Below, piece after piece: positions 1 to 64,000 of a stretch of 64,000 nucleotides of DNA (position 1 is the stretch's first letter; each line of letters starts with the position of its first letter). The notes under the pieces were generated by a model, which searched no databases, was not told the origin of the DNA, and saw nothing but the letters and a program-made list of their open reading frames with translations. Origin of the DNA: Polytrichum commune (lineage: Eukaryota; Streptophyta; Polytrichopsida; Polytrichales; Polytrichaceae); assembly GCA_950295325.1 (NCBI GenBank), contig OX485804.1, positions 26,104,001 to 26,168,000 on the forward strand. Direction: 5' to 3'. Made by a program: the position numbers and the translations under genes.

Positions 1-300
1 ATGATAGGATTCCAACGGAAAACCATTAAAGGCAAGAGCTCTTTATATACCTCCCCACCATGCCCGGTTGTCTTAAGTTTAACTAAAGTAAATCCATGTT
101 CATTATTAGCAAATATAATGAACTCTATGTTTTTACTTTAAATTCTAGACTATTGTTATCTTAGTTCTAGTCAACATGTACCAATAATGGCCCATGTTAC
201 ACTGGTAAAAGAGCTTAACCAAGGTGCCTTTGATTTTTGCGATACAAATAAAAAGATATGTAAGAAAGAAACAATAAGTCTTTGCAATTAATATTTTTAA
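1..300. other. AT-rich sequence left of the gypsy remnant
   Basis: No gene or RNA is visible here. The stretch is AT-rich and full of stops on both strands. It lies directly upstream of a decayed Ty3/gypsy reverse transcriptase fragment, so it may be decayed pol or untranslated sequence of that same element, but I see no protein match to support this. Confidence 0.4.
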
Positions 301-508
301 AATGTCAAATGAATTTGAACTAGGTTGCAAAGAACCAATAGTTGTTAGGGACTTTCTTGCAAATTGTCAAGATATTTTCTCCAAATAGTAACCAAGGATG
401 CCCCTTGAAAGGGAGGTAGATCATGATATCAAATTGATACTTGGTGTCACATAGGTAGCTTAGGCACCCTATAGGCTTCCCTTCAAGGAGAATGTTGAAT
501 TGGAAACT
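301..508 (+). pseudogene. Decayed Ty3/gypsy pol, left part (protease-RT junction)
   Basis: The plus strand reads, through several stops, as the start of a Ty3/gypsy reverse transcriptase: a region like FLANCQDIF, then a DH.I.L-type motif, then APYRL-like residues leading to VELET. These are the usual landmarks just before the first RT motifs. Stops interrupt the frame and no intact ORF remains. The fragment stops at 508 where the large element inserts, and its continuation is found at 18,863. It is the outermost and probably oldest layer of the nest. Confidence 0.6.
504..508. repeat. Target site duplication AAACT, left copy
   Basis: AAACT sits directly before the TG at 509 and is found again directly after the CA at 18,857. 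Five bases is the usual target duplication length for Ty3/gypsy elements. Removing the element plus one copy rejoins the host reverse transcriptase reading frame, which independently supports this boundary. Confidence 0.8.
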
Positions 509-1178
509 TGTAGAGACACCAGTGATCGCCACAGCAACAGAAACAATGGGATTAGGCGAGAAGGTGAGAGTGCCGGGAGCGAACGGAGTCGAAGCTCCGA
601 GCAGCGAATGGAAACGGGACTGTTACGAAACTCAGGCAGCCGGTGAGAACGGGGCCATTCTAGGGCTGGAGGCAACTAAGTGAGAATGGGGCAGTGCAGA
701 CCCCCGACCCCAGGGTAAGCCCGGGTAAAGACAGACCGGGTAGGTCCGAGTGCGGAGGAGATGAACCGGGCAGGCCCCGGATGCGGGGAGAAGACGAACC
801 GGTTAGGGCACTGGAGACAGGCTGGAGCGGGCCGGGTACTAGTAGAGGCGAACTGGCAGGTTACTAGTAAGGCAAACGAACCAGTTGGAGGCCGGGCTTA
901 GGGCCGACACACATGGCACATATAGCTAATAGGGAATTAATGTAAATAGGACCATTTTGAGAAGCGTAGAGGCACGGTCCTATTCCCGCTTTAGAGCACA
1001 TGTCAATTAAGTAGCTTAGGTGATATGAAAAGATATGTAAGTAGGAATTACATGTTAGACTAAATAGATTTAGTCTCTATGAATTAAGACTTTTAAATCA
1101 GGCTATATTTAGATACAGTGATAAATTTAGCTGAAGCTAACATTTACAAAAATCTACAAATACCTAGATGTAAGACAC

Positions 1179-1186
1179 TATATAAA
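1179..1186 (+). promoter_or_regulatory. TATA box of the 5' LTR
   Basis: TATATAAA lies mid-LTR, in a CACTATATAAAGGGG context. A similar block occurs in reverse orientation near 21331 in the related solo LTR, so it is conserved within the family. It is the likely core promoter, placing U3 at about 509-1210 and the transcript start shortly downstream. Confidence 0.6.
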
Positions 1187-1264
1187 GGGGCCAAGTTAGG
1201 TCCCCTAATACACTTCATTTCACTCCGAATATTCTACATGAGTGTCCGAGTCTAGGGCTTTAAT

Positions 1265-1376
1265 TTAGCGGCACGCGTTGGTGCAAACTAACTTAGCGGC
1301 ACGCGTTGGTGCAAATTAACTTAGCGGCACGCGTTGGTGCAAATTAATCTAGTGGCACGCATTGGTGCAAATTGAC
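1265..1376 (+). repeat. Four 28-bp tandem repeats in the LTR leader
   Basis: Four head-to-tail 28-bp units start at 1265, 1293, 1321 and 1349, each built on GGCACGCGTTGGTGCAAA. The fourth is diverged. Two shorter, looser versions follow near 1390 and 1420. The array is about 80 bp downstream of the TATA box, so it is probably transcribed in the R/U5 leader. The same array occurs in the 3' LTR. Confidence 0.85.
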
Positions 1377-2798
1377 CTATTCTACTTACGGCAAGCGTGG
1401 TGCTTCTAGTAGGGAAAAATTGATCGCACGCATGGTGCATCTCTAGTTGATATGTTAAAGAATTAGCAATTGCGGAAGCAAGCTAATTCGCGGCCGCAAG
1501 GTCTCTTACAAGCTTAGAGAATTATCACCCAAATAAATTGAAGAGGAAGTAGGCATACCGAAACCTCGAGTTAGGAAATTACCCCGAGGCCGGTTAGGGA
1601 AATTCTTCACATACATGTTCATGATCAACGTTGAGACTTCCATAATTGAGCTTTGGTCAAACTATAAATACAAAAATAAGGAGCGGAGGTAAAAAGCAAA
1701 AGGATGGCCGGGTGGCTAGCAAAGCACCCCATAAGCAAAGTATGTGATTAGAAACGAGAGGCCGTCAAAGTTCGGAGGAGACACCTAAGGTTGTAAGGAC
1801 GGTGATTACCTTTCCTCCAAAGTGCCTTCGGATTTGAGATAATCAACAAGGGGAATCCACTCGAGAGGTACATGAGGCTATCAAGTGCAAAGCGAGCAAG
1901 AAGAGACAATCTAAGGGAGGCTAAGCCTTCCCCTCGCTATCATATCCCCTATCCTACTCCTCATTAACCTAATGGTGATTCGGGTAATCAAAGGGGATTT
2001 CACTTAGGGATTTAGGCCAAGACCATGATTTGTGGAACAATCTAAGAGTAGCCAAGTCACGGTCTTGCCACCAAATTCCTTATGCCCCTATAGGGAATTT
2101 GGGAAGAGAAGAGGGATACTTTGGTAATTATATATATGCCGGCCATGACCAAGGATTGGAATGCCCTTGGGAACATAGATGAGTATTAATCAAGCACCTT
2201 TGAATGTCTATTGGATTTATATGCCCTTATGGAATGAATAGGGATTCCATGACATCAAGGGAAGTAGCTAATTAGTTAATTTGAGGTTAGTGAGAGAGTA
2301 TGCTTGAAGACATAAATGAGAATAGCTCTAGGGGAATAGGAAGATTTTAATCATCCAAACCATGAAAGATATTGTAGGTATGAACGATGTTCTCCCTAAA
2401 ACACTTAACCTTGACATTAGGGTTTCGGGGAACATAAACTGAAAGACTTGGCCACTTTATCCTTAGAGATTTATAAAGGGTTTGTGATTAGAAAAAGGAT
2501 TATGTTACTCAATCCATATAAGATGCAAGATCTAATAAAGGTTTAGGATCACCTAACCTTGACATTAGATTTCGGGGAACATAAACTCGCAATCTTAAGT
2601 CAACTACTCCTTGAAGAATAAAACGAGCACTGAAGCTATATGTTACAAAATACAAGACAGCGGAGAAAGTATAAACACCTTCACAAGTATTGGAATCTAA
2701 GATGGTCTAATTTTGGTGGGAGTAACTTCCATGTAAACCGGTTCAGCAGCGGGTTACACCGTCTAAGTTGCTGAGGGTTGAAGGTGGCCTCCACATTT

Positions 2799-2817
2799 TG
2801 GCGACCATGCTGGGGAT
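2799..2817 (+). other. Primer binding site of the Tat-like element
   Basis: TGGCGACCATGCTGGGGAT begins three bases after the LTR end. TGGCGAC...GCTGGGGA is the pattern usually seen at primer sites of Tat-branch elements and differs from the TGGTATCAGAGC initiator-Met site used by the neighbouring element. I did not assign the primer tRNA. Confidence 0.7.
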
Positions 2818-2904
2818 ACGCCACATGGACGTTACACTTGCCTAGATTAGATATAAAAATTACAACATATTGTCTTGGGAGAAAGAGCTGGATGGCAGGA
2901 AACA

Positions 2905-3519
2905 ATGGAGAATTTGTATTACTTATACAACAGGAGACGCCAACGAGAGGCGAATGAGCAACGTAAGTGGGCAGAAACATTTGGACCGCGGAAACAAGAC
3001 CGGATAGAAAGAGCTGTGCAACGGAGACTTGAACAATTCAATCTACGAGGATTCATTTTGCAAGGACGAGAAGAAGGAATCGAAGAAGAGAACTCGGAAC
3101 AACAAGGGATTTTGGACATAGGAAAATGGCCATGGGATTACCCAAAGTATGGTACAAGTAAAAGCGATTTGAGGAAATGGGACGGAACCAAGAAATTTCA
3201 CGATCTTATGTGGGATATGCAGAAGATCTACGAAGATAAGATTTGGCAACTATTTAGAGAAAAGGAGATAGGTTTTACATATCGATCACAATTTGAAAGG
3301 AATATTGACGAGTTACCTGAGGAACTGCAAGCAGTGATTTTCTCCAAGGTTTGGAACGACGGAAAGGAAGGTGTCGGCGCCTATGATCTAGGAACAACCA
3401 GACATAGAGGTTACCATTACAAGCAAGAAGGGTTGTTATACGATTTGTATGTTAAGAAGATATTCTTACCTCTATATGGTGGTTTGAACGGTAGGGTGGG
3501 AAAACAAGAGTCCGACTAG
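2905..3519 (+). CDS. ORF1 upstream of gag, 204 aa, function unknown
   Basis: This ORF lies between the primer site and gag. It starts at ATG 2905; the open frame extends upstream to 2875 but with no ATG. The protein is highly charged. An arginine/glutamate-rich N-terminal half (RRRQREANEQRKW) probably forms a helix, and aromatic residues are frequent later (for example KWPWDYPKYG). I see no zinc knuckle and no catalytic motif. Ogre elements are known to carry an ORF of unknown function in exactly this position, which is the main reason to regard it as real. It is in a different frame from gag, with 143 bp between them. Confidence 0.7.
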   Translation: MENLYYLYNRRRQREANEQRKWAETFGPRKQDRIERAVQRRLEQFNLRGFILQGREEGIEEENSEQQGILDIGKWPWDYPKYGTSKSDLRKWDGTKKFHDLMWDMQKIYEDKIWQLFREKEIGFTYRSQFERNIDELPEELQAVIFSKVWNDGKEGVGAYDLGTTRHRGYHYKQEGLLYDLYVKKIFLPLYGGLNGRVGKQESD

Positions 3520-3662
3520 AAGCAATACAAAAATAAACAAGGCAAGGAGAACTTAACTCCAAGTGAATCATCCATAGGCAAACAGGTAAAGTACGGATGC
3601 ATTGAGGCGTCAGTGCTGGAGGCCGGCCAAGACATGATCCCGAAACACTCTCAGTAGCGTAC

Positions 3663-6527
3663 ATGGTTGACCATGAGGACATATCTAGCACGAGAAGCAC
3701 ATCACCAACCCCAAGGGAACAAGAAGCAGAGCGGAGGCATGTGGAGCGCATGCACTCTAGAGAGGATTCCGTGAGACGGAACGAACAGCAGAAGAGAGAA
3801 AGAGAAGAGAGGTACGCGAGGCGTACGCGTCAAAGAACTACAGGAGAAGAAGAAACTCGAAATGTTTCTGAGCCACCGGCAGTAGGTTCCCACACCACCA
3901 AACCTATCCACCAAAGGAGTCAAAGTGAAGGAGGAGGTAACGATAAAACATACAAAGAAAAAGACACAACGGAGAACAACCCAACTCAAGAAGAAAGCGA
4001 AGACGAAGATGACTTGATAATAGGTACCCCTCTTGGGACCTATGTGTTAAGAACAAAAGGTACAGGTGAAACCACCGGGACGAATACCCCAGGGAGTGGG
4101 GTGCAGGATAAGGGTAAATACCCTCAAGGTAACACGACCAGGGAAGACCTTTTCACCCAAAGGAATTGGGAGGGATTGAAAAGGAATTTTGACGAACAAT
4201 TCAGTTACGAGGACTCCGGTTTCTCCGGAGGAAGCACACAAAACAACACGAACAAGGAAGTGAAGAGACCTATCAGTCAAGAGGAGTTTGACGAATTAAG
4301 GAGGAAGTTTGAAGAGAGACTCAGGCAATTCCAAAACCTTGGAATTAACCCCGGAGTCAGCCCACCACCAGCCAACAACAACACAGTACCAAGTTTTGGA
4401 AACAACCCATCTAACCCGGCCAACATGGCCGCTCAACCACGGAGAACTAAGGTTCCCTTACCAACCTATAAGGGTAAGACCGATCCAGATACTTACATGC
4501 AGGAGTTTAACAATGTTTGTCTTGCCAACCAGGAAGACACCGATGCGATCAAGCTACAATTATTTCCAGTTACTTTAAAGAAGCGGGCACTAGAGTGGTA
4601 TTCCCAATTTGGCCCACACCATTTTCCAGATTGGCCCTCCTTGGAAGCTGCCTTTCTGATGAGATTTAGATCCAAGAAATCGGAGGGAGAAGTGATTGAG
4701 AGTCTAGGATCCCTCAAGCAGAAGAAAGATGAAACAGTTGAAGAATTTTACGAAAGGGTTATGGTGGAATCATCGAAGATAAATCCCCAGCCCAGCAATC
4801 AATTCAAGAAGGCATGGTTTCTTAATGGCCTTAAGAAGGAGTATGCCAAACATATTGATCTCATGCCGACCAATGACTTAGACGAAGCCAAGGCCTCAGC
4901 TCGAAAATTGGAGCTAGGTCAAATGAGGAAGGGAAGATTCCTCGATGAAAGTGACAGCGACGACTCAAGTGATGATTCAGAAGAAGAGCGCAGGAAGAAG
5001 AAGAGAAAGTCAAAGGGTAAGAGAAACGACTCTACCAAAGACGACATAAAAACCCTTAGGGAAGAGATTGAAGGACTAGCTCTAGGGAGCAGGAAATTTC
5101 GAACAGGCATCATCTGCCGGAGATGCCGAAATGAAGGACACTACGTGCAGGAGTGTCAGATGAAGCAGTGCACCAACTGCAACAGCCTAACGCATAACAC
5201 AAGTGAATGTGTCTATGAACGGCACGAATCTCGGAGACCCCGAGAGAGGAGATATGGGGTAAATCAAGTGCAACCCCAAACCAATCGAAGGCCAGGAGCG
5301 ATAACTCCTAGGCGAGACATGAATGATCGAAGGGTTCGGTTTGAACCAAGGACTGAGTACAGAAGAGAAGAAAGATCCCCTTATAGGGAAGGCGATTACC
5401 GGCGGGAGGCGGGAGGCCCCTACCGGGGAAATGAATATCGCAGAGATGATCGGCCTTATTACAGGCCCAATGACAACTACAAGGATGATTTCAGAAGGGA
5501 AGGATATTCCCCTTACAAGACCCAAGATTTCCGGAGGGAAGATGGATACCCCTACCGAGGAGGCTCCAGAGGACCTATCAACCATGACAGGTATGAGTAT
5601 ACCAGAAGCCTGATGGATAGTAACAACACCAAGGCAGCGCCGAGAACTGGGTTCACTGGCGGACCACAACGAGATGGCAACCCCGACGAGTGTTTTTATT
5701 GTCATCAGAAGGGGCACCGGAAGCCGGATTGTCCGCACTTTATTAAACACCAACAGGAGTTGAGTGGATTTAGAAACACAAAGCCGGCAGTAGGAGCCAA
5801 TGTGGTGTCCCCTGCGGTTTGTGTAATGACGAGAGCCCAGCGGGCTGCAGCCGAGAAAGGCAAGGAGGATAGTGAAAGTGATGACAGTGATGACGATGAT
5901 GAAACGAGTAGTGGCAGCTCGGAGGAGCAGGAAGACCACCAAAAGAGAGAGGAGAACTCTGAAGATGAAAGGGATGACGCGTTCGAGAATAACGAACGCA
6001 ACAAAGTGATTGAAGAAAGGCCGATAGGAGCCAACAGTGAAGAGTGGAAGGCGGATAGGGAAGTCCACCGGGAGGTGAGTAAGACCATCCATGAGATACA
6101 GGAGGAAGAGGGCGAAGCTCTACCCACGCCAGAGGAGTTCGCGCCTTGGTACCCAGAAAAGGAAGAGGCAGAGAAGCCCACGGAACGGAGCCCCGAGGAA
6201 GGAGGCGTCCCAACAGCTACCCAGGCAAGGGTAGATAAGATCTTGGAGAGCGTGATGAATCACACGAAAGCAAACATATCAATCGGACAGTTACTGGAGA
6301 TAGCCCCTTATTGCAAGAAGCGGATAATGGCGGCGTTAACACATGAGGAGAAGTCGAAAGAACCGACTCAAACCTATCAAGTTACGACAAAGGCATTTGA
6401 TGAAGAAATGCCCATGATATCCGTAATTGTGAAGAATAGGCAAGTACCAAACGCCTTGATCGATGGTGGTTCAGGAGTGAACATCATCACGGACACGTTA
6501 AGAAGGAATTGGGACTCAAGAAGATAG
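3663..6527 (+). CDS. Gag with N-terminal part of protease, 954 aa
   Basis: Gag forms the virus-like particle and binds RNA. The start ATG is at 3663. Residues about 1-230 are charged and low in complexity. Residues about 265-420 carry the retrotransposon gag core, with motifs such as ALEWYSQF and FYERV. Three CCHC zinc knuckles follow: CRRCRNEGHYVQEC, CTNCNSLTHNTSEC and CFYCHQKGHRKPDC, all CX2CX4HX4C. Between the second and third lies an arginine/tyrosine-rich stretch of repeated YRRE/PYR units, probably RNA-binding. An acidic linker leads to a retropepsin start with ALIDGGSGVNII, the catalytic aspartate motif. The frame closes inside the protease at 6525, and the rest continues in the -1 frame from about 6500. 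This could be a one-base deletion or a recoding site; I favour deletion because the break falls within a folded domain. Confidence 0.85.
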   Translation: MVDHEDISSTRSTSPTPREQEAERRHVERMHSREDSVRRNEQQKREREERYARRTRQRTTGEEETRNVSEPPAVGSHTTKPIHQRSQSEGGGNDKTYKEKDTTENNPTQEESEDEDDLIIGTPLGTYVLRTKGTGETTGTNTPGSGVQDKGKYPQGNTTREDLFTQRNWEGLKRNFDEQFSYEDSGFSGGSTQNNTNKEVKRPISQEEFDELRRKFEERLRQFQNLGINPGVSPPPANNNTVPSFGNNPSNPANMAAQPRRTKVPLPTYKGKTDPDTYMQEFNNVCLANQEDTDAIKLQLFPVTLKKRALEWYSQFGPHHFPDWPSLEAAFLMRFRSKKSEGEVIESLGSLKQKKDETVEEFYERVMVESSKINPQPSNQFKKAWFLNGLKKEYAKHIDLMPTNDLDEAKASARKLELGQMRKGRFLDESDSDDSSDDSEEERRKKKRKSKGKRNDSTKDDIKTLREEIEGLALGSRKFRTGIICRRCRNEGHYVQECQMKQCTNCNSLTHNTSECVYERHESRRPRERRYGVNQVQPQTNRRPGAITPRRDMNDRRVRFEPRTEYRREERSPYREGDYRREAGGPYRGNEYRRDDRPYYRPNDNYKDDFRREGYSPYKTQDFRREDGYPYRGGSRGPINHDRYEYTRSLMDSNNTKAAPRTGFTGGPQRDGNPDECFYCHQKGHRKPDCPHFIKHQQELSGFRNTKPAVGANVVSPAVCVMTRAQRAAAEKGKEDSESDDSDDDDETSSGSSEEQEDHQKREENSEDERDDAFENNERNKVIEERPIGANSEEWKADREVHREVSKTIHEIQEEEGEALPTPEEFAPWYPEKEEAEKPTERSPEEGGVPTATQARVDKILESVMNHTKANISIGQLLEIAPYCKKRIMAALTHEEKSKEPTQTYQVTTKAFDEEMPMISVIVKNRQVPNALIDGGSGVNIITDTLRRNWDSRR

Positions 6528-9500
6528 AGCCCGCACCATTCACCATAAAAATGGCAGACCAAAGGAAGGTCATGCCCAAAGGAATTATCCGGGACGTACG
6601 CCTTGATGTTGGCGGGATTGTGATCCGGACGACACTCACCGTTATAGACATGGTGAGTACTGAAGACAGTTACTCCCTATTATTGGGAAGACCATGGTTG
6701 AAGGAGGCTCAAGCCCAACATGACTGGCCCCTCAACAAACTAACCTTGACCCAAGGAGGGAACAAGGTGGAAGTAAGCACCCGGAGAACGCCAGCGCTAT
6801 CCCCTGCAAAGAGACCCTTGCATTGGGAAGATTACGACTGGGAGATGGGACTATCGGATGAAGAAGAAGCCATAGTCTATGAGGCCTTCCCTGAACTACT
6901 CCCCATGGGAGATTTCGACTTAAAAAGCTTGAGGAAGTTAAAAGGACCAAGTTGCAATACAATGGAGATTTCTACCATCGGAACACCTACCTCACAAGGA
7001 GGTAAATCCGAGAAACCCCGGTCGAGGAAAGCGACCAAGAAAGAACAAGAAGCTATGGAGGAGAAACCTGTATATCCCTCCCAGTTTTACAAGGCAAAAG
7101 AAGGAGACATAATAGTGGACCGTACCCCTGCCTCAAAAGCTGTCAAAGGGAAGAAGATAGCCGGATGGACGGTTGAAGATGAAGACTTGGTCAAAAACTT
7201 GAACTTAGGTACTCCGGAGGATCCTAAGTTAGTCAAGATAGCCAAGGATTTGGGTGACTACGAAGCACAAGTAAAAGAACTCTTATTGAGATTTAAGGAC
7301 GTGTTCGCCTTTACGTACAAAGATATGAAGGGAATACCTCCGTACATATGCGAACACAGGATCGAGTTACAGCCTGAGGCCAAGCCTGTAAGGCAAATGC
7401 GCTATAGGATGAATCCCAATTATGCCGCCAAGGTCAAGGAAGAAATTGACAAATACCTGGAGGCAGGATTCATATACCCCGTTGACAAAACGGAATGGTT
7501 ATCACCGATTGTGATTGTGCCCAAAAAGAATGGGAAACTACGAGTGTGCGTCGACTACCGCAAACTCAACGCAGTCACCAAGGTAGATCCTTTTCCTCTA
7601 CCTTTTACAGAATCGATTTTGGAAGCGGTTGCAGGACACGAAATGTACACGTTGATGGACGGGTACATCGGCTACAACCAAATTATGATCGCGCTGGAAG
7701 ACCAGCTGAAAACTTCTTTCATCACCGAGTATGGAGCGTTCGCATACCGAGTGATGCCCTTTGGACTGATGTGCGCACCAACCACCTTCCAAAGGGGTAT
7801 GATGAAGATCTTTGCCGATTACCTCGACAAATTTATGAAGGTCTTTCTGGATGACTTTACCGTATATGGCACCAAGGAAGACCATATTGAGCACTTGGAG
7901 AAATGTCTCATTAAGTGCCGCGAGAATGGAGTGAGTTTGAACCCGGAGAAATGTTATTTTTGTGTGAACTCCGGGAGGCTCCTTGGGCATGTAGTGTGTA
8001 AGGAGGGATTGCTAGTGGACCCTAAGAAGGTGGGAGTCATAAAAGAATTACCCCCACCAACCACAGTACGGGGAATCCAAAGTTTCTTGGGACAAGCCAC
8101 CTACCATCGCAAGTTTATATGGATGTATGCGGATATCACACGACCCTTGTACTTATTGCTCAAGAAAGGAGAAAAATACATTTGGACCAAGTCTTGTCAG
8201 GAGGCCTTTGAGGAAGTAAAGAAAAGGCTCACGACCACACCCATTCTCATAATCCCTAATTGGACAATGGACTTCCACGTACACTGTGACGCGTCCAACA
8301 TAGCTATTGGAGCCGTTTTGGCCCAAAACATACATGGAGATAGAGATTCTCCAATTCATTATGCAAGCCGACTTTTAAACAATGCTGAGAAGAACTACAG
8401 TACAACGGAGCGCGAAGCTCTAGCAATGATTTATTCGGTGGGCAAATTTCGGCATTACTTACTAGCCAACCATTTTGTCTTCTACGTGGACCATCAAGCG
8501 TTGATATACTTGGTCAATAGACCAGTAGTATCCGGGCGTATTGCGAGATGGATGCTTTTGCTTCAAGAATATGACTTTGAAGTGATCTACAAACCCGGTA
8601 GAAGCCATGTCATGGCTGACCATTTATCCAGAATTGAAAGTGGGGAGGAACCCTCAGGGGTGCAAGATCAATTCCCGGATGCGAGTTTATTCATGGTACA
8701 TGTGCAACCTTTCGAAGATTGGCGAGCACCATTTATCGAGTACCTTACACACGGAAAACTATTATCCGCACTCGCTACCCCGGAAGAACAGACAAAAATT
8801 AGACAGCTGAGTGAACCATTCGTTCTGGACGATGAAAAGCTCATGCGGGTCAGTATCTCCGGCAAAATACATGAATGCATAGCCGGGGACATCATCGAAG
8901 AAATTATAAGTGAAGCTCATAAACAAGACGGAGTGCATTACAATTTGTCTACTACATGGCAATATGTATTACGCACACCTTATTGGTGGCCTACACGGCG
9001 AAGAGACGTACTGGAATACTGTGATGAATGCCTAGTATGTAAAATGTCAGACCAAGGTGACTTAACTGGGGAACCCACCCCACATGACTCCGAGGACGAC
9101 GATGACCCACTGCCTATCAAACCTTTGGAGGCACAAGAGGACATGAATGGGAAAGCGGAACCAGATTGGACAACTCCCTATGTCCAATATCTAACCTGTC
9201 AAACGTACGGGACCCCATGGGTAAGTTCCCTACCCCTGGAAGAAAGGAAATTGCTTGCTTACCGCAGTCGATTCTTCATACTCAAGGAAGGGGAATTACA
9301 TCGCATGTTTCACAACGGCATCATAAAGAAATGTATACCTGGAAGGTATGTGAGGAGTTACATCAAGATCCTCCATATAAAGGAAAATCGGCATTTCTCG
9401 ATAAACGCCACCAGGCAACTGGTGTTGCAGGGCCCTTATTGGTGGCCAACCCTAACGGAGGATGTTTCACTACTCATCACGCTATGCACTGAATGCAAAG

Positions 9501-10006
9501 GACAGGGAGAAGAGTTACCAACACAAGGAAGCTCTTCACAACCTAATCATGAGACAGAGATAATACCCTACAAAGAAACCTTCAATGATTGGAGAACACC
9601 CCTGGTTGAGTACATGACACGGGGAAAGTTCAAGATGGACATGGAGACTCAAAGAAAGCAACAAGAGCTCATACGAGAAAGTGAGGTTTTCACATTGGAG
9701 AAAGGAAAACTCCAAAAATTAGAGAAGAACGGAATGGCGAAGATATGCATTGCGGATTACCAAATCAAGCATTACATAGGAAAAATGCATGTCTATCGAA
9801 AAGCGCACCTAAACGATCAACACACCTGGCTACGATGTTTACAAGGGAACCGGTGGTGGCCCACGATGGGGCTAAGTGATATACAATACTACATTGAGTA
9901 TGATTGTCGAGTCTGCCGAGAGCGATTTATAGGCCCATACCATAACATAATCTGCGGTTCCATTGCCGCACAACCGCAAGACAACAAAGATTGGAGAGGT
10001 TATTGA
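6509..10006 (+). CDS. Pol part 1: protease C-terminus, RT, RNase H, HHCC modules 1-3
   Basis: Reads 1165 codons in the -1 frame relative to gag, from the protease C-terminal half (LLLGRPWL) onward. RT motifs are clear: LRVCVDYRKLNAVT, MPFGLMCAPTTFQ and the catalytic VFLDDFTVYG, which has FLDD instead of the usual Y-x-DD. RNase H follows, with HVHCDASNIAIGAVLAQ, TEREALAMIYSVGKFRHYL and the DHQAL motif. At 8717 the first of eight integrase-type zinc modules begins (DWR...YL..GK, then H-H, PYWWPT and C-x2-C); modules 2 and 3 start at 9164 and 9587. The frame ends at 10004 right after the DWR of module 4 and resumes in the -1 frame, most simply a one-base deletion. Confidence 0.9.
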   Translation: MGLKKIEPAPFTIKMADQRKVMPKGIIRDVRLDVGGIVIRTTLTVIDMVSTEDSYSLLLGRPWLKEAQAQHDWPLNKLTLTQGGNKVEVSTRRTPALSPAKRPLHWEDYDWEMGLSDEEEAIVYEAFPELLPMGDFDLKSLRKLKGPSCNTMEISTIGTPTSQGGKSEKPRSRKATKKEQEAMEEKPVYPSQFYKAKEGDIIVDRTPASKAVKGKKIAGWTVEDEDLVKNLNLGTPEDPKLVKIAKDLGDYEAQVKELLLRFKDVFAFTYKDMKGIPPYICEHRIELQPEAKPVRQMRYRMNPNYAAKVKEEIDKYLEAGFIYPVDKTEWLSPIVIVPKKNGKLRVCVDYRKLNAVTKVDPFPLPFTESILEAVAGHEMYTLMDGYIGYNQIMIALEDQLKTSFITEYGAFAYRVMPFGLMCAPTTFQRGMMKIFADYLDKFMKVFLDDFTVYGTKEDHIEHLEKCLIKCRENGVSLNPEKCYFCVNSGRLLGHVVCKEGLLVDPKKVGVIKELPPPTTVRGIQSFLGQATYHRKFIWMYADITRPLYLLLKKGEKYIWTKSCQEAFEEVKKRLTTTPILIIPNWTMDFHVHCDASNIAIGAVLAQNIHGDRDSPIHYASRLLNNAEKNYSTTEREALAMIYSVGKFRHYLLANHFVFYVDHQALIYLVNRPVVSGRIARWMLLLQEYDFEVIYKPGRSHVMADHLSRIESGEEPSGVQDQFPDASLFMVHVQPFEDWRAPFIEYLTHGKLLSALATPEEQTKIRQLSEPFVLDDEKLMRVSISGKIHECIAGDIIEEIISEAHKQDGVHYNLSTTWQYVLRTPYWWPTRRRDVLEYCDECLVCKMSDQGDLTGEPTPHDSEDDDDPLPIKPLEAQEDMNGKAEPDWTTPYVQYLTCQTYGTPWVSSLPLEERKLLAYRSRFFILKEGELHRMFHNGIIKKCIPGRYVRSYIKILHIKENRHFSINATRQLVLQGPYWWPTLTEDVSLLITLCTECKGQGEELPTQGSSSQPNHETEIIPYKETFNDWRTPLVEYMTRGKFKMDMETQRKQQELIRESEVFTLEKGKLQKLEKNGMAKICIADYQIKHYIGKMHVYRKAHLNDQHTWLRCLQGNRWWPTMGLSDIQYYIEYDCRVCRERFIGPYHNIICGSIAAQPQDNKDWRGY

Positions 10007-11895
10007 TAGAATACCTCACTTACGGGTACCTTAAGGGGCCCCACATCTCGAAAGGACAGCAGAAGAAGATTGCCCACCAGAGCCGGGAATACTTCATCGA
10101 AGAAGGCAAATTGAAAAGGATACTATCAAATGGTGAAACCAAGATATGTATTGCCGGACATGAGGTAAACAAATACCTACAAGAGTTACACGTCACAGAC
10201 ACAGGAGAACATCTTAGCCAGGAGACCACATGGCACCTATCCATGTTCGGGCCATATTGGTGGCCCACGTGCGGGTCCGACATCAAGAACTTATGCAACG
10301 GGAAGTGCCCAGTGTGCAGCAACCAGGTCGGGCTTGCAGCAGGAAAAGAAACACAGACACTTCTAGGTGAGAAGAGCCTAGATTGGAGACGTCCTTATTT
10401 GGAGTACCTGACATGCGGAAAAATCTTCAACCAAGCCTTACCACCAGGTGTAAGGAAAGCGGTGGAGCAAAGCCATAAGCATTTTGTGTTCACCAACGGT
10501 ACTTTGCAAAGGATACGTCAAAGAGGAAAGAATAACCAAATGTGTATACCAGAGACTCAAGTACCCGCGTACTTAGCTAAGATTCATGGACAAAGCATGC
10601 CCCATTTGGCAGCCATAGAAACCTGGAAGGCCGTAGCCACCGGGGCGTATTGGTGGCCAACGTGGGGACATGACGTATGCAACTACCTAAAGCACTGTGA
10701 TAGTTGTAGAGGAACAGAAAGCAAGACAAAACACCCCGAGGAAAGTCAAAGCGCGGCGCTCCTAGAAACAATATCCGAGCCGGATTGGAGGCACTCAGTC
10801 ATACAACGACTGGAAAGCTTTGAAGATTGGAACCTTATTGACACCCATGAAAATGTGGGATTACTTGACCCCAACGCTGAAATGTATTTCATAACCAAGG
10901 ATGGTTTGAAGTATCAATTACCCGATGGTGAAGTGAAAATGTGTATCACAAAAGGGGACGCCGTCGATTGGGTAAAGAGGGTACACGAATATCAAGTACC
11001 ACACTTGACTGCGGAAGAAACAACCGCTCAAGTACACGAAGGCCCGTATTGGTGGCCAACTATCTCTCTAGACGTGAAACGTTTAGTTGACGAATGCCGG
11101 ATATGTCAGCTCGGGACAACGTTAAGCTTCCGAGCTGCGAAGTATGGAACCATCCCATTCAGAAAAGATAAAGCACAGGATTGGCGAGAACCAATCATAC
11201 AACACCTCAAGCAACCGATGGAATTAAGCGAATTGGCATTCCAAGAGGAATTTGGGATATTGAAAGAGGAAATACCTGATTATTTCCTGGAAGAAGATAT
11301 ATTGAGCCAAAGGTTAAATGGAGACATCAAATTGTGTATATCCCAAGATGAGGGAATCAAATGGCTAACAACTATTCATCAACAGAGATCCCCACATCTC
11401 TCAATGGATGAGATGATCTCGCGGGTCACTTCAGGACCTTACTGGTGGCTTACAATACCGCCGGACATCGATCATCTCTGTAAGAACTGTATGCATTGTC
11501 AGCCTCGAGAATCCCCAAAACATGTGATCGATTGCAGAACAGTCACAAGTAAGGACAGGGAGGAACCTGATTGGAGAGCTCCTTTTATTGATTATTTGAA
11601 GCATGGTTGATTGACCACGGAGGCGTCGACCACCCAACGACAACAAATAGCAATACGTAGTCGGCCGTATATGTTGACTCCTAATGGGACCCTAATCAAA
11701 GAAGGCCCTGATGGTATACGGCGGACATGTGTAGCCGGACCGATAACCACGGCCATCATTGCGGAGGCCCACGAAGGAATTGCCGGAGGGCATTTCTCAG
11801 CCAAGATTACTCTTCACAAAATTTTGACTGCCTTATATTGGTGGCCTTCCATGAAGAAAGATGTATATTTTTATTGTGTTCAGTGTGATATCTGT
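8717..11895 (+). repeat. Eight tandem integrase HHCC zinc-binding modules
   Basis: Eight protein-level repeats run at 8717-9040, 9164-9496, 9587-9916, 9989-10317, 10381-10707, 10783-11106, 11179-11499 and 11569-11895. Each is about 107-111 aa with linkers of variable length. Each starts with DWR followed by a YL..GK-like helix, passes a short G-L-x-R strand and a CI or CV, then H-x(5-8)-H, a PYWWPT-like block and C-x2-C. All eight keep both histidines and both cysteines. DNA similarity between modules is low, so the expansion is old and the ligands seem to have been conserved. Only the last module directly precedes the integrase core. Ordinary Ty3/gypsy integrases have one such domain. Confidence 0.9.
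9991..11610 (+). CDS. Pol part 2: HHCC modules 4-7 and start of 8
   Basis: This open frame is the continuation of pol after a one-base shift near 9995. The apparent start has no biological meaning. It holds modules 4 to 7 with ligand pairs such as CPVC, CDSC, CRIC and CMHC and their upstream H...H pairs. It ends at a TGA (11608-11610) inside module 8, just after DWRAPFIDYLKHG. The next codons continue in the same frame, so this is a nonsense change; a CGA to TGA transition would explain it. No catalytic domain is in this part. Confidence 0.85.
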   Translation: MERLLIEYLTYGYLKGPHISKGQQKKIAHQSREYFIEEGKLKRILSNGETKICIAGHEVNKYLQELHVTDTGEHLSQETTWHLSMFGPYWWPTCGSDIKNLCNGKCPVCSNQVGLAAGKETQTLLGEKSLDWRRPYLEYLTCGKIFNQALPPGVRKAVEQSHKHFVFTNGTLQRIRQRGKNNQMCIPETQVPAYLAKIHGQSMPHLAAIETWKAVATGAYWWPTWGHDVCNYLKHCDSCRGTESKTKHPEESQSAALLETISEPDWRHSVIQRLESFEDWNLIDTHENVGLLDPNAEMYFITKDGLKYQLPDGEVKMCITKGDAVDWVKRVHEYQVPHLTAEETTAQVHEGPYWWPTISLDVKRLVDECRICQLGTTLSFRAAKYGTIPFRKDKAQDWREPIIQHLKQPMELSELAFQEEFGILKEEIPDYFLEEDILSQRLNGDIKLCISQDEGIKWLTTIHQQRSPHLSMDEMISRVTSGPYWWLTIPPDIDHLCKNCMHCQPRESPKHVIDCRTVTSKDREEPDWRAPFIDYLKHG

Positions 11896-13434
11896 CAAAG
11901 GATTGGTCCCAAAATTTCAACCAATCTCCAACCCTTACATCCTACGATGCCCACCGAGGTATTCCAAAAATGGGGTTTGGATTTCATTGGACCAGTCAAC
12001 CCGCCAGCTAAAGGTACCAAGAATCGGTACATCATTACAGCTACTGACTATACCACCAAGTGGGTGGAGGCCAGAGCTCTAAAAGACAACACGGCTAAGT
12101 CAACAGCCAAGTTTCTTTTTGAAGAAATAATTACCAAATTTGGTTGCCCATTGGAATTTGTAAGTGACCAAGGGAGCCACTTCATCAACGACACCATTAA
12201 GGTTCTCACACAAGAATTTATGATCCTACATCGGAAATCAACAACCTACTACCCCCAAGCTAATGGACAAGCAGAAAGTACCAACAAAGTTATAAAAATT
12301 GCCTTGACCAAAATGGTTAACGCCAATCGTACGGATTGGGACACCAAACTACATGCAGCGCTATGGGCATATAGAACAGCCTATAAGGTCACGACAAAGC
12401 ACACCCCGTTTTCTTTGGTTTTTGGGACAGAAGCCCTACTACCTATGGCTTACCTTCACCCCGATATTCACCAAAAACGGAGTCAAGCTATCCACCCTAT
12501 TTTGGAGAGAAGGATGGAACAACTCAGAACCATGGACTTAACCCGACATGAAGCAGAGGAGAATATGAGGCACATGCAATTACTGCGCAAAGAAAGACAT
12601 GACCACCCTCGAAAAAGGACACCCTGTAGCCAGTGTCACCACGAAGCAATTAAAACATCCCAAAAGAAAGCCAAAAAGTGTGATACTTTGAAAGGTGAAA
12701 ACGCACAAGCTACGAAGAAGGTTAAGCACTCTCCAAGGAGTGAGGACTCCGAGCTACCAACTACTCAAAAAGTAAGATTTTACCCCGGTCAAAGAGTTTT
12801 ATGGCACCTACGCCATAAAATACCCGGGCCAGGCAAGTTCAAAATACGATGGGCAGGACCATACCTTATTGAGCAAGTTTACGACAACGGGTCAGTCGAC
12901 GTCACCACACTACAAAAGGAAAGTTTGGGGCGAGTCAACATGAACAAACTCAAGCCTTATCAAGAGCCGGAATCTACTCAAGCCTACGCCCTACAAATTT
13001 TGGCATGCCATATTCTTGAGGCGGAGATTCGAGCGGAACGAAACCAGTTACATAAAAGGAATAATACGACCCAACCCCAAGACACCCCATTCTCTCACCA
13101 AAATGGAGAAACCATCTTACCCACTGAACCTACCCCCTACCCAGATAGGGAAACCTTAGAGGCAGAAGACCTAGAAATACATCAAGTTATGCTAGAGGGA
13201 TATTTTGTACACCCTTCAGTACCGGAGAATGGCGGATGGCAACTCCAAAATCATGAAGGACCAAACTCACCAAGTGGAAGTAATTTTTCTCTAGAAAGTC
13301 AAACAAATTGCGAACCATTAGAAAAATCGAAACCCCTGTCGGAGGGAAGCATTGAGGTACAAACTTTTCAAGAGAAGGTGAACCCCACCCCACCAAGGCC
13401 GAAAGGGGGCAGGGTGAAGCAACCCCCTAAGTAA
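11611..13434 (+). CDS. Pol part 3: integrase (zinc module 8, DDE core, GPY/F-like C-terminus)
   Basis: Integrase inserts the cDNA into the genome. The frame is the same as the preceding one, separated only by the TGA. It opens with the rest of module 8: EAHEGIAGGH, LYWWPS and CDIC supply the HHCC ligands. The catalytic core follows with WGLDFIGPV, VSDQGSHF and NGQAESTNK, which supply D, D and E. FGTEALLP and a C-terminal GPGKFKIRWAGPYLIEQV block mark the GPY/F-type module. No chromodomain is seen. About 150 hydrophilic, proline-rich residues follow to the stop at 13432. The upstream TGA means the protein cannot be made as part of pol without readthrough. Confidence 0.9.
   Translation: MTTEASTTQRQQIAIRSRPYMLTPNGTLIKEGPDGIRRTCVAGPITTAIIAEAHEGIAGGHFSAKITLHKILTALYWWPSMKKDVYFYCVQCDICQRIGPKISTNLQPLHPTMPTEVFQKWGLDFIGPVNPPAKGTKNRYIITATDYTTKWVEARALKDNTAKSTAKFLFEEIITKFGCPLEFVSDQGSHFINDTIKVLTQEFMILHRKSTTYYPQANGQAESTNKVIKIALTKMVNANRTDWDTKLHAALWAYRTAYKVTTKHTPFSLVFGTEALLPMAYLHPDIHQKRSQAIHPILERRMEQLRTMDLTRHEAEENMRHMQLLRKERHDHPRKRTPCSQCHHEAIKTSQKKAKKCDTLKGENAQATKKVKHSPRSEDSELPTTQKVRFYPGQRVLWHLRHKIPGPGKFKIRWAGPYLIEQVYDNGSVDVTTLQKESLGRVNMNKLKPYQEPESTQAYALQILACHILEAEIRAERNQLHKRNNTTQPQDTPFSHQNGETILPTEPTPYPDRETLEAEDLEIHQVMLEGYFVHPSVPENGGWQLQNHEGPNSPSGSNFSLESQTNCEPLEKSKPLSEGSIEVQTFQEKVNPTPPRPKGGRVKQPPK
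13401..13419 (+). other. Purine-rich tract, possible internal polypurine tract
   Basis: GAAAGGGGGCAGGGTGAAG lies at the very end of the integrase ORF. It resembles the polypurine tracts that prime plus-strand DNA synthesis in gypsy elements. It is about 3.2 kb upstream of the 3' LTR, where no comparable tract is present. Confidence 0.4.
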
Positions 13435-15192
13435 AACATTTAAAGGAAACGGCCTAGGCAAAAGCTCGCCTAGGGCGGACCACTGGCGTAGTAAACCAGT
13501 AAGAGTTCCCTATCAATCTTGTTAGAGAGGGACAGTATTAGGATAGTGATCACCAAGTCCTTAGCAGAAAATGGATAGGAGGCCATAAGTTAGAGAGGGA
13601 TGATTTACCAAGAATTACCAAGCCACCTACTTAGATGAGTATGGAGAGATAAAGGAATTGTATAGGTCACTTTGTGTAGATGATATTTAGGATATGGACA
13701 ATATGACCATACGAAGTATATACACTTAGGGAGTGGAAGTAGCAAACATAGTATGGAGATAAGTCCTAGAGAGGGGGATTATCCTTTGTGCTTAGGAAAA
13801 TTTTAAAGTGGACCAATTCAACAGGACCGAGGTAGGAGATACATCAAGTGATACCAAAGGCCATATATGAGTGGGGGAAACGAAGCCTTTAGGAGATGTT
13901 AGGATGAAATTTTCATACGACGAGAGAGTTTTTTTTAGGATATATGAACAGTTATTGCAGCTCTATCAAATATGGTGACCAGATGAAGCCGTAGGAGCTG
14001 CACCAGAAGAGAACTTTATCAGGTGCGATAAAGGGAGGACGTTCTGAACAATTCCACAGATGGATGAAGTTATGTCTACAGACAACTTTTCGTTCTGATG
14101 GATTGAGGCAGCTGTATGAGACGTGGCCGCATACCCAGTTGTGTAAAGTCTATCGAGAGCAGCGACTGGATGTAGTTAACCTTTCAGGACACGCACGAGC
14201 CAAATCGAGTTTATCAAATACAACTATTGGATGAAGTTTTTCGTATGCCGCCAATGGATGGAATTTTCAAGAGTGTGACGACTAGATGACTTTGGGCGTG
14301 CGACTGATGAATGAAGTTTAAAAGGATGCAGCAGCTTAGTAAAGTATTTTTGACTACCAACATAATAGAGCCATGTCCAGGGATGGATGCATAAAGCCTT
14401 CACCAAAAAAATAATAAAATAATAATAATAATAATAATAAAATTCAGGACCGCATCAAGGAGCGTTCTGGAAGCGGATAAGGGATCCTCATTTGTTAGTC
14501 GAGATATTGCAAAAGTTACCGTATGACAGCTCCATGGTGAATACCAGATGGAACACATAGTAAAAGGGGAAGAATAAAAATCAAAATAAAAATCAAAATT
14601 GACACCCATTCAGAGCTGTTTACTGCAACCGAATATCTGAAATCTATTATCAATCACCAAAAGGAGCAGAATTTATGACTTCTAACAAACCACAAGAAAG
14701 ATTCAACTGAATGGACAAGAATTGAACTGAGAATGCCAGAATCAGGTTTAACTTTATTTAAATGAAGAGACAAGTACAAAAGAGAACTCCAATTTGTTTT
14801 TATTGGAGGGGTCCAACAAGTGGACCCCAAGAAAATTGGGGATTCAACCCACCGAAGTGGGGAATCCCACGAAGGTAACTTGTAAACCTGTGTCAACCCA
14901 CTTTCACACAGTCAGTAAAGCGAAGGGAAAATAACTTCAAGACAAAAATGAAAGAGTAAAGGGAATACCTAATATTCAAACTGCGGACCCCACCACCTGG
15001 CCTCCCCTCTCCAACCGCCACAGACAAGAACTCCAACCACTTCGAGTCAGCTGAAGTGCTCTCCAGAGACGAAGAGAAACGTCCCAGCGGATCCCATAAT
15101 TTTGCATCAAGCACTCGGCAGTTGCAGCATCCAACTGAGGGAAGTTAGCACGAGAATCAGTTGAAGGTTAGGAGGTTTCAGCACAACAAACC
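13435..15192. other. Non-coding spacer between integrase and the 3' ORF
   Basis: No convincing ORF is present on either strand. A short inverted motif (GCCTAGGC...GCCTAGGG) lies near 13451-13475 and an AAT microsatellite at about 14407-14442. Such an untranslated spacer between integrase and an extra ORF is seen in other large Tat and Athila elements. A promoter or splice site for the downstream ORF could lie here, but I cannot identify one. Confidence 0.5.
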
Positions 15193-16587
15193 ATGGAATG
15201 CCCACATCAATATCATCCCAAGTTGGACGAGAATGGGAAGTTTTGGAAAGGAGTGCAGACTGCCTGCCTTCACGCATTTTCTCAAATACACTGGAACCCG
15301 GGTAAGTCACAGTGGCACTTCCCAGCTTGCAAGTTTCACTCTTTCCAAGCAGTTCTTCACAGAGCCATATCAGAGTGGGAGAGGAACCCTGAATTCATTG
15401 AAAGTATGAAGAGGGGATTGGAAGCAGAGCACACGGAATTGTATGTGTTCAGCACTAATGCTGATATCAACTATAAGCTTACTCTAGAAGAGACAAAGTT
15501 TTTAAAGGCACTTCACCTTGAAGACTTCATCACATCAGTTTCATGGGGGGTGCTGCATCCACAACTGGTCAAGGAGGCAATTGCCTCTTTTGAACCCACC
15601 ACTTTACTAGCCACTGTGAAAGGAGAACGCACCACCATTGTCGCCAAGAACTGGCGAAAACAGTTTCAACAGGTGTTTCACTTACAAATGAAAGGGAAGC
15701 GTCCTGTCACAAAGGAATGGACATTGGCCGAACTTTTTCCGTCCTTAAAAGAGAATGCAGAGACGGTACGCATCTCCGATTGCAAATACCCTGGGTCGAA
15801 GAGGCCACTACGCCTCTTAAGCTCCCTATTATGTCTCAATTCCACACAACAACCCCACATAACTATTTCATTTGCTGAACATGTGCTGGCCGCACTTAAC
15901 GGGGAGGCCGTAGATTGGCCACAAGAATTCTACCATGAAATAACAGAAGAAATGGCGGCCTTACACGCTAAGCATCGTGCACCCCGAGTCAAGGTAGGAA
16001 AGACCTCGATTGGCCCACATGTAACCCTCATCCTGAAGGCAGCAGGAACCTTCGACATCCGCGAAGAATTCGAAGCAGGTTACAGGACTCCGAGAGGCCT
16101 CACAATTACAGAGCAGGTTCCTCCTCCAAAGAGGACCAAAGCCAAGGCAGTCAAAAATGTGGGGTCGCAACCCAAAATCAGGGTGCCCACATCCCCCGTC
16201 CTCGGAGCTGCAGCACAACATGCGAGCGCAGAAACATCTACTATACCAGTCTATACTGCCACGCCACAGGCGGCTGAAGAAACAGCGAAGGGATCACCAA
16301 GCAAGGGAGTGTTTTCAGAAACCACCGAATTTAAGCAACCTCCAAAGGTCTTACCTCCCATGGTGGAGCAGATTTGTCAAGCGCATCGCCGACTTGAGAA
16401 TTTATTGGTCTCCTTCACCAGCAAGGCTCCAGCAAAATTCGTCAATCAAATGAACGACGAGTTTTTCAAAATTCAACGAGAGGCAACATTGGATCAGCAT
16501 CAGAAGCAACCATGTGACAATCAATTACAAGTGTTCCTGCAAGCTCAGGAAGCTCAATTAAAACATTTGGCTACCAGACACCAGTGA
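15193..16587 (+). CDS. Extra sense-strand ORF before the 3' LTR, 464 aa
   Basis: This intact ORF starts at ATG 15193 and ends at TGA 16585-16587, a few bases inside the 3' LTR. The first about 120 residues are cysteine/histidine/aromatic-rich (FPACKFHSF). Residues 90-270 look like a globular domain with a pattern ...HPQLVKEAIASF...TVKGERTTI...VFHL... that recalls the plant transposon protein / plant mobile domain proteins found in many plant retroelements; this is inference from pattern only. The C-terminal part is proline/alanine-rich and ends in a probable coiled coil (LQVFLQAQEAQLKHLA). There is no signal peptide or transmembrane segment, so it does not look like an envelope protein. It is the only long ORF of the element with no break. 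Confidence 0.75.
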   Translation: MECPHQYHPKLDENGKFWKGVQTACLHAFSQIHWNPGKSQWHFPACKFHSFQAVLHRAISEWERNPEFIESMKRGLEAEHTELYVFSTNADINYKLTLEETKFLKALHLEDFITSVSWGVLHPQLVKEAIASFEPTTLLATVKGERTTIVAKNWRKQFQQVFHLQMKGKRPVTKEWTLAELFPSLKENAETVRISDCKYPGSKRPLRLLSSLLCLNSTQQPHITISFAEHVLAALNGEAVDWPQEFYHEITEEMAALHAKHRAPRVKVGKTSIGPHVTLILKAAGTFDIREEFEAGYRTPRGLTITEQVPPPKRTKAKAVKNVGSQPKIRVPTSPVLGAAAQHASAETSTIPVYTATPQAAEETAKGSPSKGVFSETTEFKQPPKVLPPMVEQICQAHRRLENLLVSFTSKAPAKFVNQMNDEFFKIQREATLDQHQKQPCDNQLQVFLQAQEAQLKHLATRHQ

Positions 16588-17240
16588 TCGCCACAGCAAC
16601 AGAAACAATGGGATTAGGCGAGAAGGTGAGAGTGCCGGGAGCGAACGGAGTCGAAGCTCCGAGCAGCGAATGGAAACGGGACTGTTACGAAACTCAGGCA
16701 GCCGGTGAGAACGGGGCCATTCTAGGGCTGGAGGCAACTAAGTGAGAATGGGGCAGTGCAGACCCCCGACCCCAGGGTAAGCCCGGGTAAAGACAGACCG
16801 GGTAGGTCCGAGTGCGGAGGAGATGAACCGGGCAGGCCCCGGATGCGGGGAGAAGACGAACCGGTTAGGGCACTGGAGACAGGCTGGAGCGGGCCGGGTA
16901 CTAGTAGAGGCGAACTGGCAGGTTACTAGTAAGGCAAACGAACCAGTTGGAGGCCGGGCTTAGGGCCGACACACATGGCACATATAGCTAATAGGGAATT
17001 AATGTAAATAGGACCATTTTGAGAAGCGTAGAGGCACGGTCCTATTCCCGCTTTAGAGCACATGTCAATTAAGTAGCTTAGGTGATATGAAAAGATATGT
17101 AAGTAGGAATTACATGTTAGACTAAATAGATTTAGTCTCTATGAATTAAGACTTTTAAATCAGGCTATATTTAGATACAGTGATAAATTTAGCTGAAGCT
17201 AACATTTACAAAAATCTACAAATACCTAGATGTAAGACAC

Positions 17241-17248
17241 TATATAAA
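17241..17248 (+). promoter_or_regulatory. TATA box of the 3' LTR
   Basis: TATATAAA, identical in context to the 5' LTR box. In this copy it could drive readthrough transcription into the flanking remnant and the next element. Confidence 0.55.
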
Positions 17249-17326
17249 GGGGCCAAGTTAGGTCCCCTAATACACTTCATTTCACTCCGAATATTCTACA
17301 TGAGTGTCCGAGTCTAGGGCTTTAAT

Positions 17327-17438
17327 TTAGCGGCACGCGTTGGTGCAAACTAACTTAGCGGCACGCGTTGGTGCAAATTAACTTAGCGGCACGCGTTGGT
17401 GCAAATTAATCTAGTGGCACGCATTGGTGCAAATTGAC
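17327..17438 (+). repeat. Four 28-bp tandem repeats in the 3' LTR
   Basis: Same array as in the 5' LTR, with the same three near-identical units and one diverged unit. Confidence 0.85.
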
Positions 17439-18857
17439 CTATTCTACTTACGGCAAGCGTGGTGCTTCTAGTAGGGAAAAATTGATCGCACGCATGGTGC
17501 ATCTCTAGTTGATATGTTAAAGAATTAGCAATTGCGGAAGCAAGCTAATTCGCGGCCGCAAGGTCTCTTACAAGCTTAGAGAATTATCACCCAAATAAAT
17601 TGAAGAGGAAGTAGGCATACCGAAACCTCGAGTTAGGAAATTACCCCGAGGCCGGTTAGGGAAATTCTTCACATACATGTTCATGATCAACGTTGAGACT
17701 TCCATAATTGAGCTTTGGTCAAACTATAAATACAAAAATAAGGAGCGGAGGTAAAAAGCAAAAGGATGGCCGGGTGGCTAGCAAAGCACCCCATAAGCAA
17801 AGTATGTGATTAGAAACGAGAGGCCGTCAAAGTTCGGAGGAGACACCTAAGGTTGTAAGGACGGTGATTACCTTTCCTCCAAAGTGCCTTCGGATTTGAG
17901 ATAATCAACAAGGGGAATCCACTCGAGAGGTACATGAGGCTATCAAGTGCAAAGCGAGCAAGAAGAGACAATCTAAGGGAGGCTAAGCCTTCCCCTCGCT
18001 ATCATATCCCCTATCCTACTCCTCATTAACCTAATGGTGATTCGGGTAATCAAAGGGGATTTCACTTAGGGATTTAGGCCAAGACCATGATTTGTGGAAC
18101 AATCTAAGAGTAGCCAAGTCACGGTCTTGCCACCAAATTCCTTATGCCCCTATAGGGAATTTGGGAAGAGAAGAGGGATACTTTGGTAATTATATATATG
18201 CCGGCCATGACCAAGGATTGGAATGCCCTTGGGAACATAGATGAGTATTAATCAAGCACCTTTGAATGTCTATTGGATTTATATGCCCTTATGGAATGAA
18301 TAGGGATTCCATGACATCAAGGGAAGTAGCTAATTAGTTAATTTGAGGTTAGTGAGAGAGTATGCTTGAAGACATAAATGAGAATAGCTCTAGGGGAATA
18401 GGAAGATTTTAATCATCCAAACCATGAAAGATATTGTAGGTATGAACGATGTTCTCCCTAAAACACTTAACCTTGACATTAGGGTTTCGGGGAACATAAA
18501 CTGAAAGACTTGGCCACTTTATCCTTAGAGATTTATAAAGGGTTTGTGATTAGAAAAAGGATTATGTTACTCAATCCATATAAGATGCAAGATCTAATAA
18601 AGGTTTAGGATCACCTAACCTTGACATTAGATTTCGGGGAACATAAACTCGCAATCTTAAGTCAACTACTCCTTGAAGAATAAAACGAGCACTGAAGCTA
18701 TATGTTACAAAATACAAGACAGCGGAGAAAGTATAAACACCTTCACAAGTATTGGAATCTAAGATGGTCTAATTTTGGTGGGAGTAACTTCCATGTAAAC
18801 CGGTTCAGCAGCGGGTTACACCGTCTAAGTTGCTGAGGGTTGAAGGTGGCCTCCACA

Positions 18858-18862
18858 AAACT
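18858..18862. repeat. Target site duplication AAACT, right copy
   Basis: AAACT directly follows the terminal CA of the 3' LTR and matches 504-508. Confidence 0.8.
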
Positions 18863-19373
18863 CAACTATAAGATTTGTTAAATGAGGGGCATATACCTAG
18901 CAAAAGGAGGAAGATGATAGTTTGAGACTTTGTGTGGATTATAGAGGTCTAAACAAGTCTATCGTCAAAAATCAGTATTCATTACCTATATTTAATGAAT
19001 TGGTTGATCGATTGAGTGGACTAAGAAGGCAATGTGATTGATTTTGAATCCAAAAAGTTAAACAATCCAAACTTGAATTATCCAAACCATAGGAAGAGAT
19101 TGTCAGTGATAATTCATGCGTTGAAAGTTTGGTGTTACTATCTATTTGGCAACGAGTTTAAGGTTGAAATTGATCATTAGTCCTTATGATATTTAGCTAG
19201 TCAAGTTGATCTAAATCGATGGCAAAGTCTTTCGATGGAATTGATGTAAGAATTTAACTTTGAGATCCAATATGTCAAGGGAAAAGAAAATGTGGTGGCG
19301 GATTCTTTGTCACATAGACCATTTGTGAATGTAGTATTTGTAGTGATACCATCAAGTCGTTTTACAAGGATGA
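18863..19373 (+). pseudogene. Decayed Ty3/gypsy pol, right part (RT then RNase H)
   Basis: Directly after the duplication the host RT resumes: SLRLCVDYRGLNKS, then a LPIFNELVDRLSG stretch (18930-19021). Immediately afterwards the sequence jumps to RNase H and its tail: LNYPNHRKRLSVIIHALKVW, then FEIQYVKGKENVVADSLSHR (about 19036-19322). The RT catalytic motifs between these are missing, so an internal deletion is inferred near 19022-19040. Stops interrupt the RNase H part. The fragment ends where the next LTR starts at 19374. Confidence 0.75.
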
Positions 19374-19721
19374 TGTAACGTGTATTATATATTTATTGTT
19401 TATTGTTTATTTACAACCTCTCATTCAATTAGGACTCCTTTACTAGAAGACTAGAGGCGCTACCCTGAGTGCTCTAGCAGTCCTAAAGGTAAAGGGAGTT
19501 AACTAGTTGAAGCTATGGTTTTACACTTGGTTCTACCTCGTAAGTAACGACCATTAGTTAAGTGCACTTAGAATTATCCTAAAGGCATGGAGGGAGAGCT
19601 TGCTAGCATATACTTAACTACTAGTTGGAGGTGGCCTCAACTCATAGTAGTATCTAGTATATAAGCTCTAAGGTTGGGAGGAACATGCCTCTTGAATCTC
19701 ATAATATTTGAGAACGTTACA
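19374..19721 (+). repeat. 348-bp LTR with 7-bp terminal inverted repeat
   Basis: The LTR starts TGTAACG and ends CGTTACA, a perfect 7-bp inverted terminal repeat, one base before the primer site. No matching 3' LTR was found in the window, so identity-based dating is impossible. Confidence 0.75.
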
Positions 19722-19722
19722 T

Positions 19723-19734
19723 TGGTATCAGAGC
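19723..19734 (+). other. Primer binding site complementary to initiator tRNA-Met
   Basis: TGGTATCAGAGC is the standard plant primer site complementary to the 3' end of initiator tRNA-Met. It begins one base after the LTR end. Confidence 0.9.
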
Positions 19735-20098
19735 CGGCGCTCTTGTACCTTGTTTTCATTTGGGTTTTTATTAACTTCCGCTGTGTAATTGTTATGATGG
19801 TAATTTTTTTGGAGGGTGTTGCGATCCTGGGGGTCGCGTCTCGCCTCGTCTCGTCTCGTCTCCTTCCGGCCTAGCAGAGGGAGGCAGCCTGCTGCCTAGG
19901 CAGTGTGCTGCCTAGGCAGTGAGCGTCGCACAGGAGAGTTACGTCGTCTCCTGTGGCTCTCAGACACGAGGTTAATTTTTCTGTTGGGGAAAGCTACTGG
20001 GGGGTAGAATTGTTTTGTCTCATGTTTTGGTTTTTATTGTACAGGACCGCGTGAGCAGTCCCGCAAATTTTTGACATTGTATTTTGTGTGTTTATGTT

Positions 20099-20121
20099 AT
20101 GGCCATCGAGGATATGGACAC
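20099..20121 (+). pseudogene. First codons of gag, cut off by the solo LTR
   Basis: An ATG at 20099 is followed by seven codons (MAIEDMDT-like) ending at the insertion point. The frame carries on after the solo LTR at 22227, where the next codons follow a near-copy of the target duplication. This makes 20099 the likely original gag start. Confidence 0.55.
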
Positions 20122-22226
20122 TGTCGAGGTCACCTTCAAACCCTCAGCAACTTAGACGGTGTAACCCGCTGCTGACCGGTTTACATGGACACTACACTTA
20201 TCTAAATTAACTTTTGAAGGTGTTTCCTCTTGGATAAATCTCTAAGGAGAAAGTAGCCTAAGCTTTCAAGCTTATGTTCCCCGAAATCCTAATGTCGAGG
20301 TTAAGTGTTATGAATGAAGAGAATGTTCTTTTGTAATCAATAACAACATTCTTCCATTCATTTATAAATCCTCAACCAAAGTTCTCAATCACATTACTTT
20401 GAGAGTTTTCATTTAACAATTCATTGCAATGCCTTCAAAGTGGAAGTTGACTACTTGATGGTCTTTAATTTCTTCGTTTCTCGAATGATGGCTTTGAAAT
20501 CCTCTTAATGTCTTCATTCTTCTAAAGTTCATTTTTGTCTGGTTTTCCTTTGTATTCTCTACTCATGAGAGTTTAGTTCTTCATTCTTGAATATCTCTAA
20601 ATTCCTAGGAAGGATCTTCTCTAATCTTCCTATTCTCTTGAGTGCTTCGGTCTTGGATTCCTTACGCAATCTTCTTTGTCTTCACGATGAACTTCGGATT
20701 TTGTCAATCTCTTAGCATCTTCACTTTTGATATCTTGACATCTCCTTAGACCCAAAAGGTATCTTAGATCTTGGTTAGAAAGTTCGTTTAAACCTTTAGT
20801 CCTCAAAAGGGCTTCAAACTTGCGGTCTTGGTCTCGGGCTTGCGGTCCTCTGGTCCCGCGGGCCCTCAGTCTCCAAATCTTGAAGAAAGCTTTTAATGTC
20901 TTCAAGTCTTTTCTTGTAGTCCTTGATTTCGTAATCTCTTGAAAAGACCTTCAAATCCTAAAGTCCTCTCGGCCTCTGGTACCGTGGTCCTTCAGTCGCG
21001 CGGGCCCTCAGATTTTAAGACCGGCGTCGCGCCTCCGCGATTCTTCGAACTCGTTTGTTGCGGATCTTAATTTAAAGACCGGCTCCGATCAATTCCCTGG
21101 ACCTTCGGTCTCGTGGGCCTTCAAGGTCGCGGGCCTTCAACTCGAAGACCGGCGAAAACAAACTTGCGGACTTTCAATTCGAAAGCCGGCTTCGAGCAAT
21201 CTTGCGGACCTTCAAATTAAGGCTGGCTTCGTGCAATCTTGCGGACCTTCAATCAAGGCCGGCTTCGATGACGCTCACGTAGGAATGTTGGAAATGATTA
21301 ATGAGGTGCTATAGGGGTCCGTAGTGCCCCCTTTATATAGGTTTTGAAATCTTATAATTGGTTGAATTAGCGGTTAGGTGTGGCCCCTAATGCCAAATGT
21401 CTAATTAGGCTAATTTTAGTCTGAATTAAGGCTGTAGTTTAAATTTAGGTCTGTCGGATCTATTTACAGAACTCACACGTGCTAAATATAGATGTTAGTA
21501 TGGAGAAGATTGGTTAGGTTCTTCTAATTTCCTAGATGTGCCTAGGTGTGTTCGGTTACCATTCATGAGCCATCCATCCCAAATCTCATCCTTTCATTGC
21601 TTAGATGGTTAAAGCGGTTAATGTCATCCAAGGGATGGAAATCCCTTGGCATTGTCTTTCATCCACACGCGTTAGTAAGTACGTGTCCACTCATTGTTGG
21701 TTAACTACTAAGTGGTCACTTCCTATAATCACTAAGTGCTTGCCTCTCATCCACGAAGTGACTACATCATCACTAATCTCTAACCTAACTTACTAATGTC
21801 TTCATCCGTTCCCCAACGGTCTCGTCCTTGGTTCCCGCTGACTAGCTCCGTTCCAACGGTTGGGCTCCCGTTCCCGCCGGCCACACGTCCCGTTCCCGGT
21901 CCCCTTTACCCTCCACGTGGCACCCGTAGGTTGCCTTCCGTAGATACTCGGGCTCCATATAACCGGGGTCTAGAGTCCCGGCCTCGACCTGTCCCGGCCT
22001 TGCGACTTCCCCCAGATACCCGGTTGTTACCTGCTGCTCGCCCTCGTAACCCACCACCTGGCTCCTCCCTCTCTTCTCTCGGCCAACGCTCCTGTCTTCT
22101 CGCTTTGGTCACTCGTCATCTCTCCTCCCCCTTTCGGAACGCTGGTCTCCTGCTTGCTGTTTGCTGATTCCTTCTTCCTTCGAGGCCTCTGTTTGGTCAA
22201 TCCGGCATCTGGGTTTGAGATGTACA
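20122..22226 (-). mobile_element. Reversed solo LTR of the Tat-like family, diverged
   Basis: About 2.1 kb on the minus strand is homologous to the 2.3-kb LTR of the large element. The reverse complement shows the same end (GCTGAGGGTTTGAAGGTGACC, within the terminal 30 bp), the same CGACATTAGGATTTCGGGGAA block near 20290 and a TATATAAAGGGGG box near 21335. It starts TG and ends CA. Flanks are GACAC (20117-20121) and GATAC (22227-22231), a five-base duplication with one mismatch. No internal genes are present, so it is a solo LTR left by recombination between LTRs. The leader carries a different tandem repeat (about 21000-21270). It lies within the gag start of the host element. ORFs inside it are not supported. 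Confidence 0.85.
21000..21270. repeat. Degenerate tandem repeats inside the solo LTR
   Basis: Loose units of about 45 bp built on CTTGCGGACCTTCAA and GCCGGCTTCG occur near 21150, 21197 and 21240, with more diverged units before. They occupy the part of the LTR where the large element has its 28-bp array, but the sequence is unrelated. Confidence 0.6.
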
Positions 22227-22231
22227 GATAC

Positions 22232-23338
22232 TTCTGGACCGTCAAGGGAGGATAGTCCTCCCCAAGTTTTCCCGATTGGTACATCCTCTTCACCGAGTGA
22301 TGCAAGTATCCGTAGTTTGGTGGTCCAAGCTATTTAGGATTACTGCAATGGGAAATTGATTGATGACTTAAGTCAATTTCAGCGTGTAGAGCAGCAAGGT
22401 GAAATAACCTTCTCGATTGTGAACACGCATTCCAATCGCTTGGAAACATTGGAATGCCAGGTCCAACTCTTGAAGAAGTATAATGAGGGGGACCGTTCTA
22501 AGTCCACCACAGCTGCTGGCAAGCCGGAACGGTTCAAGGATAAGTCCAAAATTACCATTATGGCTTGGGTCAACCAGATGAAAAAGTTCTTGGTTGCACG
22601 CCGGATTGCTCCGGAGGAGTGGGTCACAATTGCGTCAACATATCTAGAAACCAATGTGTCACAACATTGGGATATGCTTGCATTGGAGCTGGCAGCGGAT
22701 AAGAAAGATCCGCAGCTCTGGGATAACTTCTATGATACTTATTCACTACTTATGGCAATGTCAATCAGGAGTTGGTAGCCCGGAACAAGCTTCGTGTTCT
22801 TAAACAGAAAGGTTCTGTTGAGGACTATGCAAATGAGTTTCAACAGTTGTGCTCACACATTACTAAAAATTTTGTCTCCCGGGGAGATAAGATTGAGAGA
22901 TTCATATCAGGGCTCAAGGAGGATATCCGCAAGAAGGTCTTGGTGGATCCTAAGGGCGATGGTGGGCCATGGGAGGACATCAAGCGTCTCATCAATTATG
23001 TAGTGACTATAGACGCTACGTACACACAAGATGCAAAAGGACGGGACAATGATAAGTCTCATTTTGATGCACCGGTTGTCAAGACCAATGGCCACACAGG
23101 GCCGATTAGAGACAACAAGTCTCGCCGCTCTGAAGGCCGTTCTTCCGCCTTTTACAAGAAGAGTAAGCAGGGTAAAGGGGAGGCCCCTTCGGCAAGAAGC
23201 ACTGACAAAAATGATGGTCTTTGTTTTCAATGTCACAAGGAAAGACACTTGACTAGATATTGTCCTGATGGCAAGAAGAGTGTTGAGCAGCAACCTGCAA
23301 AGAAAGGCAAGAAGCCTTTTCACAAGTCCGACACTTAG
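22232..23338 (+). pseudogene. Gag of the truncated gypsy element
   Basis: The reading frame continues from the ATG at 20099 but meets a TAG at 22335. From about 22356 a long open stretch encodes gag, with motifs such as MAWVNQMKKFL and a WDNFYDTY-like end. A frameshift lies near 22760: the continuation RNKLRVLKQKGSVEDY is in the -1 frame. The C-terminal part carries one zinc knuckle, CFQCHKERHLTRYC (CX2CX4HX4C), in which the usual glycine before the histidine is arginine. The ORF stops at 23336. The gene is non-functional. Confidence 0.8.
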
Positions 23339-23388
23339 GCAGTGGGCTAGTATCAGGACCTGTTCAAATTTCAGAGGGTGTTTTTTAT

Positions 23389-25002
23389 TTGCCTAGTGAT
23401 GCTTTGGAAGTGATTCAGGGCTTAGTCAATAAGCAATTTAATGTAATCGTGTCTGATATTTTGAATAAAGACATTATTTTGCCAACTCCGTTACTCCCAC
23501 TCAGTGATGTGTTAGATATGAACTCCAAAGTTTATGGAGCGTTCTCATTGATTATACCATCAGTGGATGATTTGCAAAGTTTCTTGAGATCTTATTTGCA
23601 CGGTAAAGAAAGAACGCCCTATGAGACCGGTGCTTGTTTTATTGTTGACAAACGTAAAGCAAAAAGTCTTAAGAGAACTCTATCAAGATTTAAGTTGATC
23701 CATCAATTTGAATCAAACTCAGTACAGTGGCATGTTTATTTGGATGAACCTAGGCCACGTGTGTTGAATCAGCTCACTTTGTCTTCTCAACTGATGATGA
23801 GTTTCTTAGGGCAAATAGCTCATCAGGATGCATCTATATTAATGGATAGTGCCGCATCACATTGCTTTGTGAGTTCTGGTTTTGCTAAGACCTTCGGGTT
23901 AAAAGTGAAAAATGACAGTAACACATTGGTATTAGGCAATGGTGATGAAGTCCAAACGGACGACAAGATTAAAATTCATATTAGAATACAGCAATATCAA
24001 AGCCAAATTACTTGCCTGGTGGCAAAGTTAAGTGAAGGCATTGATTTGATATTGGGCAATGATTGGCTAGTGCAGCACAAGACACGCTTGGATTTTGTAT
24101 ATGAATGTTGCATGTTGTATAAGGGCCGCCGTAAAATGACACTGCATGTGAACCCAATGTAATGCCAGAGTCCAAATCCCCTTAGACTCACCGCCATGCA
24201 GTTCAAACGGTCAATTCGGAAGGGAGCAACGTCGTTCTTAGTTCAGTTGACCGCGGTTGGAAACGATGTAGAGGACACAGTGACAACACCTTATGCCACA
24301 GTGTTGGAGGAATATATTGATGTTTTTCAGCCCATACCTACAGGGTTACCTCCAGAGCGGGAAATGGCCCATACTATTCCTTTAGAGCCAGATGGCAAGC
24401 CGCCATTTAGGCCGATCTATAGGTTGAGTCCTCTCGAGCTGCAGGAGGCCAAGAAACAAATCAAGGAGTATTTGGAAAAGGGATGGATAGAACCTAGTTC
24501 ATCGCCTTATGGGTCTCCCATTTTGTTCGTCAAGAAAAAAGATGGAGCACTGCGAATGGTGGTGGATTATGGGGCACTTAATATGCAAACGGTAAAAAAT
24601 TGTTATCCGTTGCCTCGTATTGATGATCTTTTTGACCAATTAGCCGGCTCTACAGTATTTTCATATCTTGATTTGGCACAAGGTTATCACTAGATTAGGA
24701 TATTCGAGGAGGATGCTTCTAAGACGGCGTTTAGAACACCGTTTGGTCATTACCAATTCAAAATATTAAGTTTTGGATTGACCAATGCAGCAGCAACTTT
24801 TCAAGGAGTAATGAATCGTATTTTTCACAAGTTCATTGGAAAATTTGTTTTGGTATATCTGGTTGACATCTTAATTTTTTCAAAGAACGAGGAGGAACAT
24901 GTCAGTCATTTGGCACAAGTACTTCAAATTCTACGAGAAAATCAGTTTTATGCAAAGATGTCTAAGTGTCATTTCATTAATTTTAATTCCATTTTAGAAT
25001 GA
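23389..25002 (+). pseudogene. Protease and reverse transcriptase of the truncated gypsy element
   Basis: The protease is at 23389-24162, with the active-site region ILMDSAASHCFVS, where DSAAS replaces the usual D-S/T-G, and LILGNDWL near its end. After a stop at 24160 the same frame continues into [29 protein letters not shown] and LDLAQGYH, then a TAG at 24691 where a glutamine codon is expected. RT resumes with KTAFRTPFGHYQF and VYLVDILIFS, in which the second catalytic aspartate (YxDD) is valine. The sequence loses similarity at about 24985. The enzyme is dead on three counts. Confidence 0.85.
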
Positions 25003-25155
25003 TAAAACTCTTTTCAATAATAAGTCACAATAAACACAACCTTGGTGCTAATGAGACTTTTGAAATGTTTGACTTCCAATTTAATTACATGTTTTATTGA
25101 CGGTTTAACTTCGCAAAAGGAAGTCCCAATCAATTGCTTATTTATTCAATGGAAG

Positions 25156-25194
<39 letters not shown>

Positions 25195-25740
25195 ATTTGG
25201 ACCTTGAAAATGAAGTGCAATTAATATGGGTTATATAGAGAAGCAACCTTGAATCCTACTGTGAAGGACAACACATATGAAGGACAAAACTGAGTCCTGA
25301 AGGACAATTGCAGTGAAGGACAAGAGTGATGAAGGACAATCGGTCCCAAAGGACAATGTGTAGAAATACTTGCGGAAATAAAAGGCATTAACTAGATTAT
25401 TATAAAATAAACATACTAAAAATAGAAACGTCAATTTTAGTTTCATTTTAGAATGATAATGTCCCTTTCAATGGTAAGTCTCAATAGATATTGCCTCAAT
25501 GTTAATGAGGTTTTTGTAATGTTTTTGACTTCCAAGTTAATTACATGTTTTATTGTCGGTTTCACCTTGAAAATGAAATCCCAATCAATTGCTTATTACT
25601 CACTGGAAGTGAACATATATATTGGATTTTGGACCTTGAAGATGAAGTGCATTCAATATGGGTTATATGGAGAAGCGGCCTTCAATCCTACTGAAGGACA
25701 ATTGTAGTGAAGGACAACACCATGGTATTGAGTTTTTTTT
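24985..25740. repeat. Direct duplication, two about 300-450 bp copies
   Basis: A segment starting TTTTAGAATGATAA (about 24990) recurs at about 25440. Both copies go on through AATTACATGTTTTATTG, CCCAATCAATTGCTTATT, GGAAGTGAA and GGGTTATAT to a run of GAAGGACAA words. The first copy has a (TA)n expansion (25159-25190) and more GAAGGACAA words. The left edge coincides with the truncation of RT. The copies are about 85% alike by eye. Their nature is unknown. Confidence 0.65.
25159..25190. repeat. (TA)n microsatellite
   Basis: About 16 AT dinucleotides in the first copy of the direct duplication; absent from the second copy. Confidence 0.9.
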
Positions 25741-25932
25741 GCTAAAAGGCAATTGCTATTTTATTGAAGTGGCAGACATCAAGGAAGACAAGCATTTGGG
25801 AAGAGATGTCGGGCAGCGTTGCCCGAACTGCGTGGGCAAGGACGCGAAAAGTTTTAGGGGGCAGAGACGGTGGTGGGCCCCACCAGCGTCTGTCACGCCG
25901 GACAGAGCTCGTTGGGGTCTCTTTAGCGTCTG

Positions 25933-25949
25933 CCCCCCCCCCCCCCCCC
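25933..25949. repeat. C17 homopolymer
   Basis: Seventeen consecutive C. Other plus-strand C runs of 12-13 lie at 26185, 27534 and 44531. Confidence 0.9.
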
Positions 25950-26951
25950 TCTACCTTATGTATGTGGGCATGGTTCAACGACATTACCCTGCAATGGCAG
26001 GCTGCCATGCTTGTCACATGCAAAGGATGAGTTTGTTAGGGATCAGAGATTTTTTTCAAAAGGAGTAAACAAAATTAGAAAGTCCAAATTTGAATGCATT
26101 GAAGTTTTAACTTAAGATGAATAGATCTCAAACTGATAGGTGGCAAGTTTAAGGATTCGCAGTGATGTTCGAGCTCTCACTGGACCCCCCCCCCCCCTTC
26201 CCCTAACATAGGTTCCTTTGGTTGTAATTTAGGGTAATATGCTTCCTTGAATTTGGTAGGCAAGACAAGTGCTCCCAAGCAGAGTTTGGGAAGTTTTTGA
26301 AGCCTTAGTGGCTAATTGCCGGTAGTTGCTACGAAGGGTTGGATTTTTTCCAATTTACATCGGCAAGAGCCGGTCTTTTGTAAGATCAATCGGCCAATTG
26401 CCTATATTTTCATATTTTCATTGGTCAATATCTGATTAAATGGAATTCATACCAACACTAATTGTTTAAAAAATGTATGAAAAGTTATTAGAAATAATTT
26501 CTTAGTACAAAATCTTGAATAAGTGAAAAGAAAGGCATGTTCAAAATTTTAAATTTGAAGAGTTAATATTCTTGGCAGGAATTGAACCTAGCAATGCCTT
26601 CACCGCTTGAAGGCCAAGGGTCCCCCAATTCTTCATAGAAGCAATTGGATTTGGTCATGGAAAGGTTGCATAATTCAAAAAGTTTAAGGTTTAGGGTACT
26701 TCCTCAAGTGCATCATCAGATGCCCCAGACAAATAGCGCTCTGGATGCTTCCAACTGAAATCCAGTATCTCACAAGAAGAATCGGCTACATTTCCGGGAC
26801 ATTTTTTGGTCCATCGGCTAATTGCCGGAGGATTGAAATTACAGTCGGATTGCATCCAATGGTTGGAAATTTGGACCGGCCATGAGGGGAAATCCATCGG
26901 CTGATAATGAACTAGCCGTCGGTTTTCCCCGAACATAGCTCCCAAGTGGCT

Positions 26952-27060
26952 CCGTGGGCTTAGCTCAATGACAAAAGTTGGCTTCGGTTATGTGGGCGTC
27001 TACATAAACTCATTCATCATGGGGGAAGGGTTACAATCAAACCAAACCCCTTACAAGGTT
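26952..27060 (+). repeat. Possible degenerate tRNA-derived SINE head
   Basis: GGGCTTAGCTCAATG (26956-26970) matches a tRNA D-arm / pol III A box. GGGTTACAATCAAACC (about 27028) weakly resembles a B box. The spacing is long and there is no clear target duplication, so this is only a suggestion. Confidence 0.25.
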
Positions 27061-27261
27061 GATGATCAATTCATTGTAAGTAAATTCCCATGAACATATT
27101 TCAAATCTCTTATGCAATTCCTAAAGTTGGATCATATTAAGCTCCACATGCTATAGATTAGTTCACTACGTTTTCATCTTCCTAGTGGAAGAGTTTATAT
27201 AGATTATATCAAGATACCTTGACCACAAAGCTTTGCAGGATATGCATGTAGGTATGTATAT

Positions 27262-27733
27262 TGATATGTGCAATTAGGTCGCCACATGTTAAATGTATTG
27301 AATTTTCACAGCCACAGATGACATAGCCATTCGTAACCTTCATGCATTCATAGATAAAGAACACATTATTTATTTTTGGCACAAATTGCAAATTCAGTTG
27401 CAAAGAGAACTCAAAATACAACCAACCCGGACGAAACAACGCGACCCGAGTGGAAATCAAGAAGTAATGCTCATCTGAGGCCCATCCTTCCAAGTAACGA
27501 TTGAGTTGCTTTGGGTCACAATAGGACCTTTGACCCCCCCCCCCCTCCCTTCTTATCAAGTAAGATTTGTTAAGAATGTCATGGTAGGCCACGTCCGGGG
27601 CTTTTTCCAAGTCCCTAAGTGTCCGTTTTCAATCCTCCCGTGAATCCTGCAAGGCATCCCAAATGATTCGACGTGTTTTCTCAACGGGCCAAGAGCTGAC
27701 CTTTCCACAAAGGCAACCTAATTGCATATATCA
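27262..27733. mobile_element. MITE family A, copy 1 (about 472 bp)
   Basis: The left end TGATATGTGCAATTAGGTCG (27262) is mirrored by CCTAATTGCATATATCA, ending at 27733. The 22-bp inverted arms differ at two positions. The interior has no coding sequence and includes a C12 run. Two further elements with the same ends are at 29593 and 49544. The class is unassigned because I see no clear target duplication. Confidence 0.65.
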
Positions 27734-27769
27734 ACGTACACAAGTCCCACGCAATAAAACAAGAAAAAC

Positions 27770-28000
27770 CGACCTCTAGTTACATACGAACCGATTGCGT
27801 TTCGAGAAACAACCGGTTGAAGCTCAAGACTCTAAGAAACATACCGATCATTTTGAAGGAGTTGAGATCGAGAACTCACCTCGAGTTCATGAAGAAAAAC
27901 CGAAAGATGCCAACATGTAACCGGTGAAAGGAAAGGACTCGGAAACCCTAGGATCTCGACCACTCATGCCCTAAAACCTCCCCGGACACCGACCGGTTCC
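27770..28000 (+). repeat. Interspersed repeat family C, copy 1
   Basis: This segment shares AACCGGTTGA-like, CGATCATTTTGAAGGA, AAACCGAAAGATG, CAACATGTAACCGG and ACCCTAGGATCTCGAC blocks in the same order with 37180-37360, 62160-62375 and, reversed, 43560-43745. It is the most GC-rich copy. I see no terminal repeats or ORF, so the class is unknown. Confidence 0.6.
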
Positions 28001-28915
28001 ATGGATTCATGTTGCATGCAAAAGATCAATATGCTAGATATCCAAGATGAGAGTCGATGTAGTGTCATCGCCATGCTAAATAAGTACATTTCACAAGCTG
28101 TACACTCATAGTGGACAGATGAAAGCCCCAATAAAACACACAGAGAGTCTTCCCTCCTGGTCATTGTACTGTTGAGTCTCAAAAAATGTGCTAAAAACTT
28201 GCAGATGTTGTCAAATTTTATCCATTTTCAATGCTCTTCCTATGCTGACTTTGCAAGAGCACCTGCCACCGCCTGCCAGCCATGTCCAAAGTTATTACAT
28301 TCAGCAGACACGCCAGAGCATACACTCTGAACTCCGTAGTATCACACCTGTGGCAATCTAAGTGCACGTGACATTACGGAGTTTTGTAGGGTTATCATGG
28401 ATGCGTGGTATTATAGAATTAATGTAGCATGTGACACTGTGGAATACCACAGAGGAGAATCAGGAGATGTGGGGATAATTTGAGTTCGTTCACCCGTCAC
28501 TTAAGTTGGTGTGGTCCACTCCACTTGGCCTTTCCCGGGCGATGTGGTGGATGCATGCACCAACATCCAACAAGTGGCAGAAGAAGGAGAAGAATGAGAA
28601 GAATAAGAAGGTGACACTTGACATGTTGACACATGGCACGATGCGAGGGTGTGGGTTGACTTCTTGGGTGGTTTGCATTGGTGACAGTTTTCGTGATATA
28701 AGGGAGAGAAATGTGACAATAAGGAGTGAGGTTTGAACTACGAGCGTCTGTTTCTTAGGTTTTGGGATACCAGAGAGTGTGTGACGTTATGGAGGTTGAT
28801 ATTACGGAGTTTTGGGTGTATTCCCATGCATATAAGCTACCTACAAATTTGGCATCGTAGGAAGGAACTTATAGTAACTTCATGATGCTTTGAAGCAACC
28901 CCGCGTGGAGAAAAA
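28001..28915. other. Spacer, nothing recognised
   Basis: No supported gene. Short ORFs around 28500-28740 on both strands overlap each other and have no recognisable domain. Confidence 0.5.
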
Positions 28916-29146
28916 GGGAATTATTGTATGCGAGCGCACCTCTTATTCATTCAACATAAAAGCCTTGAAATAGTGTGCATCATGGAGGATATGTTTTTCA
29001 TACTTGATGGACACCGGAATTATCTCCAAAGACCTCGAATGAGTCTACTCAAGGTCATTTGAGATGAATTGGCGACAAACCAATAACGAGGGGGTCAAGT
29101 TTTTATGCTCGATGGATGAGAGGTACGCTTATGTGAGATGATTCCC
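28916..29146. mobile_element. MITE family B, copy 1 (231 bp)
   Basis: Inverted arms of about 46 bp: GGGAATTATTGTATGCGAGC at 28916 onward and GCTTATGTGAGATGATTCCC ending at 29146, with TTCAACATAAAA facing TTTTATGCTCGA inside. There is no ORF. A second copy of exactly the same length is at 49656-49886. Confidence 0.7.
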
Positions 29147-29592
29147 TCTCTCCATCCCACATCGTGTTGTGGGCTTGACTGGATGATAAGTAGTAAGTAT
29201 GTTTTTCACTTGAATGGCCGAGTTGGGTGACAACGCGTGTTCTACTCAAAAAATAAAACCTCCAATGCGCTTTGATTCTCTTGTTTTTAGATTGAATTAG
29301 AAATGTTTAAGTTCATGAATAGGAAAAACAATGATGGTGAAGAAATATACTTTGGTGATAATTGTTGGGTTAACATGAAAACCCTTTGTACAAGGAGAAC
29401 CTTCAAGTTTTAATTTTGCAAACCAATTGGTACAAATTGTTACAAATTCCAATCGACATTTGAAACCCTAGAGAGAGCTTAAGAAAGAAAGAAAAGAAAC
29501 CCAAAATTAAAGGAAAATAAGGGTGAATATTCAGTACTTTCTGAAGGCATAACCAACAGGTGGTCTCTTTCATTTAAAGTTCATCTACACAT

Positions 29593-29789
29593 TGATATGT
29601 GCAAATGGGTTGGCCTTGCAAATTGCCTCCAGTCAAACCAAATCCCCAAACTTATAACTGTTGTTGATTCATCCATATAGCAACCACAATATAAAAACGT
29701 CTCTTGTAATGTTGTATACGTGGTACTAAATAGTCCGAAGAGTGTGGAATGTTGATAAATTAGCATGGGTCAACCTAATTGCACATTTA
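29593..29789. mobile_element. MITE family A, copy 2 (197 bp)
   Basis: Left end TGATATGTGCAAATGGGTTG; right end AACCTAATTGCACATTTA. It is the short form of the family, without insertion. Confidence 0.6.
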
Positions 29790-29969
29790 AGTTTAGCTTT
29801 GGCTTCGGAAAGAAGTTAGGATCTTTACCAATTGTTTCTAAATTGCCCGTATCCCTAAAACTCCAACTTAGTTCAAAGTTCAAAGAAAAGCATTTGGCCA
29901 CAACTGGATGGGCTCAGAGCAAACTAGGCAAAGATGTCCAGAGACGAAGGTCACCTCACAAATGCTCGA

Positions 29970-30046
29970 CACGTGGAGGCATCTTTCCGACATCATCGTG
30001 ACCGTTGGATCACCATCGATCTAACGGTCATAACCTCAAGCACGTG
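29970..30046 (+). promoter_or_regulatory. Two G-box motifs upstream of the universal stress protein gene
   Basis: CACGTG occurs at 29970-29975 (GACACGTGGA) and 30041-30046 (AGCACGTGAC), the cores of bZIP/bHLH and ABA-response elements. They are about 810-890 bp before the USP start codon. The position suits a stress-responsive promoter, but the intervening sequence and the transcript start are unknown. Confidence 0.4.
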
Positions 30047-30856
30047 ACATTACCTACCGGTGGATTCCGGGTATCAAGAGATGCCCGCTGTTCCTTCAGA
30101 TTGCACGGAACCACCGGTCATCGACGGATATCAAAGGGTATCGGAAATTTCTCGCCGTTGCCGCATAATCAAGATTCCCGGTACGCGTCAAGCAGGCGTG
30201 AGCAATGGGCACATTGCATCTTTTTGTGAAGTTGTCGTCTCCCGAAAAAAGTACATACGCTTAGGAAGACTCTGCGTAAGGTTTAAGTTTGTTGTTGGAA
30301 GAGCGAGGACTAACTTGTTTAGATTTGCGTCAAGGAGGCTACCAAGGAGTATCTTTATACGGATTTTTCAAGAGGTATGTGAAATGCGGAAAGGTTTGTT
30401 GATATTGAGTGCGTTTACTTCTGGTTTGTTGACATGATTGCTTGAGCCTCAAACCTCGTGGATTATTGTTGCTTAAGGTGTTTTCTAAGTGGCGGATAGC
30501 AAGGCCGAGCCCGCCGTTGGTTCTCTTTTTGAGGTGTGGAAATTAAGTGAGAGATTTTCGGGTCTGGAATATCACGTGCGCTCTTCCTTTCTCTTCCTGT
30601 CTACAACGAGCTTCACAAACTCGTGTCATAAGCTAGGCACGTTGAAGAGTTTCTTGAGTTTCTAAACGGAGTGCTAAGGTGTCTGTCGAAGGTAGAGTTG
30701 ACACTTTGGTACAGAGTGGCAATTTCGTTTTCTTAGATGTTTATTCGTCTCTTCAAGAGATTGTTGTAGCAAAGGGGTTGGTGACAACCAGTGCATATGC
30801 CAAGGTCGCTGACTCCAAGTGGTCTTTTGTTGCCGTGAAGGTCGAGTTTTGCAACC

Positions 30857-32839
30857 ATGGACGGGGAGAGGTACATCGGAGTGGCGCTGGACTACTCCAA
30901 GAGCAGCATATACTCTCTACAATGGACGGTAGAGAATATTTTGCGCGAAGGCGACCAGTTGATTGTGATCGTCGTGAATAAGGACATGGTTCTTGAAGGA
31001 GGCCAGGGTCATCTGTGGGAGCAGTCCGGCTCACGTAAGTATCTGCTTTCGTAAACCTGTGCGATGTATTTCTGCACCTCGCTCCAAAGAAAGAGATGTG
31101 AATTGCACGTCACTAGAAATTGTGGATGCTATAGTCCTACCACATCTACTTACTAAACTCACAGTGCTTCTAAAGTCCCTCGTTATATAAAATATCAGGA
31201 TAGGTTCGACATTTAGTAACCTTGAGGCTTGAATACTCATTTTTGGAAAATCGCACTTTCATCCGGCGACTAGATGCAGCAAGTTAGAGTCCATTCGCCG
31301 AGAATGTGTGTCTCGACTAGATCCATTTTCCACATTTTCCGGTCGCCGAGTTTCATTTGAGAAAACTTGTATACTGCTGACGCAATATGCTGGACTAGAA
31401 TCTCCGAGTCACCGTCTTAATTAATTTTAATTAATAGGCGGCCTTCTTACTTTTATTGATTATCGTCAAGCTGCACCCGACCGTCCGTACAGGACACGGC
31501 CGAAGCCCAACAAGGAGAGAGAGCTAAAGCCCTGCCTACAGAGAGCGCCTGCTAGAGCCCTTCGGCCCTACAGAGAGCCTTCGGCCTGCTGCCATTAATA
31601 TTTTTGTGGAGGAGGTTCCGCCATGATTCCGATAGACATGCCAGGATTCACGTTGTTAATGAGGAGAGGGAGGCCTTGTCATTGATAGGCTTGATACATG
31701 TTGTTTGTGAAACTGCTGTTGAGCAAAACATTTAGCGCTACACTTCAACGAGCTTGACATTTTCTCCCTTTGCAATTTATTGCCCCCTGTTTCTGCTTGT
31801 ACAACTTACAATCACATCCCAGTCTGTGTAGTGCATAGTGCAAGAAATAGTTGAGATTTTGGAGTGAAGAAGAAGAAGCCTCTTGTATTCGTCGAAGTTC
31901 ATCTCGATTGACTTCAGGACTTCGTCCTTCAAGTTACTTCACTTGGTTCACAAGAAACTAACACTTCACTCATGTTGGCGACGTGCAGCTCTTATTCCTC
32001 TGCAAGAAATACAGGAGCCCGGCGTTCGGAATCATTACCAGTTGAAAGAGGATGAGGAAGTTGACAAGGCTTTGCAAGAAGCTGCGGTTTCAAAGAAGGT
32101 GACGTCTCAGGGATACTTCTTGTAACTTCTCTTCTTCTCGCTGGCGCGTTAGTACTCCGATCATCATAGTATCTACATGGCACCTATCCTCTTCAATTGT
32201 AATTGAACGGTGTTGATTTGTGCTTGAAGACCTACATTAATTCCTACTCTTCTTTTGCCCTGGCTTTCAACCAGTGAGACTAAATTCTCCAAAATGTGAA
32301 GAGCTTATCCAGTATGGTGAATACATCATTGCAAACAAGCACCTGGATCAGCTGTTCCTCGCTTACCCTAGCTTTGAGTTGTACGAGACTAGGATTACCG
32401 GAGGATGGATTGAGACTACATACTCTATTGATCTGTGAGTAGCGGACCTGACGGAGTGATGTTCTTGTGTACAGGCTACAGTGCTCTACAAGGTGTACTG
32501 GGGAGATGCAAAGGAAAAGATCTGCACTGCTGTTTCGGATGCTCCAATTACTCTCCTCGTCATGGGATGCCGAGGCCTCGGTGCACTGAAAAGGTATACT
32601 GCCTCACACTCCCAACGTGGTTTTCAATTGGGTTAAAGAATTGCGTGGAAAGTAGATTTGAAAGGTAGTACATTCTAACGATACAGGATTCAAGAGAGTT
32701 CGCTTGCTAGATTACTAATGAACTATGCTGTCTTTTTGCTTGCAGAACGTTCATGGGAAGTGTAAGCAATTATGTGTCGAACAACGTAACCTGCCCTGTG
32801 ACCATTGTGAAGTTGCCGGCCAATGTATCCGCCAGTTAG
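30857..32839 (+). CDS. Universal stress protein A-like protein, 4 exons, 166 aa
   Basis: Exons: 30857-31034, 31989-32098, 32475-32593, 32746-32839. All junctions are GT-AG with matching phases (1, 0, 2), and the sum is 501 nt. The protein begins MDGERYIGVALDYSKSS, the usual USP first strand with its ATP-contacting aspartate. It continues through an LQWTVENIL helix and a DQLIVIVVN strand. The third exon holds the second half (KVYWGDAKEKI, TLLVMGCRGLG). The ATP-binding motif G-x2-G-x9-G-S is complete across the exon 3/4 junction (GCRG...GSVSNYV), followed by the family ending CPVTIVK. This makes it an ATP-binding-type cytosolic USP; such proteins respond to stress and ABA, but their partners vary. 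Length is typical. Intron 1 is 954 bp. The sequence continuity makes this the most secure gene of the window. Confidence 0.93.
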
Positions 32840-33312
32840 AGATGACACCGCCGACAGTGTGAGCGGGAAAGGTCGTTTGTTGTAGCCTTGCAACAAAATA
32901 AGAACTTCGTGTTTTTGTATGTGTACTATGTCACAGTCCCGTTGTAAGTATTATACAGTCATGCAATCTTTTTTGAGTTTGACAGGATGCAAGTGCAGAG
33001 GCAGCAAAAGTCAGCTACTCTCTATGTATTGATCTACCCTTTGTTCAAAATTCCAGAGACATGATACTGTGAATCATCGAGTGCAATGGGGTGTGAAATT
33101 GTTGCTCACAATCTAGACATGCTATACAATCGATCACTCAGCTTCATGTCTTTCTATGTATATCCCTTCTAGCATTGAACATCTCTTTTGCGTCATTGTA
33201 CCGATCCTTGTATTCCGAACCTCCAGAACTAAGTGTGTATTGAAGCTCACTTTTGATCAGTCAAAGAAAAGTGTGAAAATTCGCTCTCATCGCATGTGCT
33301 GGCCTCGATCAA

Positions 33313-34144
33313 TCAATCCTGCCACCGAAGAGCGAGTAGGTCTTCCTGCATCTCCTCTTCGCTCAATACGTGAGGCACACTGCCTTGTGTGGCGAAGGAC
33401 CTGGGGTCCAAAAGCTCCGTACCGACCAATGTCTCCAGGATGATATCCTGCAATTCCGTCCTGATCAGAATCCCGGCACCTCTGATACCCGTACTCGAAT
33501 GCCTTAGCGTACTGATGCTAAATATCTTGAAAGAAATGGAATCCTCCTATTGGAACCGCAATATGTGCAGTACTACTTTGAAATAGAGCAAATTGAATGC
33601 ATACATATAGCGTAAGAGAGACGAGGAAGCGAACCTTCTTGTTATCTTTTAAACTTATATCATTGAATTTTGCAGCCTGCAGCAAACCACAAGCTCTCAA
33701 GTTTAGATATTGTTCACCTGAACATGCATGGCACCATAAAGCAATGAATGAGCAGTACTAATTCAGACCAGAAAAGGAAACGTCCACCTAAATAGAAACA
33801 ACGCTAATCTATCACTACAATTGACTGAAATAAACAATCAAAGGGTAATGCCAATGGTTTACCTGACGGAGGTCAGTGGCATTGACCTTTCTGGCGTCTA
33901 GATTCGGCTGTACGAGGTTTCCGGTTCCTTTCGTGAGGAGGTCAAACACCACCATGTAAGCTTCCAGAGTCAATTTGCTAAGTGTAACTCGTTTGGAGTA
34001 CGTCGTAATCATTTCGCCCGTGGGCTGAAATGTCTCCGATAGCTCCTGCTCCTGCTCCGGACACTTTGCAACGGCCCCTGCATCCACAGATCCTGCGGCT
34101 TGCAATCCGACAGCCCCTGATCTCGCCAGGTGCCTCTGCTGCAT
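33313..34144 (-). CDS. Unknown protein, 3 exons, 178 aa
   Basis: Exons on the minus strand: 34144-33863, 33676-33635, 33525-33313 (stop TGA 33313-33315). All junctions are GT-AG and phase 0, and the total is 537 nt. I do not recognise the protein. Its N-terminal 35 residues are alanine/glycine-rich. The middle (KRVTLSKLTLEAYMVVFDLL, then ARKVNATDLRQ) looks helical and well ordered, and the C-terminus is acidic (LSEEEMQEDLLALRW). No signal peptide or membrane segment is visible. The start chosen is the first ATG in frame; the open frame extends upstream to about 34181, so an upstream exon is possible. It lies tail-to-tail with the USP gene, 474 bp apart, and its 5' end touches a tandem repeat array. 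Good splice phasing argues for a real gene, but there is no family support. Confidence 0.5.
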
Positions 34145-34189
34145 GCTGGACGAAATCAGAACGATACAAAAGCTCAAGCAAGAATGCCT

Positions 34190-36060
34190 AGCCGAAACAA
34201 ATATTCTATCTACGGCTTTCCACCAGTTTCCTTGATTGCAAGAGATGGCACCGCAATGAACTATCTACCGGCGCTAAACTAGGGAGGATCTGTTGATCCA
34301 CTAGATTTACAGAAGCATCAGTCATGTGAGTGTGCACACAGAAGTCAGTGAAACTGTACCTCTCTTTCTTTCAAATGTTGAGAATAGGGCCAGATTATCT
34401 CACTCTCTATCTGTAATTCATAGAATCTGCTATATGCAACTAACTACTAATCTTGCTTGTCCCCCATATGTTCACGTTCGGAGCTGGAGAGGAAGCTCCT
34501 CGAAGGGAGTCTGTGTGCGGTAGTCTGGAGGTTCCAGAATGTTCCCTGGTTGATTACCTCGTAATGGACGTGATGAGGTGGCGTTCTCCATGACGTGGAT
34601 CCTTAGGAGTGTAACTTCCAAGGTGGACATACCATGATGACGTGTCATATGAGCTGGAAAGACTCAAATTAATCACAATGCGTCAACACCTTACACGATC
34701 TTGTAGCCTTGGAACGCACACTTCTAGCACTCTTCATCAGTATGCAAACTGCAAAGTGATGAGAAGCCAAGCCTGGAGACAAAGGGATCTACAAAGTCTC
34801 ATCGTCAACCATAGAATGAGGTTTCGGCTCGATCCTGCACTATTAAATCTATTGCAATTCAGCATGATACCAATCCTCAAGTATGAATGGATAGCGGAAA
34901 CATGCATTTCGTCTATGGATTGCCACCAATTTTCTTGATTGCGAGAGAAGGCGCCAATATGAAACATCTACCGGTGCTAAACTGGCGAGGATCTTTATAT
35001 GACCTTGTAGCCTTGGATAGCACACTTTTAGCGCACGCTCTTCATGAGCATACAAAGTGTGAAGTGAGAAGACGCCAAGTCTGGAGATGAAGGATCCACA
35101 AAGTCTCACCGTAATCGACAGAATGGCGTTTCGGCTCCTGCACTGCTGAAAGTATTTCACTTCGGAACGATACCAATGCTCAAAAAAGAGTGCACATCCG
35201 AAACATGAATCTTAGCTACGGATGCCACTAATCTTCTTGATCGCAAGAGATGCTGACTATATGGAATACCTATGGGTGCTATACTAGCGAGGATCCTTAT
35301 ATAATATTGTAGCGTTGGATAGCACACTTCTCCCGCCCTTCAACACTATGTAAATTGTGAAGTGAAGAGAAGCCAAGCCTGGAGATGAAGGATCCACAAA
35401 GTCTCCACAATAAGGATCCATCATAAACCACAAAATGACGTTTTGGCTCCTGCACTATCGAAACTATTGCAATTCAGCATGATACCAATCCTCAAGCAAG
35501 AATGGACAACAGAACCAAGCATTTCGTCAATGGATTGCCACCAATTTTCTTGATTGCGAGAGAAGGCGCCAATATGCAATATCTACGGGTGCTAAACTAG
35601 CGAGGATCTTTATACGATCTTGTAACCTTGGAACGCACACCTCTAGCACGCGCTCTTTATCACCACGTAAAGTGTGAAGTGAGAAGAAGCCAAGCCTAGA
35701 GATGAAGGATCCATAAAGTCTCACCGTAAACAACAGAATGACATTTCGGCGCTTGCATTGCTGAAATTATTTCACTTCAGAACGATACCAATGCTCAAAA
35801 AAGAGTGCACAGCCGAAACATGACTTTTATCTATGGATGCCACCAATTTTCTTGACCGCAAGAGATGTTGCCAATCTGGAATATCTACTGGTGCTAAACT
35901 AGCGAGGATCTTCAATATACGATCTTGTAGCGTTGGAATGCACAATTCTAGCGCGCGCTCTTCGTTAGCATGCAAATTGCGAAGTGAAATGAAGGCTCCA
36001 TAAACACCCATGGGTTTTCTAAATCCTGAGATTGCAAGCTTATTTGGGAAGTATGGGCTT
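34190..36060. repeat. Tandem array of about 300-bp units
   Basis: Units share CTTGATTGC(A/G)AGAGA, ATCTACNGGTGCTAAACT(A/G)G, GCGAGGATC, a TTGTAGC(C/G)TTGGA word, AGCCAAGCCTGGAGATGAAGG and CAAAGTCTC. The anchor CTTGAT.GC.AGAGA occurs at about 34231, 34934, 35236, 35549 and 35851, so the period is 302, 313 and 302 bp in the right part. The left unit is disrupted by about 400 bp of other sequence (34310-34670). Copies are roughly 80-85% alike. Minus-strand open frames across the array follow the repeat and are not supported as genes. Confidence 0.8.
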
Positions 36061-38698
36061 CTACGCTTCTCTAAAGTGATTGTCAGTTGACTTGGAATCG
36101 ATGGCAATCAAACTGATAAATAAGTGCATTGCTTGTAGGTTAATTAAGCGGCCCTCTGAGTAAGGTTAAGAGGTTAAGACAGGTCTCATTCATACATGGG
36201 CCTACCTCTTGCCTAATGTCAAGTGCACTTCCAAAACATTTCAAAGTTTTCTCAGTTTTTCCCTCCACAAAACAAGCTCCTAGGAGTTTCGACCAAGTTT
36301 CGAAAATCGACTCTAGACACCCCAAAAACTTGAATGAGCTCAGATTAAACATAAAGTCCTTCAAAGAGGCCACAGTGATTCAACTCCTTGTTTGGTGCCT
36401 TTTTGGAAAACTTTGTAAATGACATCATTATTTTGCTACTTATGCATCATACTAGTATGGGACACCCATGCATAATAACATATCACTCAAACATGGTCCT
36501 CCTCGGCCCCATATGGTTCCCTACTTTTCCCAACGGTGGGGAATGACAGGGCGACAACCTCACCACCACCACCACCACCATGTTGTCCGTTGTATACAAA
36601 TTTACATCATTTTTAATAGAACAAAGATGAGCATGAAAAGTGCAATCATTCTCATCAATGAATTGATGTTGTTAACCATTTGAATGTTTGAAACCCAAGT
36701 TCATATTCTACTTGAAGGATCTTGTGCCCATAGGTGAACAAAATTCCTTTCCACATGCCCTCATATTTGTGAATAAGATATTGTCGAATTGAAGTTGTTC
36801 AAATGTTTCCAATTTAGGTTTTTAAGGTTCATCAATTGCACTATGTAATAGGAAACTACTCCTCTCAAAGATTTTATGGATTTAAGGTTTTGTATGAGGG
36901 CGAAAGTCCAAGAGCAAAACCATAAATTTAGTAAACTCCATGGGAGCATATTTTTCCTTGTATACTTACCAATCCCACAATGTGGATTCAAAAGGTGGAT
37001 TCTTTCATTGCAACATTTTCCAACCTTACCTATCTTGTAGCTTCTACAACCATCATGGGACTATGGTAGTCATTAGTTCATTTAACCATGTGATCCACCA
37101 CAAGGCAAAAACGCCACTTGCAGGTGAACTTGAACTAACATATGACTAGAGCTGCTAGTAGTAGCAAAAGAACTGACTGCTAATTACAAATGAACCGGTT
37201 GAGTTTGAGATTGAAGACTTCAGAAAAATTACCAATCATTTTATAGGAATTTAAAGAATATGCCTCAAGTTATCAAAGAGAAACCGAAAGATGTCATCAT
37301 GTAACTGGTTGGACATGGAAACACTAGGATCTCGACCAATTATGCCCAAAAAGCAGGTAAGGAAAATGACTCCCATGTAAGTTAGTCTCAGCAACACTTA
37401 GATGCTTGAGAAATGGCAGACCATTGTGTGCAGTGTGCACACACATAAGATAAAACCTTCGTCACAAGAGCTTCTCTGTTGCACTTGTGCAATCCCAAGT
37501 TTCCACTTCAGCGACTGGGGAATGTTTCACTTTTGTCATGAGGTTGGCTAATTTTTGGAATGTTTTTGCCACAGAAGAGGGGTGTTACTGCTGATGAATC
37601 TAGTTTATGTATGCACTGTTACAGATTCATACAAAAATCCATGCAAAGTTCAGCTCAGTTCAAATAATCTTCATGCAGAGTTTTTATTGGATGTCATAAT
37701 ACAACAGTCCATAATGCACTGTAGCTGGTGCATTCCATGGAAGAGTGTTTGAAGACAAAAGTCTGAGTGTGGATAACTAGAAACTTTGATAAGTATTTAA
37801 ACTTTACATGGGAAGTGCATTGAGATTCAGGATATATTAGTATGTCCTAGATGATTCGCCAAATCAAATGTGACCACTTCCATAAGGTATGTGGGTGTAT
37901 TCAGTTACTTCTCTGAATCACACCCCTACATTCAATTGTGTGTAGTTTGGTGAGGGTCAAATAACAAACACCATAAAGACACAAGTTTTGAAGAGATTGG
38001 ATTATATGTTCAAATTTTATTAACTACTCCAACACTCAATAGTGAACACAATTGGGAGGGAGGACCTATGTATTCAATTAAGAAATCATCAAGCATGCAT
38101 TTTCAATAACCATCACTAAATCAAGGGAGCTCTGATTTTCAAACCGTTTTTTGCTGATGCTTCATCATAGATTTGCTAATAGCAACACAATTTTTCTTGT
38201 GTAAATCTACTCAGTAAAAGTTGGAGATCATGAAAAGAAAACTGAATTAACACGCACACACCTTATTAGCATGAAAGGGCCAATATGGAGTTGGGGTTAA
38301 GGGAGGCATACCCAAAACCAACACTGAACCTTAAACTGACACTATGTACCCCAACACATTGGGGGCTCCAAATGTACGAAGGTGGTACATATTGTTGGTT
38401 TTAAGTACACATACATTACAAATAACATGCATGAATAAGCCTTATTTGGAGAATCAACACAGTTGCTCGATGGTCATGACTGACAGGAATAATTTCCTTG
38501 ATCTTCTAGTGAAGAAAGTCACGTTACAAAAGGTGACTTATTGAAAGTACAGTAACAAGCCTCATATCATGTCATCCTCAACCTCAAATACATCACCAAA
38601 TGACCGCCTAACCTGCTTACTCTACCTAGAGCACAACAGATTGATACACCTAAAACCAACTCTGCATCAGAACCAACACAGCTTGGTGTAGTAGAAAT
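36061..38698. other. Spacer between the tandem array and the cyclophilin gene
   Basis: AT-rich, with no supported gene. It contains a short CACCACC microsatellite (about 36561-36580) and one copy of repeat family C (37180-37360). Confidence 0.5.
37180..37360 (+). repeat. Interspersed repeat family C, copy 2
   Basis: Shares GAACCGGTTGAGTTTGAGAT, CCAATCATTTTATAGGA, AAACCGAAAGATGTCA and ACACTAGGATCTCGACC with the other copies, in the same order and orientation as copies 1 and 4. Confidence 0.6.
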
Positions 38699-41600
38699 CT
38701 AGAGTTCTCCACAATCACTGATGACACACCTCTTCTTGGGCCGGTCATTCCGGTCGGTGTCTTGGCCTTCGATCTCCCTCACCACATCCATGCCCTCCAA
38801 CACTTGACCAAACACAACGTGTCGCTTGTCCAACCATGGGGTCTGCAATGGCACATAATATGGCTTCATCAAAGACAATGCATAAAGAAGCGACTCTTTT
38901 AGAGGAAATGTCAAACATTATCTAACCTCAAATTTGCTATCAAACCCATACACTGTATGCACTGTATGAACAAGAGGTTCCAAATGCACCTTAATAATTC
39001 ACTTGCATCAGGAACAAGTTTGACCAAAATAGGCAGAGCAGTTGCAAGATTTTTGCTGCAATGGCAGCTAGAGATGCCGTAGTGAAGATAGGCAAATCAT
39101 TTGTGAAAAGAATTCTAAATAAAATGCACAAGGTTTTCCATACCGCAACAGTGCACAAGAAAAATTGGCTTCCATTTGTGTTGGGTCCTGCATTTGCCAT
39201 GCTCAAAATCCCAGGTCCAGTGTGCTTCACTGAGAACAAAGCCACCAACTCAGCTCACATATAAAACCCTGGTCAAATCTTCCACTACAAGTGACAAGGA
39301 GCCACAAGGCTCTGAAGAGAAAGGTATTAAGAACAAAACTGGAACGTATGGAGGAGCATGATCTACTTACATTCAAAGTTCTCATCCTTGAAGTTCTTGC
39401 CATAAATGCTGTAGCCACCCGTACCCTGAACAGATTAAATAGTAGAGCAGTGTTGTTCAGTGTAGAGCACTTCTGCCAGTCATACCATATGTAGTATCAA
39501 GATTGCCATAGGCCTAAATTAAAAGGTCAAATCCTTTCCACATTCTTCAGGCCAAAACTAATATACTGTTCATATGATCCATGCCAAATCTGTACAAGCA
39601 CACTAAATCCTAAGCATTTTACACAGATAAAACTGACTGAATACATTTGTGAATCACGTTTGATTCACTTTCAATGCTGGAAATAAGATACAGAAGGATC
39701 ACCAAGTATAACAGTTGAAAAGATAGATAAGTGAGAAAGACACACATTGCCCTTGTCAAAATCACCACCCTGGATCATGAAGTCCTTGATAACACGATGG
39801 AATGATGAGCCCTTGTAGCCAAATTTCTTCTCACCTGCAAACCAGCAAACGCTCAAAAACTGACACAATAACCAGATGTAATCTTTCAAAGTAAAATCTA
39901 CCGTTAATTTCTAGTAAAAGCTAGTGACCATGTGCACATCTTCACTTGCTTTATACTGAATCTCAAAATGTCATACATAGTAACCTTGATATGAAACATC
40001 AACCATTATTAGCTTTTGCCCACAGAATCTTTGGACACCACAAACATAGAGTGCATGATTCTTCTCACCTTGACCTCACCCCCAACAGTTCTAAGGGACT
40101 ACCTCACCCACAATCTACTTGTCAAAAGGCATCCTGGGTATGACATCAGGATTTAGAGAATCTCCAGAAACTGTCACCCAGTTCGGGAAAACTCTAAAAT
40201 GCCCATCACTTATGCCTTAAAAGCCTTCAGTATGAACCATTCACAGTCAGATTTGTGATCACACTTGAAACAGAACATTGGACCTAGCAAACAGTACATC
40301 AGCCATATCAATATCAGCTACAATCATCTCTACTATCTGATGACTACCAACATCAGGTGAAATTAACATCACTCGTGCCAAACCTGTGCAAAGAGCCCGG
40401 AAGTTTTCAGCAGTCTTGGGAACTGTGTCACCAAAAAGCCCAAGGACAACACGGCCTGCAGGCGCATCATTAATACTGATGTCAAAGTAGCACTTATGTG
40501 TCACCTTGGCTTGGGTCTTCACTTCCGCAGATGACCCCTGCCAAACGCTTCAACTCTTAGAAATGCCCCTTCGTCATTTTCTTGACTCTAAACATGGACA
40601 TCGTAAGAATGTGCTCCAGAACCCAGGAATCTACGTAAGGCAATCACAATAAAAGTTTACAATGTACAATTAGGCAATGCACCTGCGTTGCCCTAATGGA
40701 GGACTGGTGCAGATTCTTTCTGGCCACAGTTGTTGTGGACTCAATGCGTAGCTGCTGGGAACCAGCTCCGAAAGAGCTGGAAGAAAATCCAAAGTTAACA
40801 TTTTTTGTAACAGCCATGTTCACAGATGGGCTGGCGGATCTCGCCACCGTACATCTCTGCAGAGAAAACTGGGAGGGAACATGACCCTGCAGAAAATCCA
40901 CCCAAAATTTATTAAGAGAAAGCATCACCACCATACAAAACAATAGAGGGCCCACGGATGCACACATTTGGTAGCTCAGTTTCTACAGAATTATAATTGT
41001 ATTCCAAATTGATTAAAATTTGACTACCAGTACAAGACCTTGCCAATCCCAAAGCCTAATTGTTTTTCCTCTTCAACAACAAATTAACATCACATGCCAT
41101 GATTGCATTATTAAAATAATCATTTTTCTACTCAACCCCGAACATTTATTTAGTGAGGACATAATAAGTGATAAAATTGCTAGGAATCTTGTATACATTC
41201 TTGCATAGAAGTGGTGAGGGACCAAAAACACAAACTTGAATTCATTCTAAAAAGGTTGGGTACAAAGCCCCAAATGTGATGTAATTAGTTCGCATTACGT
41301 GGTTCCTCGCAATAACGTGGAGGAAAATTCGTTACATTTATACATACATATAATAATATTACTGGACGGCTTCATAGCCATGCCAGATCAGCATTAAATA
41401 GGTCACCAACAGCCAGCTATTCTTCTGTTACAAACCATCTGCAGTGTTCTACCCGGATTATCCAATGATGTAATCTGCTCAATTCCACATAAATCTGCGA
41501 CTTTCATGTCTAAACGAAAATGCCTCCGTGCAATTAACACTTTGGATACCTGCAGCTAAATAGAAAAGAACCCCTAGACGAAATATCCAGAACCAATAAG

Positions 41601-42211
41601 TTAAGGCCTCACACAGTCCCCGAGCCATATCGTCGGATAACACAAACCCACCATGAACACGAGCTTCTCCACGAGTAAGCTTACACCACCATTCAAATAA
41701 ACGCATTCCCACAAACCCCAGCTACAGCTACAGCTATCCAGTACTCGGGAATTGGACGAGCAAGCAAAGCTGCGGATGAGAGGAGAGATAAGCAATCAAA
41801 ATTGGAAATTCGAGAACAAAAGTCTCTCTCAATAGGCATCGTCGTCGTCGTCGTCGTCATCATCATCCCTCACCAAAATGCATTTCTACAACCCTAGCCA
41901 CAGATTCCTGAACCTTGGGTTCGCACACCCATGCATATAGCTGAGACGAACAACAGAAGCAGACAAAACGAGAGTGCAACCAAAATTTGGGAAAGCGCAA
42001 GCATGAGTTTCTCCAATGGAGTTGCAACATTGTTCACCGAGATGCATGCATGGGAAGAAACCCTAGAATGAGCTAAGCTACGGCTGGAAATTGAAGAACG
42101 GGACAGGAGGGGCGGTAATGGGGAACATGGAGAAACAAATGTGGAATGAGATTGCGTGAACGGGAGTGAAGGTGAAGGGGCTCGTACGAGAGCAGCAGTG
42201 CAGGCCGCCAT
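38699..42211 (-). CDS. Plastid-type cyclophilin (peptidyl-prolyl cis-trans isomerase), 7 exons, 293 aa
   Basis: Cyclophilins catalyse cis-trans isomerisation of Xaa-Pro bonds. Minus-strand exons: 42211-42062, 40886-40683, 40537-40384, 39834-39746, 39425-39371, 39229-39144, 38842-38699. Phases agree at every junction and the sum is 882 nt. The catalytic domain starts at [10 protein letters not shown] and keeps the landmarks [24 protein letters not shown] (catalytic arginine), [13 protein letters not shown] and [14 protein letters not shown]. The tryptophan of the cyclosporin pocket is present in TPWLDKRH. The first about 120 residues are rich in Ser, Ala and Arg with few acidic residues, as in a chloroplast transit peptide. 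Sequence and layout are closest to plant stromal/thylakoid cyclophilins of the CYP20 type. Exons 2-7 are secure. Exon 1 (ATG 42211, donor AGG/GTTTCT) is inferred from phase and composition and could be wrong. The C-terminal GEL is the true end. Confidence 0.88.
41838..41867. repeat. (GTC)n/(ATC)n microsatellite in cyclophilin intron 1
   Basis: A CATCGTCGTCGTCGTC tract running into CATCATCATC. It lies in the long first intron of the gene on the other strand. Confidence 0.85.
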
Positions 42212-42299
42212 GATGGGAGAGATGGCGGAGGACTCGCAGAGGTGGTGTGAGGGCTGGGGACGATTGGCGAGTGTGTGGAAGAGGATGATCATGTATGGG

Positions 42300-45200
42300 G
42301 TTTAAGATTTTAAGCTCAACCAAGGCGGCACTCCCAGAGTCGCTCATCTGGAGAGAAAAGGGAGGAAGGTAGGTACCTCCCTCCCATTCACCTGGTAGGT
42401 ATGAAACGTCTGTAGGTAAGTAGGTGTTTAGGATGGTAGGTAGGAAATCGGAACCTCGCCGGCATATCCACTGCAACAGCACTAGGGCGGCGACCAAAGT
42501 CTGGTCGGCCCTAAGTAAGGTTGAGGCACTTATGACCGATAAAATAAGAGGGTATGCATCTATCTGGGAGTAGTATATAGCGGGGAATTGTTTTTCTTGC
42601 AAAGAGAACAAATTCTAAGGAGATTGAATGAATGAATGAATAAATAAATTCATGAATGTGAAAATTGCGGCAAGTTTTGAAGCGGTAAAGTTAGGGTAAC
42701 ACATAGTCAATTCATAGATCAATCCATAACCGCTCATCAATATTATAGTAATGATCGGCTGCAACAGTTGTCGAAACATTTATGACAATAGTCAATCACA
42801 AGCCGCCATCACATAACCTTAACTCCATTCACCTAAAAACATATAGATCTCATCCATGTCAGCATTACATGACCTTAGGGCCACTTCACACACGAGCCAA
42901 GAGCCGTGACCTTGTAATGGTGAGGACCCTTGACTCTCATCCAAAGGCCGTACCATGGGTGTTGAGAAAGTTGTTTTATGTAGTCACAAGCCCTCAAGGA
43001 TAGTGTGGAGTGAGAATGGACCATGTTGGGGGACCATTGCATAGTTTGTTGGCGGAAAAAAGAGGGGAGGGTTTGGTTTAATATTATAATATGTCTCAAA
43101 CTCTATCAATTTAAGAGAATTACTTGGTGGTGTTTGTTTGTCATGGAATCTCTTCTAGAATATGCCTTGCAATTTGTCCTGCTAGAAAAATTATTAAAAA
43201 AAGTCATGGTCTCCCGGAATTTGTGTCAGACCCACCTCTTGGAGGTGGGCTGAACGAAAATTCCAAGACCATGAAACCTTATCCATAGTCCGCCATGTAG
43301 GACTCCATGTAGACTTTTCATCCATGAATTCTTCTTTGGACCTTTAGGCCTTCACCTTCGTGTGTAAAGTAAACTTGGACGGTCTCCGCCCTTTTGACCA
43401 ATGAGAGCTCTTAGATTGCAATGGTCACGGGGCCTTCATTATTGTGTGTGATGTGGCCCTTAATGAGTTATTTAATTGAACATGGTCAACTATGGATGCC
43501 TTGACCTTGATGAGCAACTTTTATGGACCCGTTGTCCGAGGAGATTTTTGGACATAATTAGTCAACATTATGGTGTTTTCAAAACCAACTAGTTACATGT
43601 TGTGATCTTTGAGTTCTCTTTAGTACTTTGAGGTGTATTCTAAAAATTCTTCCAAAATGATCGGTTATTTTCTTGAACTCTTGAACTTCAACCGGTTATA
43701 TCTCAAACTCAACCAGTTCATCTGTACCTAGTGGCTGGTTCTCCCTACTCAATTTATGGGCCACTTGGTCTTTGAAAAGTTGTTAAGGTTTTTTTTTTGG
43801 AGCATGCTCATTCCACTCACAAAGTCCAAATGTTTTCCAATTTTTTATTGATCACCAATTGTTAAAGGGTTGCTTATAATAAGGTAGATGGGTCTTAAAT
43901 GGGTGTTTTTCCCTAGCATCATTGATTATCCTAATAAGTGCATGCGGTACAAACTTCTGAAACACACGCTATTTTGTTAAATCTCAAAATCAACAAGCTA
44001 AGGGCTGGAATTTTACCCAAGGATACTAAATTCATGATTCAATTACCATACAATTCAAGAAAATTGGTGTATGTTCTAAGGTGCTTGTAGAGTGATGAAA
44101 AAAAGTGTGAACACAATGTTTGTCAGTGAACACTGCTAGGATGAATAATGCAAGTGCTTTCAATGAATAGTGCTACTGTGAATAATATTTTTGATGAAAA
44201 TTGCCGAGATGAACATAACTTCCTAAATCTTGTGGTGGCGCTAATTTCATAGCGTAAAAAGACCTTCACCAATTTCACACACACACTATTAGCCCTCCCT
44301 CACTAATTGGGAAAATCAATGTAGTCCACTTCTCCCAAGATATGAAACATGTGATTAGTATGAGATGGTTAGCAAATGCAAATCAAGGTTATAGTTAATA
44401 ATAAATGCAAATCATGTTCTTTGTTATTTTGCCTCGTAATTCTTGGAGCTCATATGAATGCATTATTCATTATCAAGTGAACATTTTTGTACATATCAAA
44501 TGGTCATATAAGTCTCACTCTCCTCCCCCTCCCCCCCCCCCCAATTATGTTGACTATTGAGCCTAGAAGGGTTATCATTGAGCTCAAGAAGACAGTAGTG
44601 ATTACTATTCTTGTTGGCCTTAAATTGTAGTGTTAAAGTTGTTACCTCCTCAAGTTACTTCCTAGAAACTCGTTGCTACAAAGTCAAAGAACATATTTGT
44701 ACAATTGAATCTTTCAAATAATGTCATGAGCTTCGTATAAGCATTTTCAAAGCCAAGATTCGAGAAAAACTTCATATACTGGAGATGACATTAGTTTGCC
44801 TATGTATTTTGTACAAATGTCCATCTTAATATGAAGACTTATGACATATATATTAAATTGTGTAAAAAAATACAATCATATGATGTGTAGAGTGTGAACA
44901 ATGTCTGCTAATGAAATTGAAGACGTGTCATTTAGTTCCTCTAAGATGATAATTTGTTTCAAATATTTTATCATGCATACATAATCATCATGGTGTTATA
45001 GACACATGCACACACATGCACACATACATGCACAACCCCCATATTTGAGGCAAAAATGATACAACTTGCATTTGCAATAGTTAGATTTAATGCCTTGAAA
45101 ATGAATATTTAGAGGATTTCAAATTTTTATTGTGTTCCATTTTTTGCGAGAATAGAGAATAATATAAATAACGACTCTCTTTTCACATACACATCATTTG

Positions 45201-46655
45201 AGGATTGCAAGTGAATACTTTTCTTCATTATAACAATTGTTTATTGGTTTGGAGGTTGGCCATGTGCCGCTCAATAAAGGACCACAAATAGTAAGGTAAA
45301 CCTAAATCCACTTTTCAAAAGATCATCATAAAGTATACCTTGCACACTCCCCCCAAAAAAGTTATTCTCCAATTGTGTGCTTGAGGGGTAGTACCCCTTG
45401 AGATGGTCTCAGAGAACAATAGGGGTTAAAGGGCTGCCCCTCTCTTGATAATCAATGGGTAACTAAGATATATGGGACTTTATATTTGAGATGAGCATGT
45501 GCCACTAAGGTAGAGGGTGCTTAAACCAACACTTTAAGCTATTGCACATACATATGGCTATGTGGTTGATATATAAAATATATATTCATATTAGCCTTTG
45601 GGCTAAACATAGGTATCAAGAAAGAAAAAATATTTTTAGTCTCAATTGAATATTTGATGAATATTCAAAGTCAAAACTACTAGCTTCCTTATACCAATCC
45701 ATAGGCCCCGTGTATGGCAACCTCGCATATGATGAGGACCCCCACCTTCATTGCCTAGAACCAACACAACATAGTTGGGTACTAGACCCAAACTACATCA
45801 AAGCCCAAGTAGCAATGGTATGCAAAGCCACACGGCTACCTCCATGATCCCTCCCGGTTCGCTTGCAAAACCATCACCTTGCATCCCGGGAACCGACCCC
45901 CTTTGCATCCCGGTGTGAGCCCAAAATGGTGCCCACATGTGGTGATTAACTCTTCGAAACCAATTTTAGTTTGACTTTGATGTGTTATGATTATTCACAA
46001 AACATAAAGAGAGTGAAGTGTGGTTTGGATTTAAGTTTAGGCTTTAGAATGTGTTGTGTGATTATTTCAAGGTTGAATTCAATAAGAGTATGCCTTGATA
46101 ATGTGAGTAGGGGGTAAGGTGAAGCAAGGTGAGCTCCGCGGGTTAAATGCCCACTTTTGGATCCACCTTGGTAGTTTAGGAAGAAGGAAGCTTGGTGGAA
46201 GGGGATTAGTCCCTACTTTGAAGGTGAAGGTTAAGGGATTGTGATTGGAGGTGCTAATCTTCTCACCCTATCCTCTCCCTCTCTCCCTCTCTACTACTTA
46301 AGGTGGTTTCTCTCTCATTTTTCTCTCTCTCCATCAAGCGCTCTCAAGAGAGCAAGCTCTTAAAGAGCTTGAGCCACGTGTGTGAGACATTAGTTCTTAG
46401 TGAAGTTTATTAGTTAAGCTCTCTCTCTCAATGCCTCCCAATTGAGGGAGCTCTTAGAGTTTAAAGTTGCACGTGTTGATTAGTTAGTAGTTAGTAGAAT
46501 TAGTGTGTTAGATTAGTTTATTATTTAGGAGCAAGGAAAAAGAAAGAAGAAGAAAAACTTAGAAAACATGTGATTAGGGAAGGAGAGAGTTTGGATTAGG
46601 GTGCAACTAGTGGTTGGGATACCCATTCGGGTATTATAACTTCATATACTGAAAT
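42300..46655. other. Spacer upstream of the cyclophilin gene
   Basis: The first few hundred bases probably hold the cyclophilin promoter, but I see no clear TATA box. The rest is AT-rich, with a GAATGAATGAAT microsatellite (about 42625-42655), a C12 run at 44531, a reversed family C repeat and a CT-rich stretch at about 46262-46335. There is no supported gene. Confidence 0.45.
43560..43745 (-). repeat. Interspersed repeat family C, copy 3 (reversed)
   Basis: On the minus strand it shows the AACCAGTTGAG, GATCATTTTGGAAG and CAACATGTAACTAGTTG-type words of the family, in the same order as the plus-strand copies. Confidence 0.5.
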
Positions 46656-46950
46656 CAGAAGGCAGCTGGGCTTGGAGGTTAGACCACCCGGGACTGGAAC
46701 AGAAGGCAGCTGGGCTTGGTAAGTTAGGCCACACCACGATTGGAATCAAAGGCAGTTGGGCTTGGTAAGTTAGACCACCCGGGACTAGAACAGAAGGCAG
46801 CTGGGCTCGGTAAGTTAGGCCACACCGCGACTGTAGTCAGAAGGCAGCTGGGCTTGGAGGTTAGACCACCCGGGACTGGAATCAAAGGCAACTGGGCTTG
46901 GAGGTTAGACCACACCCGGGACTGGAATCAGAAGGCAGCTGGGTTGCCTA
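46656..46950 (+). repeat. Minisatellite with alternating 44- and 47-bp units
   Basis: Seven units begin with CAGAAGGCAGCTGGGCTTGG or close variants at 46656, 46700, 46747, 46791, 46838, 46883 and 46929. The spacing alternates around 44 and 47 (44, 47, 44, 47, 45, 46). Two unit types alternate: one with GGTTAGACCACCCGGGACT, the other with TAAGTTAGGCCACACC. This suggests a dimeric higher-order unit of about 91 bp. Confidence 0.9.
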
Positions 46951-47857
46951 GCAACAATTCATTTAGACTATCTAGGGGTTAGCAAGGCTAGCTCAAGTAG
47001 TAAGTATTAGCACATAAAAAACTAGATCACATTAGGCCATCTTTAGTGGTAGCTAAGAAGTTATATTCATTTAGGCTAGTTGGTGCCACGTGTGGGTTTG
47101 TATGAGTGTGTTTAACCATTGAGAAAAGTGTTTTTCAACACTTGCACCTCTTGGTCAAAATAACTCACTTGCATTATTAATGGAGAATGTGGAAGATTCT
47201 TGCAATGGCAAGAAAAAGGAAGTGAAGATTAAACGAGCGAGGGGAATGTCCTTAAGGGCATGTGTGGCTAAAGCCACGGGTTGGACGCTTGAGAAAGCCA
47301 ACTCTACCACAAGCCAAGAGGCTAACATTAATAAAGTACAATGAGTGGAAACAATATGTGTTCTTTTGGACATAAAAATTACTTTGCACATGGTTCAAGT
47401 TGTAACAGATACATGTGACTCGCAAAGCCATCACCCGGACTAGGACGCTTAAGGGTGGTGGATTTGGCCTCACACCCGGGAAATGACCCTTTTGTGCTTT
47501 GTGTGCCTACCTCCTTGGGGTTGTGAATAGAATGACTAGAATAGGCATTGACAAGCCACCCTAATCCCACCTTGAACCAACCCGAGATAGAGTGGAGCCC
47601 GTTACATACCCCACATGAAGGTCATGGAGGCTGCTATGAAGTGGCACCACTAATGGCACCTAAAACCGTCACTTCGTGGGCCCAGACACTCCTACACCGC
47701 CGGGTACGGTTCAAGGTTGTAGAGTGTTGGCAATTGGGAGGCGTTTATAGGTGTTGGTTTTGGATGGGGTGTTGGATTTAGCACCCTCTACCTTAGTTCA
47801 AAACCCTTCAAAAGTTAATTACAAAGAGAGAGAATCATTCTATGACGACTATAGGAG
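46951..47857. other. Spacer, nothing recognised
   Basis: No gene or named repeat found. Short ORFs are overlapping and lack recognisable motifs. Confidence 0.45.
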
Positions 47858-47869
47858 TTTCTCTAACCC
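47858..47869. repeat. Target site duplication of SINE copy 1, left
   Basis: TTTCTCTAACCC; an exact 12-bp match at 48239-48250. Confidence 0.85.
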
Positions 47870-48238
47870 AAGGCACCACGGGCCTTGGCTTGGTGGTTAG
47901 GGCTCATGGCCCCCAATGAGGAGGTTGTGGGTTCTATTCCCCATGCTGGCGTGGTGCTCACCACCTTAGTCCACCCAACTATGGTGGGGGGTCCTTGGAC
48001 CTTGTTGTATGGGTACCTCAAAAGCCCTTTGGGGGGATACCACGTCCGGTATCTTCAAGGCACTAGTGACTAGCTAGGAACTAGTATAGTGTGTCACTAT
48101 AGTGTCCATCCTCGAAAGGGGAGAGTAGTATTGTCCCAATGTCCCCTTGTCCGGTGGGCATCGGGTCATTGGCATTACGAACGGACACTTTATTCACGCC
48201 GGCCTCTTAAAAGGGACCAGAGTTTCTATCTATCTATC
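47870..48238 (+). mobile_element. tRNA-derived SINE, copy 1 (369 bp)
   Basis: The head AGGCACCACGGGCCTTGG is followed by an A box (TGGCTTGGTGGTTAG, about 47886) and a B box (GGTTCTATTCC, 47930-47940) at tRNA-like spacing. This is the internal RNA polymerase III promoter of tRNA-derived SINEs. A unique body follows and the 3' end is a short TATC repeat tail. It is flanked by an exact 12-bp duplication. SINEs code for no protein and are mobilised by LINE enzymes. Confidence 0.88.
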
Positions 48239-48250
48239 TTTCTCTAACCC
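48239..48250. repeat. Target site duplication of SINE copy 1, right
   Basis: TTTCTCTAACCC directly after the TATC-type tail. Confidence 0.85.
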
Positions 48251-48387
48251 TTAAACTACTTGGGTTTGACCTCAAATCAAAGACGTATTGCAAAGAATGG
48301 TTTCAAGACCTGGTATGAGGTTGATTCACAAAGCAAAGTTGGGAATGATGAATCTTGAACTATAGTATCCATGTGGTTAGAACAAAG

Positions 48388-48395
48388 GAATATCA
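48388..48395. repeat. Target site duplication of SINE copy 2, left
   Basis: GAATATCA; repeated at 48770-48777. Confidence 0.7.
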
Positions 48396-48769
48396 AATAG
48401 ATAGAAACTCTAGTCCCTTTTTAACAAGGGGCCGGCGTGAATAAAGTGTCCGTTCGTAATGTCAATGACCCGATGCCCACTGGACAAGGGGACATTGGGA
48501 CAATACTACTCTCCCCTTTCGAGGATGGACACTATAGTGACACACAATACTAGTTCCTAGCTAGCCACAAGTGAATTTAAGATACCGGACATGGTATCCC
48601 CCCAAAGGGCTTTGAGGTACCCATACACAACAAGGTCCAAGGACCCCCCACCATAGTTGGGTGGACTAAGGTGGTGAGCACCACGCCGGCATGGGGAATA
48701 GAACCCACAACCTCCTCATTGGGGGCCATGAGCCCTAACCACCAAGCCAAGGCCCGTGGTGCCTCAAAT
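48396..48769 (-). mobile_element. tRNA-derived SINE, copy 2 (374 bp), reversed
   Basis: Reverse-strand copy of the element at 47870, with the same head, A box, B box (near 48708) and tail. It is about 93-95% identical by eye, with a small expansion near its 3' part. It has its own duplication, GAATATCA. The separate duplication shows an independent insertion, not an inverted duplication of copy 1. The two copies lie tail to tail, 157 bp apart. Confidence 0.85.
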
Positions 48770-48777
48770 GAATATCA
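48770..48777. repeat. Target site duplication of SINE copy 2, right
   Basis: GAATATCA adjoining the SINE head on the minus strand. Confidence 0.7.
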
Positions 48778-49543
48778 TCCTTAATGTACACTACAATTGG
48801 CCAAAATAATTGTAAGACATAATCTATAATTCAAGTATACATTGAAATCATTTAGAATTTGCTTTGGTTGGACGATTTATGTTAGAGTTGCATAACATGC
48901 TTGAAATGAAAAAGTAAGTAATCATTATCATGTCATAACAGTGGCACTTTCCCTATGCCGTGTCCTACTAGACGGCTTTGATGGAGATTATGTTATTTTC
49001 TAAGACATCAAAATTTGTGAAATTTCTATTTTAAGACAAAATAAGCTTAACAAGAATCTTTTTGGAAAAAATCATCAATATTAAAGTTTGTCAAAACATG
49101 TTTTTACAAATAATTGACATATTCAATTATTCGATTCATAACCGCCCATGTTGGATGGTAAAAATAATGTAGCAATTGAGAAACTAAGGGTGGAGGTAAA
49201 ACCTACTTCAAGGAGGTTTGTATCTCCTATATATTGTCCCTGAATGTATTTTGAAATTTTGGATCAACATCACTTACAATCTTTCCCGAACTCTCAGTCT
49301 CTCCCAGGCTCTCATTCTCTCCCTCAAGTGTAGCAAGAGAGAATGGTTACATATGAATTTACCTGACATTCATCAATATTGAACACCTAGTCCCTATAAG
49401 CTTGTGGTTGATTCATTTTATGTATATGTATCATGGTATACCAATTCAAGATCTTTGAAGCTAATAACCATTTTAGATCTTACATATTATTTGAGGGCAT
49501 GTTCACTAGATGATCTTGTAACCTATATGTATAAAATCTACAT
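48778..49543. other. AT-rich spacer
   Basis: No supported gene. A fragment like the arm of MITE family B (GGTTACATATGAATTTACC, about 49344) is present without a partner arm. Confidence 0.45.
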
Positions 49544-49992
49544 CGATATATGCAAATAGGTTGCCTCCTTACCCATGCAAATTATCTAGGATGAAAACCA
49601 TTTCACACAAACTCATACATTTGTTTATTCGCCTTCGTGGCAACTAGGAGAGAGAGGGAATTATCATATACAAGTGTACCTCACATCCATCTAACATAAA
49701 AACATGATCCCCTAAAAGTTTTTTTCCAATTCATCTCCAACGATCTCCAATGGATTGGTTTGAAGTTTCTAAAGCTGATTTCAATGTCAAACAAACTTTA
49801 AAAAGTAACCTCCAGGCTGCGTACTATTTCAAGGCTTTTATGTTGGATGAATATGAGGTATGCTCATTTACGATAATTCGCTCTCCCTATAGCAACTAGA
49901 GTCAAATATACTCTACGTACTTTGCTACTGTAATTATAAATTTTCAAAATGGGGTGAGAAATTAGTGTGGGGCGACCTAATTGCACATATTA
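49544..49992. mobile_element. MITE family A, copy 3 (449 bp), interrupted by a family B MITE
   Basis: Left end CGATATATGCAAATAGGTTG at 49544; right end CGACCTAATTGCACATATTA at 49992. Subtracting the family B element inside leaves about 218 bp, close to the 197 bp of copy 2. The right end is 176 bp before the methyltransferase start codon. Confidence 0.7.
49656..49886. mobile_element. MITE family B, copy 2 (231 bp), nested
   Basis: Arms GGGAATTATCATATACAAGT (left) and TACGATAATTCGCTCTCCC (right), with CTAACATAAAA facing TTTTATGTTGGA. It has the same length as copy 1 at 28916. Confidence 0.7.
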
Positions 49993-50167
49993 GTGTATAA
50001 ATCGCGGGTTAGATCACGGGTCACGAGCCGGGCTCTCGGCGCCCTCCCAGAAACCCGGCCCAGTGCCCCATCCGAAACTTCCGAATTCGTAACGGGAGCA
50101 GATTGTTCGCCGAACGGGAAACCCTAATGCAGAGCTCCACCATCGTGGCCTTAGACTTGATTCCACC

Positions 50168-53100
50168 ATGATGCAGCGTCCCATGCACCACGGCCATGGC
50201 CTGCAATCTCACCCTCTCAGCTACACGCGTAGTGTTGTAGCATCGCCGACGACGATCATCGCATCTGCTTCCCCACTCAAGCTCGTTACCATCAATTCGT
50301 GAGTCTCTCAATGCTTCGTTATGCCGATACTCGCTTGTCCTAATTATGGCGATAATTTTTCTGCAAATCCTGAACTCTCAATTGGCATGTCTTAAGATGC
50401 GTGCTCATGCCGAGGGGCCTTCTGCTTGCTTTCGTGAAGGCCATGTCCTGGTTGTGTTGAGATTGCTGCAAATTTTGAGCTGTTGAGAGGTCGGTACTTA
50501 CTGACCGGGTCTAGTCAAGATGAATGTTAATGCGTCGGATATGCCGATACTTGCTATCCCAATTATGGCGGTTGTAATTTGTGCAAATTTCGAACTCTTC
50601 GGATGCTCAATTGGCATGTCGTACGATGCGTGCTCATGCCGAAGGGCCTTCTGCATGCTTCGGTGAAGTTTATGTTCTGGTTGTGGCGAGATTGTTACAA
50701 ATTTTGAGCTGTTGAGAGGCCGGTACTCACTGACCGCTTCTAGTGAAGGTGAATGTTAATGTTTCTGGCTGTGATGAGCAGAGGGATGCATATTTTAAAG
50801 AATGTGATACCGCATTCTTGCTTGTGAGGAAGAGTTTACTGAGCTACATTGGAGCCGTGAATTGTTCTGAAGTAGATGTTGCGCACACTTGTTGAGCATT
50901 TTCATCCAATTGCTCGGTATTTTTCAGTGTCTACCACTACAGGATGTGCTTGGTTGGTTTTGAACACATGACTTTGTATCCTAAATTGCAGGTTGCAGTG
51001 TTCGTGTGCTTTGAGCAATGGAATCAGTCCTACAACTCAAACATTGGAATCGGGAGCTGATACGAAGGTGGAGAAGCTTAGAAGCTGGCTGAAAGCTTTG
51101 AACCACGACGACTGTAACCTTAAAGTAGAGAGATGTCCACAGGGAACCTCAGGATCTGGATATGGCGCAGTAGCTGGTCCATGTGGCGTGGCCAAAGGCA
51201 GTGTGGTTGTTCGTGTGCCAAAGAAAGCTCTAATGACTGAGGATGTAAGAATTATAACCAAAAGTTCCGCGCCAAACGAGTACACTCACTCCTTGAGACT
51301 AATTTTCGATTTTTAAAGGTGTGGAGATTGATATTTCTTTATGAGGAGTGACAGTGGTTGCGCTGCAGACGGCGGCACAATGTAAGGATGTCGGACCGTT
51401 GGTGGAGAAGGCAAACCTCACTCCATGGCAGGCCATGTGCTTGCATTTGCTCTGTGAGCGAGCTCGCGGGAAAACAAGCTTCTGGTACCCTTACATTGAG
51501 GTTCTTCCCACTGAGCTTGAGCTGGTTGGCGCACATCCCATGCTTTGGCCGGAGGTGAGAATCTGAGAGGTAAAAAATGTAGTAGTCTTTAGGCCCCCTT
51601 TGCACTAGTACTGGAGAGTTGAGAGCTCGAAGAAAGGAGCCTCCTAATTGGCGGGGTGCCTCTTACGCGTGCTTGTTCACTCAAATCCACTTTACACGCG
51701 AGCTCTCAGCTTCAGAGCTTGAACTTTTTACCGGGGGTTACTACGCTTAGATGGCGCCTTGATAAATCCCATCTACGTGGGACTATGACAAGCTCTCGGT
51801 CATATTTGTCAAGATCTCGGTCAAGATCCTAAGCTACCTCCATGAGATAGCTTAGGAATTGTCGAGAGCTCGAGGTCTCATTTTGTGGGCCCCAAGCTAA
51901 TGGGCTTTCAAGCATTCTTTCGCTTGTCATGAATGCTTCTTTGTCTAGTATCCTTCCCCCCTTGATATTGTACTTAGAGCATGGCCACTTTACACTCTCA
52001 ATAGTTTGAGCTTTAAATGAAGGATAGTCAACTTTAAGTATCAAACTCCCAAAAATTGCAAGTTTGAGCTCTCAACTCGAGCTCTAGTGTAAAAGGGGTC
52101 TTATCTCCAGGTATACTCGTGTGTACGTCTCTGACTGTCTTTGAATGCAGAGATTGAGAAAGGAGTGGCTTGAAGGATCTCCAATGCTGGAAGTTACGGA
52201 GCGACGGCTCTCCATTTGCAGGTGTTCTCTTTTGTGCTGACCATCAAAACCTGAAAGCACTTCCATATCTGAATTTCAATCTTGTGCGAAGAGTCCAATT
52301 ATGTCTCCTCCTTTGTCAGGTACAATCTCTTGGTTGTGTCTTATGTTAGACATTTGTTGCACATCAAGTGACTCATCAGTCACCTGCAGCTTCCAGGGAG
52401 GATCATGAAGCCATGCTCATGGCAGGGGCTGACGTGTTAGCCCCAAGTGGACATGCTAGTACTGGATTTATTACGGAATCAGCTGTTCGATGGGCGGCCT
52501 CTATATTGCTTAGCCGGTCTTTTTTCCTCAACCTACAAGACGAGGTCTGCATCTCAATTATTGTACTTCTTACTAAGTGCTGCATTTTGAAGCACAGGAT
52601 GCCCGGTTTTTACCTTCTTTGTTGTCTGATATAGGAATGCGTGGTTGAGTTTTTCTTTAAGTGAATTGTTCTGTGGAGTTTGTGCTTAAGGTTCTGGAAA
52701 CATTGTTGAGTGGTGCAGAGATCCACAGGAGGAAGTTTCAGCGAGGAGACAATTGCACTAGTACCATGGGCTGATATGCTAAATCACAGTAGCTCAGCTG
52801 GCCGAGAATCGTGCCTGGTGTATAACCAGAGAACAGGCATTGCCAGTTTAAAGGCACACCGAGCATATGCAGAGGGTGAACAAGTCTATGATTCTTATGG
52901 ACCTAGTTTATCCGCCTCAAAGCTGCTTCTTGATTATGGATTTGTCGACGAAGAAAATTCTATATCGTCCGTTGATCTGCCGGCAAGTATTCACACTTCT
53001 ACCAGATGGGACATTTATATGTTTTTCAGCACTGACCAGGCTGCTCAAGTTGGATGACACCAAGAAATCTGTCCTTTGTACATGGCACTATTAGTGAAAA

Positions 53101-55032
53101 AGTACACCTGATGCCAGGCTCTTCATTAAACCAGAGACTGTATGTTCACTGTTTGTGCTTAATGTAGCCTATAAAAATTTGATAATCTGAGTATCTACAA
53201 TTGCTTCTGTCATAATATGATGGAAACTTGATGCCGAAGTACATATTACTCTGTAAGGGATACTGTTATCTCAAAGACCAATCAAAGGCAATGATGGCAA
53301 AGCTATGGAATTCCTGAACCTACCCAACAGATTCTTCATTTCTGCTTCATATAAGATGTCAGGCTGCGATTATAAGTTTATTTCAGGTTTATATCTAGGT
53401 AAAATAAATTGCTCTTGATTTCATCTCATGAATTTAATCGCAGTTCATTGTACTCCATGCAGGCATCCATACTAGGACCTGTGAAAAGCAAGGTGAACGA
53501 GTTGTTGCTGCAAGCTGTAGGACTCCCAGTAGGTGTGGCCTGTTACTAAAAATCTAGGTCTTGTGGCAAAATGCAAAGTTCATGGCTTAGTGAAGCAGTC
53601 TTAAATAGCAGGAACAGGAACTACCTGAAACATGCAATTTCTATTACTAAATTTTAAGGCAAGAGATCCAGCTAGATGTGTCTATATTAAGAGCCTCAAA
53701 ATCTACAAGGAAGGAAGGAGATACTGAGAATGAATAGATGAAATGTATATGAGAAGCTGCATCTTTTCTTTGGAAGTCATCATACGTGGAGTATTTTGAG
53801 AAATTCTGAATCACATTACAAGATCCACTTGGTGAATAATACATCATTTGCATATTATTTCACAGATGGAGCAATATTCTCCTTGACTGCAGCTGGAGTT
53901 GATGAGAGTGTGTTGGCATGGACAAGGGCTGCTGTCGCATCTCCAGAAGAGCTTGCAAGTGCGGGTTGGACAGAGGGAGCACTTAAGAAAGCAAATGGTT
54001 TGGCTAATGCATCCAAGGCCATGTTCCATTTCTCAATGCCTGTCAGTAAAGAGAATGAAACTGAGGTAGCACTCACTACCTCTCTCCTCTTATAGCATCC
54101 ACTTGAGAACGCCACCTGATATACCTTTGGGAATCGCAGGTGCTGCGTAGATTGCTGTGGGCCTGCGAAGACTTGTCAAAGAGATATCCCACTACATATG
54201 AACAGGACGCAGACTTGTTAGCAGCATCTAATTCTGAGAAAGCCAAGGTAAGATCTATGAGCACCTTGAGGTCCTCCACAAAAGGATTCTGCTTTTCAAC
54301 CAACAACCTTGTGTGCATGCAAATCAATGATACAATGTGTGATTCAGCTGATTATCGTGTCTGCACATAGTGCCCTAAACACAACTCTGCATCAGTGATT
54401 TTCAATTTCTAGGTCGTTTTGGGGGAGTTCAGAACTGGGACTCCTTATGACACACCCAAGTCTCCTTGTGAGGGTTGAAGAAGGTTTTGCAAGTTTTTGA
54501 GTGTTCAGGAACTTCGCCACCCAATGAAACTATTTCATGGGTGCTTAAAGTGACATAAAGTGCACCAATAAAGTGAATGCTACACGCATCACATTGCCTC
54601 CTTTGGAGAAATGCTCTGATTATGCATATATGGCACTCTCTCGACAATATTCTTTTCTCCAAAGTCTTGCAGTTGGATCTCCAGGAAATTCCCTCTTCCT
54701 GACACCGACTACTGTGTAAAGCATGATATATTGTTCCAGGTCAACTACAGATATTTGGTTCTTTAGCCATTGCAATGATGAGACTTCAGTGGCATGCCCT
54801 TCAAATGTGGACAATCTTGTATTTCAACTATATTTTCGAATTCACTTTACCAGGTAAACTCAATAATATGGTCTTCATGTTTGGAGCATCTTGTGCATGT
54901 ATTGTGCAGGCACTACCATGGGCAAGGAGGCAAGCTATAAGGGCCTTGATGTCTGAGAAATTGGCTCTAAAAGGTGCTCGAGAAACATTTTGGGAGGCTT
55001 TGAAGAACCCACGTTCTAAGGCTCCATTGTGA
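50168..55032 (+). CDS. SET-domain protein-lysine methyltransferase, Rubisco LSMT-like, 11 exons, about 532 aa
   Basis: Exons: 50168-50298, 50992-51244, 51369-51554, 52151-52221, 52397-52544, 52719-52986, 53030-53070, 53463-53532, 53866-54065, 54140-54247, 54910-55032. Phases agree throughout and the sum is 1599 nt. The family methylates lysines, classically of the Rubisco large subunit or plastid aldolase; the substrate here is unknown. The N-terminus (about 45 residues, Ser/Thr-rich, few acidic) suits a plastid transit peptide. SET landmarks are GYGAVAGPCG, KTSFWYPYIEVLP, the active-site PWADMLNHS and GEQVYDSYG with LLLDYGF. A C-terminal helical region (DGAIFSL onward) matches the LSMT substrate-binding domain. 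Exons 1-6 and 9-11 are well supported; exons 7 and 8 (53030-53532) are weaker because intron 6 would be only 43 nt. Length is normal for the family. Confidence 0.85.
50321..50763. repeat. Tandem duplication inside intron 1 of the methyltransferase gene
   Basis: Two copies start at 50321 and 50541 (ATGCCGATAC), period about 220 bp. They share GCTCAATTGGCATGTC, GATGCGTGCTCATGCCGA and TTTTGAGCTGTTGAGAGG. Divergence is roughly 15%. Confidence 0.8.
51592..52100. mobile_element. Tourist-like MITE in intron 3 of the methyltransferase gene
   Basis: Terminal inverted repeats: GGCCCCCTTTGCACTAG at the left, CTAGTGTAAAAGGGGTC at the right, with GAGTTGAGAGCTC facing GAGCTCTCAACTC inside. It is flanked by TTA on both sides (51589-51591 and 52101-52103), the 3-bp duplication of PIF/Harbinger (Tourist) elements. 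No ORF. Confidence 0.7.
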
Positions 55033-55834
55033 TAACTTTAGCATGAAATTGGAAGTTAGCCCACCGCACAATTGGCAGGCATTGGGCTTCTCATTTCATC
55101 TAGCTGTTGATGACTACTTCTGCTCCATGTATCTTGATTGTGATAATTGAATTGCAACAATATACCTCTTGTATCTCAGAGCTCATGTTGGGGGATTGTG
55201 CATTGAAAGAATTGTATCATGGTTTACAAAATAAAGCAACACATATAGGGACAGGGTTTCTCTTTGCAAAGGTTTGTGGCATCTCGTAGCAACTATCTTG
55301 ATTGGGTTCCTTTTTTATTTAACAATCAAGCAGTCTACTTGTCGTGTGTTGAATCCTACACGCCTGGTCCCTCCTTCGCTCTGGGGAAGGGGAAAAAAAA
55401 AACAAAAAAAATTGCTTTACAAATCTCTTGCTTATTAGATCAGATTTATACTTTAATCATGTTGGCCTGAATCCATCCTTCATATCCAATTTAGCTTCAA
55501 GTACCCATCCACCTTCTGAACTCATGAGCGTCAAATTTGATCTAGAGCACAAGATGAGTGGCTCTTGTAATTGAGAGTCATGAGAGAACCTGCGAATATT
55601 ATTTATCACTTGCTTACAATATTGAGTGTGCCATGGGGAGTGAATTTTGGATGTAATTATTTAATATAACAGATGGAAATTTACAGTATGAAAGATTTAA
55701 AATCTAATGAGGAGCTGGGACTAATGGATACTCACAGAAATAGTGTTAGGAAAAGTTAGCGATATAAATGATATTGACCCCACATATGAAGGAGCTAGTA
55801 ACTTACCCCATTACATTAATGAACATCAGACATC
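55033..55834. other. 3' flank of the methyltransferase gene
   Basis: Probably the 3' UTR and spacer. No further gene is supported. Confidence 0.45.
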
Positions 55835-56130
55835 ACTAACTACACTAAATATGATGTTTAGTGTCACCAATTCTATTAGTCTTGCTCAATACTATGGTAT
55901 AGTGTCACCAACACTAAAAGTTAACCCAACATTATTTGTCATTCCTTGTAAAAACAAATTGGGTTTTTAGATTTATATGTTGCAAGTACTATCACTTACC
56001 ATGTGCTCTTTCATCCAAATTTCAATCATCCATGACAATATTTGTTCACTTATTCATAAGAAGTGTCATCCGGAAAGTTACATGGTGACATAAAATACCG
56101 TATGACACTAAATATCATATTTAGTGTAGT
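55835..56130. repeat. Foldback repeat with 28-bp inverted arms
   Basis: ACTACACTAAATATGATGTT (55839 on) is mirrored by ATCATATTTAGTGTAGT, ending at 56130; there is one mismatch over 28 bp. Each arm is itself nearly palindromic. The interior has further GTGTCACC/AGTGTCAT words. It may be a MITE, but no target duplication was seen. Confidence 0.5.
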
Positions 56131-59100
56131 TGTTAGTTTGGCCTAAACTAGGAATGTTGGGGCTCTATATAGCAACCGTCATTCTCACCCTCCCCCTTCG
56201 TGTGTGTTATGAAGCAAAATATTATGTCAAATTTAGCTCGTTGCACATATTTAATACATGCCCAACACACATGCCCGTTACATTACCAATGTTTAGATAA
56301 TTTTGAAATGTTGCTATAGTTATCTTAGGTTACTATATTGTTCATCATTATCCAATCAAAACAAATTTAAGCACATGATTCAAAAAATCCAACTTAGTAC
56401 AAATTCTTGAGAAATTGATATGAAAACTTCATTTTATCAAATTTTGTTGAAGTTTGTTCATTTTACTTGATTTCAATTGTCTTGGATGGTGAGAGGGCAT
56501 TGTTTACATACAAATGTACCTCTCATTCATCCATGGTAAAACCTTATCTCCTAGAACTTTTGTGGTTGAATCATTCCAAATGCATTATGTTAGATCATTT
56601 GGGGTCTTATAAGTTAATTATGGTGTCAAATTATCTTCCCATAAGTGACATCCACACTACATACTCTCGTAGAGGATTCTCTATTTTGACATAAATTAAT
56701 TATTTTCCCTCAATTTTCCCACATGTCAATCTTGCATTGGTTGCGGACCCGCTTGAACCCATGTGGAAACTCTATTCCGGCACCAATAAAGATGAAATAG
56801 AGAGCCTTCTGCGGTATTCAGAGATTTTGTCGAAGGATTGAGAGTCACGCTCATATGTAAAAATCCCCTCTCATTGTGACATAAAGTAATAATTTGTTGA
56901 AAAATCTAAAATATGATGATAAGGAATTACTTTGTTATGCAGCTCAGGATGAATCAAATACGCAGTTCACATTGTGCTTTTGAATTTACTTGTAGATTCC
57001 ATCTTCGTTGTCTTTAGTTGCTAGAACTTAGAGTGAATGTAGTAAATTAGAGTGAATTTGCCCCATTGGGCCATCACTCTCCTAGGTACATGGTGTCCTT
57101 ACATGAGAGCCCTCTACTTATTGAAGTCATGTGTCAATTTGTCCTCCCAATCTAGAGGTTTAGGTTTAACTTAGTACGGTTATTCTACCCTTGACAACAA
57201 AAATGGCGGCTAAGTGCCGTTTTACACATGAGAAAAGTTGATCAATGCCATGACGACTATAAATTCTAAATCATTTCAAATTCGCGGCAAGAGAATGGTC
57301 ACCTTCATTTTTATATCATTTTCATGTGACTTTCTCACCATTTTTTTTTGGAGTGGTCACTCTTATATCCGATGAGCTTGTGTAAAACAAAGTGAGACTA
57401 TGACTTACTTCTTAACCCACGAGGTAATATAGAAAATGTTGGCCATGGTTTGTGCTCACTACTATAAACATGCCCTAAGGGTTGTGAAAGTCCAAAAGGG
57501 TTCTAGAATTTTGTGTATTGAGAGTTGAAGTTCAAAGGTTTCCCTTTTGGGGAAAACTATACAATTGAAAAACGACGGTGATTGTCCATTATACATTTGG
57601 AAAACAATCACTACACAAAAAAGAAAAAGAAATGTTGGTGTTTTGTTTTTACATTGATGTGCAATGTGCGTTCATCATCCCCTACCCATGGATGTATGGC
57701 AATGGGTAGCTTAATAAACAGTCACTACCCAATAGTTATGGGATCTAGAATTAGGCTTGCGAGCGAGCATGAAGGCACCCAAGGCATTGTGCCGATCATC
57801 AAGGTGATGTCTTTGGTAGATTGGCCTTGAAATTAGCATGAGAAACACCAAATCAATATGATAAACTTAAATTGGGATGCATCAATCATAAGTTTAGAGG
57901 GGGTAGATTTTTACTAGACCCTTTATGTGAATGGCACGAATCTCAAGCCCACGAAAGCCACTAGGTACCTCTTGTATTAGCAGAATTTGGAGTCGGTATG
58001 TGCACAAACCAACATAAACAGTCACATAGTATGTACATGATGTAGCCTTCTCCCCTTCACATTGATTGTTGGCCCTTAGATTTGTGGTGCAAATAAAAGT
58101 TGTGATTTTTTTTACATTTACAAGGCTCGTCCAAGGCTAGTTCAATGAAACCGTGTCCTCTGACCACATCATTCTTACCAAGGAAGCAAGTGACATGAAC
58201 ACCTAACATGTTTCGTCCAAAGAAAATGGAACGTCGGTGTTTGTACACTGACAAGAATGCGAGCTCTATTCATGCACAATTATTGTACTTGGCATGGAAA
58301 CCCCCTAGCCTTAAGATCTCATTCACCTTGGAATATACTCCGGCGAGCAGTAGATGTAGAAGAAGCACATGGCACTTTGTAACTATTCTATAATATTCAC
58401 GGACAATGCATGCAACAATTTGAGTTGTTACGCTTATCATTCACCTAGCACATGTTCACATGCATTCGTTGAGGGGTATTCACCTCAAATCAATTTCATA
58501 TAGTGCTTTGTCACCCAATCGTACGTCAAACCATGTACAATATACAAACCATGTGATTTAGTTGTAAACTTCTTCTTGGTTTGGTTTGTAATAGTCTCAA
58601 AAATGGAATGTTAGAATCCAATGTCCCATCATGTCTAGTTGCAACACAAATTGAGCAGTTAGGCATATATTGAGCATCTATAACCATGATAAGAATGCGT
58701 GTGTAACTAACACCGATATGGATAGGAATTGGCAAGCTTTCCGTGACAACAATATGATCATCTTATACTAATTGGATGTTTAATAACCTCGAAGGTGTGT
58801 GCACATAGATTGAGGTGTCCATGTCAATATCACTTACCTTAGGCATATCACTCCTTGTTTTAATGACTAGCATGATACATACATGTCTATCTCTCTTCTC
58901 TTTGAAACAAATAGAAGTTTCTATATACCATTTTTATGTTATGATTTTTGGACCCCAACAGTAAAACTATGTGGGCATTGCTCCATCTAGGTCATTAGTT
59001 TGAGGATTCCTATAAATGTTTAAGAGTTCAAATAACAACAATCAATGAGAGCTAAGGATAACGAGGTAGTGATAAGGCTAAAGAAATTGGATTAGGGATC

Positions 59101-60383
59101 TATTATGGCATGCCCTGTAGCCTTGGCACACCAACGGCATCTCATCCGCTAGGGAACTGGGCCCACTTTATTTCAAGGCCCACCATTGGTTAATCCCCTT
59201 TAATTAGTGTCGGTGCAAGTACAATAGGGCTCTCACCTGCCCAAAAAAATCCATATGCCAAGTACGCCCCAACCCGCCACCTGATTTGTCTAGTACTAGA
59301 TATTGATTAGATTGCTATGCTATCAACCATGAGCTCATTGGATGTTTTTTGTTGTTTCAACGAAGGCGCTCCCGTGCTAATGGGTTTCCTATTATACTTT
59401 TGGACAATCATTGGGCAATCAAGGTTGTTAATGTAATGTTTATTTTGTTTAGAGTTAGTAATTGCACACGTCATGTTTGTTTCCTTGGTCACTTCATTGG
59501 TCCTTGCATGCCTCTCGCGTAATATTTAGAGCTATAATGAAGGCAAGGGAAATCCCAAGGAATGCATAAGGTACAAAGGAGGGGAGAGAGAGGAGGCAGT
59601 TTAATTTCTAAACACCTACCAACCCCTTGTGGATGAAGGTAACAAGAGGCTTGGTAGGTGTCACCCACCAAGATTCACATTCGAAAACAATAAACCTTCA
59701 TTTTAGATTACATAGCAACAAAACCTTGCTCTAAGATACCCGGCTTCCCTTTCCCACGTGGGTGAACCCCAGCTCCGAGTTTAGAGCCTTTCCTCTACAT
59801 GACCCTTCTCAACTCAGAGAAAATGACCTTATTTGAAAATTTGTTGAGCCAGGGAAGCATGCTCGTCGAGGACTAACAATAATGAAACGAGATCGACACA
59901 CATACCATAGGTTGTTGCCTAGTTGTACACTTTGAGTACCAAAAGCTAATTTCCACTTTGGATAGTCTCCACATTGGTCAAGACCACAATGGAAATTTGA
60001 TCTCAACACTCAAAGTGTTAAATAAAGCAACACTCTATGGTATGTGTGGGTTCACGTATACAATACAATATAATATTGGGGGAGGAGGGGCCAAGGAACA
60101 AGAAGTTGAGAAGAAGGATGAAGAGGAGATGGGAGTGGTGGGGTGAGGTGAAGTGAGGTTGAGATTGAAGTGAGGTTGAGGAGATGTAAGTTAGGGTTGA
60201 GGGCGATGCACCAACCAAAAATATATTAGGGTACCCAAGGACTCCTTTGGTGTGTCACACACAACCAAAGTGTCTAAACCTCTTGTCTAAATGGAGGCTA
60301 GGTTGAATAATAGGCACTAGGCTATGTAATAACACTTTGTCCCCAAAATGTCCGAGAAGAGGAGATTCCTCCAAAGGAGGAGG
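56131..60383. other. AT-rich spacer with degenerate interspersed repeats
   Basis: No supported gene. A family-B-like segment without inverted partner lies at about 56486-56700. Short ORFs in this stretch have no recognisable motifs. Confidence 0.45.
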
Positions 60384-60420
60384 TGGATGGATGGATGGGA
60401 TGGGATGGGATGGGATGGAG
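60384..60420. repeat. GGATG/GGGAT microsatellite
   Basis: GGATGGATGGATGGGATGGG and further GGGAT units. Confidence 0.9.
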
Positions 60421-62159
60421 GAATATTCTACTTGTTTTTTGCTAAATAAGAAATGCAAATGCCAAATCATGTGGCATCTTTACAATTAGTTCTTTCTTGA
60501 ATAGTTATGGATATTCTTAAGGGAGGTCCACTATTGGAATTCTAGGTAGGTGAATGTGAATATAAGCAAATGTGTACGCCGCAGAGTCTATTCAGTATGA
60601 ATATGTGCAAAATAATTATGTGAGTTGGCGATATAATTATCTTAGGACAATATTAGAATAAATTTTGTATATGCTTTGAGCAAATCTATGGGACGGTCCT
60701 ACCTATGCGTATAGAATCTAGATAGGCTTAGATTAGCGTTGGCTCTTCCCAAATGTTACATATATATATATATATATACATATTACATTCCATAATCCAC
60801 TCCCAGCTTAGAGTCTAGTAAAGTCGCCGTCATTCTCTAATGAACTCTGTCACACTTGATTAATGAGTTACTACTTAGATAATTAGCGAGGACACCCATG
60901 TTAATGACAAGATTAGCGGCTTCGTAAGGTGCCATGCATGCCCCTTAATCTAGGAGTTAATTATCACTTAGGGTAATAAAGTTACATTAGGGTGAGCTAA
61001 ACTTTAAAGAGTGAAGAAGAACAAATTTGCAATCCTATCCTAGTGCCCGAGAGTGAATTTTGGACCCAAAGAGTACAAAATTTGAAGGGAAAAACACATG
61101 AGGTGGTGCTCACGTGACAACCACTTCTCCACCGAATTTTATTAGTCCTGACTTGAGAAAACATTCCACGTACGTACCCAAGTATTGTAATTAGGTCCAT
61201 GAAGGGTTGTTTTGGACCCCAAGTTTCTTGAACCCGGACTTTATTGCAAGCCCACCGTTAGTTAATGGGATTGATTGAAAGGAATCTCTCTTTTGAATCT
61301 GCAATAAGTCAAGTTCAATGGGCAACAAGCTCATCATGGACACCCATGTGAGTTTGATGAGAGCATTTTGAATGAGAGCATTTGAATTTATTGCTATGTC
61401 TTTAGTGTGCACTTTAAATCCTAATGAAGTGTGTTTTTGTTTGTGCGTTTTCAAATACCCATGCCATAATAATTGTGGGCATGGGAATCGGGATGACTCA
61501 TAGAGATTTACACATCATTCTGTAAAGATGGGCTGGGGCGAAACAACCCGTATATTGGTCCCTTGGAGGCAAGGGTTTAGACATCCAACAAAGGAACGAG
61601 TGTATGGGTTGGTTCGCCCAAATTTGTAAAGATGGTGGTTATGGATAGACAATGCCTCTTGCTACTGACACTGGGCAAAATGTCATAGTGATCATGAAGG
61701 TCGAGGTCCCCAAAAGACATATTTTAAGGCCTACATAATCCAGTGACATGGTCCAATGGGTTTTGCGGTGAGAGAGGCAAAAGAGGCGGTCTAGTAGAAA
61801 AAGGTAGGGGCCCGTGGCAAATAAATCTTGTTATAATCAAATTTAAATGGATTTTTTTCGGGGAGCTTTAGATGCAACTCTTCCTAGCTACTAGGTAAGG
61901 CTCACGAGGCACACTTTTCAACATTTGTGTGTTGTAATGAATCTTGAGAAGCAGGTTTGCCCTCTATGTGCCTTGATCATATCATAATAGCCCACGAGAC
62001 ATACCAATTTTTCCCTCTCCTACCCCTTGAACTGGCTCCCACATGTTTCACCAAACAATGTGGGACGTCTAGAACTTTGGAATTCGAGTACATACGATTG
62101 TAGTACAATGCAAAGAAAATTTAATTCACAAGAACCTTGGGTGGGGAGAACTGAACGTT

Positions 62160-62375
62160 GCTTACAGATGAACCAGTTGAGATTGAGAATTAACTAGTTG
62201 AGGTTCAAGACATCAAGTTCGTTACTGATCATTTTACATGAAACTTTTCAAATACACCTCAAATTGGTAAAGAAAAACCGAAAGATGTCAACATGTAACT
62301 AGTTGCACTTGGAAACACTAGGATTTTGACATATTATGCCCAAAGATATCCCCGGACACTGATCAGAACATATTT
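62160..62375 (+). repeat. Interspersed repeat family C, copy 4
   Basis: GATGAACCAGTTGAG, CTGATCATTTTACATGA, AAACCGAAAGATGTCAACA, TGTAACTAGTTG and CCCCGGACACTGATC follow in the family order. Confidence 0.6.
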
Positions 62376-63233
62376 GACCACGTGATAGGTAGCGGGTTGC
62401 AAATAATGCTCAATGTACAACACAAGGTACAAGTCACATGTAAATTACATTGAACATGTACAAATTAAATCGCTCGTTTTGTCTGTGAGAAGATTTGCAA
62501 GCCACCACTTCGACACATCTAACAAGAAGTGAAGACAAGTGAAGCTAAGAGAAGACAAGAGAATGGTCAAACTTGAAGTCTTTCCAACACTGCCCTTTTT
62601 GGACATACGTTAAACAAAATCAACACATTCACTTTTTGGTGCATGGTCGATCTTCTTGGTCCACATTCGGTTCAAACCTAGTGAGGGGCCCAAAGGCTTT
62701 GTAAATTGATTTTTTTAAGAAATTGGACTATGGAAGTTGGACCATCAAGTCGGACCATGGGAAAAAGGCCATCTTCCATGGTCCAACTTCATGGTCCATG
62801 GTGTAAACCGGTCCATGATATTGTGATGTGTGGCTCCTTGCACCGTGCTCGGTGTATTCCCAAAAGGATCTACACGATGCACATGCACCCATGCAAATAT
62901 TTGTGCAATAGCTTATACCCAACCCCACCCCAAGGTCATTGAAACCTTCCCGTTCCATACTAACATGCGGTCACATTTGTTTAGTGTTTTTCGACTCAAG
63001 ACTAAGTTGTGGCTAATTTCGGTGTCAAATTACTTTAGAATACTAACCCCAAAGAAGAAAGAAAGAATGAATGAAAGACAATTTCAATGTTGTCTCCGGT
63101 GTGAATTGTGGTGTTGCTTCATTTTCTAGTTGATCTCGACTTCCAAAATATATACATTGTAGGGCGTTTTGTTGGATGGATGACGAACAATCCTAAGAAT
63201 AACTACTTGTTCCCACCTTATGATGAGAAGGAG

Positions 63234-63650
63234 TGTTGCATACAAATGCACCTCTCAATCATACAAGTTAAGAGCACTTCCTTTCAATATGTACTCAAAT
63301 CTTATGGTCAATTTCTTTCAAACGTGTCGTGTTGGACTATTTCAAGGTTGTTGATGTTAGTTATGGTGTCAAACTATTTCAAAACAACAACTCCCGAGCA
63401 AACGAGAGTTTCTTTTATCAATTACTTTAAGTGTCAATCCGTTTATCATTCCAAATTTGGATTTTTGTTGAGTGGGGATTGTTGCATGCGAACATATCTC
63501 TCGTCCATCCATGTCAAATACATATGATTTATAAGGTATGGTAGTTTGTTTCAAGTGTGTCTTACTAGATAGGCAATTAAGGGCCAAGTTTTGAACAATT
63601 TCATATCAAACCATCTTGGAAAGTAGCCTCCAACATAGATTGTATGTCGG
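63234..63650 (+). repeat. Two tandem family-B-like segments without inverted partner
   Basis: TGTTGCATACAAATGCACCT (63234) and TGTTGCATGCGAACATATCT (63479) each start a segment of about 245 bp that also shares GTTGGACTATTTCAAGG or its relatives and a TATCAAAC-type word. They match one arm and the interior of MITE family B. Confidence 0.45.
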
Positions 63651-64000
63651 ATTGTTTAGTTGAACCACCTAGGATTCGTGCCTCTCAAGTAAGGGATAGT
63701 ACACACCTACCTCCTATAAGTTTTGTATCATCATAACTTAATCTCATTAGACTGATTCAATGATATATGATGCTACCCCTGGGTCCAAATATGCATAACT
63801 TAGGAAACAAACATACGAGTTATATAGTAGAGGCGCCTATTCCTGATTAGGACCCCATCAACAATCTGTAGGGTACCGGAACTTTGATTAGGTTGGGATT
63901 GAATTTCAATGAAGCTAGAATCAAGAGTGCCATGACACGTGTCTTGGCTTTGAGTGCTAAATTGAGGAGCATTGTGTGATTAGAATGAGTGGCTATGGCA

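Follow-up and report, generated by a model that had tools for sequence, protein, structure and literature searches.

The window, a 64,000-nucleotide stretch of Polytrichum commune contig OX485804.1 (assembly GCA_950295325.1, positions 26,104,001 to 26,168,000 of the forward strand), contains a Ty3/gypsy-type LTR element of about 18.3 kb spanning about 509-18857 (Table 1). Its LTR pair is 100% identical over 2282 bp (514-2795 against 16576-18857), with AAACT on either side, and its Pfam domains follow the Ty3/gypsy order of Retrotrans_gag, RVT_1, RT_RNaseH, H2C2 and rve. RNase H is separated from the integrase core by eight modules, the number given by the original prediction. The window copy is broken, with a shift of the open frame near 9989-10006 and a TGA codon at 11608-11610; the array is split over three open stretches (M1-M3, M4-M7, and most of M8 with rve) and does not lie in one frame. 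No polypurine tract was seen by eye directly before 16576, searches of the window for Rfam families and tRNA genes gave no match, and a scan of a viral contig collection revealed no relative.

Table 1. Features of the array-bearing element, in window coordinates
Feature	Position	Strand	Basis and remarks
Target-site duplication AAACT, left copy	504-508		Sequence reading; same five bases after 3' LTR
5' LTR (TG...CA)	509-2795	+	514-2795 100% identical to 3' LTR
Primer-binding-site-like stretch TTTGGCGACCATGCTGGGGA, directly after LTR	2797-2816	+	Sequence reading
gag open stretch	3606-6527	+	Pfam Retrotrans_gag; CCHC knuckle under Pfam cut-off
pol open stretch 1 (RT, RNase H, modules 1-3)	6440-10006	+	Open frames, Pfam
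RNase H (PF17919/PF17917)	8183-8572	+	Pfam
Conserved motif DQFPDASLF, RNase H/integrase junction	8666-8692	+	Motif search; ahead of module 1 only
Module 1 (NED+HHCC) with acidic linker	8717-9163	+	Pfam, alignment, structure model
Module 2	9164-9586	+	Pfam, alignment
Module 3, homologous by alignment, alone without Pfam match	9587-9988	+	Alignment, array comparison
Module 4, frame change near start in window copy	9989-10380	+	Pfam, alignment
Module 5	10381-10782	+	Pfam, alignment
Module 6	10783-11178	+	Pfam, alignment
Module 7	11179-11568	+	Pfam, alignment
Module 8, counterpart of ordinary elements' single module; TGA 11608-11610	11569-11949	+	Pfam, module comparison
Integrase catalytic core (rve)	11953-12255	+	Pfam
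Extra 3' open stretch, 471 aa	15172-16587	+	Open frame; no family assigned in Pfam scan (single weak match, E 0.1)
3' LTR (identical part)	16576-18857	+	Comparison with 5' LTR
Target-site duplication AAACT, right copy	18858-18862		Sequence reading

The modules measure 127-149 aa with their linkers, more than the roughly 108 aa originally described, and share 17-33% identity in pairwise comparisons. Every module carries a DW[RT] motif (DWR or DWT, marking the module starts of Table 1, and preceding the frame change in M4), a WW[PL][TS] block and the H-H-C-C ligands, and all 32 zinc ligands are kept in the window copy, as had been predicted; the PYWWPT-like block expected in each module reads WWLT, not WWPT, in M7. 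The proposed scan with the Integrase_H2C2 profile (PF17921) placed M1, M2, M4 and M8 above the cut-off, together with two stretches of M5 and M6, scanned as one piece; M7 fell just under it (23.8 versus 25.5 bits, E 5e-5) and M3 scanned alone gave no match. M3 is 23-32% identical to the other modules along its length. At E ≤ 1, the same profile marked nine stretches in the piece of an eleven-module copy (L053) and four in that of a five-module copy (L060). A chance or low-complexity repeat was ruled out, since further copies and independent records show the same ordered array.

The structural model of module 1 (pLDDT 94) matches the foamy-virus (PFV) and Ty3 integrases over the full-module fold; an AF2 model of three modules reached a pLDDT of 40.6, and a good model was obtained from module 1 only. 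Judged by this predicted fold, the module is the whole N-terminal part of integrase, an extension domain (NED) followed by the HHCC domain (NTD), so that the unit originally described as the integrase zinc-binding domain was correct as to its HHCC portion and extends beyond the zinc finger. With the HHCC ligands present, the modules are predicted to bind zinc. A junction motif, D-x(0-2)-[FL]-P-[DN]-[AT]-x-L-[FW], occurs once in the window, ahead of module 1, and was not found between modules 7 and 8. It is present in 16 of 20 eight- or eleven-module loci of the same genome (the four without it being those without RNase H), in three of four five-module loci, and in the one single-module locus, where it lies between RNase H and integrase. 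Because the motif stands once, before module 1, the array is probably the front of integrase rather than the tail of RNase H. The net charge of the modules, computed for four copies, ranges from -20 to +9, with M1, M6 and M7 acidic and M3-M5 and M8 neutral to basic.

A search of the 407.8-Mb genome with M8 and the core as query returned at least 121 matches. At least 34 near-full and at least six partial matches were 89% or more identical, at least 30 fell at 70-80% (15 of them full length, some of the partial ones perhaps being decayed copies from the close class), and the remainder among the matches listed comprised one at 64% and others at 44-49%. Twenty copies of the close class, hand-picked from a list of genome matches, were fetched, their modules were counted by profile and RNase H was sought upstream. 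Eight modules were found in 11 of the 20 copies and eleven in five (L040, L041, L053, L055 and L056); four were unscorable, L039 being cut and L042, L043 and L057 having no RNase H upstream (L043 shows M4-M8 only). This collection of family copies, which had been proposed as a check, revealed no one-module copy among the 16 members with a readable stretch from RNase H to module 8.

In the eleven-module form, M1-M8 are preceded by A1-A2-A3, a duplicate of the M1-M3 block that shares 51-68% identity with M1-M3 of the window and is at or near synonymous saturation against M1-M3; A-type modules also fill the first three places in L046 and L050. The 70-80% class is a sister family with five modules in all four fetched copies (L059-L062), the first most like M1, the fourth grouping with M6 and M7, the fifth with M8, and the second and third unplaced. 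Because these two modules are unplaced, we do not claim that the numbers 2, 5, 8 and 11 follow a rule of three-module steps, the three-module block being shown for the step from eight to eleven only. In the 44-49% class, frames are often near 2000 aa, the one fetched copy (L063) has a single module, and a two-module query aligns as two adjoining pieces with one module skipped. One module each was also counted in 3.1-kb pieces of the eight top-ranking zinc-domain loci from other gypsy families. Open frames in the array family run to as much as 3716 aa, compared with about 2000 aa for the next family in this genome. The array is a family trait and not a private decay product; the original claim of eight tandem copies was right about the array and too narrow about its number, with 5, 8 and 11 modules occurring in the same genome.

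Two protein searches identified 17 relatives, 15 of which have at least two modules. Their module stretches match the window module of the expected array place in 60 of 61 cases, the exception being a terminal fragment of P0012 (24 aa) located at the point where the module 8 reference had been truncated. A single open frame runs through M1-M7 in P0001 and through M3-M8 and the core in P0003; in P0006 and P0016, which may be simple deletions, module 8 and rve are absent and module 7 is followed directly by the C-terminal tail. For the wider set of M8 and core relatives, the best 120 of 317 matches were examined. Among the matches listed, those named by organism are plants, and a hand count of the 29 with RT or RNase H ahead gave one module in 28 and two in P0043. 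In 24 single-module proteins hand-picked from these 28, M8 was the nearest window module to the single module in every case. Two modules ahead of the core were found in at least 12 proteins, the first module being cut or weak in five; these two-module elements include P0028, P0029 and P0043, as well as P0072, P0073 and P0099 from the fern Adiantum nelumboides.

In the tree of integrase cores, the 5/8/11 family defines one clade (100/97) and the two-module elements a separate one (100/100). The best trees favor, without proving, an independent origin of the two-module state, and a single origin of both groups is compatible with the data for cores (p-AU 0.40) and for modules (p-AU 0.098). The tree of modules that had been called for, inferred from a short alignment with a quick method, shows M1-M7 as one clade per position with A1-A3 nested in M1-M3, and M8 sequences at the base beside the last module of the five-module family, not as one separate branch. 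A recent tandem duplication of M1-M8 was ruled out, the positions being separate groups common to the copies in the tree. The array would have arisen by duplication of the ancestor of the last module.

To quantify selection, dN/dS was computed by the Nei-Gojobori method on pairs with dS between 0.05 and 1.0 (5-69 pairs per part), in a set without L039, L040, L042, L043, L048 and L058 and, for rve, also without L044 (frame change after module 8) and L045. Median values were 0.034 for RNase H, 0.015 for the core (0.0148 with L045 restored, 0.0156 with L042 as well), 0.083 for M8, 0.10-0.14 for A1-A3 and 0.11-0.21 for M1-M7. The extra modules, with medians of 0.10-0.21, are far from the value near 1 named beforehand as the mark of a degenerate expansion, and their constraint is weaker than that on RNase H by a factor of about 3-6 and weaker than that on the core by a factor of about 7-14. 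The highest value for a single module pair within this dS range is 0.42; a few nearly identical pairs beyond it exceed this figure, for instance the M6 pair formed by the window copy and L041 (0.79, dS 0.037). Synonymous sites are often saturated between subfamilies, and the window copy and L053 differ by a dS of 0.025 in the core and yet are saturated in M7. Such patchy synonymous divergence along the gene suggests recombination between copies. The array is old and under purifying selection, its order conserved while synonymous sites are saturated.

Complete ligands were found in 173 of 179 modules of the window and own-genome copies and in 47 of 53 modules of P0001-P0019, counts that leave out fragments shorter than 100 aa (one each in L039, L040, L048 and L058, and many in protein records that are truncated). 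Among own-genome modules, the exceptions comprise one that is truncated, one with a stop, one with a Cys to Tyr change, and M6 of L054, L055 and L056. All four M6 ligands are lost in L054 and L055, three of four in L056 and P0018, and two in P0004; in the five-module family, the third module has lost both cysteines in four of four copies and a histidine in three of four. Owing to these exceptions, in M6 of one subfamily and in the third module of the five-module family, zinc sites are kept generally and not universally: the original argument from ligand retention to selection is borne out by the purifying dN/dS values, although retention is not absolute in the family. A private degenerate expansion is ruled out by recurrence in copies, ligand retention and low dN/dS. 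Taken together, it is close to certain that this is a Ty3/gypsy-type family with an ordered array of 5, 8 or 11 NED-NTD modules under purifying selection.

Integrases normally carry one N-terminal zinc module. With its LTRs, 5-bp target duplication, and gag, RT, RNase H and integrase in the usual order, the element resembles Ty3/gypsy elements (Metaviridae) of the non-chromoviral plant type, but differs in its length of about 18 kb and in having eight (or five, or eleven) NED-NTD modules instead of one; a single HHCC domain per integrase, a usual though not defining Ty3/gypsy property, is replaced by eight in the window. The modules share with the N-terminal region of PFV and Ty3 integrases the full-module fold, the HHCC ligands and the position ahead of the catalytic core; those integrases have one NED-NTD copy, whereas here an array is present and the last copy alone is the direct counterpart. 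The Ty3 NED is described as steadying the LTR contact and has been reported to bind TFIIIC (PMC8632968). The two-module elements also place an extra NED-NTD module before the ordinary one, but one extra copy only. Unlike chromoviruses, the window element has no chromodomain at the integrase C-terminus, where a Pfam scan of 11611-13431 gave H2C2 and rve only (E ≤ 1). As in the Tat elements of plants, for which a second RNase H (aRH) is described, the polyprotein has an extra domain, and in Ogre/Retand that domain likewise lies between RNase H and integrase (PMC6317226); in contrast to Tat/Ogre, the inserted domains are copies of the integrase's own N-terminal half, and aRH was not found in the pieces scanned across 6440-13431 (Pfam, E ≤ 1). 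The main text of Neumann et al. 2019 lists aRH, chromodomains and extra ORFs as extra domains of plant gypsy elements, and the words "zinc" and "HHCC" are absent from it (PMC6317226). A literature search covering titles and abstract openings, with most subscription papers and all preprints outside its coverage, found no description of an integrase N-terminal array, in keeping with the original statement that no such element had been described. This Ty3/gypsy retrotransposon is new in its architecture.

That 5-11 modules have been retained under purifying selection, with their order fixed, suggests a useful role for multiple copies of the module, and the array points to an undescribed job for the N-terminal part of integrase. 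The explanation that we favor as a whole, at somewhat under an even chance, is that of a selected NED-NTD array acting as a multivalent recognition arm; the mechanism itself is put forward tentatively. The array would remain part of integrase and form a long, flexible arm at its N-terminus, in which module 8 would do the ordinary NED-NTD work of the intasome, holding the DNA ends of the element and a partner subunit, while modules 1-7, diverged on the same scaffold, could make several weak contacts at once with DNA ends, neighboring integrase molecules or a host chromatin factor. Multiple contacts of this kind might raise local concentration or steer target choice. Since module charges range from -20 to +9 in the four copies computed, simple DNA binding does not account for every module, and these differences suggest that the modules have various partners and do not act as a single uniform string of DNA-binding units. 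Among the three functions originally envisaged (multivalent binding, a spacer, or target choice), a mere spacer is the least favored, because fold and ligands are kept.

Outer subunits have a role in intasomes, and the extra modules might instead form a built-in intasome scaffold, replacing the NED-NTD of non-catalytic subunits and reducing the number of separate molecules required for assembly. The conserved scaffold and ligands, and a fold shared with the PFV and Ty3 module that bridges subunits and holds ends, agree with this reading, which we nevertheless consider unlikely: module number varies (5, 8, 11) and similarity is low and position-specific (17-33%), with no hint of a fixed symmetric assembly. 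Another reading is a constructive neutral ratchet or long spacer, in which duplications by template switching would be kept only since misfolded modules would harm the polyprotein. A three-module block present twice in some copies, constraint weaker than on the core, and a patchy synonymous divergence suggestive of frequent recombination are all as such a process predicts, but the same recombination should drop modules easily, yet one-module copies number 0 of 16 scorable own-genome members, and ligands and order are retained at saturated synonymous divergence; we regard it as quite unlikely. Release of the array by protease, after which it would serve on its own in nucleic-acid chaperoning or packaging, appears improbable. 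P0006 and P0016, possible deletions as they are, do retain array modules without a catalytic core; the junction motif, however, stands ahead of module 1 only and is missing between modules 7 and 8, and module charges are mixed, several being strongly acidic.

For the multivalent recognition arm, a further and more doubtful extension is that the array is an evolvable part of integrase, whose NED-NTD modules, with one scaffold and diversified surfaces, would be reshuffled and resized by recombination and would read target chromatin or host factors, thereby determining the site, or the company, of integration. Naturally occurring variants with 1, 2, 5, 8 or 11 modules, some having lost zinc sites, are available for probing the role of the NED-NTD in intasome assembly and target choice. 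Because module number varies and M6 ligands are lost in some copies, neither the exact number nor every zinc site is essential, and the weaker constraint on the extra modules also fits a loosely needed part.

Synonymous divergence along pol was uneven between the window element and the genomic copies L052 and L053, which are relatives of its close class, as well as other copies. This unevenness suggests mosaic recombination among subfamilies, and such recombination is a likely route for the gain or loss of module blocks.

Array variants were observed among the relatives. In module 6 of three copies from the same genome (L054, L055 and L056) and of the related protein record P0018, either all four zinc ligands or three of them are substituted, with the WW block and its neighbours retained; judged from these substitutions, module 6 in these relatives is a natural module devoid of its predicted zinc site. 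Separately, two protein records (P0006 and P0016) lack both module 8 and the core, so that module 7 is joined directly to the C-terminal tail. These records could represent either a deletion lineage or a splice product that carries array modules without the catalytic core.

The window copy looks young: its two LTRs are 100% identical across 2282 bp, even though its pol frame is interrupted in at least two places. Youth despite a broken pol may reflect mobilisation in trans or very recent breakage. The 5' LTR opens with five bases (509-513) that differ from those at the start of the 3' LTR, before 16576, and inspection by eye revealed no evident polypurine tract directly upstream of 16576 in the window. 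For the 471-aa open stretch at 15172-16587, a Pfam scan found no family, with one weak match (E 0.1).

Additional features in the window.
Feature	Position	Strand	Remark
471-aa open stretch between pol and 3' LTR	15172-16587	+	extends into 3' LTR
28-bp unit repeated in tandem about four times, in each LTR	1261-1380 and corresponding part of 3' LTR		
apparent remnants of a further gypsy element	22338-24693		gag- and RT-like open stretches, by eye

The genome of origin is assembled with about 406 of its 407.8 Mb in seven contigs, which, taken with the plant groups of the named relatives, hints at a seedless plant, perhaps a moss with n = 7. Among the matches listed in the protein search, the named relatives include ferns, liverworts and conifers.
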